Positions 1-64,000 of a stretch of 64,000 bases of DNA are shown piece after piece. Within the stretch, counting starts at the first letter, position 1; each line of letters begins with the position of its first letter. The notes under the pieces are model-generated. The model searched no databases, was not told the origin of the DNA, and saw nothing but the letters and a program-made list of their open reading frames with translations. The stretch spans positions 3,642,444 to 3,706,443 of the forward strand of contig NC_089863.1 of NCBI RefSeq assembly GCF_036373705.1. Direction: 5' to 3'. The stretch is from Amia ocellicauda. Its lineage: Eukaryota > Chordata > Actinopteri > Amiiformes > Amiidae. Position numbers and translations under genes: made by a program.

Positions 1-1065
1 AACAGGGCCCTGCTTTCCTCAAAGACTTTGTCTTCAAGTAACTACAGTGGAAAACCCTGCTTGCCAAGAAGATATCCTGTGTACACCCTTGGAGCCTTCA
101 AACCAGTGGAAAATCTGTTTGGAAAAGACTCTACTTTCGCGAAACCCCAACTTCCAGGTGCATCGACTGAGTGGAAGTTCTTGGACAAAGCCGAACCGGA
201 CGGCCTTTGTTCCAAACCACACGGACCTCGTGCCGTGTGCTGTTATCTGAGCCCGAAGACAGAGAGGCCTCTCTGCGACGAAGTTCAGATAAGTTTAACA
301 GTTTGGAGTTTGTGATTCATGACATTTGAGAAATCAATTAGAAATGTTAATCTGTGATTCATAACTCTAGAATGTGTAATATCATTTAGTTTTCTTAAAT
401 ATAAATATGTGTTGCATTAAACTGTTTTGTTGAAATTTTTGAAATAAAACGTGTCAACGCCGAGAAATATCTTCTCATTCCTGTTTAACTGTTTAGTCTG
501 AAATTAACACAAGTTAATAGACGTTAGATTATAGGTGGCCCTGCCTATCCTTAATCATTGAATAATAATCAGTTAAGGGAAATTGTGGTAACAAGTAATG
601 ATAGGATCTTTCTCGGCACCTAAACGTAAATGAGACTGATATATATATAACGAGAAGTTACCTGACATAAATACTAACCTGCGTAGTTATTTAATGTCCG
701 ACTAACAATACTAATGAGAGACTCACCTTCGTCTTACTAACCGGTATTGTAGTCAATGTGTTTGTAATTTTGTGTAAAGTTTTGTGTGTCATCATATGCG
801 ATTCTATGGTCTTTGATTTGGTCACGCAAGTGATTTGTCTTTGATTTGTTGATCTTGAGTGAATTTTAATTAGTTTTTCCCTTTTTGTATAACTAGTGTG
901 GTGCTACATTTTATCTTTGTTTTAAATAAATTTGAGAATTTATATCTTTGGAATTGGTGTCTGTGTCCAATTATTTCAGAAATTGAGTTCTACAAGATTC
1001 TAGGATTCTTGATAAGGTGATACTGAAATTCACTTCTTTAACTGAAATGTGTATCTTATGCTACA
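1..1065 (+). repeat. LTR-like repeat, copy 1 (3' part only)
   Basis: This stretch matches 58411-59484 almost base for base, with only scattered substitutions, and both copies end at the same point (a CTACA end at 1065 and a TACA end at 59484) before diverging into unrelated DNA. An AATAAA signal lies near 443. In the longer second copy a TATA-like box lies about 700 bp upstream of the matching AATAAA. A common CA end, a TATA-like box and a polyadenylation signal fit a long terminal repeat of a retroelement. The 5' part of this copy lies outside the window. Positions 28-315 stay open in both copies, but I see no protein family in them and take them as leader sequence. Confidence 0.55.
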
Positions 1066-2770
1066 TTAGTATAAAATGGCTATAAAATGTATTTAAAGTG
1101 TAAACCTACTGGTGTAGTATTGTACACAGATGAAGTCACTTTCAATGTACAAACCATATGTGGAATGTGCTGTTGCTGTATTTAGTTTCTAACTACACTG
1201 TCAACACGGACCATTCCGTAGCTGCTGTGCTGGAGTTTGGAGGGTGTGACCTGGGAGACAGAAAGTAATACGTAAACTATGTACCAACAAGTTCATGTCA
1301 CCATAGGCGCCGAGTTTAGAAATTCCCGGGGGGGGGCTGAGTTATTAACCCTAAGCCCCTACGACCACTGTCAGATAAAACCACTAATATAGAAACCGCT
1401 GATTTTATTTTATACCTACATTCTAGGCCAGGGTTCGTCAACGGGCCAAACCCAGACAGCACACACAGGACGTTGGCCCGACGTCGGCATATGTTTGGCA
1501 TGGTCGGACAGCAGTATGAGGGGGAACATGTCCGACTAAATGGCGACAGCTGCGATATCGGTGCAACTTGTTTTCCTAAATGGACCTGTACAACTTTAAA
1601 ATCTCATACCTATAAATAATATTAATTTTCTTCGCATTGTATTTGTGTTCAGTGAACCGGTTTCATTCCTATAGTGTGTGAAGATGCCACGAAACGAGGT
1701 TTTTTGTTTGTATTATTCCTAAGACACTGAATTCGCCACGAATGTAACTTAATGGCTACAGGACAGAAGGGAACTTATATATCATGAATATTTAAAAAGT
1801 GCTCAATCCTGATAATTAAGATTACAGTTATAAGAATCAATACGGCTTGTATTTATTGAATGCCTTGTAGTTTGCAGTTACTTTTTGTTTTTGTGTTTAA
1901 TTGACCCAAGTCGTGTCCAGAGGATTCCTGTGCTTCAGATCAGGGCCCCAGTCACTGAGATCAATATCAGACGTGCGCCGTTTATTCTTTTAAATGTTTA
2001 ATCAATTATTTGTGAATGAAATTGGTGCTTGTTATGCCTAAATAATGCCTCTGCTGAGTGATTTGAATATATGATCATACATGTCTAACTGTTGTGTTTT
2101 GATCTGTGGATCTGTAATTATCCAAGTAGCTACTGCACATTTACTTATTTAATATTAAATGCGTTATTTAATTAGGCTTGGTTCTGTTGAACATATATAA
2201 TACGTCACCTTTTTAAATAACTGAGTGTATTGGATCATACAATTTTTAGAAATACTCTCTCAAGCTTCCTGCATCCCTACCTCACAGGGAGAGAGAAGAC
2301 GAGCTCTGACACAGTGTGACTTTATTCTGCTCTTCTGCAATGCGTCTCTACAACAGCAAGACCGGGCTCTGAAAACACAGCGAAGCAACGAGCAACACTG
2401 GATACAGCATCAGAGCAACGGATAATTTGGGGGATTTGCAGATCAAAACACGGATGGACAGACGTCGGGCCGTCGTCGTTTTGCTCATCGGGCCAACGTG
2501 GGCACGATGACGTCAGGCCAACGTCGTGGCCCGAGGAGCAAAAAGGCGCCGGGGCTGGCATCATGCCCAGGTCCGTGAACTCTGAAGAAGCGCCAATGAA
2601 GCTGCGCCAGTCCTGCAGCACCGCTCCGCCCACACTACATACACGCCAAATATACCATCATTGATTTCACTTTGTGTTGATGCATATACATTCTGGATAT
2701 GTCGATTATGAATGTGCTAATGTTAAGATTAAAATGCATTAAAACTTAGTCACTATATAAAAACATTAGA

Positions 2771-2830
2771 AAGTTTACAATCGAGAGGAGGCCATTCGAA
2801 CCACTATGCCTGATCAGGAACCTGCACGTT
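2771..2830 (-). mobile_element. CR1-like LINE, 3'-end scrap
   Basis: About 60 bp match the 3' end of the CR1-like elements seen at 23838 and 45884 (antisense: TAAACTTT preceded by CGATTG and GGCCTCCTC). Only the terminal tail remains. Confidence 0.6.
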
Positions 2831-3036
2831 TTTAAATAGTTTGTTTATATTGGGAAATATCTAATAATGTGAGACAGGAGTATAATGTTCTAGACTTCAT
2901 TTAAACTTGACTGCAGAAATGTTCATACCCTGTATTTAATGTAACGGATTTAAACAACATAAGTGTACATTCAGTAACATGTTACGCATTCAAATTGTAA
3001 GATTTTAAAACATATAATTGAATAACAAAGTGTTTG

Positions 3037-3037
<1 letters not shown>

Positions 3038-3084
<47 letters not shown>
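3038..3084. repeat. (TA)n microsatellite
   Basis: About 23 uninterrupted TA dinucleotides. Confidence 0.9.
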
Positions 3085-3086
<2 letters not shown>

Positions 3087-4039
3087 AGAATTACCATTAA
3101 ACTCTTAAGTTGAGCACACATTGTTCTTTATTTAAGGCAAGGATGAAGCTCCAGAAAGGGCACAAGAACAATTGTCCCGAGATGAAAAGACTGAAGAGAC
3201 TATTTACATTTAAAAAGCTCGTACAGATTTCAAATAAAAAAGTTAAAATACAGAATAAAAGAAGTGTGATAAAATGCATTGTAGTTGCTTCTGTTATTGG
3301 AACAAATTCAATGTTCACAAGAGGTTCGCAAGAAGTAAGAAGTAACGTTCCAAGAACGCATAGAGAACTTTCCATATTAACGTTCTCGCAATGTTACTTG
3401 GTAATGTTTCGGTAAGTCACTTTTTTTAAACGTTATAATTAAGTAGTTTTTTTGTTGTATTTGAGTCGCGACGTCTGGCAACCAAAATATAACCAACCGA
3501 CAACGTCTTTTTGACGACGCCAAGGCAACGTCTGTTTCAGACGTAATGTATTGGTTATATTTTAGTCTATACTTTAGATGAAATAACCAATAAACAGTCT
3601 TAGAGGTGTCTGTGTGTTGTTAGGACACCCCGCACCCATCGGACAGCAAGCTGGTGGCGGTGAACTCGTCACAGAAGCAAAGAAGAAAAATAGTCAGTAA
3701 ACACTGATAAATTACGTACGAAAATGCAAAATAAAAAATTTGAATATTAAAATTAGGAATTGTATTCTTGACGTTGTATCGAATTTGTTACTAACATGAA
3801 AAGAGTGTGGTTTCGGGCAACATATACATAGTAAATACAGAACAATGTAGAGTTCTCACGGGTGACATTTAATAATGTTGACTATTAGAAGTCGCTGATT
3901 GCAGATTGCACTGCCTGTTTGGGTGACATACTGTATGAGCTGGAATCAGTGCGGTTACTCTTCCCCGGGTCAGCTCAACACAGCAGCTCCGCAGCCTCTA
4001 CGCTCAAGCCAACCCAAACACAAATACCAGGCAGAAAAA

Positions 4040-4135
4040 GTCCCTGTACCTGCTCAGCATTGCTTTTATCCCATCTTTTCACAATAATCACAGCATCCCG
4101 CTATTGTCACAATGCTCAGTCGAAAGTAAAAGACG
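4040..4135. repeat. dispersed repeat shared with 11525-11620
   Basis: About 80 bp, containing ATTGCTTTTATCCC and CACAATGCTCAGTC, recur near 11536-11612 at roughly 80% identity by eye. The family is not recognised. Confidence 0.5.
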
Positions 4136-4435
4136 GCCTGGCTCATCACAATATCAATACTCACGGCATGTATAGGCTAATTATTTGGTATCCTGACCGA
4201 GATACAGTTGTAGCATATTGGATTTGCTGTGTTGAAAACCTCCCTTTTCACATTGCCCAGTGCACAATTTTTTTCCCTCCAAAGCTGAATAATATAATGC
4301 AATTGTCCGCTTAAGAAAATAATCATAATAATAATAAAGGATTTGTTTTTTCAAAGCATTTTTGTATCCCTCTTATAAACGGGATAACCAACTAGGTTGC
4401 ATACTTAACTCCCAAGCAGGATCTGAAATCCACTC

Positions 4436-4650
4436 ACTACAGAAGTTAGAATCCGACGTCAGATTTGGGTCATAGGTTTGGTACCTTGTATATGAAAGTT
4501 GGAATTACGTCAGATTCTGACGTTGTAGCAACGACATTATTCTAACGTCAACCCAACTTTCATATTCAACCATTATAAGACCAAATTCCGACGTCGGATT
4601 CTGACGTCAATGCAACGTTATTCCAACTAACTGTGCCAGCTGGGTAATCT
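4436..4650. repeat. ACGTC-rich MITE-like repeat
   Basis: This stretch is built from alternating GACGTC, TCTGACGT and AACGTC words in both orientations, with related patches at 1440-1560, 2455-2560 and 3460-3560. It has the look of a non-autonomous fish DNA transposon with palindromic internal repeats. No coding capacity is visible. Confidence 0.5.
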
Positions 4651-5214
4651 CAGAAATGTATTCTGACTTTTTTTTCACAATATAATCCTCCAAAACCCCC
4701 ATTTTTTAGAAGTTTAATGTTTTGCAGTTTAGATGTTGCGAAAATACATTTTTAAAATATTGAAATGTATTCCATATGAAGTGTAAATTGCATGTCAATG
4801 AAATGTGTTTGTATTGTTGTTAAATAAGACCTACAGTGGTCATGTTTAAACCAAATAATTTGGCTATCCCAATTACTAATTTGAAGCAACCTGTCAATTT
4901 GGTAGTTTTAACCATACACATTATTTATCTTTAACCAAAATAATGTTTCAATCTACCAATATAGATTGATTATAAAGTCTACCAATTGGTTGTTTTTACC
5001 AAAATATTTGTGTAACAGATATGAACCAACATTTAAAGTAATATACTGGTTGAGTCAAACAATCTTTTTTCCAGTGTATGCTATATTACAAACACATTTT
5101 GTTCTAAAATTAATAAAATACAATCGCTCAGCTTGAACAATTCACTTTGTTTAACTCAGAGTTACTAAAGCAGACGAATAGGTCTAGCAACACCAAATTA
5201 ATCTTCCTTAAAGC

Positions 5215-5460
5215 ATCCGGGTCTATTTTTCTAGTTATTCAAACAAATAAACGATTAAATACACGTGAAACCAATCAGTTAACATCTTACCTTCTAGTAA
5301 CGCAATAGGAATAATTCTTGACCCGATGAGAGTTGATTTGAAATCCCTTTCCCACCGAAAACAGCCGGACTGACTGACAAGTGGCTGGAAACAGGTGGCG
5401 CACGGACGGTATCGCTTGCTGTGCTTATTAAATGTCCATGAGCTCGTGTTACCTTAAACG
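5215..5460 (-). repeat. duplicated leader-exon-like segment, copy 1
   Basis: This segment recurs at 28200-28420 (for example TTGATTTGAAATCC, CCGAAAACAG and CTAGTTATTCAAAC in both). Read on the minus strand, both copies end in a good splice donor, AAG followed by GTAAGA, at the same position. Neither has a conserved open frame, so I read it as a non-coding first exon with its proximal promoter. No downstream coding exon is recognisable next to either copy. Confidence 0.4.
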
Positions 5461-5647
5461 GACACCCCAGAGATCAAAGATCTCTTTACCACAACTCTAA
5501 ACGCTGCACAAAAATAATGCATTGAAACTTAGCCGCGTCGTTTTACATTTGGCTGCAGATACTTGACTTCCACACTTTAACTATGTAAATTGGAGATCGG
5601 TATCTAGGCAATATACCGAGGAAGCAAATCGCTGCTTTGAACAGCGA

Positions 5648-6065
5648 CGTGTACAGTACAGTCTGCACATCACTGCCCTTGTTATCTATTCTACACTTTT
5701 GACAATATACCCTAACATCCTGTTTGCCTTTTTTATTGCTTCCCCACACTGTTTGGATGGAGAAAGTGAGGAGTCCACATAGACTCCTAGGTCTTTCTCA
5801 TGCGTTACTTCATCTAGTTCTATTCCTCCCATAGTGTAATTATAGTGGACATGTTTGTTACCTGCATGTAATACCTTGCACTTGTCCACATTGAATTTCA
5901 TCTGCCAGGTGTCGCCCACAACTGAATATTATCTCAGTTCCTCTGAATAGCCTGTGCTGCCGAGATTGTATCTGCTGAAACACCTATTTAAGTATCATCT
6001 GCAAAGTTGACAAGTTTGCTAACTATCCCAGAGTCCAGATAATGGATATAGATTAGAAGAAGCAC
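5648..6065 (-). mobile_element. CR1-like LINE fragment (reverse transcriptase C-terminal part)
   Basis: The minus strand encodes a LINE reverse-transcriptase segment containing FNVDKCKVLHAG and EKDLGVYVDSSLSPSKQC, the conserved region downstream of the catalytic YxDD box. The same segment, more complete, lies at 23838-24765, and the homology runs on to about 6065. Both ends are truncated and it cannot move on its own. Confidence 0.85.
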
Positions 6066-7404
6066 GTACTAAATCGCTTATATATGAGCGCACGTCAAGG
6101 TTGTTTAGTCGTTATAAAAGGGAGAGGGAGGGAGAGAGAACCCCCAGGCAGGGCTTAATCCGGTACCTCCGGATTTACCATTAACCCCCCCCCCCTCAAG
6201 TTTGTTTTACCGTCGACACCCCCCTCCCCTGGTTTTACGGGTTTTGATCGTCACACCCGCTCTCACATCCTGCACTGATCCGGTACCAGCGCCTGCCTCG
6301 TCAGACCTCCGCTCTCAGATACACTTTGCGTTCCGGCACCTTCAGATTTACAAATTAAGCACTGCCCCCAGGAAAGCACTATAGCACTGCAAGTGTATTG
6401 AATGGATATTATGGGTTATTAACTTTAGAGATTGCGTTTTGAGATTGTAACTGTTCTATTCATTTTATCTACCTATAGGACTACAATGGAGACTTTTTCT
6501 GAATGCCATGTGTTTTTGTGTAGAGAGTGTGACGCTGTATGCGAGACTGTGTGTGTGTGTGTGTGAGAGAGAGGGATTTTATCTACAGGTTATGAACCAC
6601 GAATGGGTAGTTGAATGGGGTATTGGGTACCTGCTGTAATACTGGCATGCGTAGCAGGTCCTTATCAACCACTGTGGGCAGTGGTTCACCGGGCACAGTG
6701 CTTCGCGGATGCTCTGCAGTTTTTTATGGTTGGATTAAGATCTCCGTGTGAATGAATACACTGAACATTTATCTAGGCATCTATTACCACAATACCACAA
6801 CCTTTTTGCTCATTCCTAACTCTGTACTGCATTCGTCTGAATATACCGAGGAATCGTACAATTTAGGCCAGGTTTGTGGGGAAGAACATGGTTTACTTCC
6901 CTGAAAGTTTTCCCATTCATTCTCTATGGAGAAGAGAAACCAGTACGGATGTAATACTCCGTGCTGCCGCTACGTTGTTTGTCGCTGTTGTGCAGTTTCT
7001 GCCTGAATTTACTGCAGCCGATTAGCAATTTCGTTTCGACAGCTCGATAGAGAGCTTTTCAATCCTCTGTAGATCGACGTAACAGCGGAAAGTAACGTAT
7101 AGAGCAGTAAACATCTGTAAAAATAGTATAAATATTATTTTACAGTTGACATTCAATCAGGTATCATCTTCACGCACCGTTATTTATCAACATAGAGAAC
7201 ACATTTACTGGGTTATGAGTATTTTAGAGGAAAACAAATGTCTCTTATTCATATTGTGGTAACGTACTTTTACTTTAATAAACTTGTGATGAGCCAGTCT
7301 GCTCTGTCACTGACTTAATTGGCTCTTATTAACCCTAATTTGACTGAGCATTGCGATCAATCACGGGATGTCATACCGGGAGCAGAGGGGTTATAAGCAG
7401 TGCT
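6066..7404. other. no gene seen; short simple repeats
   Basis: This holds a C-run at 6186-6195, a GT run followed by GA at about 6547-6573, and otherwise unassigned sequence. No open frame resembles a known protein. Confidence 0.5.
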
Positions 7405-7721
7405 CAGAAGATGGAAGAAGGTGGCCTGGTCTGATGAATCACACGTTCAAGGTGTTAACTTGGCCTCCAAATTCCCCAGATCTCAATCCAATCGAGCATC
7501 TGTGGGATGTGCTGGACAAACAAGTCTGATCCATGGAGGCCCCACCTCGCAATTTACAGAACTTAAAGGATCTGCTGCTAACGTCTTGGTGCCAGATACC
7601 ACAGCACACCTTCAGAGGTCTAGTGGAGTCCATGCCTCGACGGGTCAGGGCTGTTTTGGAAGCAAAAGGGGGACCTACACAATATTAGGCAGGTAGTCAT
7701 AATGTTATGGCTGATTGGTGT
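7405..7721 (+). mobile_element. Tc1-like transposon fragment, 3' end
   Basis: The plus strand encodes the C-terminal part of a Tc1-like transposase, including the [13 protein letters not shown] motif that carries the last acid of the DDE triad. It is followed by the 3' terminal inverted repeat ending in TGGCTGATTGGTGTA. The N-terminal DNA-binding part and the first catalytic acids are missing. The same family is present at 32713, 35434 and 52277. The NXPE duplication unit starts at the next base after this end. Confidence 0.85.
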
Positions 7722-8086
7722 ATGTTAACTCATCTTCACAGCCTTATCCCAGGTCGTTGTCAATGTGAATGTCATACATTCAGCCACATTAAGACACACA
7801 TGCAAGCTAATAACACACCATGGTGGAGGTGCGTGGCACGATCTCCAGTAGCCTGCATTCACCACGATAGTGTTCTGCAATATAAAATAAACACTTTTAA
7901 ATATGACCAGGATTAAATATTATTACATCTTCTTATTACCAAACTCCATTATTTAACACAGATATTGTTCTGAGTAAAACAGGCTTAAAACATTAAATTG
8001 GTGCTGCTGAAGGAGCTATTACAGTGATCATCTGTTTCAACATGCTGCACACCACCTGGTCAACAGAGACGCACTGGCAGGGAGCT
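7722..8086 (-). repeat. duplicated 3' flank of the NXPE genes, copy 1
   Basis: Starting TGTTAACTCATC, this stretch matches the 3' flank of the second NXPE gene from about 14528 and runs into the stop codon of the first. It marks the downstream border of the tandem duplication unit. Confidence 0.8.
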
Positions 8087-9380
8087 TCACTGGGGACAGA
8101 CAAAGGACAGGAACAGGTCAACTTCGTTCTGGATGATGACAGGCTGGGGGTGGATCTGGTCTGGGGTGTAGTGGCAGGAGGTCATCTGCCAGACGTCGAT
8201 GAAGGCCACAGGGAGGCCCTGGAACATCCTCCTGAGCACGGTGTCCAGCTGCAGGGACAGCCAGTCACTGCCGTAGACATCCTTGTAGCCGGTGTTGGCC
8301 GACTTGATGACCACGAGGGTCTGGGGGCTCCGGCGCAGCAGCGAGCGCACCGCCTCTCGGATGATTGCAACCTGGCGGACAAATGTGGCCAGTGGGAAGG
8401 TGGTGAAGTGCGCCCAGAGGTTGAAGCCCACCACGGTGTAGGTGTCTCCCGCCAGCCTGTCAATCTCGTTGGCGATGTAGTGCAGCTGTGCCCTCGGGAC
8501 CTTGAACATCCGTAAGGGCAGGCCGTGAGCTCGCCAAAGCAGGACCACATTGTGACTGGTGTCCACGGCCAGCAGAGGCCCTGCTTGATGTTTGTTTTGG
8601 GGGTTCATGAGCTTCAGAGCTGGAGGAATGGAGGATGTTAGTCTTTCTGAGGTAGAAAGAAAGAGAGGAAGAGAGAGACAGACGCAGGGAAAAGTCTTGC
8701 AACCTGGACAGAAAGGGAGATGAAGGGGGAGAGACAAGAACAAGAGAGAGAAGGACTGAGGGAGATGAGAGAAATAGGAAGAAGCAGAGAGAGGAGGAGG
8801 CCACAGGGAGGGTAAGAGTGGCGTATCGGTTGTGTTGGTGTTTCGGGCTCTTACTGGGCACAGTCGTCTGCAGGTATTCGAACCACTGGCGCATCGTGGA
8901 GTCGCCCATCATGTACAGCTGCTTGTCCTTCAGGCAGCCAACTATCTGCTCTGCGCTGGAGAAACTGCGAGCGGAGCAGACCAGCGAGGTCCAGCAGTCC
9001 TGGAAATAGAACCCGGCCGGAACGGGAGTGTCCAAACCGGGAGCGCACTTCTGCTCCTGTCCTGGGGAGAAACACAGTCTCAGATACAGAGTGGCAGGCA
9101 GGTAGGAAGAGCCGGAGCACAGGAGCAAAAAAAAAAAAAAAACGAGTAATGCACAAACATGAACGCACACACACGAAAAGCCATACTTACTGCGTTCTGT
9201 GTCCAAGGGCCGGATGTGGATTATGGGGTCAGCTCCTGATTTCCCAATGTCAATTAACTTCCTGTTGGGAAGAATGAGTCATGGTAACGTGCTGCTGAAT
9301 TTTTCTGGGCTTTGTGGAGGTAAAGCTAGAAATTCCTCTCTCAAAAGGCTTAATATGTGTATACTTAAGAAAGATAAGGT

Positions 9381-9704
9381 TGTTTGACCGCTGTTTATAT
9401 TTATGATGTGCATCTTGGAAAAGATGCCAAACAGTATGATTTAAGTGTCTGCTCCCTAATCCACATATTGACCTATTACCTATAATAATATATCTTCTGC
9501 TTTGCTAGCTTTTAAGATAACATATTAATGACTTTTTAATTTTAACCAGATCTTTGACTTCTATGTGTATAAAAAGCTCTGACTTTTAGCATGGAGTCAG
9601 AGCAACTTTGGAATCTCCTTGATTCACTGTTCCTCTCCACGCTGCGTGTAATAAAGGCATTGCGACAAATGCTCCAACCTGATTCTTAATCTCTTAAGCT
9701 GACA
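9381..9704 (+). mobile_element. probable LTR of a retroelement
   Basis: This stretch begins TGTTTGACCG and ends AGCTGACA. A TATAAAAAG box lies near 9568 and an AATAAA signal near 9650, the spacing of a short LTR. It lies in an intron of the truncated NXPE copy, in extra DNA absent from the other copy. No clear target-site duplication flanks it, so it may be one end of a decayed element continuing to about 10820. Confidence 0.45.
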
Positions 9705-10820
9705 GATGGTGCTGGTAGCCTTACAAGGGCACCAAAAACATGTGTTTGTTTAATATCACGTGTACTTTTCACCATCGTGTTGTTTGCAGAGTCAAAAAAT
9801 CACACCCCTGCCTTTTCACCCCTCCACATTCTGAAATACTTGGTACTTGGTCTGATTAGGAATACAAATTCTCAGAACATATTGACAACTTTGACATAGT
9901 CTGGAACCAGACAGTCTACTGATCAAAACAAGACCATCCATGTTTAGGTAGAAGCAACACACACCAGTACAGAGCTCAGAGTCAGGAAGTCTTTTTACAG
10001 TGTACTAATACAGAATTATTTTATATAATTGGATCTGAACTTCTCTGTTTGATACTCGATTAATCGGTGTTCTGAACAAAACAAGCCTATTTGCAAAGAA
10101 ATCTGATCGAACACCCTGGCGGTAACATCTGTGAGATTGACACAGGCGTGAGCCAATACTCAGCTTTCAAACGAGATGCAGATTCGGCAGTTAACCAATA
10201 ACCAAGAGGAATGCGTAATCAAGCTGTACAGTATCAATGTACGCGGGTGTGAGAAAAGTTTAGAGAGATCTGAAGACAAGGTGGATGGAATAAAAGCAGT
10301 ACAATATGTCCTTTGTTAATGCGTGAAGAGAGTCTTTATTACAAACAGTGCAGCACTCCACACAGTAGGATGAAAGCAATTGAAAACAACAACAAAATAA
10401 TAAATAATTATTATTAAATAAATATAATGTATTATTACAGCTACAGTTTTGTTTGGCCACTTGTGTCTATGTGCTGTCCAAACACATACTCCTCTCAAAG
10501 ATGCCCTCGCACAGTGGGTTCTGTCTGTCCTATCAACACACAAATTGGTACAGTTGTTGTCCATATGCCACTGGAGGGATATGTGGAGATTCAGTGAGGT
10601 ATACATAGAGGTGCTTTATTTTGGTGAAGTGAAATATGACTTGGCATATTACAATAAAAAAGTAGTTTTTTCAGCACGTTATCTTGTGTATTGTGTTACT
10701 CTTAGCTATGTTCTGAGCTATTTCCTTTCACATGATAACATCCTTATGCATGTGATGTAAATATTTACAGAGTCTTGAAATTGGGCCAGACCTTTTAGGA
10801 GGAAATTCAAATTTTTGACT
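9705..10820. other. extra intronic DNA absent from NXPE copy 2
   Basis: The matching intron of the upstream NXPE copy is only about 220 bp. Here about 1.4 kb (9381-10820) has been gained. Apart from the LTR-like start I see no recognisable element or gene. Confidence 0.5.
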
Positions 10821-11721
10821 GTCAAGTTAAAATGTCTCTACAGAGCTACACACATTATGTGAGATTTGACCTTGAGGAGAATTGACTCCTCAGGTCTCAC
10901 ACTGGGCATCTCCACAGAGACTCACGTGTCCAGAAGGCTCTTGTCCAGGTCGGTCAGTTTTGCCTGGTAGGTCCCAGCGCTGTGGTAGACGAGGGCGTGG
11001 CAGGGCAGGGCAGCTGGTTTCTGGCAGAACCACATCTCCCCGGTCGCAGGATCCTTGTACTCACAGCAGCAGCGTGAGCCGCTCCTCTGGGCGTTGCAGA
11101 CTACAGTCTCCGATCTGCCCCCCTCCTCGAAATACCCCCGGAAGGACACCTTGTTGGGGTCGTCCTCCCTGTGCCGGAGCAGCACCTGCACGGCTTCGCT
11201 GGAGTGGATCAGCCGCAGGGAGATCCAGGCCTGACCGGGCCACAGGAGGGAGAACTGGACTGTGTAGGTCCCATTGTGGTGATCCTGCACCGAGCTGTAA
11301 GTGCTGGCTTTGAGCTTCGGGGAGTGCAGCCGAGCCTGGAAGAAGTCCCCTCCATGGCGGCTGCGCACAATTGTCGCTGCTGATGGGTGATAGAGGGGAG
11401 TAGCGCGATGGTCTGTGTGGGAGGGGGAGATAAAATGACTGACTGATTGACACACTGAGTTCAGTTCAATACAGGCAGCGCCGTGCCCTCGACACACAAT
11501 CCCAAATATAAAAAGTCTTCTGTGTCTCTTCTGAGCATTGCTTTAATCCCACCTACTCACAATAACAGGTGTCCCGTTATTGCTCACAATTCTCAGTCCA
11601 AGTGAAGTGTCATGTCTGTCCTGGAATAAGTTGTCCTATATGTGCGCCTCTGTGCCCTACATTGGGGTTACACTCCCACACAGGCAGCAGTGCAGAAAAA
11701 AAAAGGTGCAGTTTCAGTGCA

Positions 11722-12490
11722 GAGTATGCCCCTCCTGTTCTCTCTCTACACTCGCTCCCTCGGCCCCCTCATCGCATCCCATGGTTTCTCCTACCACTTC
11801 TACGCTGATGATGCCCAGATCTTCCTGTCTTTTCCCTCCTCTGACCCTCTCATCCCCTCACGCATCTCTTCCTGCTTGTCTGCTATCTCCTGATTTCCCC
11901 CCCACTCTTCCTCACCTTCTGCTGACCTCCCCATCTCGATCCCCTTGGAATCCACCACACTCTCCTCCTTCATCTTCCGCTATAAATCTAGGAGTCGCCC
12001 TCGATCCTGCGCTCTCCTTCTCCCAGCACATCACCACGCTGACGCGCACCTGCAGGTTCTTCCTGAGCAACACACGCCGGATCCGTCCCTTCCTCACCGA
12101 CTACTCGACTCAGCTGCTCGTCCAGTCACTGGTCCTCTCCCGCCTGGATACTGCAACTCCCTCCCGGCCGGCCTGCCTGCATCCACTACAACTACTACCT
12201 ACTAATAGTTGTATTATTGATTTCCCCTTTGCTCCCTTTCCCGTAGCCTTTGATTGTAACCTAACATCTTGACTGCATTTAGCTTTTACTTTCCAGGATG
12301 TAAACCTCATTTATTGTATTTACTTGTGTAAATTGGAAATTGTACAATGTATTATGGTTTAAATCGCTTTGTAGTATGTAAATTTGAATTTGTAATGTTT
12401 AATGCCTTGTCCTGAACTGTATTCTTGCACTTTTTATTGTATTGCACTTTGTAATTTGTAAGTCTGCCAAGAAATAAAAATAACAATAAT
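11722..12490 (+). mobile_element. L2-type LINE, 5'-truncated copy
   Basis: The sequence matches the reverse-transcriptase part and 3' end of the L2 element at 19083-21905. It includes the catalytic YADD box in context (FYADDAQIF), then an internal deletion, then the 3' tail AAGTCTGCCAAGAAATAAA with short A-rich repeats. The frame is broken and the endonuclease is absent. This insertion lies next to the broken 5' end of the NXPE copy. Confidence 0.85.
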
Positions 12491-14525
12491 AATAGATAAA
12501 CTGACAAACCCTCACAGTGAATGAGAGTCAGGGAGGGGTTTATAAAGGCCGGTGTGGGAAGCAGATGATGGAGAGCAGGTGTGCAGTGAGTGATCACAGT
12601 GCTGTGGTGAAGATTGAATGAGTGACTGGTTGAAGCTGGGAGAGGAGACTGCTATGGAGAGGGCGATGGCGGCCTTTGTTGGCAAACTCTGTATTTCAGT
12701 TACAAAAATGTGAACACAAACAGAACGGTAAAAAGTACACAATAAAATGAAGTTACACTTTAGAAAATATGCTTCAAATACAACTTAAGAGTGAAAATGC
12801 ATTATGGATAACAGTTACTGGCTTTGATAATGACCTCAAAGTATGCTCAGCAATGAAAGTCTCATTTATATTATCATAATTGTTACTATTATTAGCAGTA
12901 GAGTTATTCTTCAACTAAACTTGCTTAAGTGTGATGTTATTATGTCTTCTACACAAGGAAATGTACACATCACATTACGTTTCAACAACAGTGTAAAACA
13001 CAACATTTATAGGCACCTGGTGGTAACAATGTGTAACTGACCCCCAGTATAGTGTTGAAAGGGAATGCCACCGAAAATCCATATTTTCTCAGGTTATTCT
13101 ATAAGTAGAAAAATATTCCATTTTTCATGTCCAGCTCATTCTGTGTAACAGAAATCACAGAACGAAAAAGGTACCATGACGTCACGTGCGTGCTAACTGT
13201 GGAGCTGCTTTGCTGGAAGTCAATGGGGGAAACCGGAAAATCACGAAAATCATTCAAATGTTTCATGGTATGCACGTTCGATGGCCCCATCACCCTATTT
13301 TTCAGAAAGAACCATCCGTTTTCAGTCATAAAAGGTTTATTTCACCACCCAGAACTGTCGCTATTATTTTACATGATTATTTTATTCCAGGCACTGCGTA
13401 TCGGCTACAGCGCCTACATGTGACAGGGAATGTCGGCCGATCTGGAAGCATGATGGAATCCAGCGTTCTGAGTTCTGGTTGTATTCTGCATATTCTGGCG
13501 AATGTAGCAAGCCATCTGGGTACTTTTACCAAACTACAAATTCATATACTAAGTCCAATATGCATACTACTGAAATGCTGAAAAGTAGTACGGGTAGTAT
13601 GGAAGTATGCGGTTTCTGCTATAGATATTGTAGCTAGCGAAATTGTTTACTAACACTGTTGGGTTTCAAACAAACGTTCAATTTAAGTACATCGCATGTT
13701 TATATAATTCATCTTTCAAATTTCCATGATGATATGGTGAGTCATCATAAGTTCCAGAAAAGTAAAACAAGTGGAGATGTCTGTTTCCTGTATCAAACCA
13801 GAGAGCATAGAATTTCCCATAGAAATTGTACAAATATCCACTGTGTCGTCACTGATGAAGGTGACCTAAACTGGATCACAGAATGGGGCAAAACGGTATT
13901 GTGCTCAGTCGCATTTCACCTTGTAGTCTCCAGTGCACAGGACACATAACAGCAGTCTTCCTGCTCTCCGTTAGTCTCCTCTGCCTTACAGATGCAAACC
14001 AGTAAAATCCGTGAACAATAATTACCCTTGTTAATGGCTTGTCTTACAGGGCATAAGGAAGGAGGGGAGAGGAGAAGACAGAAATAGCACCACAAAGAAC
14101 GGATTGTAAATAAACCTGCACTTCCTTCACCCTAGACAGACCCCACATGGTCCAACACCATGTACACATAAGTGGGAGCATAAGGTGGCAGAGTTATATA
14201 AAGTGCAAAATCACAGCAGTGCTGAACAGCCCAGGAGAACAAGCTGCTGTATTACAGGTACAGTCTGAGCAGATGTCTTGGGCAATCGCTTGAAGGTGGT
14301 CAGGGACACTTTTACAATAAACACATAAAATAAATAAAAAAAAACACTCTGTGAGAAAGCGGGAATCGTAGACGTCTGATACACCGCCCAGACACTCACC
14401 CACCCCGGCTACGGCACAACAGAGAACTATAGCTGTTGCCATTCACCTTCTCCCGCTCAAGCACTTGGAGATAGACCACCAATTCCCAAGCTAAATGAAA
14501 ACTTGCTATAACAGTCCTTCAGATA
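12491..14525. other. no gene seen between the NXPE copies
   Basis: I see no supported gene. A stretch at about 13120-13620 looks like a decayed DNA transposon, ending in words of the CATACTACT type. A minus-strand ATG frame at 14397-14442 begins with a hydrophobic run and is followed by GTGAGT, but nothing links it to a gene. Confidence 0.4.
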
Positions 14526-14888
14526 TATGTTAACTCATCTTCACAGCCTTATCCCAGGTCATTGTCAATGTGATTGCCATACATTCAGATGCATTTAGAC
14601 ACACATGCAAGCTAATAACACACCATGGTGGAGGTGCGTGGTATGATCTCCAGCTTGTATTCACCACAACAGCATTCTGCAATTTAAAATAAAAACTTTT
14701 AAATATGACCAGGATGAAAGATTATTAAATTGTCCTATTACCAAACTCCATTATTTAACACAGATATTGTTCTGAATTAAACAGGCGTAAAACATCGAAT
14801 TGGTGCAGCTGAAGGAGCTATTGCACTGACCATCTGTCTCAGCACACTGCACACCACCTGTTCAACAGAGACGCACTGGCAGGGAGCT

Positions 14889-16909
14889 TCACTGGGGACA
14901 GACGAAGGACAGGAACAGGTCAACTTCATTCTGGATGACGACAGGCTGGGGGTGGATCTGGTCTGGGGTGTAGTGGCAGGAGGTCATCTGCCAGACATCG
15001 ATGAAGGCCACAGGGAGGCCCTGGAACATCCTCCTGAGCATGGTGTCCAGCTGCAGGGACAGCCAGTCACTGCCGTAGATGTCCTTGTAGCCGGTGTTGG
15101 CCGACTTGATGACCACGAGGGTCTGGGGGCTCCGGTGCAGCAGCGAGCGCACCGCCTCTCGGATGATGGTGACCCGGCGGATGAACACGGCCAGTGGGAA
15201 GGTGGTGAAGTGCGCACAGAGGTTGAAGACCACCACGGTGTGGCCTTCTTCTGCCAGCCCGTCGATCTCGTTGGCGATGTAGTGCAGCCGCGCCCTCGGG
15301 ACCTTGAACGTCCGTAAGGGCAGGCCGTGAGCTCGCCAGCGCAGGACCACATTGTTACCAGTGTCCACTCCCAGCAGAGGCCCTGCCTGATGTTTGTTTT
15401 GGGGGTTCATGAGCTTCAGAGCTGGAGGAAGGGAGGATGAAGAGATACAGATGCAGTGAAAGGTCTTGCAAATGATCGAAGTATATCAGAGAAATAGGAA
15501 GAAGCAGGGAGAGAGAGGAGTCACAGGGAGGGTAAGAGTGGCGTATCGGGTGTGTTGGTGTTTCGGGCTCTTACTGGGCACATTCTTCCACAGGTATTCA
15601 AACCACTGGCGCAACGTGGAGTCGCCCATCATGTACAGCTGCTTGTCCTTCAGGCAGCCGACTATCTGCTCTGCGCTGGAGAAACTGCGAGCGGGGCAGA
15701 CCAGCGAGGTCCAGCGGTCCTGGAAATAGAACCCGGCCGGAACCGGAGTGTCCAAACCGGGAGCGCACTTCTGCTCCTGTCCTGGGGAGAAACACAGACA
15801 GTCTCAGACACAGAGAGACAGAGGCGGGTAAGAAGAGCCAGAGCACAGGAAAAACACACACACACACTCATACAGGTAAAGCCATACTTACTGCTTTCTG
15901 TGTCCAAGGGCAGGATGTGAATTTTGGGGTCAGTTCCTGGTATCCCAACATCAACATTAGTTAACTTCCTGTTGGAAGAATAAGTCCAAAGTTCGGTCAT
16001 AAAAACCTTCAGAACTGAGTACAATCATGGTAATGTGCTGCTGAATTTCTCTGGGCTTCGCTTCACTTTAAAACTTCTCTTAAAATGTCATTAAGTTGTG
16101 AACTACACAGCTACACACATTATGTGAGATTTGACCTTGAGGAGAATTGACTCCTCAGGTCTCACACTGGGCATCTCCACAGAGACTCACGTGTCCAGAA
16201 GGCTCTTGTCCAGGTCGGTCAGTTTTGCCTGGTAGGTCCCAGCGCTGTGGTAGACGAGGGCGTGGCAGGGCAGGGCAGCTGGTTTCTGGCAGAACCACAT
16301 CTCCCCGGTCGCAGGATCCTTGTACTCACAGCAGCAGCGTGAGCCGCTCCTCTGGGCGTTGCAGACTACAGTCTCCGATCTGCCCCCCTCCTCAAAATAC
16401 CCCCGGAAAGACACCTTGTTGGGGTCGTCCTCCCTGTGTCGGAGCAGCACCTGCACGGCTTCGCTGGAGTGGATCAGCCGCAGGGAGATCCGGGCCTGAC
16501 CGGGCCACAGGAGGGAGAAGTGGACTGTGTAGGTCCCGTTGCAGTGATCCTGCACCGAGCCATAAGTGCTGGCTTTGAGCTCCAGGGAGTGCAGCCGAGC
16601 CTGGAAGAAGTCCCCTCCGTAGCTTTTGGGATTTCCAGAGAAATCCCTGGTGACCAGAGTGACGTTCAGAGTGTCCCCCACTGTGTAATTGTCCCTCAGG
16701 TTCTCCACGTAGTAGAAGCAGTGTCTGGGGTCTGTGGTGTCGTTCAGGGAGGTGACAGGCCTGTCTGGGGACGGCCAGCGAAGAGCCTCCCTGAGAGCCT
16801 GCCACTCCTCTGGGCTGAGGTGGATCTGGTCCCACTGATGTTGGGAGAGGGGGCTAGGTGGCTTCACACTCAGGGGTTGAGTCCCCTCCTCCCAACAGTA
16901 CAAATACAC
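14889..16909 (-). CDS. NXPE family protein (neurexophilin-like plus PC-esterase domains), upstream copy
   Basis: Exons on the minus strand: about 16909-16191, 15968-15892, 15781-15575 and 15421-14889 (TGA at 14889-14891). Donors and acceptors are canonical and the phases join into one frame of roughly 510 residues, close to the usual NXPE length once a short N-terminal anchor is added. The first exon holds the neurexophilin-like domain (CFYYVENL, GDTLNVTLVTRDF, YGGDFFQARLHS) and a cysteine-rich linker (SRCCCEYKD). The third holds MMGDST, the esterase nucleophile motif. The last ends with YTPDQIH, the DxxH motif. NXPE proteins are predicted secreted or membrane-anchored and their substrates are mostly unknown. 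The exact start of the first visible exon is uncertain, because several AG acceptors lie at 16840-16920. No signal-anchor exon is recognisable upstream. A close tandem copy lies at 8087. Confidence 0.85.
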
Positions 16910-18940
16910 CTTGATGGGATACAGGAGAGACAGATACTTGTGTAAAAGATACTACGCACCCCTGTGGACACTTGTGTAAAAGATACTGTGCACCCCTATG
17001 GACACTTTCTGTTTCCAGACACCTGGGGAAGCTGTTTCCTCAAAACTGGCTACTCTGATTCACAGAAAAGCTGCGCAAGACAGCATTTTCAACATATTAA
17101 ACATCTTAATAGCCAGTCAGTAGCTTGGAATTTAGTTACATTGAGTTGAAACTGTTCAGAATTGTGTGGTATTGAACAATGTGGCTTTGCAATGACAGGA
17201 AAGCAATCAATATGTTTAGAAGACATACTTACACTCAAAATCACCAATAGGCCTATTAGAGGACAAAGGAGAGCAGCCGTCCTTGCCGTCCTCATTTTTG
17301 ACAGTCTGTTACAAAATGGAGAAATAATGTGTGAAACCCCAGACCATTTAGAAACTCGTACTTTATCTGTTTAATCCTGGAAATGTTTTATACATGAAAT
17401 GGTTTATAAAAATTCTAACAATTTTCCCAAATCTATTTTCATATCTGTGGTTTTCCTTTGTACCCTTATGGGACTAACTTCCAGCAAAGTGAAAGTAACT
17501 GGCAGCTTACGTTGTTTTAATTACAAAATTTTGGGACACTAAAACAAGTTTGAAACAAGGCCACTTTACTCTCCCTAACCCCTCTACCACTGTAGGATGG
17601 GAAGATGATGTGAAGGTGAAGTGAGGCTGGGAGCTGGAAGCACGGACGCGTCACACAAACAAAATCTCGGTAAAAAAAATGTATATCCATCAGTCTTTCT
17701 GTGAAAAAATGTGTTGAAGTTGTCATTATTTTAATTTTTGTCCTTGAACAAACTCAGACTGTTAAATTTAACACATTAATTCTAAGAGTGTGGGTATTCG
17801 CTTGTCTTCAACTGTTCAAGACGACCAGCCTTCAGATCTTTTTAATGGGTAGAGCCAGAATATCAAGGGGCCCCTAACATATGACATCAATAATATTTAT
17901 TTACAATAATAATACAAAAAGTTCGGACACAATATGCCGGCTGTGGAGTAGTGATGGGCAGTTCGTGAATGAGGGGTATAAAGTAACAAAGTACAAATAC
18001 TTTGTTCCTGTACTTAAGTATGTTTTTCGAGTATTTGTACATTACTTAAGTATTTATTATCACCCCCTCCAAGCACACGGCACAGAGAAGTGAGGATTGA
18101 TCTGACAGCGCATGTGTGTCCGAGCTGCAGTGTACCGATGTCATGTAGCGCAGTGGACAGTATTGTGTTATTTTGATAATTAGCAGATGTTTTGTGTTGC
18201 AGTAGATCGATGGGTATTGTGCATGTAGCTGTATTTCAATAGGAGCTCCACACTGCATTAAGGAAAATTACCATTGCTCAGATTTAAACGGTCTACTTTC
18301 TAGATTTTTTCACCGCGACTTGGAAGAATCTGACCAATCAGAATTAACATCAACCCACGTGGAAACATGCACAGTATACGCATGCGCCATAACAAACCGC
18401 GTGGATGACGAGAAGTGAATTAATGATCCACAGCAATATCCATTACTGTTTCATTGGACATTAAAGACAAACACATCCATTAAAAAGACAATGCGTGGGA
18501 GACCATCACAGCAGTTCTACTTTAATGACAGCTGTCCATAAAATATACAGTATTAATAAATAATATGCATAATTAAAGCTGAGAAGTCGCTCAAGTCGCT
18601 GCAGCTAAGTATCGCTTTCTCTCACGTTTCCTCGTTTAGTTAAGTTACAAAGACTGTTTACGTGGTTTGTTGTTTAGCTACAAATTGTATATCTTGCACC
18701 TGTATTGTCGGAAAAGCACCGACTGTTTGTTAGTTTGTTAGTGAATTCAGCCAGTAACCCAGCGCACTCGACACGCCCTGTCTCCAATCAGAAGCGTTAC
18801 ACTGTGTAGGCTGTGATTATTTAGCATTTGTTTAACATTACTACGAGCTATTGTTCAGTGTAATTGCGTGTGTCTGGTCTTTGTCTGTATTCAGATATTA
18901 AGCGGCCAGTAATTGTGCTATTAGCAGTCCTGCGTGGGAG
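16910..18940. other. no gene seen; contains a hAT-type repeat start
   Basis: I see no exon that extends the NXPE gene upstream. Near 17949 the word TAGTGATGGGCAGTTCGTGAA resembles a hAT terminal sequence. It is followed to about 18070 by a common fish repeat rich in AAGTACAAATACTTTGTT-like palindromic words. Confidence 0.45.
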
Positions 18941-19082
18941 GGAGGGCCATCTTGACCAGCCTTGTGTCATTCAACGTAACACAGGTGTGCACTGTCCTCA
19001 TTAGTTACAGGTGACGTATTTAACAGCCCCCCACCCCTCTGCGCCAGCAGTCAGCGCCAGCAGCCTCAGTGCTCCCCTTCCG

Positions 19083-19270
19083 AAGGGCCCCAATTACAAA
19101 GGGCAGGGACTCTAGCTGCGGGGACTCAAAAGGGCCCCAATTACAAAGGGCAGGGACTCTAGCTGCGGGGACTCAAAAGGGCCCCAATTACAAAGGGCAG
19201 GGACTCTAGCTGCGGGGACTCAAAAGGGCCCCAATTACAAAGGGCAGGGACTCTAGCTGCGGGGACTCCA
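19083..19270 (+). repeat. 47-bp tandem repeat, four units, in the L2 5' region
   Basis: Four units start 47 bp apart (GGGCCCC at about 19085, 19132, 19179 and 19226). Each contains AATTACAAAGGGCAGGGACT and GCGGGGACTC; the last unit diverges at its end. They lie just upstream of the first ATG of the L2 element at 19312, so they probably belong to its 5' untranslated promoter region. Confidence 0.9.
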
Positions 19271-21844
19271 GCGAGGAGAAGACTGAGAGGGGACAGCAAC
19301 AGCAGGCAACCATGACGATCTCTCCAATTCCTGTCCTGCTCTCTCCTTCCTCTCAGCATGCACCTGCGCGCCATTGTTTCCCTAATCCCTCCAACCTCAT
19401 CTCTCTGCCTCTCCCCCCTCCTCCTCCCTCTCCTCTACTTCACTCTCTGGAGGCCTGTGGAACTGCCACTCAGCTTCCAATAAGGCCGACTTCATCTCTG
19501 CCTTTGCCTCCCACCAGTCTCTGGATTTCCTCGCTCTCACCGAGACTTGGATCTCCCCAGACAACTCTACCACCCCTGATGCCTTATCCTCTCTCTTTGT
19601 CCTGTCCCACTCCCCTTGTCTTACTGGGCGGGGAGGAGGAACAGGGCTCCTGCTCTCCCCTTCTCTCCTCTTCTCTGTCCCCTCCTCTCTCTCCTCTATC
19701 TCGACCCACAGCTTTGAATTCCATGCAGTGGAAACCTCTCCCTCTCACCTCTTCCTTCTAGTTCTCTACCGTCCACCTGGTCCACTCACCTCCTTCCTGG
19801 ATGAACTCGACTTTCTTCTCTCCTTTCTCCCCTCGCTGTCCTCACCTACCATCCTCCTGGGAGACTTCAACATCCACCTCTCCAACCCTTCCCACTGTGC
19901 CGGACTTCTTCCTCTCCTTCACTCCTTTAACTTCTCTCTCTCCCTGTCTCCCCCCACTCACAGGGCTGGCTGCCAGCTAGAGCTCATCTTCTCAAGAGGC
20001 TGCTCCCCTTCAACACTCTCTGTGACACCCATGGACAACTCGGATCACCACTTCATTTCCTTCTCCCTTTCCCTCCCCTCCCCTCTCCACTCACTCCCTC
20101 TGTCACCTTCCGCCGTAATCTCCGCTCTGTCTCTCCCTCCACCCTTGCCTCCACTGCCCTCACTCTCTTACCTTCCATTGATTGTTTTTCAAATCTATCT
20201 GTCAACTGTGCTACCTCCTCTTTGTTCTCCTCCCTCACTTGCAACCCGAACTAGTCTGCGTGCCACTGAACAAAAGTGGAAAAGGACCAAACTCCCAGCT
20301 GCCCTCGAACTCTACCGCTCCCTACTGTCCACATTCTCGTCCTCTCTCACCTCAGCCAAGAAGTCTTACTTCCAATCACTCTTCGAATCCACTATCAACA
20401 ACCCTCGCAAACTCTTCTCCCCTTCATCTCCTCCCTCCTCAACTCCTCACTCCTCTCTGGCTGTTTCCCCTCTGCATTTAAACAAGCTACCTGGTTCTCC
20501 TCCTACCTCAGTGACCGGTCCTACCAAGTGACATGGCGAGGCTCCTCATCCACCCCCCAACCTCTCCTCACAGGCGTTCCCCAAGGCTCTGTCCTGGGCC
20601 CACTCCTGTTCTCTCTCTACACTCCCTGGGCCCCTTCATCGCTTCCCATGGTTTCTCCTACCACTTCTACGCTGATGATGCCCAGATCTTCCTGTCTTTT
20701 CCCTCTTCTGACCCTCTCATCCCCTCACGCATCTCTTCCTGCTTGTCTGCCATTTCCGCCTGGATGCACTCGCACCACCTCAAGCTCAACCTCTCCAAAT
20801 CAGATCTCCTATTTTTCCCCCACTCTTCCTCACCTTCTGCTGACCTCCCCATCTCGATCCCCTTGGAATCCACCACACTCTCCTCCTTCTTCCGCTATAA
20901 ATCTAGGAGTCGCCCTCGATCCTGCGCTCTCCTTCTCCCAGCACATCACCACGCTGACGCGCACCTGCAGGTTCTTCCTGAGCAACACACGCCGGATCCG
21001 TCCCTTCCTCACCGACTACTCCACTCAGCTGCTCGTCCAGTCCCTGGTCCTCTCCCGCCTGGATACTGCACCTCCCTCCCGGCCAGCCTGCCTGCATCCA
21101 CTACCCGCCGCTCCAGCTCATCCAGAACTCTGCGGCTCGTCTGGTGTCTCTCTGCCCGATTCACACGCTACTCCACTGCTCCACTCCCTCCACTGGCTCC
21201 CGATAGCGGCACACATTCAGTTCAAGACACTGACCCTCACCTACCGCTGTCTCGACCACACTGCACCAAGATACCTTCAGACCCTCGTCTCTCCATACAT
21301 CCCCTCCAGACCACTGCGCTCCTCCAGTACCAGAAGAATAACTCTGCCTCCTCTCCACTCCCCTTCCTCCAGAGCCGCTCCTTCTCATCCCTGAACCCTA
21401 AGTGGTGGAACGACCTGCCCACCGAAGTCAAAACAGCAGAGTCCTTGACCTCATTCTGGCGCTTACTCAAGACGCATCTCTTCCCACAGCACTTGTAATA
21501 TTAGTCCTCTACCCCTGCTAGATAGCACTTCAGCTTATTATGCTCCTCACGTTCTTGATTGTTTTCCTCCTGGCTCCCTTTCCCGTAGCCCTCGTCTGTA
21601 ACCCTACATCTTGACAGCACTTAGCTTTCACCGTCCAGGATGTAGGAAGTCTCTTACTGTACTTGTGTAAATTGTAAATTGGAATCTGTAAAATGTATTA
21701 TTTTGAATTGCTATGTTTTAGCTAAGTTGAACTTGTAATGATTGATGCCTTGTACTTCTCTGTATTTTTGCACTTTGTTTGCACTTATGTTGTAAGTCAC
21801 CCTGGATAAGGGCGTCTGCCAGAAATAAAAATAAATAAATAAAT

Positions 21845-21849
<5 letters not shown>
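19271..21849 (+). mobile_element. L2-type LINE, nearly full span but decayed
   Basis: Plus-strand non-LTR retrotransposon. An apurinic endonuclease domain is visible in pieces (ALTETWI near 19535, VLYRPPGPLTSFLDEL, LLGDFNIHL near 19855, MDNSDHHF near 20030). It is followed by a shortened linker and a reverse transcriptase with [19 protein letters not shown] and the YADD box at about 20667. Several frame changes break the protein, and the region between endonuclease and reverse transcriptase is deleted. The 3' end has the typical L2 tail, CACCCTGGATAAGGGCGTCT, at about 21799, then AAATA repeats. The proline- and serine-rich runs reflect CT-rich codon use. Shorter copies are at 11722 and 29312. 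Confidence 0.9.

Positions 21850-21901
<52 letters not shown>
21850..21901. repeat. (AAT)n microsatellite at the L2 3' tail
   Basis: About 17 AAT units follow the LINE tail, as expected for L2 tails. Confidence 0.9.
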
Positions 21902-21904
<3 letters not shown>

Positions 21905-22106
21905 GTGTTTCTAATGTTACATATTCATTTTATTATTCACTTTATTATATAAATAGTACAATTGTATATGAGAAAAGGTCCCGAAAACATGTCCATGTTA
22001 ATGTTTACACTTTACATAAAAAACAAGTTTTTAAGATGGCATGTGTAAGGACAACGTCAGTTTATATATATTATAATGATACAGGCATTTTGTTTGACAT
22101 AATCAT

Positions 22107-22504
22107 TGTGGGAGTTCACCACCAACGGCAGGAATGACGGAGAGGATGCAGGGTTAATCACAAACACAAACAGTCTGGCGCGGCACTCTGTACATGCTAC
22201 CTTCTCTCACGCTCTCCACACACTGAACTACTCTCAACTCCAAACTTCTTCTCTTTCACGCAGGAACCGGGCACCCCTATTTATGCCTTCTGACCCCGTG
22301 ACTGGGTCCTCCAATCACGGCGCCTCCCGTGTTCCCGTGCGGGGCTAACCCTTAACCCCAGAACTACCCCGCTATAACACAAGCATACACATGCACCACC
22401 AATGTGACCTACCAAGCTTGCATGCACTCTGTGAACCGCCCATCCCCCAACAGAACCCCAAACACACACATGAACATGCACCCCCCCAGTCCCAGATTGC
22501 TACA
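22107..22504 (-). mobile_element. solo LTR, probably Gypsy-like
   Basis: Read on the minus strand, a 398-bp unit begins TGTAGCAATC and ends CTCCCACA, giving TG...CA ends. A TATA-like box, GGCATAAATAGG, sits in the middle. No coding sequence adjoins it. The flanking bases (ATCAT and ATGTA) do not form a clear duplication. Confidence 0.55.
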
Positions 22505-23837
22505 ATGTATATATATAATGAAAAATTGATTTTATAGTCACTTTCAATTATTACGTATTTATAGCCCAGATGAAGACATAGCAGTGTCGAAAGGCGTTGT
22601 TATTCAATAAAATGAAACTTTTGTAATGCAAGAGTCCTGTCTAAATTCTAAATACCTAATAAGTCAGTTTGGCTTGATTTGAGTAGGACGTGTTCTAACT
22701 TAGCAGCAAGTGTGGCCCTGCCGAGCTGAGCTCCCCCAAAAGAACGAATAGCAGAGAGCCGTTCAGAATCAGTGAACCAAAAAAAGGAAAGAATCGAAGT
22801 CTCCAGTTCCTTGGTGAACTGAAAGAGGAAGAAGCAGATCTTGAACATGCTGAGCTATGTGCAGGGACGTGCAGGCAGGGTAAGACTGCAGTACATATTT
22901 GCAGAGCCGGCCCTAGCCTTTTGGGGGCCATAGGTGAGATTTGATTGTGGGGGGCCCCCACCTCGCTGTAAAACATTTTAATGGTGCCCATCTTTATGGC
23001 GGGGAGAAAATGTTTGGGTAAAACTAAGAGAGACACAAACATTGAAACATATATTGCACTTTAACATACACTGAAATAGATTTAGTAATACATACACATT
23101 TAAATAGTACACTGTGCACATTGAAATAACAGCAATAACTAATAAAGAGTTTAGATAACAAAAACACCCATGCCATAAATACTCAATACTGAAAATACTA
23201 TATTACACATTAAAACATAAAATGTATTAAAAAAATACAAGACTATCAAAAATCATTAGCTGACAACTGGCAAACCACTGTAGTAGTTAACTACTAATAA
23301 TCAGCTATGTATCAAAGTGATCACATCACCAACATTTTCAAAAAATAGATCATTACTTAATCAACTACTTAATTACTGAGCTGGATTATTGCTTGATACA
23401 GAATAGTTAATTGCTTACAAAGTTCTGACATTTTATAGTCCCACTACTTGGAATATACAAAACGGTTGTTAAAGTTCCGGTGCAATTCTCCTCATAAACT
23501 CCTCAGCGATATACACTTATATCCATCATATTTACATGACATGTTTCATTCATATCCCTGACACGCGTGTTCTGACCTCACTCTAGACAGTATGCTCGAG
23601 TCACAGGTTAAATGCCCCTCTCCTTCTCGGGTTTACATGGTCTTAGTTTATTGCAGTAGAGATGAGCTGCTGTTTACCCGCAGCCATGCAAAGGGCAAAG
23701 GAGTGTCTTATGCATTATGCCTTGTTTTAATGATCTTACCGAGTAGTTTTTCATGTCACTGACGGAGCTATAGTCGTGAATTACAACACGATGTACATGA
23801 ACAGTGCAAAACAGACCCACAATAATATAGAGAGCAT
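22505..23837. other. AT-rich DNA without a gene; hAT-like repeat fragment
   Basis: At about 22902-22970, GAGCCGGCCCTAGCC followed by GGGGGCC words resembles the end of a vertebrate hAT-type repeat. The rest is AT-rich with no supported gene. Confidence 0.4.
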
Positions 23838-25080
23838 AAGAACATAACAAAGTTTACAATCGAGAGGAGGCCATTCGCCCCATCGTGCTCGTTTGATGTC
23901 CATTAATAACTAAGTGATCCAAGGATGTTATCCAGTCTATTTTTAAATGTTCCCAAATTTTCAGCATCTACCACATCGCTGGGGAGTTTGTTCAGATTGT
24001 GACGCCTCTCTGTGTGAAGAAGTGTCTCCTGTTTTCTGTCTTGAATGCCTTGAAGCCCAATTTCCATTTGTGTCCCCGGGTGCGTGTGTCCCTGCTGATC
24101 TGGAAAAGCTCCTCTGGTTTGATGTGGTCGATGCCTTTCATGATTTTGAAGACTTGGATCAAGTCCCCACGTAGTCTCCTCTGTTCCAGGGTGAAAAGGT
24201 TCAGGTCCTCAGTCTCTCAGTAGGACATTCCCTTCAGACCTGGAATAAGTCTGGTTGCTCTCCTCTGAACTGCCTCTAGAGCAGCGATATCTTTCTTGAA
24301 GTGTGGAGCCCAGAACTGTCCACAGTATCCAGATGAGGTCTAACTAGTGCATTGTACAGTCTGAACATCACTGCCCTTGTGCTCAATTCTACACTTTTGA
24401 CAATATACCCTAGCATTTTGTTTGCCTTTTTTATTGCTTCCCCACATTGTTTGGATGGAGAAAGTGAGGAGTCCACATAGACTCCTAGGTCTTTCTCATG
24501 TGTTACTTCATCTAGTTCTGTTCCTCCCATAGTGTAATTATAGTGAACATGTTTGTTACCTGCATGTAATACCTTGCACTTGTCCACATTGAATTTTATC
24601 TGCCAGGTGTCGCCCACAACTGAATATTATCTGAGTCCCTCTGAATAGCCTGTGCTGCCGAGATTGTATCTGCTGAGCCACCTATTTTAGTATCATCTGC
24701 AAATTTGACAAGTTTGCTAACTATCCCAGAGTCCAGATCATTAATATAGATTAGAAAAAGCAAAGCAAAATTCTGCTAGTCCCTTTAGTACCTCCTCCTC
24801 ATTTATCCTGATCTCTCTTAGGATTTGACTGGACTGGTTGTTAACCTGTGGCATGTTAACTGTTTTTTCTTTTGTAAAAACCTCTGTGAAATACTCATTT
24901 AGAACATTTGCCACATCTTGTACGTTTTCCAAGATACTTCAATTTGTGCCCTTTATCTGTTTCACTTCCTCCTTTATTGACCTCTTGCTGTTGTAATATT
25001 GAAAAAAGCTCTTTGCATAAATTTTAGCTCCAATAACTGTTTCTATTTCCCTCTTTGCTTTCCTGCGTAATGATATTAGG
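23838..25080 (-). mobile_element. CR1-like LINE fragment with intact 3' end
   Basis: Minus-strand CR1-like element. The 3' tail lies at 23838-23900 (rich in GTTCTTATG-like words and the conserved GGCCTCCTCTCGATTG). Moving upstream come the reverse-transcriptase C-terminal part ([35 protein letters not shown]) at 24276-24617, then a jump at about 24765 to the region between endonuclease and reverse transcriptase (VANVLNEYFTEVF) at 24741-25080. The catalytic core is deleted, so it is inactive. Confidence 0.88.
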
Positions 25081-28000
25081 AAACAAAAGCGTTACACATT
25101 GCAATTAACCATGAAACGCCCAACGGCACTTTAAGTCGAAACCCACAATAAACGGACTAGTTATTTTGCAATTTTAAATGTTACTCTTTCAGGATATATT
25201 ATTTCGTTTCGTTTTGTTAGCAGATAAACTGCTGTTTCCGGCTTTTTGTGGTGGAGCAAAAACTTAATGGATCAGACCACATTGCAGCAGCTATGAGAAC
25301 CAGTCAGCAGCTCATTCATTGTCATTGGACATTAACATGTGGTTGGCTAGTTTGCTTACATGGTATGTTGTGTTGATTTCAAAGCTTGTTGCATGCATTG
25401 AGGTCAAACACACGCATCACTCGACAGGCGAGGTGACATTATGAACAACGGCTGATGCATGCTACACACCAGAGTCACAAAAGTGGTTGAGTGTGCAGGT
25501 TGGGAGGGGACACACAAGCATGAAAAGTTTGGGCATTTCTGGAGAACTCCTGCTTGATTTACAGGGGGGTCACCACATTTTCCAGTGGCTGTAAGAAACT
25601 GAGCCCCCTGGAAAAAATGGTGACCCCTTCCTTAGTGACAGCAAATACACACCAGAGTCACAAAAGGTGTTGAGTGTGCATACAGAATGCAAATAATGTA
25701 CCATTATAATCTCCTTTAAAGTTCAAAGTTTCTGTTATTGCTTCACCTGTGTGTGTGATAGTGTGATAGATTAAATCACTTACAAATAAATAGGTAAATA
25801 AACATTTAGAAGATGGTACTGCATTTATGTCGCTGAAGTATGATGTCTGCATACGTTTACAAGTGGTATTACTTGCGTAGTAACAGTCTCAATGCGTGTG
25901 TAGTTGTCTGTGAAAAATACACGTACATCGTACAATACTTCATTTAATTACCTACATGAATCCGTTGCGTTAAGTTTTCTTTTTAATTAGCAGATACACT
26001 AACCCGGGGCGACTTACACAGAATATATATTTAACAGTAAGAGCAGATCAAATACAGAATAATCTCAGTACTAAGAAGTGCAGCTTTAATGTATATACAG
26101 TTCGATAGCCTAGTAAGAGTACATATCCTATACTAAGTGTAATCTAGGTTTAGCTGTGACTCACAACAGTGAAATAATAAAGCGGTTACAAAAATGAATT
26201 GATGTTCAATAAATGTTCAATTAAATAAATATCAGTAGTGATAAGAATATATGTGTGGTGTTATTGTTTGTTAAAAAGGCATTCAATATAACTGTGACAA
26301 CCAACCAAGTGTCGGGGCTGGATGTCACCAGTGCACCCTGTCTGTTAACCAGTTATACATTCAGTCAAGAGTGAAGATCTAGACAATGGCCATTTGTACA
26401 CAATATATAATTTGTTCAGGTGGAATTGGAAATAGCAGCCTATGATGTAGGGGGCCAGAGAAATATAAGACTGAGTAAAAAGTGTGACAGCCAGCCTCGG
26501 TCCCCCCTGCAGTTTACGGTGCAAACTGCTCAGCTCGTCACTCGTGGTCGTTTTCATGATTCACTTCCTGTTTTCTCAGGACTCAGATCATATTGCGATA
26601 ATCAAGTGAGCTCGGCTCCTTTGGTATTAATAAAACACCGGATATTTACATTTTACATGATTAATGCATATAAGAAATGGCAGCATAACGCGTGCAATAA
26701 CAAATACATATGCCGGCAATGAAGTAACTAGATGCAGTAGTCTCACACTTTTGACAGTCTGCTTCTGATACAACCGAGTAATACACGGGTGCGCTCATGT
26801 TGTGCAGCAGGATGTGCGCAGATCTGACCTGCAAAGCGATTCATTTTCATAATCTGTGATGATTGTCTGTATCATGAACACATCCAATATTTAAACGCAC
26901 TGTATGTAGTTATTGAACACAACAATAGGCTGCTGTATTTGTGAATATTATAATCAGTGCACATTGCGCTGCCGAATGGTGATTGTTTTGCCTATAAAAA
27001 TATACAATAACAGTAGTGACGTCCCCTAAATATCCACGTAGGAGTATGTTACTGCTACTGCCATACCTTTAAACATATAGTGCTACTTTACATAATGCAT
27101 TAAATGAAGGGTTTTTATAGCAATTCGTTATTTCTGACACTTATTTTCTCGAACAAACAAAAGTACAAATAAGCCGCAAAATGATTGAAAAATGAGTCGC
27201 TCACACGCAGCATCTTTAGATAAAATTGTACGCTCTGATGTATTCACTTTAATTTGCATTATATTCCATTTAGAAAATGAGAGAAATACCTTTGTGACAC
27301 CCTTGATGAATATACCCCAATATCTAATTGATGTCTGATTACTGATGTTACCGTTACATGTTATCTCAACAAAGATTTTTTACAAAAGTAGTGGGACACA
27401 TTTTTTTTTTTGGGTAGTAAAAACATGAAAATTGTGAGATGAGAGAGTGAGTGATGACAGATAGAGTTAATCTGGGGGGAGAATAAAAGAAAACAACTAA
27501 AATACACTTTCTTGGTGTTAACTATACAAAAACAGTATACAGTATATCTCTATAGAGGAAAAAACACTGTACAGCTTCAGGATGAACCTAGAATGAAAAC
27601 TCCAAACATCATTTTTTTGGCTGAAATTACTTTATTTTCATGTGTTAGAAGACAGTACCCTGTACACATTGTGTAGAAAATAACACAAAATGTGTCATAC
27701 TAGTACTATAAACACACACACAAAAAACGCTGACATTTTTAAAATTTAAAAAACGGTCACTGATAAAATATTTTAATTGTAGTTACTATTTTGATAATAC
27801 ATTTGATTCATGTACACATACTACAATTTTGTTAACCTGCACTGAAATATTTTGCTAGTAAAATTAAGCCCACAGTTCAGTGCATCTGATGTAAACTCTG
27901 CTAACACTTCGATGCTGATTTCGTAACCAGAACATAAACTTGTCTCTAACTTTCACACGGATACCGAGCGGGGTCTATAAATATGTGCTGTGCTGCACAC

Positions 28001-28199
28001 GATGGATTTATTACATTTCTGTATGTATCTGTTTGTTATTGTTGTATTCATTAAACACACATCTGTTGTGGTTAATAAGGCAGCGGTTGGGCTGGTAGAT
28101 ATGTTTTTAAGTGTAATTCTCAGCTTATCCGTTTTCAAATCGCCCTGTTTGAATTAAAGCGCAAGAACCTGCGGCACTGACACAATCACTTCTCTTCAT
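25081..28199. other. 3.1 kb without a recognisable gene
   Basis: AT-rich sequence with only short open frames, none resembling a known family. The sentence-like word CACACCAGAGTCACAAAAG occurs twice, near 25467 and 25649, which suggests a small internal repeat. I see no other structure. Confidence 0.5.
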
Positions 28200-28420
28200 A
28201 AGAAGAGTGACGCACTTTACTAGTTATTCAAACACTTTAAAACACGTGAAAGTAATAATTTATTCTTACCTTCCAGTTAGGCAATAAAAATCATCCTTAA
28301 CTCCACTACAGTTGATTTGAAATCCTTTTCATTCCGAAAACAGTCTTAAGTGACAGAGGTGGCGCAGGGATGCTATAGGCTTATTGCTTATTGAAATATG
28401 ATTGAGCTCAGGTTAAACAC
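28200..28420 (-). repeat. duplicated leader-exon-like segment, copy 2
   Basis: This matches 5215-5460. On the minus strand it ends in a donor, GGAAG followed by GTAAGA, at the same place as copy 1. The distance between copies is 23 kb and both have the same orientation. A first, non-coding exon of a duplicated gene is the simplest reading; no coding exon follows that I can identify. Confidence 0.4.
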
Positions 28421-29246
28421 TTGTGGTGAAACCGAAAGTATCCAGACATCTCAGATGACATCTGTTTCCTCCCCCTGCACAAAAAAAGGCAAAACTCTTG
28501 ACATACAAACAAACCTCCATGCATTTATTCATGAATGCTTCTATTATTTATTGTTGGCCCTGGAATTTCCTCCATACATCCTCCTCAACACAAATACTGT
28601 TTGGGAGAGTAGTTCTTAGTTGAAGTAGTTCTTATAGGATTGTGAAAGATGTGTTTTGGAGGCAGAGGGCCTCAGAGGAAGTTGTGGACAGATGCAGACA
28701 GGCTGATAAGAACAGTGGGTCTCACAAGGGGTGGCCAGGATTGTACCACTGGATACGAATAGCCAGAGAAGGAAGGAAGGGGGGTAATTGCATAATTTCT
28801 TGTGGTAGCATTAAGGAAGCTATACACTGTGAAAAAAAATCTGTGAACTTTACATGTACTTGCAGCAGAGTAATTAAAACGCTATTATACAGTTATTACT
28901 GTCACACGAGAGTTACAAAGGTGTTCACCGTCAGTATCGCAGTACACTGCAGTGTTTGGTGTCTTCTGAATCATCTCTGAGTACAATGCCATTTAGCAAG
29001 CTCAGTCATTACTCCAGCACAATCGTTTGCTGCGTGTTGCTCTGCCCACCATGCTCCACTGGCCCTGCACTACATATCTGTGCCCACTGTTTGGATGTTG
29101 TTCTAAAGATATGGTTATCTTCCTGTTTCTGAGGCGATCGAGCCACCAGCCTAAACACTTTGGTGTTTTATTTCTCGCAACAGGAACAGCGATGGCATGT
29201 TTCCAGAGCTTAGACACCTTTGAAAGCAGGAGAGATTTCATTAAAA
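28421..29246. other. no gene seen
   Basis: Short open frames only. None has family motifs, and no clear repeat is visible. Confidence 0.4.
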
Positions 29247-29319
29247 TAAAGCCCCCTCTGTAGCTCTGGGGAGGCTCAGAGTGTCTCCGACTGAGGAATT
29301 GTCCCTGAGGTTATTATTA

Positions 29320-29375
<56 letters not shown>

Positions 29376-30326
29376 TATTTCTTAGCAGACACCTTTATCC
29401 AGGGCGACTTACAAAATATAAGCAGAATACAAAGTGCAACAATACAGTGCAGTACAAGGCATCAAACATTACAAATTCCAATTTACCTAACAGTGCAATT
29501 CAAAGCAAAATACATTTTAAAAATTCCAATTTACACAATATATAAGGTCTTACATCCTGGACTGTAAAAGCTGATAAGTGCAGACAAGATGTAAGGTCAC
29601 ATTCAAGGGTCAGGGAGATCAAAATAAACAATACAAGTACTACTAATGCAAGGCAAGCAGTATGTTAAACGTTGTATAAGTGCTATCTTACAGGAGAGTA
29701 AATGACTAAAGTGCTGTGGGAAGAGATGCGTCTTGAGTAAGTGCCAGAATGAGGTCAGGGACTCTGCTGTTTTGACTTCGGTGGGCAGGTCGTTCCACCA
29801 CTTAGGGTTCAGGGATGAGAAGGAGCGGCTCTGGAGGAAGGGGAGTGGAGAGGAGGCAGAGTTAGTCTTCTGGCACTGGAGGAGCGCAGTGGTCTGGAGG
29901 GGATGTATGGAGAGACGAGGGTCTGAAGGTATCTTGGTGCAGTGTGGTCGAGACAGCGGTAGGTGAGGGTCAGTGTCTTGAACTGAATGCGTGCCGCTAT
30001 CGGGAGCCAGTGGAGGGAGTGGAGCAGTGGAGTAGCGTGTGAATCGGGCAGAGAGACACCAGACGAGCCGCAGAGTCCTGATGAGCTGGAGCGGCGGGTA
30101 GTGGATGCAGGCAGGCCGGCCGGGAGGGAGTTGCAGTATCCAGGCGGGAGAGGACCAGTGACTGGACGAGCAGCTGAGTCGAGTAGTCGGTGAGGAAGGG
30201 ACGGATCCGGCGTGTGTTGCTCAGGAAGAACCTGCAGGTGCGCGTCAGCATGGTGATGTGCTGGGAGAAGGAAAGGAGCGGAGGTCCCTCACGTAGCAGA
30301 AGCAGTGTCTGGGGTCTGTGGTGTCG
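29247..30326 (-). pseudogene. NXPE exon scrap split by an L2 insertion
   Basis: Two pieces match the neurexophilin-domain exon of the gene at 14889-16909. 29247-29311 matches the part around CAGAGTGTC and GAATTGTCCCT. 30287-30326 matches AGAAGCAGTGTCTGGGGTCT. In the intact gene these two pieces are adjacent; here about 975 bp of L2 LINE separates them. The first piece also has an internal deletion. No other exon is nearby, so this is a relic of a third NXPE copy. Confidence 0.75.
29312..30286 (-). mobile_element. L2-type LINE, 5'-truncated, inserted in an NXPE exon
   Basis: Inverted L2: the (ATT)n tail is at 29312-29373, the tail motif TTAGCAGACACCTTTATCCA at about 29380, and reverse-transcriptase C-terminal sequence matches 20930-21490 of the larger L2 copy. 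The flanks read GAGGTT on the left and GAGGTC on the right, a possible short target-site duplication. Confidence 0.88.
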
Positions 30327-30779
30327 CTCGCCTATGACTTGAACACATTTTCAAACGCGGAGAAGTTTTCCTTGCCGTGTCAACAGGGAGCACACTCGTG
30401 TAGGTGATGGGTTTAAATCCGGGCTTCTTCAGGTTATAACTGTGTGTCTTCTTTCACGCAGAATAGAAAAGTTACAATTTACCCCCGCGGAAGCAAGACC
30501 ACTGGCCTGTAATTGGATAATTATTATTGTGTTGTGCGTTGGTGAATTTTAACACAGAGCTGTGTTGTCTTTGAACAAACACAGAAAGTGTTACATTTAA
30601 AAGATATTTTCTGAGAGTGTATTAAACAAAAAAGCCACAGTGTTGCTATTGCACTCCGATAGTCCCCAGCAGCGAGGCCTGCGTGTTTAATCAGACGCGT
30701 TTTTTTTTTTTTTAGTTTCTATGATGTTATGTCTGATTGTAAAACAAACACTACTCTCTCACATTTTGTGTGCAGCTAA
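30327..30779. other. no gene seen
   Basis: Unassigned sequence with a T-run near 30701-30713. Confidence 0.4.
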
Positions 30780-31590
30780 TGTAATTATACAGAAACATGC
30801 AGAGCTTGTTACACTCACAACTTGTAGTAAAGGACCAGTTAAGGACTGTGACTGGTGGAGTGAAACCATCCAATCCCAGAAGAAATTGTTAAAATAGTAT
30901 AAAAGTCTAAATAAAGAGCAAGTACAATTTACACAGTAAAAACAAGACCAAAAAAAATATGTATATCAAGAAAAACAACAACATTAAGAACCAGATTAAT
31001 ACATTTTTAATTGATTTCAGGTGAATTTATTTGTCTGATGTGCATATCTACTTATCTTTTCACTCCTTCGCAGACCCATAACTGCTTGATATATTTTATA
31101 TAGTTTATTTAAAAATGTGATTATTATTAAAAACCTGTATTTCCACAAACAGGATTTCTTTAAACATGTCGTTGTTTATAATCTGCTCACGTGTAGTTTG
31201 TGTATTGTCACAGGAGGCGACTGCTCTTTATTATTTAATTATCACCGTTTATCTCTTGCATTTATTCACTTTTTATATTCACAATTCATTGAACAATTGT
31301 TTCTTTTAATTATGTGTCATGCGGTTTCCTTTTGTTGTTTGTTATGATTGTATTGATCATGTGATTTTATTTCAAGCTAATCGCCAGAGAGAGAGGGGGA
31401 GGGGGAGAAACAGTGGACATGTCACAGGAGGCGACTATAGGCCTTGGCATGTTTTACTCAGCTTATCATGGTTCGCAGTTATCAGTTCATTTATTTCATG
31501 GTTTCTATCCATTTGTACTTCTCACATGAGTGTTTCTCTAGTCAGCTCTGTGAGGTTTCGTTTCGACCAGAGTGACAGATAATACAGATT
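30780..31590. repeat. segment shared with 61640-62262 (relic of a third duplication unit)
   Basis: Shared words include AAGAACCAGATTAATAC, GTGATTATTATTAA, ATTGTCACAGGAGG and CTGTGAGGTTTCGTTTCGACC. In the second copy the segment lies between the proposed first exon and the microexon of the unknown gene. Here homology ends at AATACAG, immediately before the sequence that would be that first exon. This suggests that an extra, mostly lost unit of the tandem array once stood here. Confidence 0.6.
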
Positions 31591-32349
31591 TTTTTTCCAA
31601 TGCCTCGTTTTTCAGCCAATCTAATAAACAGTTGGACTGAAAACTCAGGTCAATTTTTACCCCAATAAGATTATTTTTAGAGGGAAGACACGCTCAAGTC
31701 ACAAGTGTGCAATAATGTATTTGTGACAAAAAATAACTAATTTAATTATATTACTAAAACAGGTCATATTAAGCTTCTGCTGAGTTACAGGAATGAAACC
31801 GATTATCTCACTGATCTTCACAGAGAGAAGTTGTGGTCAGTTTAGTTAGCAGCTGGCAGCTGGGTGCATCTCTCACTCTCTGTCTCTCTATCTCTATCTC
31901 TCTTCCTCCTTCTTGGTGTTGATCTTCTTCTGTGCTTCTTTGTTCAGTTTACAAGTTTATAGAGTTCATCTCAACCAGTCATAGTGGAACAGCTAGAGAT
32001 AGAGATCTAGACATCTAGTCCAGGATGCCTGTCTTCTGATTGGCTCCTAGTCAAATACCCCAAAGAGGCCAAGCAGTTAGGTTTCTTATTGCCATATTGA
32101 AATATTTGTATCACGGCACCCAAACCATGGTGTGGTGTTGGCAAAATGTGATTTGTTAAAAAGGAAACTTATGAAAGAAGGAATGGACAAAAAGAAGAAT
32201 GAAGAAGAAGAAAAAATACTGAGACAAAAAGAGGACTGCCGGCCTGACCAGACTTCCCTTAATATTACTTATGTTCAGTAATATAACTGAATTATATTAA
32301 TTAGCTATTTTAGCTAGTTTATTTTATTATTCGTTTTTTCATGTTCATT
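31591..32349. other. no gene seen; CT-rich simple repeat
   Basis: A TCTCT-rich stretch lies at 31868-31905. Nothing else is recognisable. Confidence 0.4.
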
Positions 32350-32519
32350 TTATTAACAGAGAATAATGAGTAACTAACATTGTCACTCAATAAATTAGTC
32401 TTTTAGACTCCAGTCTTGCGTTTCTAAAGTATTTTCCATTCATTACTGCTGTTGTCATCCGTTACCTTTCAATTCCAAACCGTTCCCCCAGAGGGTGCTG
32501 GGAAATGACCTTTACCCCA

Positions 32520-32690
32520 GAAACACTGACTGATAGGCCCCTGTATGCTGTCCGTCACTGGGCCCGGCTCCTGCCCCAGCTCAAGCACACGGCACTGGGG
32601 AACAACGCCCTTTTCAACGCCACACTGAGAGCCTCATCGCTTCTGTGTTCTCAGCTCTACACGCGTGATGTGTATACATATTACATCATG
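32520..32690 (+). other. possible exon of unknown gene (block A)
   Basis: After a plausible acceptor (CTTTACCCCAG) an open plus-strand frame of about 55 codons contains AVRHWARLLPQLKHTAL and looks helical and amphipathic. The block B copy (52085-52250) is open as well, with one visible substitution in this part. It lies next to an inverted repeat that also borders the large exon of the unknown gene, so it may be part of an inverted partial copy. The frame runs on into the Tc1 element without a donor that I trust. Confidence 0.25.
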
Positions 32691-32712
32691 TACACATTGT
32701 TACTATTACATA

Positions 32713-33605
32713 CACCGATCAGCCATAACATTATGGCCACCTGCCTAATACTGTGTAGGTCCCCCTTTGCTGCCAAAACAGCCCTGACCCGTCGAGGCAT
32801 GGACTCCACTAGACCTCTGAAGGTGTGCTGTGGTATCTGGCACCAAGACGTTAGCAGCAGATCCTTTAAGTCCTGTAAGTTGCGAGGTGGGGCCTCCATG
32901 GGTCGGACTTGTTTGTCCAGCACATCCCACAGATGCTCGATTGGATTGAGATCTGGGGAATTTGGAGGCCAAGTCAACACCTTGAACTCGTGATTCATCA
33001 GACCAGGCCACCTTCTTCCGTTGCTCCGTGGTCCAGTTCTGATGCTCACGTGCCCATTGTAGGCGCTTTCGGCAGTGGACAGGGGTCAGCATGGGCACCC
33101 TGACTGGTCTGCGGCTACGCAGCCCCATACGCAACAAACTGCGATGCACTGTGTGTTCTGACACCTTTCTATCAGAACCAGCAGTAACTTTTTCAGCAAT
33201 TTGAGCTACAGTAGCTCGTCTGTTGGATTGGACCACACGGGCCAGCCTTCGCTCCCCACGTGCATCAGTGAGCCTTGGCCACCCATGACCCTGTCACCAG
33301 TTCACCGCTTTTCCTTCCTTGGACCACTTTTGATACTGACCACTGCAGACTGGGAACACCCCACAAGAGCTGCAGTTTTGGAGATGCTCTGACCCAGTCG
33401 TCTAGCCATCACAATTTGGCCCTTGTCAAAGTTGCTCAGATCCTTACACTTGCCCATTTTTCCGGCTTCTAACACATCAACTTAGAGGACAAAATGTTCA
33501 CTTGCTGCCTAATATATCCCACTCACTGACAGGTGCCATGATAACGAGATTATCAGTGTTATTCACTTCACCTGTCAGTGGTCATAATGTTATGGCTGAT
33601 CAGTG
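32713..33605 (-). mobile_element. Tc1-like transposon, defective (block A)
   Basis: Flanked by TA, with inverted ends CACCGATCAGCCATAACATT and its partner ending GGCTGATCAGTG. The minus strand has remnants of the N-terminal helix-turn-helix region (RATVAQIAEKV) and the C-terminal catalytic motif ([13 protein letters not shown]). The middle of the DDE domain is deleted and frames are broken. The same insertion is present in block B at 52277, so it predates the duplication. Confidence 0.9.
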
Positions 33606-33697
33606 TATGTGTCTTTGGCACAGCATCTCAGTATATATTATATGTGTCTCGGTATATATTGTATAAGTCTCAGCATTTCAGTATATAGTGTATACGT

Positions 33698-34617
33698 CTC
33701 ACTGTGTTTGTGATCCCGGTCTGGAAGCAGGCAGCTGGTAAAAAGGTGAAATTCAGGGCTCTAGGTTTCATTCACCACACCTCCTGCACGGTCAGAACTA
33801 TTGAGTAACCATGCAGCGTGTGTGTGTCTGTGTGTGTGTGTGAGTGTCTGTGTGTGTGCAAGTGTCAGTGTGTGTGGGTGAGTGTCAGTGTGTGTGTGCG
33901 TGTGTGTGCGTGTGTGTGGGTGCTGGTGTTGATTTTTGTGCAACCCTGAGCTAGACATCAGCGCCTCTCTGCTGTAGCTGCCGCCCGTGTGCCGAAGCCT
34001 CGGGTCTGCGCTGCTCAGAGCGTGTGTGTCCCAGCCTGCGTGTCCCTGCCCATCGGGGCTGGTAGTCACCGACACACGACGACTGTGTTTCAGTCGAGAT
34101 CTCCACCGACGACAACCCACTACTCTCCCCCAGAGACGAAGGGATTTCTGGGCGGTGACTCGGCGCAGTGGAGCTCCTCGGGGTTCCCTGGCCTGAGGAA
34201 CCAGATCCCGCACTCCATGTTCGAGAGAGGACCGCAGACACGGCAGCCTTCTGGGGCCCTCCTGTTGCTAATGGATCTCCTCACAGAGCTGCAGTCCTCC
34301 TGGGACCATCCGGCTAGGCCCCCCGCCCCGGCATGGGCTGGTGAGGCCTTTGCCAGGACACAGGGAGCGAGCGAGGCCGACTGAAACACTTTCAACGTGT
34401 GTCTATGACTACCAGCCCCAATGGGCAGGGACACGCAGGCCGGGACACACACGCTCTGAGCAGCGCAGACCCGAGGCCTCAGCACACGGGCGGCAGCTAC
34501 AGCAGAGAAGTGCCGGTGTCTAGCTCAGGGTTGCACAAAAATCAACACCAACACCCAAACACACTCACATACACACACGACGCAGAGCCTACGAAGGAGA
34601 CTGATAGAGCCCTACCA

Positions 34618-34657
<40 letters not shown>

Positions 34658-34833
34658 TCACACACACACACACACACACACTCGCCGCATGGTTACTCAC
34701 CGGTTCTGGCCGTGCAGGAGGTGTGGTGAGTGAAACCCAGAGCCCTGATTTTCACCAGCTTGCCTATCCGCTGTTCAAGAGTCCCGGAAGTGGCAGCCGC
34801 CTGCTTCCAGACCGGGATCACACACACGGTGAG
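33698..34833. repeat. large imperfect palindrome (block A)
   Basis: The left arm at about 33698-34096 is the reverse complement of the right arm at about 34378-34833, around a spacer of about 280 bp. Matching pairs include CACACCTCCTGCACGG with CCGTGCAGGAGGTGTG, and GGCTGGTAGTCA with TGACTACCAGCC. The right arm is lengthened by (TA)n at 34620-34653 and (CA)n at about 34660-34681. The spacer contains an open plus-strand stretch with LLTELQSSWDH. A corresponding palindrome at 53265-54290 has the spacer in the opposite orientation. Confidence 0.9.
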
Positions 34834-34837
34834 GCAG

Positions 34838-34839
<2 letters not shown>

Positions 34840-34893
<54 letters not shown>
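34840..34893. repeat. (CTA)n microsatellite
   Basis: About 18 ACT/CTA units followed by AAT units. A shorter version is in block B at 54294-54330. Confidence 0.9.
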
Positions 34894-34913
34894 ATAATAA
34901 TAATAATACACGT

Positions 34914-35229
34914 CAGGGGGGTCCAGCCCAGGTCCTGGAGAGCCCCAATCCACTTGATCTTACAGGTCACCCTCAATCACTAATTTCTAAACACTGGGAA
35001 CCCATGTGAGTAATTAATCAATTAAGCAAGTCAACCCAGGGACCTCTGCCCTCAGGAGGCTGCAGGTATTCAGATAATTGCTCCACTAGTTTCTAAAGGA
35101 CTGAATTTAAACCACCTGCTTCACTGATCAGACTGAAATACTTCCAGGTGTTTGTAAATTGGTGATACGAGAGAGACCTGTGCAACCTGCTGGATAGGGG
35201 CTCTCCTGGACCAGGGCTGGACTCCCCTG
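34914..35229. mobile_element. hAT-type MITE (block A)
   Basis: A 316-bp element with inverted ends (CAGGGGGGTCCAGCCCAGGT, and the partner reading CAGGGGAGTCCAGCCCTGGT on the other strand). The flanks ATACACGT and ATAAACAT agree at six of eight bases, as expected for a worn 8-bp hAT duplication. It has no coding capacity and is shared with block B at 54359. Confidence 0.8.
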
Positions 35230-35280
35230 ATAAACATAATGGCAACAATATGTACATGATGTAATATGTATATACGTCAC

Positions 35281-36259
35281 GGGAAGGGTAGAGCCTGTAT
35301 AACACTATTATACTGCACTTAACACAGTTACTATATCATAAGAGCATGCGTGCATGTACGTATATATTCAAGACATTGAGCTGATCAGTATATTCCACAT
35401 TAATCACACAGTTGTGCATCGAGTGGCTTCATACACCGATCAACCATAACATTATGGCCACCTGCCTAATATTGTGTAGGTCCCCCTTTTGCCGCCAAAA
35501 CAGCCCTGACCCGTCGAGGCATGGACTCCACTAGACCTCTGAAGCTGTGCTGTGGTATCTGGCACCAAGACGTCAGCAGCAGATCCTTTAAGTCCTGTAA
35601 GTTGCGAGGTGGGGCCTCCATGGGTCGGACTTGTTTGTCCAGCACATCCCACAGATGCTCGATTGGATTGATATCTGGGGAATTTGGAGGACAAGTCAGC
35701 ACCTTGAACTCGTGATTCATCAGACCAGGCCACCTTCTTCCATTCCATTGTAGGCGCTTTCGGCAGTGGACAGGGGTCAGCATGGGCACCCTGACTGGTC
35801 TGCGGCTACACAGCCCCATACGCAACAAACTGTGATGCACTGTGGTCATGAAGCCCCCAGGCACTCGCTGTGTATGAGCAGCAGCTCATTCAATACGGCA
35901 CGGCTGTCACTCCTGTCTGTGAGAGCAGCACTAGATTCACTAGACCTGGACTGGTTTGCACTGAAATCACACGTGTGACAGATTTCACACATTCACAGCA
36001 TTGAGACTCGCACTGACATACAGGCTACGGCATCGAGGACAGGAACGACAGACGTGCCGTACGGAGTGACCTGGGCTGCTTGTACAGAACCAGTACCTGG
36101 GCTAATGCAGTGAGCGTGCAGCGCTTTATGCACAACTGTGTGATTAATGTGGAATATACTGATCAGCTTAATGTCTTGAATATATACGTACATGCACGCA
36201 TGCTCTTATGATTTAATAACTGTGCAGTATAATAGTGTTATACAGGCTCTAGCCTTCCC
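35281..36259. repeat. second inverted repeat (block A)
   Basis: The left arm 35281-35419 (from GGGAAGGGTAGAGCC to GTTGTGCAT) is the reverse complement of 36128-36259. The loop between them holds the Tc1 fragment at 35434. The block B version (54757-54919 and 55448-55605) has longer arms. Confidence 0.85.
35434..35844 (-). mobile_element. Tc1-like fragment, present only in block A
   Basis: Same family as 32713. It begins after TA with CACCGATCAACCATAACA, encodes the NSPD-NPIEHLWD region on the minus strand, and stops abruptly at about 35844. Block B has about 230 bp of different sequence (54930-55163) at this place, so the fragment replaced DNA here or arrived by template switching. Confidence 0.85.
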
Positions 36260-36348
36260 TTCTCACCTCCTTCAGAACTAAATCCCTCCTTCGCTCTTTC
36301 AAACCTGCAAGGCAGTGGGAGGCGGTGACATTAAATCAGGCTATTCAA

Positions 36349-36404
36349 GTGTTTCCGGGGTTAAGGTAATTTCCCAGCAGCCTCTGGGGGAACAGTTTCA
36401 AAAC
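36349..36404. repeat. outer inverted repeat, right arm (block A)
   Basis: About 55 bp (CCCAGCAGCCTCTGGGGGAAC core) is the imperfect reverse complement of 32475-32530. Block B has the matching pair at about 52035-52095 and 55670-55725. It encloses both smaller inverted repeats and borders the 3' flank of the large exon. Confidence 0.7.
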
Positions 36405-36670
36405 TGAATGATAACTCACTGTATCGCTCTGTTATTACTAGAGAGCAATACAAATAATTTTGTTGCAGGACAAGTAAAGTGAAACCTGTTTCTCTGCAGT
36501 GGCAAGAGTGCGGACCCCCCCACCTGAACACCGGCCCTAACCGGTCACGGCTCTGTGAGGGAGGGAGGGGGCTGCGGTCGTCCTCGGGGCTCGCCAGGGT
36601 TGTGTTCTCGATCTCGGGGGCATTCGCTGACAGAATTACCCTCGGGCCCCGGCGACCCCGTGCTCGGCGC

Positions 36671-39422
36671 TCACCATAGGCTCTCGTGCTCCCACTCGGC
36701 GTAGGCCCGCAGGTGTCTGACCCAGTCGACATAATACTCGCAGCGAGGCCACAAAACTTCGACGCACTCCCAGACTAGGTGGGTGGCGGGAACGCAGTTG
36801 CTCATGTCCCCGGTCAGAGCTTTACACACCCGCTGGCCATCACAACACAGGTCTCTGATGCACACATCGTAGATGATCAAGTCCTTTAGGTGGGCGGGGG
36901 ACGGGAGGGCAGACGACATCACACAATCGCCCGCCAGCTTCACGGCAATGAGCGGGGCCCCGCCGCAGCCCGGCCGACTCCCGTTCTTCTCATGAAGCTC
37001 CTGGAGGATCTGCATCTCTTCCTCCCACGGGACAGAGCAGTTTCCAATCTTAGCGAACGTCGACGGATCCAGTTGGGACTTGAGCTCCTTGTGCAGCCGC
37101 TCGGTCTCCTGGCAGACGCGGCCCAGGGTCTCTGTCACCAGAGCCATGTGCTCCCGCAGGCTCCCGTCCTCATTCAGCACCAGGTTAGGGATGTCGCTGT
37201 CGAACTGGTGGTTGATAACATCCCGGGCAATGTTGGTGGCGGTGGTGTACGTCTCGATGAACATGTACAGCATCCGACAGGCCCGAGAGAGGTCCTGCCT
37301 TACGTGGTCCAGGGCGCTGCCCCACGCCAAAGCGATCTCGTGGTCTTGGCTGAGGGAAAAACATTTTTATTGTTTTAAATGGGGATCGTTCCATTATTTA
37401 TCCCTCCATTTGCAATCCCCGCTCGCTGGGCCGTGACCCGGGTGTCCGTCTGCGGACAGACAAGGAAACGCCCTAAAGCCAGGTCTCCCTCTCGCTGGAT
37501 GGGAGGAAGTGTGCCACCGTGCGATCCACCAGGTTTTCACTTCCCGTCTCTCAGGCTGATGTGTCCCCCTCTGTTTGAATCGCAGAGCTGGGGAACCAGA
37601 GCAGCTGCGCTCCCTTCATGTCCAGTTTACAGACACGAACACACATGACACGCATCGGTGTCGTGGTGCCCATCGTGTCCTCAATACTGCAGTGTTGTAC
37701 ATGATACACAAGACCAGAAAACTGGACTCTTAACAGGCAACAGCCCCTCCATCTCAACGATTTAAACACCGTTTTGTGCTCGACAGACTCGGAGAGCCAC
37801 TCACCCGGCAGAAACATTGTCCTCCGGGTCCTCCGGCTCCGGCGATTCTCTGCGGAGAAACACAGAAATATAGGAAAACATTCTTCTACTAATCAATAGC
37901 TGCGTAGGTGTGTGTGTTGGGGGAGGCGAGAGTGAGGGAGTGCCCCCCCAGGGCCCTGCTTTGAACAGTGCAGACTCTCACAATAAGGACTTTGATGGGA
38001 TGGAAAGAGAATGACACTAATATAGTTGGAGACACTCTTCAGATCTCTCTCATTTCCTGCAAGGCTACTGAGCTACTTGTCAGAATGATCCGCCTAATGA
38101 AAGTGCTTGTGCGCATAAACAGGGCACATGCGCAATCAACAATTTCAAAACACACCCATCAGGGAATACAATTAACTCCCGCCACCCGCCAGATACGGGT
38201 AGATTTAGCCAGTGGCGGGTAAATTTGTCAATTTTACCAGACACTTTGGCGGGTGGCCAACAAGTGTGCGGAACTCAACTTTTAGTTTCTGATAGAGTAT
38301 TTGTCGGTATGTTTCAAAATACAAATTAATTTGTTGACGTTGTAGTGTTGATATGTTAGTTGATTTGGCAAATCGCAATATCATGTTTTTTTTTAAATAT
38401 ATGGCATCTGGACAGTCTTCGGTCCAGCAGGACATATTTAATGGAGAGCAACGAAGCAGAAGTAAGGTGGTTAAGGATAATGACTTTTAATTACTTTTCA
38501 TGGTCATAATTACTGACTTATTAATTACCTGGATCAAAGTGTTTCAGAATCATAATATGACAGAAAAGGAAAGAGAAGCAAATAAAACACATGCATACAC
38601 ACAGCCAGATATTGCTCTTTCTTTTGAATTCGCTGGAACTCGAACACACAGTTATGTTGAGTGAGGTGTGGAGAGGGAAAGTCAATCGTTTAGTCAAGTA
38701 GATTGTATAAATTAGCTAGATAGGTCTTATACATTTTGTATTTCGCTGTTGTGACCGGAAAACATTGCCACAAGGACGCTAATGTTAAGGTATTTCCATT
38801 GCAGCTCACACTGCTAAACTGGCAATTGAATGAAACTGTATAAAAAATGTAAAAGAAAAACATATTGGTTGGTCAGTTACAGATGTAATGTCAAAATATT
38901 CCTTTATAAAACAAATAGTCACAGCCTTTATAGTTAATTTGAAATTGTGACGATAAAAAGTTGTGATAATGTCGGGACAATAATACAAAAGTCTGACAGG
39001 AGGTGGGTGAGAGCCACTCTGGCTATCCAGACGAATACGGCAAGGCACAGAAGCGATCTTTAAGACGATATGCTTCAAAATTCACCATTTCAAGCAAAGT
39101 AAGTAAACAATAATTACAATTGCACAATTAAGTGTATCACAGCCACATGCAGTATTTTGCTCAATACTGCAACACTGAATTAAACCTCTCTGCTGGAGAA
39201 CTGATCCATGAAAGGAAACGAAAGGCAGTGAAGAGTGAAGATGAGTGTGGAGCCCTGTTGGGTGAATTGCACAGCTCTCCCATGGGAGGACACAGCGGCA
39301 TTGTCAAAACCACAAATGCAATATTACTGGCCAGGGCTGTCAGTTCATCCTGAGAGATGGGTGTGTAGATTTGTATTTATAAAAAAGATCATGCACATCG
39401 ATGTATGTATATGTAGATGTAA

Positions 39423-39460
<38 letters not shown>

Positions 39461-42400
39461 CACGTGTTGACCGTTGTTGATTTTACATTTGGTTGAGCCT
39501 GAACAGTAACTATTATTACCTAATATATTTGATATAAAGAAAGTGCACGCAATACCGCACATCTCCTGAAGACATCAGATTTAACATATATACAGTACTG
39601 TGCAAAAGGTTTAGGCAGGTGTGAAAAAATGCTGTAAAGTAAGAATGCTTTAAAAAATAGACGTTAATAGATTATATTTATCAATTAACAAAATGCAAAG
39701 TGAGTGAACAGAAGAAAAATCTACATCAAATCCATATTTGTTGTGACCACCCTTTGCCTTCAAAACAGCATCAATTCTTCTAGGTGCACTTGCACGCAGT
39801 CAGGGATTTTGTAGGCATATCGTCAGATGTCTGATTAAACAATTATACCAAACAGGTGCTAATGATCATCAATTCAACATGTAGGTTGAAACACAATCAT
39901 TAACTGAAACAGAAACAGCTGAGTAAGAGGAATAAAACTGGGTGAGGAACAGCCAGACTCAGCTAACAAGATGAGGATGCTGAAGACAGTTTACTGTCAG
40001 ATGTCATACACCATGGCAAGACTGAGCACAGCAACAAGACACAAGGAACTTCTACTGCATCAGCAAGGTCTCTCCCAGGCAGAAATGTCAAGGCAGAACG
40101 GGGTTTCCAGATGTGCTGTCCAAGCTCTTTTGAAGAAGCACAAAGAAATGGGCAACGTTGAGGACTGTAGACGCAGTGGTCGGCCAAGGAAACTTACTGC
40201 AGCAGATGAAAGACACATCATGCTTACTTCCCTTCACAATCGGAAGATGTCCAGCAGTGCCATCAGCTCAGAACTGGCAGAAAACAGTGGGACCCTGGTA
40301 CACCCATCTACTGTCCGGAGAAGTCTTGTCAGAAGTGGCCTTCATGGAAGACTTGCGGCCAAAAAGCCATACCTCCGACATGGCAACAAGGACAAGCGAC
40401 TCAACTATGTACGAAATATTTGGCTGTAGCAGATGCAGTTTGTTGGCCGAAGGGCTGGAGAGCGGTACACGAATTAGTCTCTGCAGGCAACAGTGAAGCA
40501 TGGTGGAGGTTCCTTGCAAGTTTGGGGATGCAATTCTGCAAATGGATTTGGTCAGAATGAATGGCCTCCTCAATGCTGAGAAGTACAGGCAGATACTTAT
40601 CCATCATGCAATACCATCAGGGAGGCATCTGATTGGCCCCAAATTTATTTTGCAGCATGAAAATGACCCCAAACATACAGCGAAAGTCATTAAGAAATAT
40701 CTTCAGTGTAGAGAAGAACAAGGAGTTCTGGAAGTGATGGTTTGGCCCCCACAGAGCCCTGATCTCAACATCATCTGTCTGTCTGGGATTACATGAAGAG
40801 AGAGAAGCAACTGTGGCTGCCTAAATCCACAGATGAACTGTGGTTAGTTCGCCAAGATGTTTGGGCCAACCTACCTGCCGAGTTCCTTCAAAAACTGTGT
40901 GCAAGTGAACCTAGAAGAATTGATGCTGTTTTGAAGGCAAAGGGTGGTCACACCAAATATTGAATTGATGTAGATTTTTCTTCTGTTCACTCACTTTGCA
41001 TTTAATTAATGGATAAATAAAATCTATTAACATGTCTATTTTTTTAAAGCATTCTTACTTTACAGTATTTCTTCACACCTGCCTAAAACTATTGCACAAT
41101 ACTGTGTGTGTGTGTGTGTGAAATGTGCACTGCATAAAGATAAGCTAGATTCAGCTTGACTTCTGCGTAGTTTTTTAAGCAAATTTTAACCAAAGCTCAG
41201 TCTGTCACAACACCGGCAATGTCATCATTAACCAATTATGTTGGACGGTACTCACAATTAAAGAACCGTGACGGTATGGACCCTCCTCTCTATACGCAAC
41301 GTGACCATGAAGACTCACAAACAGTGAAAAAGCATTGCAACTGCACTGCAACAAGTCCTGAGTGCCATGGCTTTAATCTGGGATGTGTATACAGTGAGGG
41401 AAGAAAGTATTTGATCCCCTGCTGATTTTGTACGTTTGCCCACTGACAAAGAAATGATCAGTCTATAATTTTAATGGTAGGTGTATTTTAACAGTGAGAG
41501 ACAGAATAACAACAAAAAAATCCAGAAAAACACATTTCAAAAAAGTTATAAATTGATTTGCATGTTAATGAGGGAAATAAGTATTTGATCCCCTATCAAT
41601 CAGCAAGATTTCTGGCTCCCAGGTGTCTTTTATATAGGTAACGAGCTGAGATTAGGAGCACTCTCTTAAAGGGAGTGCTCCTAATCTCAGCTCGTTACCT
41701 GTATAAAATGTAACGAGCTGAGGAATCAGCCCAGAACTACACGGGAGGATCTTGTTAATGATCTCAAGGCAGCTGGGACCATCGTCACCAAGAAAACAAT
41801 CGGTAACAAACTACGCTGTGAAGGACTGAAATCCTTCAGCGCCCGCAAGGTCCCCCTGCTCAAGAAAGCACATGTACAGGCCCGTCTGAAGTTTGCCAAT
41901 GAACATCTGAATGATTCAGAGGAGAACTGGGTGAAAGTGTTGTGGTCAGATGAGACCAAAATCGAGATCTTTGGCATCAACTCAACTCACCGTGTTTGGA
42001 GGAGGAGGAATGACCCCAAGAACACCATCCCCACCGTCAAACATGGAGGTGGAAACATTATGCTTTGGTGGTGTTTTTCTGCTAAGGGGACAGGACAACT
42101 GCACCGCATCAAAGGGATGATGGACGGGGCCATGTACCGTCAAATCTTGGGTGAGAACCTCCTTCCCTCAGCCAGGGCATTGAAAATGGGTCGTGGATGG
42201 ATATTCCAGCATGACAATGACCCAAAACACACAGCCAAGGCAACAAAGGAGTGGCTCAAGAAGAAGCACATTAAGGTCCTGGAGTGGCCTAGCCAGTCTC
42301 CAGACCTTAATCCCATAGAAAATCTGTGGAGGGAGCTGAAGGTTCGAGTTGCCAAACGTCAGCCTCGAAACCTTAATGACTTGGAGAGGATCTGCAAAGA

Positions 42401-42778
42401 GGAGTGGGACAAAATCCCTCCTGAGATGTGTGCAAACCTGGTGGCCAACTACAAGAAACGTCTGACCTCTGTGATTACCAACAAGGGTTTTGCCAACAAG
42501 TACTAAGTCGAAGGGGTCAAATACTTATTTCCCTCATTAACATGCAAATCAATTTATAACTTGAAATGTGTTTTTCTGGATTTTTTTGTTGTTATTCTGT
42601 CTCTCACTGTTAAAATACACCTACCATTAAAATTATAGACTGATCATTTCTTTGTCAGTGGGCAAACATACTAAATCAGCAGGGGATCAAATACTTTTTC
42701 CCTCACTGTACCTGTGTGTATATGTATTAAATGAGTACAGAAACAGCAGACTTACTCAGAGCTGTCGTGCTCTCCTCC
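36671..42778 (-). CDS. unknown rapidly diverging gene, copy A (three visible exons)
   Basis: Minus-strand exons: 42778-42756 (23 bp), 37849-37805 (45 bp) and 37349-36671 (679 bp, TGA at 36671-36673). Junctions are GT-AG (GTAAGT, GTGAGT; acceptors CTGTGCAG, CTCCGCAG, CCCTCAG) and phases join exactly. The two short exons give an acidic segment (GGEHDSSE, then [15 protein letters not shown]). The large exon gives about 225 mostly helical residues: [39 protein letters not shown], and a C-terminal tryptophan- and cysteine-rich part. I do not recognise the family. An acidic head followed by amphipathic helices would fit a four-helix cytokine, but that is only an idea. No start exon is visible upstream in this block. 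The terminal TGA overlaps a possible donor (CTATG then GTGAGC), so a further exon cannot be excluded. Exon 3 differs far more from copy B than the introns do. Confidence 0.6.
39014..39400 (+). pseudogene. integrase-like (GIN/KRBA2-type) fragment, block A
   Basis: A partial copy of the segment at 60065-60450. It keeps the end of the first exon ([16 protein letters not shown]) with a GTAAGT donor, and a second exon with [19 protein letters not shown], the zinc-binding HHCC region of a Gypsy-type integrase. The expected following YYWPG sits in another frame, so the copy is frameshifted; block B shares this shift. The start and the later exons are lost here. Confidence 0.65.
39425..39458. repeat. 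(GT)n microsatellite
   Basis: About 16 GT units. Block B has only four at this place. Confidence 0.9.
39593..41104 (+). mobile_element. Tc1-like transposon, full length but inactive
   Basis: A 1.5-kb element with inverted ends (CAGTACTGTGCAAAAGGTTT at the start; the end reads CAGTATTGTGCAATAGTTTT on the other strand). The transposase starts near 40012 with an intact paired-like DNA-binding region ([29 protein letters not shown]). From about 40427 stops and frameshifts break the DDE domain, although its end ([19 protein letters not shown]) is still readable at about 40870. It is absent from the matching site in block B, so it inserted after the duplication or was lost there. Confidence 0.9.
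41392..42708 (+). mobile_element. Tc1-like transposon, internally deleted
   Basis: TA-flanked, 1,317 bp, with long inverted ends starting CAGTGAGGGAAGAAAGTATT. A continuous frame from about 41718 to the TAA at 42504 gives the linker and a complete-looking DDE domain ([28 protein letters not shown]). The N-terminal helix-turn-helix region is missing and the first 300 bp hold a 60-bp hairpin at 41638-41699. Block B has the empty site at about 61310. It cannot bind its own ends, but the long open frame suggests a young insertion. Confidence 0.92.
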
Positions 42779-42832
42779 CTGCACAGATACAATGGCCCAG
42801 CGGCGGCTGCAGGCGTTGCTGGGAGTTGCGTG

Positions 42833-42840
42833 TGACGTCA
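42833..42840. promoter_or_regulatory. CRE palindrome upstream of the gene A microexon
   Basis: TGACGTCA, the full cAMP-response element, with a second half-like GATGACGTC at 42854-42862. It is conserved at 61428 in block B and lies 55 bp upstream of the microexon on the gene strand. Binding is inferred from the motif only. Confidence 0.4.
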
Positions 42841-42880
42841 CAGGCGTCTGATGGATGACGTCTTCACAGACCCGGTGTAG

Positions 42881-45146
42881 ATTATAGATGTGGATGAAAA
42901 TGCTACTTCTATTTATTTTGTACAGGTAATCCATATAAACAAAATAAAACATCCCCTTGTAGTTTAAAATAAGTTATCTCGAACAGTAATCATGTTTTAT
43001 AAGCACACGGTTTATATTGATTTTACTTGCATGAAACATGTTAACCTCCCAGTTAAAGCACATTACTCATAATAAACTGTATGCGCAGTGACGTATGCAT
43101 TTTGTAATTTGTATTTTATTCAATCCAGAAAAAAGTGTCGGAAATAGCGAATCGGTGTAAAACACTTGATGAATACTGGTGTTCAGTGTATTTAAAAAAA
43201 GACAGCTATACTGAATGTAGTAAATACTTCTACAGTTCAGAGTTTGTGTCAACACTATCTTTTTAGGTATATTATTATTCATAATAATATTGATGATTAT
43301 AATCATAATTTTAATAATGGGTCAGTTTGCATACTTGCATAGTACGGAGCTCCGCACTAAACACGGATCATCTGCAGTTCTCTGCTTTCAGTTCGTTGCA
43401 ATGGACCCGTTAAGGCAAATAAATCATGCATAATAATTTAAACTTATTTGATATCGTAAAATGCTTATTCCTCTGTGTTATACCAATGTTCAGTTGCACA
43501 GCTTACATTCAGCTGTTTGGGGGTCTTCTGTGCATTTAGCAAAAACATTCCCAACACCAGATGTGTTTAAATTTTTTTATTTTGTTTTACATTTCCATAA
43601 TATTGCACACTTTGCTGTAAAGATGGCTGTTAAAGAATTAACAAAGCAGAATAACGCAGAGTGGTCCACAGGCATGCTGGCAAATGGGGGTAGTGCTCTT
43701 TCCGAAAAATATCCTGTTTTTTTATCAGTATAATCGTATATTTTCAAAATACATTGTTTCACCTCACTTTTTTTTATGACGGTTTCGAACTTGGTTATAT
43801 CCAGCCACTTTCAAGTAAGTAGCGGGCAGTATACAAATCTAATGTTTTAATTTAGATAGTGGACATCTGAGGTGTGGTTTAGTATAATAATGTTAATAAC
43901 TATAATAACAAATAACAAATCGATATATGAATTATTAGTGCAGCACACACAGGCCTCAGAGACTGAACACACACACACTGACTCGTTCATCCATCCCCCT
44001 TCACCTTCCTACGCACCCTTTACCCCATTAACCCTTTATTGGGTGCAGTGGCGTTACAGTATTCAAACATTGTCCATTTCTATCAACAAGAGGGAAAAAA
44101 AAGTGCACTTATATTATAACAGAAAGTAGAGGTCAGTATATTAGACCTGAATTTATTCCATGTCACATAAGCACTCAGTGTTTGAACTGTTACTGTGCTT
44201 TGAATGTAATATGTTGTAATTAACCTGCAATTAACAGGCAATTACAGGAACTCATGTTGGAATCGCTGCGATGGGATGACAATCCACACAGGACAAAATG
44301 GCCTTTCAAAAATGTTGTGTTGTCCAGTCTATGGACTCTGTCAAACCTTGAGTCATACAGAGGCATTGCAGACAGGTTTGATACCAGCAAATCCGCAATT
44401 TGCCCACATCTGCACTAATCCTGTACATTAATATCTCATCACCTCTCATACAAGACGCACTGGCCAACAGGTGAAGCCATTCGACACCATGACGTTGGCT
44501 TTGGAAGAGCTGGCTTCCCCAACACCCTGCGCTCAGTCAACTGACGACACATTGACAATGCACAGATACACTGCGACAGGAAACCCTTCTGTCCAATGAA
44601 TCTCACTGCCTTCTGTGACCATAAATGCCAACTCACCCATCCTGGTAGCGGGCATGATGCCCAGGGATTCAGAGTGACTGAGGTCACAAAGTCCTTCAGG
44701 AGAACCCGCAGAGAAATGTAGTCACTGCATTTGTTTAGACTGTGGGAGATACACAATCCCCTGCCCTCTGTGTGTAACCATTGTAAATAGTTATGATAAA
44801 TAAAACTGACAGACATTGTAATATTATTATTTTACTCATCAAACCTTTTATGTGGAATTAAACAGCGCTATTCACATTATCTTTTAATATTCATGTGGCA
44901 TTGCCAATCATTTACCTTACAGCTTTATTATACAGCATGGATTTCATGTTAAAATAATTGATGTAATTATTTAGTACAGCATTGCCAATGCTGCTGACGG
45001 CTTCATTGTGTGATCAGTTGTGTTCACCTGCGCTAAGAAGGTGGCAGCAGTAGTTTTCATTCTCCTCAACATGTCCCTCTTGACCTCTGCATCGTCTCGT
45101 TGTCTCACAGCCACGGCTTGACTCCCGCAGGTGCTTCTCAGAGCTG
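42881..45146. other. 2.3 kb without a supported gene
   Basis: AT-rich. The homology to block B ends at about 42880. I looked for a first exon of gene A like the one proposed for gene B and found none. A minus-strand open frame at 44439-44816 has no recognisable motifs. Confidence 0.45.
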
Positions 45147-45855
45147 CGCCGTCCAATGAGTTTTGAAGCATTTGGCTGAATCTGAGCAGATAATATAGAC
45201 CTAAACACTTCACAATTCATCCTGCTGCTTTTGTCAGCAGCCACATCATCAATAAATACAAGGGAACCAGTTCCCTTGGCAGCCATACATGCCCATGCCA
45301 TAACATGCTTCACAGATGAGGTGGTATGCTTCGGATCATGAGCAGTTCCTTCCCTTCTCCATACTCTTCTCTTCCCATCATTCTGGTACAAGTTGATCCA
45401 GAACTGTACAGGGTTCTTTAGATGCTTTTTGCAAACTGTAATCTGGTGTGATGGCATGAGAGGCAAAACGCCCCAAGAACAAGCAGGAACTAAAGACACT
45501 GCAGTGCAGGCCTGGCAGAGCATCACCAGGGAAGAAACCCAGCATCTGCTGATGTCTATGGGTTCAGACCTCAGCCAGTCATTGACTGCAAAGGATTTGC
45601 CACCAAGTATTGAAGCTCACAATTTAATTCATGATTATGTTAGTCTGTCCAAATACTTTTGAGCCCCTAAAATTGATTGGACCACCTATAAACATGGGTG
45701 TAATTCCTACAATTTGGATGTAACTCCCCTCAAATTAAAGATCAAAGTCTACATTTGATTGTTTCCTTTCAAATCCATTGTGGTGGTGTACAGAGCCAAA
45801 ATAATTACAACTGTGTCACTGTCCAAATATGTATGGCTCTAACTGTATATACACA
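45147..45855. mobile_element. rearranged Tc1-like transposon (internal inversion)
   Basis: Two pieces of one transposase family face opposite ways. On the minus strand 45147-45475 encodes the middle of the DDE domain (HQITVCKKHLKNPVQFW, MAWACMAAKGTGSL, IQPNASKLIG). On the plus strand 45476-45660 encodes the C-terminus (WQSITREETQHLLMSMG) followed by the 3' end, CCAAATATGTATGGCTCTAA at about 45822. This arrangement needs an inversion within the element or two insertions. Nothing in it is intact. Confidence 0.75.
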
Positions 45856-45883
45856 GTATACTGTATATAGCCTATATATAAGA

Positions 45884-45954
45884 ACATAAGAAAGTTTACA
45901 AACAAGAGGAAGCCATTCGACCCATCGTGTCCATTAATAACTAAGTGAACGAAG
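45884..45954 (-). mobile_element. CR1-like LINE 3' end, first part (split by hAT insertion)
   Basis: This matches the 3' tail of the element at 23838 (AAGAACATAAGAAAGTTTAC) as far as CTAAGTGAAC, where the hAT element begins. The homology resumes at 51309. Confidence 0.85.
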
Positions 45955-46735
45955 TAGGGTTAGCCGCGCAACGGCTCCGGAGCCCGGAACCAGCTCCAGA
46001 ACCCGGAGCGGAGCGGAGCCGGACAGTTTTTGTTAGTTGTGCTCTGGAGCCGGAGCAGAGCTGGAGCTGGCATTGCTGGAGCCGGAGCTGAGGTCATGGA
46101 GCTGCTCCCCTCTCTCCCCCTCCATTAAACTCTCCCAGATATTAAGTCCAGTTTTCTTGAATTAACACAATATCTAACTTCATAGATTTTGTTGTGGGGG
46201 TTATACATTAAAATCAGTTCTCACACCAGCTCTTAGTACACAATACCTTATTGGATAATGCTTTAAATTACGTGGCACAATTTAATGTTAATAGATTTTC
46301 AGTTGGGTAGTAATTCAACTACTTGATTATTATAGTTCAAGAATATTGATGAAATATCTATCTATACCAAAAACATCAATGTGGAAAAACAATGGCTCGG
46401 TCATCTAACGTGGAGAAATCTACATTTCCCCCAATTGATTCTTGACATTTGGCCCATGTAGGTTTAAAATGTCCACTTCAGATGGCTGAGCAATTTTGTA
46501 ACAAGCATTTGTTTCATACTGACAATGTTATTGGTATAGAGAAAAATTACATTCACATTCAATTGATAATTTAGTAATTAGTTGAAATTTAATCGTTGAA
46601 TATCTATTTTATATTAAATTGGGAAATCTATTTTATATTATATTGTAATCTAATGTATTACCCATTATTTTTAATTCATTGTAATTCTATGATACTTCAC
46701 TTTCTCTGTCTATTTTTCTCAGCCGGATTTGTACA

Positions 46736-47640
46736 GTCAGTTCAAGTTAACCTTTATTCATAGAGCACATTTAAAAACAACAGAAGTTGACCCAAAGTGC
46801 TTTACAGATCAAACAAACAAAATGACAGAGTAATATAAAAACAAATTAATTTAAAATTAAATATAAAAAAATTGGAATACAGCATCATAAAATGTATACA
46901 TTTCGAAATATTCAATTATGTATTCAAAAGCTACAGTGTAAAAATATGTAATAATAATAGTTAATGAAGAAGCTGACCTGACATGGAATGGGGGGCTGAG
47001 ATTAGGACCTATCACAAAAAGGCACGATCGCGCTTAGACCTATAGCAACAACTTATTAGACCCTTATTAGACCCTTAATAAAAGCTGATAAGAAGATCTA
47101 AGTACTCTGACAGGGGAATAAGGGTGTAGATCATCACTGATGTATTGGGGCGCAAGACCAGATAGTGCCTTGTAGACATAAATCAAAATTTAAAAGTCAA
47201 CCCTAAGTTTCACTGGAAGCCAGTGTAGAGATGCTAAAACAGGGGAAATGTGATCCCTCTTTCTTGACCCTATTAAAAGCCTAGCTTCCGCATTTTGAAC
47301 TAGCTGTAGGCAGGATGACGCAGTTTGGGGCAGACCAATGTGCAATGAATTGCAATAGTCTAACCTTAATGTAATAAGTGAGTCGATCACAATTTCCAAG
47401 CCTTTATAAGAAAGAAAATGTTTAATTTTCGCAATAAATCTCAAGTGGAAAAAAACTACCATTAACAACAGCACTGAGCTGCTTATTGAAAAGTAGAGAG
47501 GAGTCTAAGATCACTCAAGACTGCTCACATGATCCTGTACGTTCAACGACAGAGGACCTAACTGAGCAACCAAACCAGGTCAGGAGGACATGGAGGAACC
47601 TAGAATCAGAACTTCAGTTTTGGTTTCACTTAATTGTAAG
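46736..47640 (-). mobile_element. L2/Rex-like LINE fragment inside the hAT element
   Basis: The minus strand encodes the C-terminal reverse-transcriptase region of an L2-like LINE (LRLDYCNSLHIGLPQ, QLVQNAEARLL, VLASLHWLPVK). The 3' end near 46736 has TTTATTCATAGAGCACATTT. It is truncated and inactive. Confidence 0.8.
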
Positions 47641-48669
47641 AAATTATTTGCCGGCCAATGTTTAATATCTTTGAAACAATTTAGGGCGTTCTCAGATGAA
47701 CAATTATTACCTACATTCATTTGTACTAATAACTCTGTACCTACGAGGGTTAAAGGCAAGTGTCGTATATGGAATTACTCAGCAGAAACTGGACATGCAG
47801 AAAATAGCACCAAAGTTAGTACAGAAATAAAACAAGTTAAGAAAACCAAAGGCGCTTGGAAGAAAAAATACATGTATTGTCCATATTTTTTAAGTACTCC
47901 AAGTAGATTTTTGACACTGAATAAATGAAACTTCAAAGTCTTATGAACGGGTGTAAAAAGGAAAACTTTACATCTGACCCCCAGAACAAAACTTACAGCC
48001 ATTTAAATAAGACTTCCATAAACCGCAGTGACTATATGCAAACGAACAGGGAAACATATATTTTGAATATTGTCACTTTAGTCATTACTTAGACACATTA
48101 CTTGGCGTTTTCTTCATTGGCTTCACAGTGCCGTCCACACACTCAGCATCTGTGATTTGATTTTCAAGGGCCGGGGTTACATTTCTGTGTCACATTCATT
48201 ATTTCTACTTTGTGTTTGGTTTTGTTTCTGATCCGCGTCTTTGTGCGCTCTGTGCGCTGTCACACACATGCAAAGCTAAACGCAGCCCATCGTTCACAGA
48301 TGTGCCCATATTCTGTCTCGTCGGAAAGCTACAGCTCTGCCCTGTACAAGAGTGACAGATATACACACATTTCTTTGATAGCCTCTAGCCACCACTACTT
48401 ATACGGAATTGGCCATATCTGGTCTCATTCAAAGCTAATTATGTTAATTATGTTAATTAAGGTATGAAACCTGTTTTTCATTTTTTGAGTGGTCAGTTCA
48501 TTAGTCATTGAATCAGCACCTCCTCAGCGCTCTCCACTCATCACCGCTGAGGCACAGGGACAGCAAACTGAAGAAAGTTACACAGGTGTTGCCAGTTGTT
48601 ACCAACATTTACATCTGAGCATGTTAAGGTACAACCACTTCACCAGAAGTAAACCCTTCAGGTTCCCTG

Positions 48670-49428
48670 GACTAGGATAACCCAGCGCCGTCAGTGCGGG
48701 ATGGTGGATCCTCCGCAAGTCACCGACACAATGCCAGATCGTTTGTCTTCAGTTTATTTTTGCAACAGCACACAGTTTTATACATGTCAGAAGTCAGAGT
48801 TGCGGGGCAGGACATATCATATACAGATCGAGTTGCTAGGCAGACATGGAATGTGTCCAATATTATAACCCCTAACACACTCGACAGTTTCGGTTGACAT
48901 ATCTGCACGGTTTGCCTAGCAGTAGATGACGTGGGACGCTATCTTATTGCTGGTTTGTCTGAAGAGCAGCATGTATATTGTTTATGTTGTCAGCTCTGAG
49001 CTGTTGCTCAAAATATAATATAAATATAGGGAGATTGTGGTTTGACATTTCCAAGATAGAGTCAAGGGAAAGGCCATGGGTTCAAGTGTCTAGACTTTCA
49101 CAGAAATAGTTATGCGCGAGTATGTGATTTATGTTATTTCTGCAATAATGACACGTCAGCCCCCCTTGCCACAGCAACGTTTCCAGTGAGATATGACAAT
49201 GTTAACTCTGCAACTTCTGTTAAAGGCTAATCCTACAATAAGAATACAATACAATGAGTTACATGGTTACAATAGGTTAAATAATCAGTATGCCTACCAA
49301 ACTTAATTATCCACAACAGTTAGTGTATGAATATGTTATATAAAAATAATTGTACTCTGTTCTCCCAACATGCAGAGTATTATACAGTGGGTATATACAA
49401 TACATAGGGGGCAATTTTACCCCAACAG
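48670..49428 (-). mobile_element. LTR of an endogenous retrovirus
   Basis: On the minus strand the LTR starts TGTTGGGG at 49428. It has a TATAAAA box near 48783 and an AATAAA signal near 48758 shortly after, the R-region layout of retroviral LTRs. Its 3' end is not certain and lies around 48670-48720. Env-like sequence precedes it on the same strand, which makes it the 3' LTR. Confidence 0.6.
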
Positions 49429-50600
49429 TTGCCATCTTTAATGAAACATGAACATGTTACATTAATTCCATAAAATTGCGTTAGATATAAAAAGACATTT
49501 TGGACATGTTAATCACAAAGTAAGCCCTCTTGATCAGATTCTGTAAACACAGCAGTTTCCACCACCTCTGAGGCTTTATTTCCTTGTCATACGTTTGATC
49601 TTTTAGAGGCACAGTTCTCATTCCATGGTCCCAGTAGGTCATTTGAAGAAACTACTTCTTCTTGAAGTAGTATTGTCCTTCAGGGTATCCCAAAATTTGT
49701 TAATGTCTCTGGTGATTGTTCTTTCATTGTGGTCCATCGGCACTCATCAAGTGGCCGGCGAGACCGAGACGATTTCCAGTGTTCATTATGTGTTATTTCT
49801 TCATTGTTTCAGCAGTTGAGCCCGGTGGGCATCGAAACGCTTAGGGTTCAGAGCGTCCATGGATGAAGACACCAAGCGAGCCAAACATTTTTCTAAACAC
49901 GCACATATACAGGGACCAAGGCACAATAAGAGCAAAATTATAATTATGCAGGGTACAGCAACACTTGATCAACACAAAACAAATAGAGAAAAATGAATAT
50001 TCCAAGAATAAAAGCAGTCCTTGGGCCTATAAGAGCACCAAGGTATCCTAGGGAGCCACTGATCCAGCTCCAGAGAGACCACTACGGGGTCTGGTGAATT
50101 TTAGTTACTTAGTTACTTCTCTACGAATGTGATCTGTAAGATCATTAATCTGTTCAGAGTTGTCAGGTATATAGGTTCAACATTCTTTACCAATGAGCGC
50201 ACAAACCCTCCACTTGCTATCAGAGAGAAATCTTTTAAAACAACTTAGTGCATATGGCAACCATTTCAGCTGTTACATTATCAATAGAGTCAGCAGTTTT
50301 ATCAGACATCTTCAACTGTGAGAGGAACGGGGATCATGATATATTCAAGTCTTTTAGTAAACTGATAGGACGTTCGGTGTTCTCTCTCATCAGGGAGGTG
50401 GAGCGGCTGTCATTTGTGTCCCGCCGTGGGACAGTGGTTAGTTGTTGGCATTCAATCGAGATGGATTGCTCCAGTAGAGCTGTCAGAGCAATGATCAGAA
50501 GGGTGAGGCCGACCCCAGCCATCATCAGGATTCAGACTGCAAACTGTGCCATGAGCATCTGAGTGAGAAATCTTTCAATCACAAAAGACATCTGGAAAGA
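49429..50600 (-). pseudogene. degraded endogenous retrovirus envelope remnant
   Basis: The minus strand between about 50570 and 49850 reads as a broken transmembrane-envelope segment: a hydrophobic stretch near 50500 and a later cluster of hydrophobic frames near 50000. It is interrupted by several stops and frame changes, then a non-coding stretch leads into the LTR at 49428. No gag, pol or 5' LTR is visible. The remnant cannot produce an envelope protein and is annotated only as a relic. Confidence 0.5.
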
Positions 50601-50639
50601 CATCACTCAAATGTTTATAAAAAACACTTCAGGAGCAAG

Positions 50640-50790
50640 AGAAAAGAGCAAAACGGCAACCTCAGCTAAAATATAGAATTATATCTGGTTCAAAGATTTC
50701 ACCAGAAAAACATGATGTTGACAAAGCTATACTGGAATGGATTGCCCTCGCTCTACAACCATTTCCTTCAGTAGAATCACCTGCATTCAG
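50640..50790 (+). pseudogene. hAT transposase exon remnant
   Basis: An open plus-strand stretch ends DKAILEWIALALQPF and SVESPAFR, then a good donor, CAG followed by GTAAGAG. This matches the region just after the zinc finger in vertebrate hAT transposases (pattern PFSVVENxxFR). The BED finger upstream and the catalytic and dimerisation parts downstream are missing or replaced by later insertions, so the host element is non-autonomous. Confidence 0.65.
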
Positions 50791-51308
50791 GTAAGAGAAT
50801 TTGTAAATTCTTAATGTGTTAAATATTTATGTATGTAGTACAAATACATTGTTATATGGAAAGAAATATTGAGTTGTGTTTATCCATTAATTTGGATTAA
50901 TCTTTTATCCAGTGACTTAGGGTTACAATTAGTTAAATGTACATATACATTGTGGTGCCAATTTTCACAGCTGGCTTTTTAACAAATATTATTCTTGTTT
51001 AGTTTTTCTTTATTGTACTGTGTTCTACTTATTCATGTTTCCATTGTTAAAAAGATGTTTGTTATATACATTTTGGTTTTGTTAAAGTTATTTACACCAA
51101 AGTGTAGGGAAAGAGAAGACAAAACACTGCAGCTTTAAAACCAGATTTCTATATTCTTATCATCTTGGAAAAGCAACAACTTTATAAAACGTTATCAATA
51201 ATGATCCCATTCTAGTTTGAATTGTTATTTGTGGCTCCAGAGCTGGAGCTGAACCTCTGGAGCCACTCTGGACCCGGAGCCAGCAAACCCGGAGCACTGC
51301 CAGCCCTA

Positions 51309-51655
51309 GAACCAAGGATCCTATCCAGTCTATTTTTAAAAGTTTCCAAATTGTCTGTTCAGCCACATCGCTGGGGAGTTTGTTCAGATTGTGACGCCTC
51401 TCTGTGTGAAGAAGTGTCTCCTGTTTTCTGTCTTGAATGCCTTGAAGCCCAATTTCCATTTGTGTCCCGGGTGCGTGTGTCCCTGCTGATCTGGAAAAGC
51501 TCCTCTGGTTTGATGTGGTCAATGCCTTTCATGATTTTGAAGACTTGGATCAAGTCCCCACATAGTCTCCTCTGTTCCAGGGTGAAAAGGTACAGGTCCT
51601 CAGTCTCTCAGTAGGACTTTCCCTTCAGACCTGGAATAAGTCTGGTTGCTATATA
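51309..51655 (-). mobile_element. CR1-like LINE, second part (split by hAT insertion)
   Basis: This continues the CR1 fragment from 45954. It matches 23913-24250, including GTTTGTTCAGATTGTGACGC, and stops near 51655. Confidence 0.85.
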
Positions 51656-52276
51656 ATTAATGTATGATAATAACTACAGTGAACCTAGGATACGACCTTG
51701 CGGAAGTCCACATTTTATTTCACTGGCTGTCGACAACCACTTGCTCCCTCTCTGTTAAGCAAGACTTCATCCACAGTATAGAGAGCTTATGGAAATCTAA
51801 AATTCCATGTATAAACCATGAACTAAATGAACTTCTGTAAATAATTACTATCTTAAACAAATGAAGATGCCAAAAAAAGGAAAGAAAATTAACATAATCT
51901 GGCTCCAACACTTTTATTAACAGAGATTAATGAGTAACTAACAATGTCACTCGATAAATTAGTCTTTTAGACTCCAGTCTTGCGTTTCTGAAGTCATTTC
52001 CATTCAGTACCACTGTTGCCATCAGTTACCTTTCAATTCCAAACCGTTCCCCCAGAGGGTGCTGGAAAATTACCTTTACCCCAGAAACACTGACTGATAG
52101 GCCCCTGAATGCTGTCCGTCACTGGGCCCGGCTCCTGCCCCAGCTCAAGCACACGGCACTGGGGAACAACGCCCTTTTCAACGCCACACTGAGAGCCTCA
52201 TCGCTTCTGTGTTCTCAGCTCTACACGCGTGATGTGTATACATATTACATCATGTACACATTGTTACTATTACATA

Positions 52277-53128
52277 CACCGATCAGCCATAACATTATGG
52301 CCACCTGCCTAATACTGTGTAGGTCCCCCTTTGCTGCCAAAACAGCCCTGACCCGTCGAGGCATGGACTCCACTAGACCTCTGAAGGTGTGCTGTGGTAT
52401 CTGGCACCAAGACGTTAGCAGCAGATCCTTTAAGTCCTGTAAGTTGCGAGGTGGGGCCTCCATGGATCGGACTTGTTTGTCCGGCACATCCCACAGATGC
52501 TCGATTGGATTGAGATCTGGGGAATTTGGAGGCCAAATCAACACCTTGAACTCGTGATTCGTCCAGTTCTGATGCTCACGTGCCCATTGTAGGCGCTTTT
52601 GGCAGTGGACAGGGGTCAGCATGGGCACCCTGACTGGTCTGCGGCTATGCAGCCCCATACGCAACAAACTGCGATGCACTGTGTGTTCTGACACCTTTCT
52701 ATCAGAACCAGCATTCACTTTTTCAGCAATTTGAGCTACAGTAGCTCGTCTGTTGGATCGGACCACACGGGCCAGCCTTCGCTCCCCACGTGCATCAATG
52801 AGCCTTGGCCGCCCATGACCCTGTCGCCGATTCACTGCTTTTCCTTCCTTGGACCACTTTTGATAGGTACTGACCACTGCAGACCAGGAACACCCCACAA
52901 GAGCTGCAGTTTTGGAGATGCTCTGACCCTTATTCGTCTAGCCATCACAATTTGGTCTCTCAGATCCTCACGCTGCCCATTTTTCCTGCTTCTAACACAT
53001 CAACTTTGAGGACAAAATGTTCACTTGCTGCCTAATATATCCCACCCACTGACAGGTGCTATGATAACGAGATTATCAGTGTTATTCACTTCACCTGTCA
53101 GTGCTCATAATGTTATGGCTGATCAGTG
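52277..53128 (-). mobile_element. Tc1-like transposon, defective (block B)
   Basis: Orthologous to the insertion at 32713, TA-flanked. The minus strand reads from [14 protein letters not shown] (helix-turn-helix region) through RPRLIDARGERRL to [13 protein letters not shown]. The central DDE part is deleted, and a further 33 bp (the TEQRKKVAWSDE region) is missing compared with block A. Confidence 0.9.
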
Positions 53129-53129
53129 T

Positions 53130-53264
53130 ATGTGTCTCAGTATACAGTGTATTTGTCTCAGCATCTCATTATATACTGTATTTCTCTCAGCTTCTCAGTA
53201 TATAGTGTATTAGTCTTCGTATATAGTGTATACGTCTCAGCATCTCGGTATATAGTGTATATGT
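53130..53264. repeat. degenerate minisatellite
   Basis: Four to five units of about 27-36 bp on the theme GTCTCAGCATCTC followed by AGTATATAGTGTAT. A shorter version is at 33608-33697 in block A. Confidence 0.75.
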
Positions 53265-54290
53265 CTCACTGTGTTTGTGATCTCGGTCTGGAAACAGGCA
53301 GCTAGTAAAAAGGTGAAATACAGGGCTCTAGGTTTCACTCACCACACCTCCTGCACGGCCAGAACTGGTGAGTAACCATGCGGCGAGTGTGTGTGTCTGT
53401 GTGAGTGTGTTTGGGTGCTGATGTTGATTTTTGTGCAACCCTGAGTTAGATACTGGCGCTTCTCTGCTGTAGCTGCCGCCCGTGTGCTGAGGCCTCGGGT
53501 CTGCGCTGCTCAGAGCGTGTGTCCCGGCCTGCGTGTCCCTGCCCATTGGGGCTGGTAGTCATTGACACACATTGAAAGTGTTTCAGTCGAGATCTCCACC
53601 GACGACACCCCCCTACTCTCCCCCAGAGACGGGGGGGATTTCTGGGGGGTGACTCGGCGCAGTGGAGCTCCTCAGGGTTCCCTGGCCTGAGGAACCAGCC
53701 CCCCGCGCTCCAGGCGGTGGTCATAGCCAGATGGTCCCAGGAGGACTGCAGCTCTGTGAGGAGATCCAGGAGCAACAGGAGGGCCCTAGAAGGCTGCCGT
53801 GTCTGCGGTCCTCTCTCGAACATGGAGTGCGGGATCTGGTTCCTCAGGCCAGGGAACCCCTAGGAGCTCCACTGCGCCGAGTCACCCCCCAGAAGTCTCT
53901 GGGGGAGAGTCGTCGTGTGTCGGTGACTACCAGCCCCGATAGGCAGGGACACGCAGGCCGGGACACACACGCTCTGAGCAGCGCAGACCCGAGGCCTTGG
54001 CACACGGGCGGCAGCTACAGCAGAGAGGCGCCGATGTCTAGCTCAGGGTTGCACAAAAATCAACACCAGCACCCACACACACGCACACGCACACGCACAC
54101 ACACGCGCACGCACGCACACGCACACGCACACGCACACTCGCCGCATGGTTACTCACCGGTTCTGGCCGTGCAGGAGGTGTGGTGAGTGAAACCTAGAGC
54201 CCTGAATTTCACCAGCTTGCCTATCCGCTGTTCAAGAGTCCCAGAAGTGGCAGCCGCCTGCTTCCAGACCGGGATCACACACACGGTGAG
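53265..54290. repeat. large imperfect palindrome (block B)
   Basis: Arms of about 430-450 bp (53265-53698 and 53836-54290) surround a spacer of about 137 bp. Arms extend further inward than in block A, through CCTGGCCTGAGGAACCAG and its complement. The spacer reads LLTELQSSWDH on the minus strand, opposite to block A. A run of CA/CG repeats (54070-54140) lies in the right arm. Confidence 0.9.
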
Positions 54291-54294
54291 GCAG

Positions 54295-54329
<35 letters not shown>

Positions 54330-54358
54330 ATTATTATTATTATTATTATAATACATGT

Positions 54359-54674
54359 CAGGGGGGCCCAGCCCTGGTCCTGGAGAGCCCCAATCCACTT
54401 GATCTTATAGGTCACCCTCAATCACCAATTTCTAAACACTGGGAACACATGCGAGTAATTAATCAATTAAGCAAGTCAACCCAGGGACCTCTGCCCTCAG
54501 GAGGCTGCAGGTATTCAGATAATTGCTCCACTAGTTTCTAAAGGACTGAATTTAAACCACCTGCTTCACTGATCAGATTGAAATACTTCCAGGTGTTTGT
54601 AAATTGGTGATATGAGAGAGACCTGTGCAACCTGCTGGATAGGGGCTCTCCTGGACCAGGGCTGGACTCCCCTG
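54359..54674. mobile_element. hAT-type MITE (block B)
   Basis: Orthologous to 34914-35229, same length, with flanks ATACATGT and ATAAACAT. Confidence 0.8.
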
Positions 54675-54756
54675 ATAAACATAATGGCAACAATATGTAC
54701 ATGATGTAATATGTATATACATCACGTGTGTAGAACTGAGCACACAGAAGCGATAG

Positions 54757-55605
54757 GATTTAGTTCTGAAGGAGTGAGAAGGGAAGGCTAGAGCCTGTAT
54801 AACACTATTATACTGCACTTAACACAGTTATTAAATCATAAGAGCATGTGTGCATGTATGCATATATTCAAGACATTGAGCTGATCAGTGTATTTCACAT
54901 TAATCACACAGTTGTGCATCGAGTGGCTACATATGTACGCTGTTAAAGTCAGAACCTAGAAGATACGGTTTTGCAGTTAATAAAATAATGTTTTACTACT
55001 TCTAGTGCAGCTGGCAGTCCTCTCTGAGTCCAGTCACACACAGCAGCTCAAGTGCTCATCCTGTGCAGATGCCCGTGCTGCTCAGTGGAGCTGTGTACAT
55101 ATGACGTGTAGAACAGACGCACTGCAACACGCCACGCACCGGATCTGTGTGAAGAGCCCGGTCATTAATGAAGCCCCCAGGCACTCGCTGTGTACAAGCA
55201 GCAGCTCATTCAATACGGCACGGCTGTCACTCCTGTCTGTGAGAGCAGCACTAGATTCACTAGACCTGGACTGGTTTGCACTGAAATCACACGTGTGACA
55301 GATTTCACACATTCACAGCATTGAGACTCGCACTGACATACAGGCTACGGCATCGAGGACAGGAACGACAGACGTGCCGTACGGAGTGACCTGGGCTGCT
55401 TGTACAGAACCAGTACCTGGGCTAATGCAGTGAGCGTGCAGCGCTTTATGCACAACCGTGTGATTAATGTGGAATATACTGATCAGCTTAATGTCTTGAA
55501 TATATACGTACATGCACGCATGCTCTTATGATTTAATAACTGTGCAGTATAATAGTGTTATACAGGCTCTAGCCTTCCCTTCTCACCTCCTTCAGAACTA
55601 AATCC
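54757..55605. repeat. second inverted repeat (block B)
   Basis: The left arm 54757-54919 (GGATTTAGTTCTGAAGG to GTTGTGCAT) is the reverse complement of 55448-55605. The loop holds about 500 bp without a recognisable gene. Confidence 0.85.
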
Positions 55606-55991
55606 CTCCTTCGCTCTTTCAAACTTGCAAGGCAGTGTGAGGAGGTGACATTAAATCAGGCTATTCAAGTGTTTCCGGGGTTAAGGTAATTTCCCAGCAG
55701 CCTCTGGGGGAACGGTTTCAAAACTGAATGATAACTCACTGTATCGCTCTGTTATTACTAGATAGTAATACAAATAATTGTGTTGCAGGACAAGTAAAGT
55801 GAAACCTATGTTTCTCAGTAGTGACAAGAGTGCGGACCCCCCCACCTGAGCACCGGCCCTCAACCAGTCACGGCTCTGTGAGGGAAGGAGGGGTTGCGGT
55901 TGCCTCGGGGCTCGCCGGGGTTGTGTTCTCGATCTCGGGGGCATTTGCTGACAGAATTACCCTTGGGCCCCGGCAACCCCGCACTTGGCGC

Positions 55992-57274
55992 TCACTCCTC
56001 CAGGTTCTCTGCCACCCAGCTCATGTAGATACAGACTTGGTTGATGGTGTGGATGTAGCTGTAGCAGTACCGATCGAACACGTCGGAGGTCTCCCAGACC
56101 AGACCGGTGGCACGGATGTAGTCGCTCTCGCTCTCACCCCCGGTCAGAGCTTCGCACACCCCCTCGCCGCTATGCAGCAGGTCCTCCACGCGCAGGTCGA
56201 GGACGGTCAAGTCCTGCAGGCTGGTGGTGGCTGGGAGGGCGCTTTCCATCATGCCACTCTTCACCAGCAGCACGGCGATGAGCGGGGCGCCCATGCGGCC
56301 CGGTAGACACCTGTACTTCTGATGCACCTCCTTGAGGACCTCCATCTCTTCCTCCACTGAGACGCTGGCGTCTCCGATCTTGGAGAAGGTCGACGGATCC
56401 AGCTGGGCCTTGAGGTCCTTGTGCATTAGTATCGGCTCCTGGTAGATGGTGACCAGGTTCTCTCTGACCAGCGCCATGTGCTCCCGCAGGCTCCGGTCCA
56501 GGTGGAAGGGCAGGGGGGGGACTTCGGCATCAAAGTAGTTGTTGACAATATCCCGGGACTTGTTGGTGGTTTTGGCATATGCATCCATGGTTGTGTACAA
56601 GTACCGACAGGCCCGGGCAAGATCCTCCTTCAGCTTGTCCTGGCCATTGCTCGACGTCGGTGTGAACTCGTTGTCTTGGCTGAGGGAAAAAAAAAATATA
56701 TATATACACCCACATCACGATTAAAGAAGCAAGGGGGGATGGAGTCCGTGAGATGGCACAGAGCTTAGCGAAATGTTTTCCGATTTGTTCTTATCGTTTT
56801 AAATGGGGATCGTTCCATTATTTCACCCTCCATTTGCAATCCCCGCTCGCGAGACAGACACCCAGGTCTCCCTCTCGCTGGACGAGAGGAAGCGTGCCAC
56901 CGTGCGATCCACCGGGTTTTCACTTCCCATCTCTCGGGTTGACGTGTCACCCTCTGTTTGAATCGCAGAGCTGGGGAACCGGAGCAGCTGCGCTCCCTTT
57001 ATGTCCAGTTTACAGAACAGATCACACATGGCGGCATCAGTGTCATGGTGCCCATTGTGTCCTCAATACTGTAGTGTTGTACACGATACACAAGACCAGA
57101 AAACAGGCAACAGCCCATCCATCTCAACGATTAAAACACCGTTTTGTGCTCGACAGACTCAGAGAGCCACTCACCTGGCAGAAACATCGTCCTCCGGGTC
57201 CTCCGGCTCCGGCGATTCTCTGCGGAGAAACACAGAAATATAGGAAAACATTCTTCTACTAATCAATAGCTGCG

Positions 57275-57308
<34 letters not shown>

Positions 57309-60300
57309 GGGGGAGGTGAGAGTGAGGGAGTGCCCCCCCCCAGGGCCCTGCTTTGAACAGTGCAGACTCTCACAATAAGGACTTTGATGGGATGGAAAGA
57401 GAATGACACTAATACAGTTGGAGATGCTCTTTAGATCGCTCTGCTTTCCTGCAAGGCAAAGGTTTTCTGAAAAGACGACACTGACACAAAGAGGGGTTTC
57501 CAACAACCACACACCACACTCAACATGCACTGTGTCCGTTTTGTCTTTAAACACGCTTTACATGTTATGATTGTCATGTATTTATGAGCAGACGCCCTTA
57601 TCCAACAGTACACACAAGAAACACGACAAGGCGCAGTAATACAGTGTCCTGTGGTCACTCCGTTACTGCGCTGCAACAGCGTCCTGTCGTTAGCTGGGAA
57701 GATTCTCTTCTATACCGTGACACACTGACCAGTGAAAGCGCTGTAGCGTTATGTTGGGTGTATTTGGATAAGAGCATTTGGGCTCTGAGCTGAAGCACTG
57801 ATCTAAAGAAAACCTCTCCCCCCCAAAGTTATCAGATTTCCTTAGCTCATCAGCTTGGAACTGGTTTGCATCAAAGTGACAGTTTTGGGGAGGATGGCAC
57901 CGAGAATGGGCCGAATGGTTTAGAGTCCTGCTGTGAGATGTCTGGAGAAAGGGGCCTGTAGGTGATAAAAACTCTTTGAAGTGGACGAGAGCCGAAATCC
58001 CGACGAACCCAGGCCAACCGGCATTTCCAAAAGATGGCATGGATTGACATCAGTCATAAATCAAGCCCCCCTCCAATAGGACACTGGGGGCTGAAACCGA
58101 AATCCAATCTCAAGAACTCAGGGACCAATCACCTATTGATCTGACAGACTATAAGGAACAGCGGACAGTCTTTCTCTCTCTCTCTCTCACCTGAACCAGT
58201 AACTCGCTGCCACAGCTCAACCTGTAGCTCTGTTGCCCGAACCGGAACCAGAAACCAACCAAGTCTTTGCCGGCAACAGAAGAGTTAAACTGGGAGAAGG
58301 AGATTGCGCTGCCCGCCTGTGCCCACCTGATCAGTGGAAAGTCGACTGAATACGAAAGTGTCAGTCAGTTAAATAGCTATTTGAGTCTTAAGAAACTTGA
58401 CCCTTGGAACAAACAGGGCCCTGCTTTCCTCAAAGACTTTGTCTTCAAATAAGTACGGTGAGAGACCCTGCTTGCCAAGAAGATTTTGTCCACAACCTTG
58501 GAGCCTTCAAACCAGTGGAAAATCTGTTTGGAAAAGACTCTACTTTCGCGAAACCCCAACTTCCAGGTGCATCGACTGAGTGGAAGTTCTTGGACAAAGC
58601 CGAACCGGACGGCCTTTGTTCCAAACCACACGGACCTCGTGCCATGTGCTGTTATCTGAGCCCGAAGACAGAGAGGCCTCTCTGCGACGAAGTTCAGATA
58701 AGTTTAACAGTTTGGAGTTTGTGATTCATGACATTTGAGAAATCAATTAGAAATGTTAATCTGTGATTCATAACTCTAGAATGTGTAATATCATTTAGTT
58801 TTCTTAAATATAAATGTGTGTTGCATTAAACTGTTTTGTTGAAATTTTTGAAATAAAATCTGTCAACGCCGAGAAATATCTTCTCATTCCTGTTTAACTG
58901 TTTAGTCTGAAATTGACACAAGTTAATAGACATTAGATTATTGGTGGCCCTGCCTATCCTTAATCATTGAATAATAATCAGTTAAGGGAAATTGTGGTAA
59001 CAAGTAATGATAGGATCTTTCTCGGCACCTAAATGTAAATGAGACTGATATATATATAACGAGAAGTTACCTGACATAAATACTAACCTGCGTAGTTATT
59101 TAATGTCTGACTAATAATACTAATGAGAGACTCACCTTCGTCTTACTAACCGGTATTGTAGTCAATGTGTTTATAACCTTTTTTGTTTAACGATTTGTGT
59201 GATATCATATGCGATCCCATGGTCTTTGATTTGGTCACGGAAGTGATTTGTCTTTGATTTGTTGATCTAGAGTTGAATTTTAATTAGTTTTTCCTTTTGT
59301 ATAATTAGTGTAGTGCTACATTTAGTCTTTGTTTTGAATACATTTGACAATTAATATCTTTGGAATTGGTGTCTGCGTCCAATTATTACAGAAATTGAGT
59401 TCTGCAAGATTTCAGGATTCGTGATAAGGTGATACTATAAATTCACTTCTTTAATTGAAATGTATAAGTGTACCTTACGCTACAGCGCACATCGAGCAGC
59501 AGCTGCTAAACGAGTTACACTTGTCACAGTGCAAGCTGGACAGTAGTCCCAGCACACAACAGCCTGTGCTGACAAACTGAGCTCCTTGTCAGAATGAGCT
59601 GCCTAACGAAGCTAAACAGGGCGCATGTGTAATCAACAATTTCAAAACACGCCCATAAATCTGAGCTCGTCTCAATCTGACCATTTGAGCTGCCTGTCAG
59701 GATGCACTAAATCCAACCTACTGCTGACGGTAAGTTTTCAATGTACCAGACTTCCTTATAGAACATAATTAACTGATAAATATCCTTAAAGTATTTCCTT
59801 CTTTAATCCCTTGATTCAGATAAGTGGCTGGTTTACAGTGTATAGGAACATAACTTACATTTTCTTTTAATGTACAGAAATCTATGGACTTATCAGATAA
59901 GCAGCAACTTTAACCTTTGGCTACTTTGTGGTAATTAATAGAACAATTCATTCCAAATCGAAATATGCATAGACACTGCAGACCTCGAGCTTCTCTGTGG
60001 AGCCTTTGATTGCTGTACTTTTGACCTGGCCAGTTAAAATACATATGCTATCAAACACGTCGACATGGAAGGCGCATACGATGAAGTATTCAAGTACCTT
60101 TCACTCTCTGGCTATCCAGACGAATACGGCAAGGCACAGAAGCGATCTTTAAGACGATATGCTTCAAAATTCACCATTTCAAGCAAAGTAAGTAAACAAT
60201 AATTACAATTGCACAATTAAGTGTATCACAGCCACATGCAGTATTTTGCTCAATACTGCAACACTGAATTAAACCTCTCTGCTGGAGAACTGATCCATGA

Positions 60301-62373
60301 AAGGAAACGAAAGGCAGTCAAGAGTGAGGATGAGTGTGGAGCCCTGTTGGGTGAATTGCACAGCTCTCCCATGGGAGGACACAGCGGCATTGTCAAAACC
60401 ACAAATGCAATATTACTGGCCAGGGATGTCAGCTCATCCTGAGAGATGGGTGTGTAGATTTGTAGTTATAAAACAGATCATGCAAATAGACGTATGTAGA
60501 TGTAAATGTGTGTGAATTAAACAGTGTCTGGATCATCGTATGATCATGTTTGCAGGTGTCTCAATGTGACAAACGCGAAAGAGTTGGCAAACCTCTTATG
60601 CTTGAAACGACACTGGACTGTAATCAGGTAAATCCCCCAACTATTAGCAAACAGATGTTACTTATAATAATATAAGTATCAGAATACTATTTTACAGCAA
60701 GTTTGCACTCTTTGGACTTTCAGCAGTCTGGGATTTACTTGGCATTGACTTAGACGCTACAGATGCATCTCAACTCTGACAGATGACTTCTCTAACTGAG
60801 CTGAAGCAGTTGTAGGTTTGTTGTCTAGTTTAATAGTGGACCACACAAAAAACAGCAGCAACTTCGTAGGGAATTAAATCAAAAGTTTTAAAAGAAGCAA
60901 AACAACTCTTAATATAACCGTTGTCGATTTTACATTTGATTGAGCCTGAACGGTAACTACTATTACCTAATATATCTGATAAAAGTTCATTACTCTGCCT
61001 GGTTTGCTGTAGGTGCAGTGCGACCTCTGCTGAACACCTCAGATCTAATGTGTGAAATGTGCACTGAATCAAAATAAAAGCTAGATGCAGACTGCTCTGC
61101 GTAGTTTGTTTAAGCAAATTGCATGCAAAACTCAGCCTGTCACAACACCGGCAATTGTCATCATTAACCAATTATGTTCGGACGATATTCACAATTAAAG
61201 AACCGTGACGATAAGGACCCTCCTCTCTATAAGCGACGTGACCATGAAGACGCACAAACAGTGAAAAAGTCCTGAGCGCCATGGCTTTAATCTGGGATGT
61301 GTATACATGTGTGTACATGTCTTAAATTAGTACAGAAACATCAGACTTACTCAGACACGTCATGCTCTCCTCCCTGCACAGACACAATGGCCCAGTGGCG
61401 GCTGCAGGCGTTGCTGGGAGTTGCGTGTGACGTCACAGACGTCTAATTGGATGACGCCTTCACAGACGTGACTAAGCACAGCTGTGGATCATTTTAGTAA
61501 AATCAATGCCTGGAGCTCATAAGACAAGTATAATGATAAAGTAATATACATATATACATACCTACACTGTTTAATCTAAAGATAAACATATATATTTAAG
61601 GTCTCTGAGATCTGATTTTAAAATAATTTTGCACGACTCTTTCACAGAAACATGCACAGAATCCCATGCCAGAAAAACAAGTTAAAATAGTATAACAGTC
61701 TAAATACAGAGGAATACGAACACAGCAAAGACATGTAAATCAAGAGCACCATGTATGAAATGCTACTTAAGAACCAGATTAATACTAATGAATTGAGGTG
61801 AATTCATCCCTTCTTGTTTCAATCCTTCACAGACCCAGGGATTATATTTTATATTATATTGATTTATAGTTTAGTTCTTTTTTATAGTTTATTCAAAAAC
61901 GTGATTATTATTAAGAGCCATTACTTTGACACACAGGATGTCTTTCAATATGTCGTGGACGGGCTGAAGTCTGCTCACATGGCTTGGATATTGTCACGGG
62001 AGGTGGCAGCTCTTTATTGAAAGTTCAGGTTTTTTTTTGTATTTATACCATTTGCATATTCACAATTGATTGAATCATTGTTTATAAACAGTGATTCAAT
62101 CAATAGTGAATATACAGATCTCATCCCAGTTTGCACTTATTTGTTGATTGTATTTTCCTCGTTTTATGCACTTGCATTGTTTTATATTCGTTTTCACTGT
62201 CCACATGTGTGTGTTTCTCTCTTCTCGCTCTGTGAGGTTTCATTTCGACCTGATAATACAGCTCTCACCTGTTGCTGACGTCGCCCGTCTCCACTGACAG
62301 GCCTGTTTCCACCTGCGCCCAGTCTCTCCACAGCGCTGCAGTGCTGCTTGTGAAAGCTCCCGGGAAGAGCCAT
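55992..62373 (-). CDS. unknown rapidly diverging gene, copy B (up to four exons)
   Basis: Minus-strand exons: possible first exon 62373-62269 (ATG; MALPGSFHKQHC..., donor CAG|GTGAGA, phase 0), microexon 61373-61351 (23 bp), acidic exon 57219-57175 (45 bp) and large exon 56679-55992 (TGA at 55992-55994). All phases join, giving about 285 residues if the first exon is right. The large exon has [46 protein letters not shown] and LVWE, mostly helical by eye. The family is not recognised. Compared with copy A the microexon and acidic exon are nearly identical, introns look over 90% alike, but the large-exon proteins agree at only about 40-45% of positions. Few of the cysteines are shared (ACR, VC-ALTG). 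No obvious signal peptide is present in the proposed first exon, and an upstream exon is possible. Confidence 0.6.
57440..59484 (+). mobile_element. LTR-like element (second copy), inserted in block B
   Basis: This stretch is absent from the matching point of block A (about 38065). Its 3' 1.07 kb equals 1-1065. A TATA-like box, GACTATAAGG, lies at about 58148 and AATAAA at about 58851. The 3' end is TACA at 59484. A possible 5' end at 57672 (TGCAACAGCG) is preceded by GCGC, and GCGC also follows 59484, so a 4-bp duplication is possible but unproven. No internal coding region is seen, so it looks like a solo LTR. An L2-tail-like scrap (GCAGACGCCCTTATCCA) is at 57590. Confidence 0.5.
60065..60820 (+). 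pseudogene. domesticated-integrase-like gene remnant (GIN/KRBA2-type), block B
   Basis: Three exon-like pieces are visible. 60065-60188 begins ATG and encodes [20 protein letters not shown] and RRYASKF, with donor GTAAGT. About 60232-60450 encodes [17 protein letters not shown] and, one frame over, YYWPGMSAHPERWV, the HHCC zinc-binding region of Gypsy-type integrases. 60556-60626 encodes CDKRERVGKPLMLETTLD between AG and GT sites. A scrap at about 60724 reads VWDLLGIDL, the start of the catalytic core, then stops. Such intron-containing integrases are known as GIN-like host genes or Ginger transposons. The frameshift and missing DDE core make it a relic. It lies antisense in intron 2 of gene B. 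Confidence 0.65.
61428..61435. promoter_or_regulatory. CRE palindrome upstream of the gene B microexon
   Basis: TGACGTCA, conserved at the same position as 42833 in block A within a stretch of near identity. It could equally be an intronic element, because the proposed first exon lies further upstream. Confidence 0.35.
61640..62262. repeat. segment shared with 30780-31590
   Basis: In this copy the segment fills most of the intron between the proposed first exon (62269-62373) and the microexon of gene B. Confidence 0.6.
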
Positions 62374-63329
62374 GGCCAGTCTGAGCAGCAATGCACCTGT
62401 TGGGGCCGAGTGGGGGCCAACAGGGGCCAGTAGGGGCCAGTAGAGAGCTGCCACACGGACGGGGAGATGACTTTATTAAAGCTCAGTTATTGAACTGGTC
62501 GAGAGAGAGAGAGAAGCAAGCAAACGTGTTGCTACGGCGGCTCCGCTTATGGAAAAGTGAAAGAGACAGTTTGTTGTACAGTCACTTTTGCGAGGGCTAG
62601 AAGGCTTTATTGTAACTGCCATAACTGTTGCAGGCTCCCCTGCGCAAACAGTAGGATCTGCTGAGCTGTCCCAGAAACCTAAAGAGAGAAACGGAAAACC
62701 ATAAGCTATAAGAAATCGAATAAGCAAAGCTTTGCGACCGCAATAGAAAGGATATTAATGATCAGTCGTTTGACATATGTTCCTCTTAAAGCCGACAAAG
62801 GTTCCTGTTAAAGCCGACATAGCTTCCTCTTATACTCCTTTTAAGGTCAATAATGAGATGACAACCCTACCCTGCTGGTTTCTGTTCCAACCGAGCTCTC
62901 AATTAATTGAATTACTTGAGTTGGTTCTTTATAATGATTTATAATGATTATTTCGCTTTATCTATAGATTGAAATGTAAGCCTTATATTACAAATTACAC
63001 GTTGTTATATATAAAGCACAATATAGAGCATTTTCATGATTTACTGCAGTGGTTTTCAAACCGATCCTGGAGTACCCCATGCCCTGCTGGTTTTTGATCT
63101 GAGGTCTTAATTGTTTAATTGAATACTTAATTGACCTAACAATGCAATATACCATTAAATTAAGTAATTAAGACCTAGGTTTTTATTCCTAAATGTAATT
63201 TTTGACGTAATTGTGCAATTTGAATATAGCCTACATGTATAATTCAACTTTACTTTAAATGGGACTGAATTATGATATGCTTTAGTAGGCTGTCAAATGT
63301 AGAAAATCATGGGTTTTCATCATCTGCCT
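62374..63329. other. upstream region of gene B; repeat scraps
   Basis: A short GGGGCCAGTAGGGGCCAGTA tandem lies at about 62422. Two scraps of a dispersed repeat lie at about 62867-62930 and 63050-63180, sharing CCCTGCTGGTTT and runs of TTAATTG words. No gene is seen. Confidence 0.45.
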
Positions 63330-64000
63330 AAACTAGTAGACGGGCTACTGGCCAAAGCCGGGGGGGAATCCACTGGTCATGGTCCACATTGGAACCAATG
63401 ACATAGGAAAAGGTAGGACAGAGGTTCTGCAAGACAAATTTATAGAGTTAGGAACAAAACTAAAGAGCAGAAACTCCTCGGTAGTTTTCTCTGAAATATT
63501 TCCGGTACCACGTGCCAGGCCAGGGAGACAGGCTGAGATTAGAAAGTTTAACAAGTGGTTGAAAGCTTGGTGTAGGGAAGAGGGGTTTAGGTTTATGGAG
63601 CATTGGTCTTTCTTCTGGGATAGATGGGACCTGTACAAACCGGACGGTCTACATCTAAACATAAGGGGGCTAATGCATTGGGAGAGCATATGTGCAGAGA
63701 AATTTATAATCTTTTAAACTAGGGACCAGGGGGGCAGGGAGCTCTGACAATGGGAAATGTGCCTATAAGGAAAGAAAACAAAGGGAAACTGCTAGTAGGA
63801 AAGTCCTGAAATGTTTGTACCTCAATGCCAGGAGTATAAGGAACAAGATGTTAGACCTAGAAACCACAGTGCTGGCATGTGACTATGATGTTGTAGGAGT
63901 GACAGAAACATGGCTTACAGAAAATGATGGGGATGAATACAAGTTGAAAGGATACACACAGTTAGGAGAGACAGGCAAAATCGAAGAGGGGGTGGGGTAG
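63330..64000 (+). mobile_element. CR1-like LINE, 5' part, running off the window
   Basis: A plus-strand element. 63379-63717 encodes the esterase-like C-terminal domain of ORF1 (VHIGTNDIGKGRTEVL, FNKWLKAWCREEGF, YKPDGLHLN). From 63815 ORF2 begins with the endonuclease (YLNARSIRNKM, DVVGVTETWLTEN), which is still open at 64000. The ORF1 segment has its closing stop and no break in this part. The ORF1 N-terminus lies before 63330 and is not recognisable, so the copy is probably 5'-truncated. Confidence 0.85.

Follow-up and report, generated by a model that had tools for sequence, protein, structure and literature searches.

Old last exons between young flanks: probable gene conversion around a protected exon in DUF4533 genes of the bowfin

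The window, the 64,000-nucleotide stretch of DNA that we analysed, is positions 3642444-3706443 of contig C20 of the assembly. A full match to the protein of one of its genes, copy B, names the organism as Amia ocellicauda, the bowfin. Inside one duplication, the window holds two large exons, A and B, which are the last exons of two minus-strand genes of the DUF4533 (SMCO3-related) type. Much of a block of about 10 kb is common to A and B, transposon pieces included. Each large exon spans the distance from a splice acceptor (for A, the AG at 37351-37350) to a stop codon with no break in frame. The original prediction, made from the letters alone, had placed both exons correctly, coordinates and strand included (Table 1).

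For copy B, all 228 residues encoded by the large exon agree at 100% with P0001, the protein of the public gene model LOC136768072, which falls on the window in four pieces. The 45-bp exon differs between A and B at two aligned bases, and the upstream coding exon is likewise close. Both a 45-bp and a 23-bp exon had been described as nearly identical in the two copies; this is right for the former, while nothing in the public model of B corresponds to the latter. A search of the window with residues 4-35 of P0001 (tblastn) gave a single match, the first coding exon of B, and no counterpart for copy A. In P0004, the public protein of A (200 aa), the frame within the exon alone begins at an internal Met. 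Copy A is nevertheless unlikely to be a pseudogene, given that its open frame, its splice sites and its upstream exon are all intact. In a crude neutral simulation for A, with point changes only at 0.22 per site, the frame stayed free of stops in 2.3% of 2000 runs.

Searching the whole assembly for the family gave 11 matches, and a genome search with protein B gave four, namely A, B and two further copies, C and D (10 candidates scored). Publicly, C and D are annotated as SMCO3, B is called 'uncharacterized' and the protein of A is unnamed.

Table 1. Features of copies A and B, with the positions of copies C and D (window coordinates for A and B)
Feature	Position	Strand	Basis
Copy A last exon, DUF4533, 225 codons + stop, open frame	36671..37349	-	Pfam, frame, acceptor
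Copy B last exon, DUF4533, 228 codons + stop, open	55992..56679	-	PF15047; LOC136768072 (P0001)
Copy A small exon, ~45 bp, donor GTGAGT	37807..37848	-	tblastn, P0001 residues 67-80
Copy B small exon, ~45 bp	57177..57218	-	tblastn, P0001 residues 67-80
Copy A upstream coding exon, frame and GTAAGT donor intact	42755..42853	-	tblastn, P0001 residues 34-66
Copy B upstream coding exon	61350..61442	-	tblastn, P0001 residues 36-66
Copy B first coding exon; start codon a few bases upstream	62269..62364	-	tblastn, P0001 residues 4-35
A side, putatively homogenised 5' block (introns + small exon)	37350..38065	-	84-100% to B, 100-column windows
B side, putatively homogenised 5' block	56680..57457	-	alignment to A, change-point fit
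B intron stretch beside exon, old-level divergence from C, missing in A	56690..56795	-	
A putatively homogenised 3' flank, outer half a repeat element	35848..36670	-	genome search with B flank
B putatively homogenised 3' flank, repeat element ~55168-55645	55168..55991	-	genome search
A outer colinear flank of duplication, mosaic divergence	32348..35433	-	alignment
B outer colinear flank of duplication, mosaic divergence	51912..54933	-	alignment
Copy C (L009, P0003)	5.17 Mb, same contig, 1.5 Mb from A/B		genome search
Copy D (L012, P0002)	5.41 Mb, same contig, amid canonical SMCO3 copies		genome search

The proteins A-D are derived DUF4533 proteins, not SMCO3 in the strict sense. Like vertebrate SMCO3, all four match the DUF4533 profile PF15047 above its curated cut-off of 28.6 bits. 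Copy A scores 29.1 bits (E 9.2e-7, profile positions 2-103 only), B 35.1 bits (E 1.4e-8, positions 2-170 of 225) and, in the genome search, C and D score 30.1 and 47.1 bits. A strongly hydrophobic membrane segment, as its name implies, is what we take to define SMCO3 proper. In contrast to the six canonical copies of Amia, whose best 19-residue Kyte-Doolittle means are 2.07-2.45, the proteins A-D lack such a strongly hydrophobic segment, with weak means of 1.29 (A), 1.36 (B) and 1.28 (C) and an intermediate one of 1.85 (D).

The protein tree agrees with this separation. It has 24 rows (14 of 50 retrieved proteins used, the start of L004 untrimmed), and A-D form one clade (100/100) on a branch whose length is about 3.4 changes per column (the midpoint root splits it into 1.89 + 1.5); set against 20 SMCO3 rows, they do not group inside SMCO3. 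Within the clade, A groups with B (86/75) and both with C (92/91), weakly. These groupings would be expected under recent duplication as well. Homolog searches with B and four family members returned Amia proteins only, by a method that sees only relatives sharing short exact words, and the true spread of this 'bowfin only' subfamily may be wider.

Between A and B, the contrast of the large exon with its surroundings is real and far beyond chance. The exon proteins agree at 102 of 225 aligned codons (45%), in line with the 40-45% estimated beforehand, and the exon DNA is 66% identical. In windows of 100 columns the exon is 51-77% identical, boundary windows aside, whereas the colinear intron, small exon and 3' flank are about 84-100% identical. 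The exon differs at 229 of 678 positions, compared with 44 of 638 on the intron side and 25 of 821 in the 3' flank. Near-identity of the surroundings had been put at over 90%; it holds as such, at the measured 84-100% and with indels of up to about 95 bp in the flanks.

The borders of the divergent block almost coincide with those of the exon. A three-segment likelihood fit (lnL -698.5 vs -863.3 for a single rate) puts the two breaks at positions 37333-37347 and 36641-36660 of A. The block begins 2-16 bp inside the exon, which starts at 37349, and ends 11-30 bp past the stop codon, whose last base is 36671. At the exon edge, divergence jumps from about 10% to 34%, which is sharper than a smooth decay; for conversion to produce such a step, selection or heterology would be needed besides.

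Not only the protein but also the synonymous sites of the exon are diverged. With NG86, the A-B exon has a dS of 0.489 and a dN of 0.444 (omega 0.91, bootstrap 0.65-1.35). Divergence in introns and flanks is 0.03-0.10, compared with an exon dS of 0.49 by NG86 and 0.8 by free-ratio codon ML. At unchanged amino acids, 11 of 48 four-fold sites differ, against 44 of 638 intron positions (Fisher P 7e-4). Fixing the neutral path from A to B at 0.035, 0.07, 0.10 or 0.13 loses 90, 63, 50 or 40 units of lnL.

On the dS, omega and M2a results we reject positive selection as the driver of the exon divergence. Maximum-likelihood omega across the A-D exons is 0.46 overall, and free-ratio omega is 0.68 for A, 0.42 for B, 0.34 for C and 0.35 for D. 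A positive-selection class (M2a vs M1a) gains just 0.25 log units under a codon model written for this analysis, four sequences giving site models little power. By NG86, omega is 0.64-0.92 in the six pairs of A-D, with a bootstrap range reaching above 1 in five of them, and 1.0-1.17 in three of nine windows of 25 codons of the A-B exon. Mild local selection may act on the A-B exon. Change may also have been faster in copy A, which has the highest omega and, at 0.60, the longest one-ratio branch (B 0.36, C 0.34, D 0.28).

Hence the headline of the original prediction, an accelerated and positively selected exon as in venom genes, fails. The test set in advance for it was a dN/dS above 1 together with an exon dS equal to the intron divergence. 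We found neither; dS is many times higher than intron divergence (0.49 vs 0.03-0.10), and forcing the two to be equal worsens lnL by 40-90. Nor does anything here support the venom, pheromone or gamete roles that had been suggested.

Copies C and D place these numbers on a common scale. Exon dS is 0.41-0.49 in all six pairs of A, B, C and D, with four-fold differences of 23-33%, and so describes a star. The codon data allow no choice among the three topologies of A-D (lnL -2573.5, -2573.0 and -2573.0). The free-ratio neutral branches are similar: 0.44 for A, 0.38 for B, 0.41 for C and 0.35 for D.

Outside the exon, copy C repeats the A-B pattern and copy D has ordinary diverged flanks. Compared with A and B in 100-column windows, C is 87-99% identical in the 3' flank, 84-93% in the small-exon region and 59-87% in the exon. 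Near-gene flank divergence is 0.035-0.056 for A-B and 0.10-0.13 for A-C and B-C; in the outer half of the 3' flank it is 0.007 and 0.031 among A, B and C. The 1.5 Mb between C and A/B is a long distance for frequent conversion. Where D can be aligned with A, B and C outside the large exon, identity is mostly 67-82%, with two 30-base pieces at 90-97%. These identities broadly match the exon dS of D because the unalignable parts are excluded from the figures. Given the similar neutral branches and the ordinary flanks of D, the exons of A-D run on roughly the same clock. The anomaly lies in flanks of A, B and C that are too young, and not in an exon that is too fast.

Other gene pairs lack this inverted conservation. 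Among the six canonical SMCO3 copies, 14 of 15 pairs are more alike in the coding sequence than in the adjoining 400 bp on both sides. The pair L004-L005 is about 50% identical in coding sequence and flanks alike and is too diverged to inform. The youngest canonical pair, L001-L005 (dS 0.29), has flanks that are 52-55% identical globally, with one local piece of 207 columns at 76%; global flank identities of 37-57%, as in this control, mean that most of the flank is unalignable. The weak 11th family match (C7:8670404) is excluded from this control and from the tree. In the window itself, the neighbouring NXPE duplicates also lack the pattern, with an exon dS of 0.118, a dN of 0.064 and surrounding windows of 78-97% (figures for the C-terminal exon).

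The flanks are not of uniform age. In 27 noncoding windows of 150 bases between A and B (leaving aside A 34216-34409 and 35431-35847, which cannot be aligned with B), the number of differences ranges from 0 to 19, or 0-13% (chi-square 108, df 26, P 5e-12). Close to the exon there is a gradient: 39 of 438 positions differ within 240 bp, compared with 9 of 704 at 400-800 bp (Fisher P 7e-10). More than 1 kb out, divergence is higher again, at around 6% (57 of 958 and 97 of 1740 positions), and thus the gradient near the exon is only local. Between B and C, the intron touching the exon is 63-69% identical in the multiple alignment (best local piece 78% over 55 bp). Despite this old-level intron beside the exon, identity reaches 84-91% in the small-exon region further up.

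With the 3' flank of B as query, the assembly gives three near-full-length matches: A (97%), B itself and C (87%). In its outer half this flank belongs to a repeat that is matched elsewhere mostly at 68-82%, with pieces of 91-93% beside A, B and C; copies of a short stretch preceding the repeat are scattered at 81-93% (the search with the flank scored 40 of 71 candidates). No match to the repeat was found in the 10 kb around D. Among A, B and C the repeat has diverged by 0.7-3%. If it is older than the split of the exons, divergence at the level of the exon would be expected unless it was rewritten. Constraint on the flanks is rejected, as the transposon sequence is preserved as well as the remainder.

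We propose that A-D are old paralogs, that interlocus gene conversion homogenises the surroundings, and that selection together with heterology protects the last exon. From the pattern of sequence differences we give this reading a probability of about three in four. A, B, C (1.5 Mb off) and D would be old paralogs of one DUF4533/SMCO3 subfamily, found here only in the bowfin. After duplication, conversion would have kept overwriting A and B in their introns, small exons, 3' UTRs and inserted repeats, and would have involved C too, less often than A and B. The last exon would escape, converted versions being selected against because each copy keeps its own protein. A block that differs by one-third is a poor partner for strand exchange. 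Exons differing in one-third of their bases would thus make poor conversion substrates, and for this reason tracts would halt at the exon edges. If the exon escapes conversion, its dS of about 0.45 would record how old the copies really are, and the flanks would record the time since the last conversion.

The observations have the form of a divergence peak. Exon dS is high in six of six pairs compared with flanks of 0.007-0.13 among A, B and C, and the A-B flanks are a mosaic in which divergence falls with distance before the rise beyond 1 kb. The data themselves show the relative ages, the borders, the mosaic and the gradient beside the exon; that conversion acts here and that selection guards the exon is what we infer from this pattern in one assembly, and some selection probably keeps the proteins A-D distinct. 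Gene conversion of the flanks had been listed beforehand as an alternative to acceleration and turns out to be the best explanation; from the original prediction as a whole, this alternative survives and the headline does not.

Exon replacement from lost donors is the main rival, and we consider it unlikely. Here a recent duplication would have been followed by the overwriting of A's last exon (and, in a separate event, that of B or C) by an old paralog, now lost or unseen. Donor and recipient would share homology mainly in the exon, hence the tract would end at the exon edges. This would fit a dS that is as deep as that to D in every exon pair. Moreover, most of what aligns between D and A or B is exon, the intron and UTR pieces being short, which makes an exon-bounded exchange conceivable. 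However, at least two independent events with the same borders would be required, and the genome search with protein B turned up A-D and no donor among the 10 candidates scored. Exons that are 65-70% alike are, as is generally known, poor substrates for recombination. Graded and mosaic flank divergence is not predicted either.

True acceleration of the exon after a recent duplication is very unlikely. Synonymous sites would have to be raised too, through strong selection with multi-base changes or through a locally raised mutation rate. The mostly shared block of about 10 kb with its transposon pieces, the NG86 omega of 0.91 (0.65-1.35) for A-B and the weak placement of A beside B in the protein tree are all compatible with it. 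The four-fold sites (11/48 vs 44/638) argue against it, as do the 40-90 units of lnL that an intron-level neutral divergence costs and free-ratio omega values of 0.34-0.68 on the four terminal branches. Furthermore, D has a similar neutral branch, and its flanks are ordinary. An assembly artefact or misplaced haplotypes, which two similar blocks 19 kb apart on one contig might suggest, is scarcely credible, since the same pattern recurs in C, 1.5 Mb away, and flanks that differ by about 5% and carry private insertions exceed the ordinary allelic level as generally known.

Protection of an exon from conversion, as we propose for A-D, is a known phenomenon, and the bowfin locus is an extreme case of such a divergence peak in an unstudied subfamily. 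In the account of the red/green opsins considered here, which includes Innan's divergence-peak model, exon 5 is highly diverged, the introns are homogenised and selection maintains the difference (PMC3924837). As in the opsins so described, one exon is diverged and the adjoining introns are low. Unlike there, the peak covers a whole coding exon of 680 bp at 34% divergence, ends close to the splice site and the stop codon, and spans three loci up to 1.5 Mb apart. A-D are also not known to differ in function. For GOT1p1/GOT1p2 of the copepod Tigriopus, islands of divergence are reported to persist despite apparent gene conversion (PMC3728101). That study draws on several populations, and the bowfin case on one genome and an older outgroup paralog.

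The classic case for reading such patterns as accelerated exons is that of the snake venom phospholipase genes. In small serum protein pairs of the habu snake, one study gives an intron KN of 0.0649 and 0.0488 with a KA/KS of 1.739 and 1.536 (PMC6609765). Low intron divergence next to fast-changing coding sequence is common to those pairs and the bowfin genes; unlike in the pairs so reported, omega in the bowfin does not exceed 1 and dS is many times the intron divergence.

The function of the proteins is a matter of conjecture. Among the literature matches listed, none has SMCO3 in its title or abstract, and several concern samarium-cobalt magnets. The exon protein of A has no sequence match in the PDB at E 10. 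Predicted models are helical but uncertain, with a pLDDT of 73.6 for B, 38.9-54.0 for the other four and 78.6 for the canonical SMCO3 protein P0005. Foldseek gave no match at E 0.001 for the models of B and P0005 (best 0.22 and 0.059), and their best VIA-align Z scores (8.1 and 9.5) lie within what, according to the tool, helical bundles may reach through shared arrangement. Our guess is that A-D are soluble helical proteins with copy-specific partners. It is rather improbable, yet conceivable, that this soluble, SMCO3-derived and bowfin-specific family provides distinct recognition or partner-binding variants, with the exon as a swappable or protected cassette in gene bodies that are copied again and again. 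If so, regulation would be uniform across copies while specificity differs.

For duplicated genes in general, rejuvenated flanks can mimic extreme positive selection, and dating such pairs by their introns would be wrong by several-fold to ten-fold. With its clean edges and the less disturbed paralog D as a clock, the locus lends itself well to a natural test of how far selection and heterology limit gene conversion. It also points to an unstudied subfamily without the membrane segment, kept as several distinct proteins and seen here only in the bowfin.

Gene conversion, proposed for the flanks of the SMCO3-related copies A, B and C, may have acted on the tandem NXPE genes as well. Compared copy against copy, most windows across the Neurexophilin part reach 97-100% identity, whereas the C-terminal part shows 88-97%. 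This difference in sequence identity suggests that the Neurexophilin part was converted recently.

A Tc1-like element (transposase and inverted repeats) is an insertion private to the A copy. One segment occurs in three places with 92-94% identity. The open frame near the right end is possibly part of a retroelement, although this is a guess.

Features in and beside the window
Feature	Position	Strand	Domains or match
NXPE genes, tandem pair	7721-11358; 14526-16623	minus	NXPE4_C, Neurexophilin
Tc1-like transposase, open frame	41685-42506		HTH_Tnp_Tc3_2, DDE_3
Inverted repeats flanking the transposase	41390-41592; 42513-42710
Three-place segment	1-1065 (left end); 58412-59484 (within B block); L018 343-2171 (immediately right of window)
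Open frame	63340-63717		GDSL-lipase / OSK-like

The repeat from the outer 3' flank of A, B and C is found at least six times on contig C1 (L026-L031, 34.72-34.82 Mb). Because these copies are regularly spaced (19-21 kb) and score nearly equally, they hint at a large tandem array.

Bowfin carries six canonical SMCO3 copies (L001-L006): five cluster on C20 (5.36-5.43 Mb), a stretch that also contains D, a further copy of the A/B subfamily, and one lies on C7. For several carp relatives at least two SMCO3-like proteins are listed. Hence, the SMCO3 family may expand repeatedly in fish.
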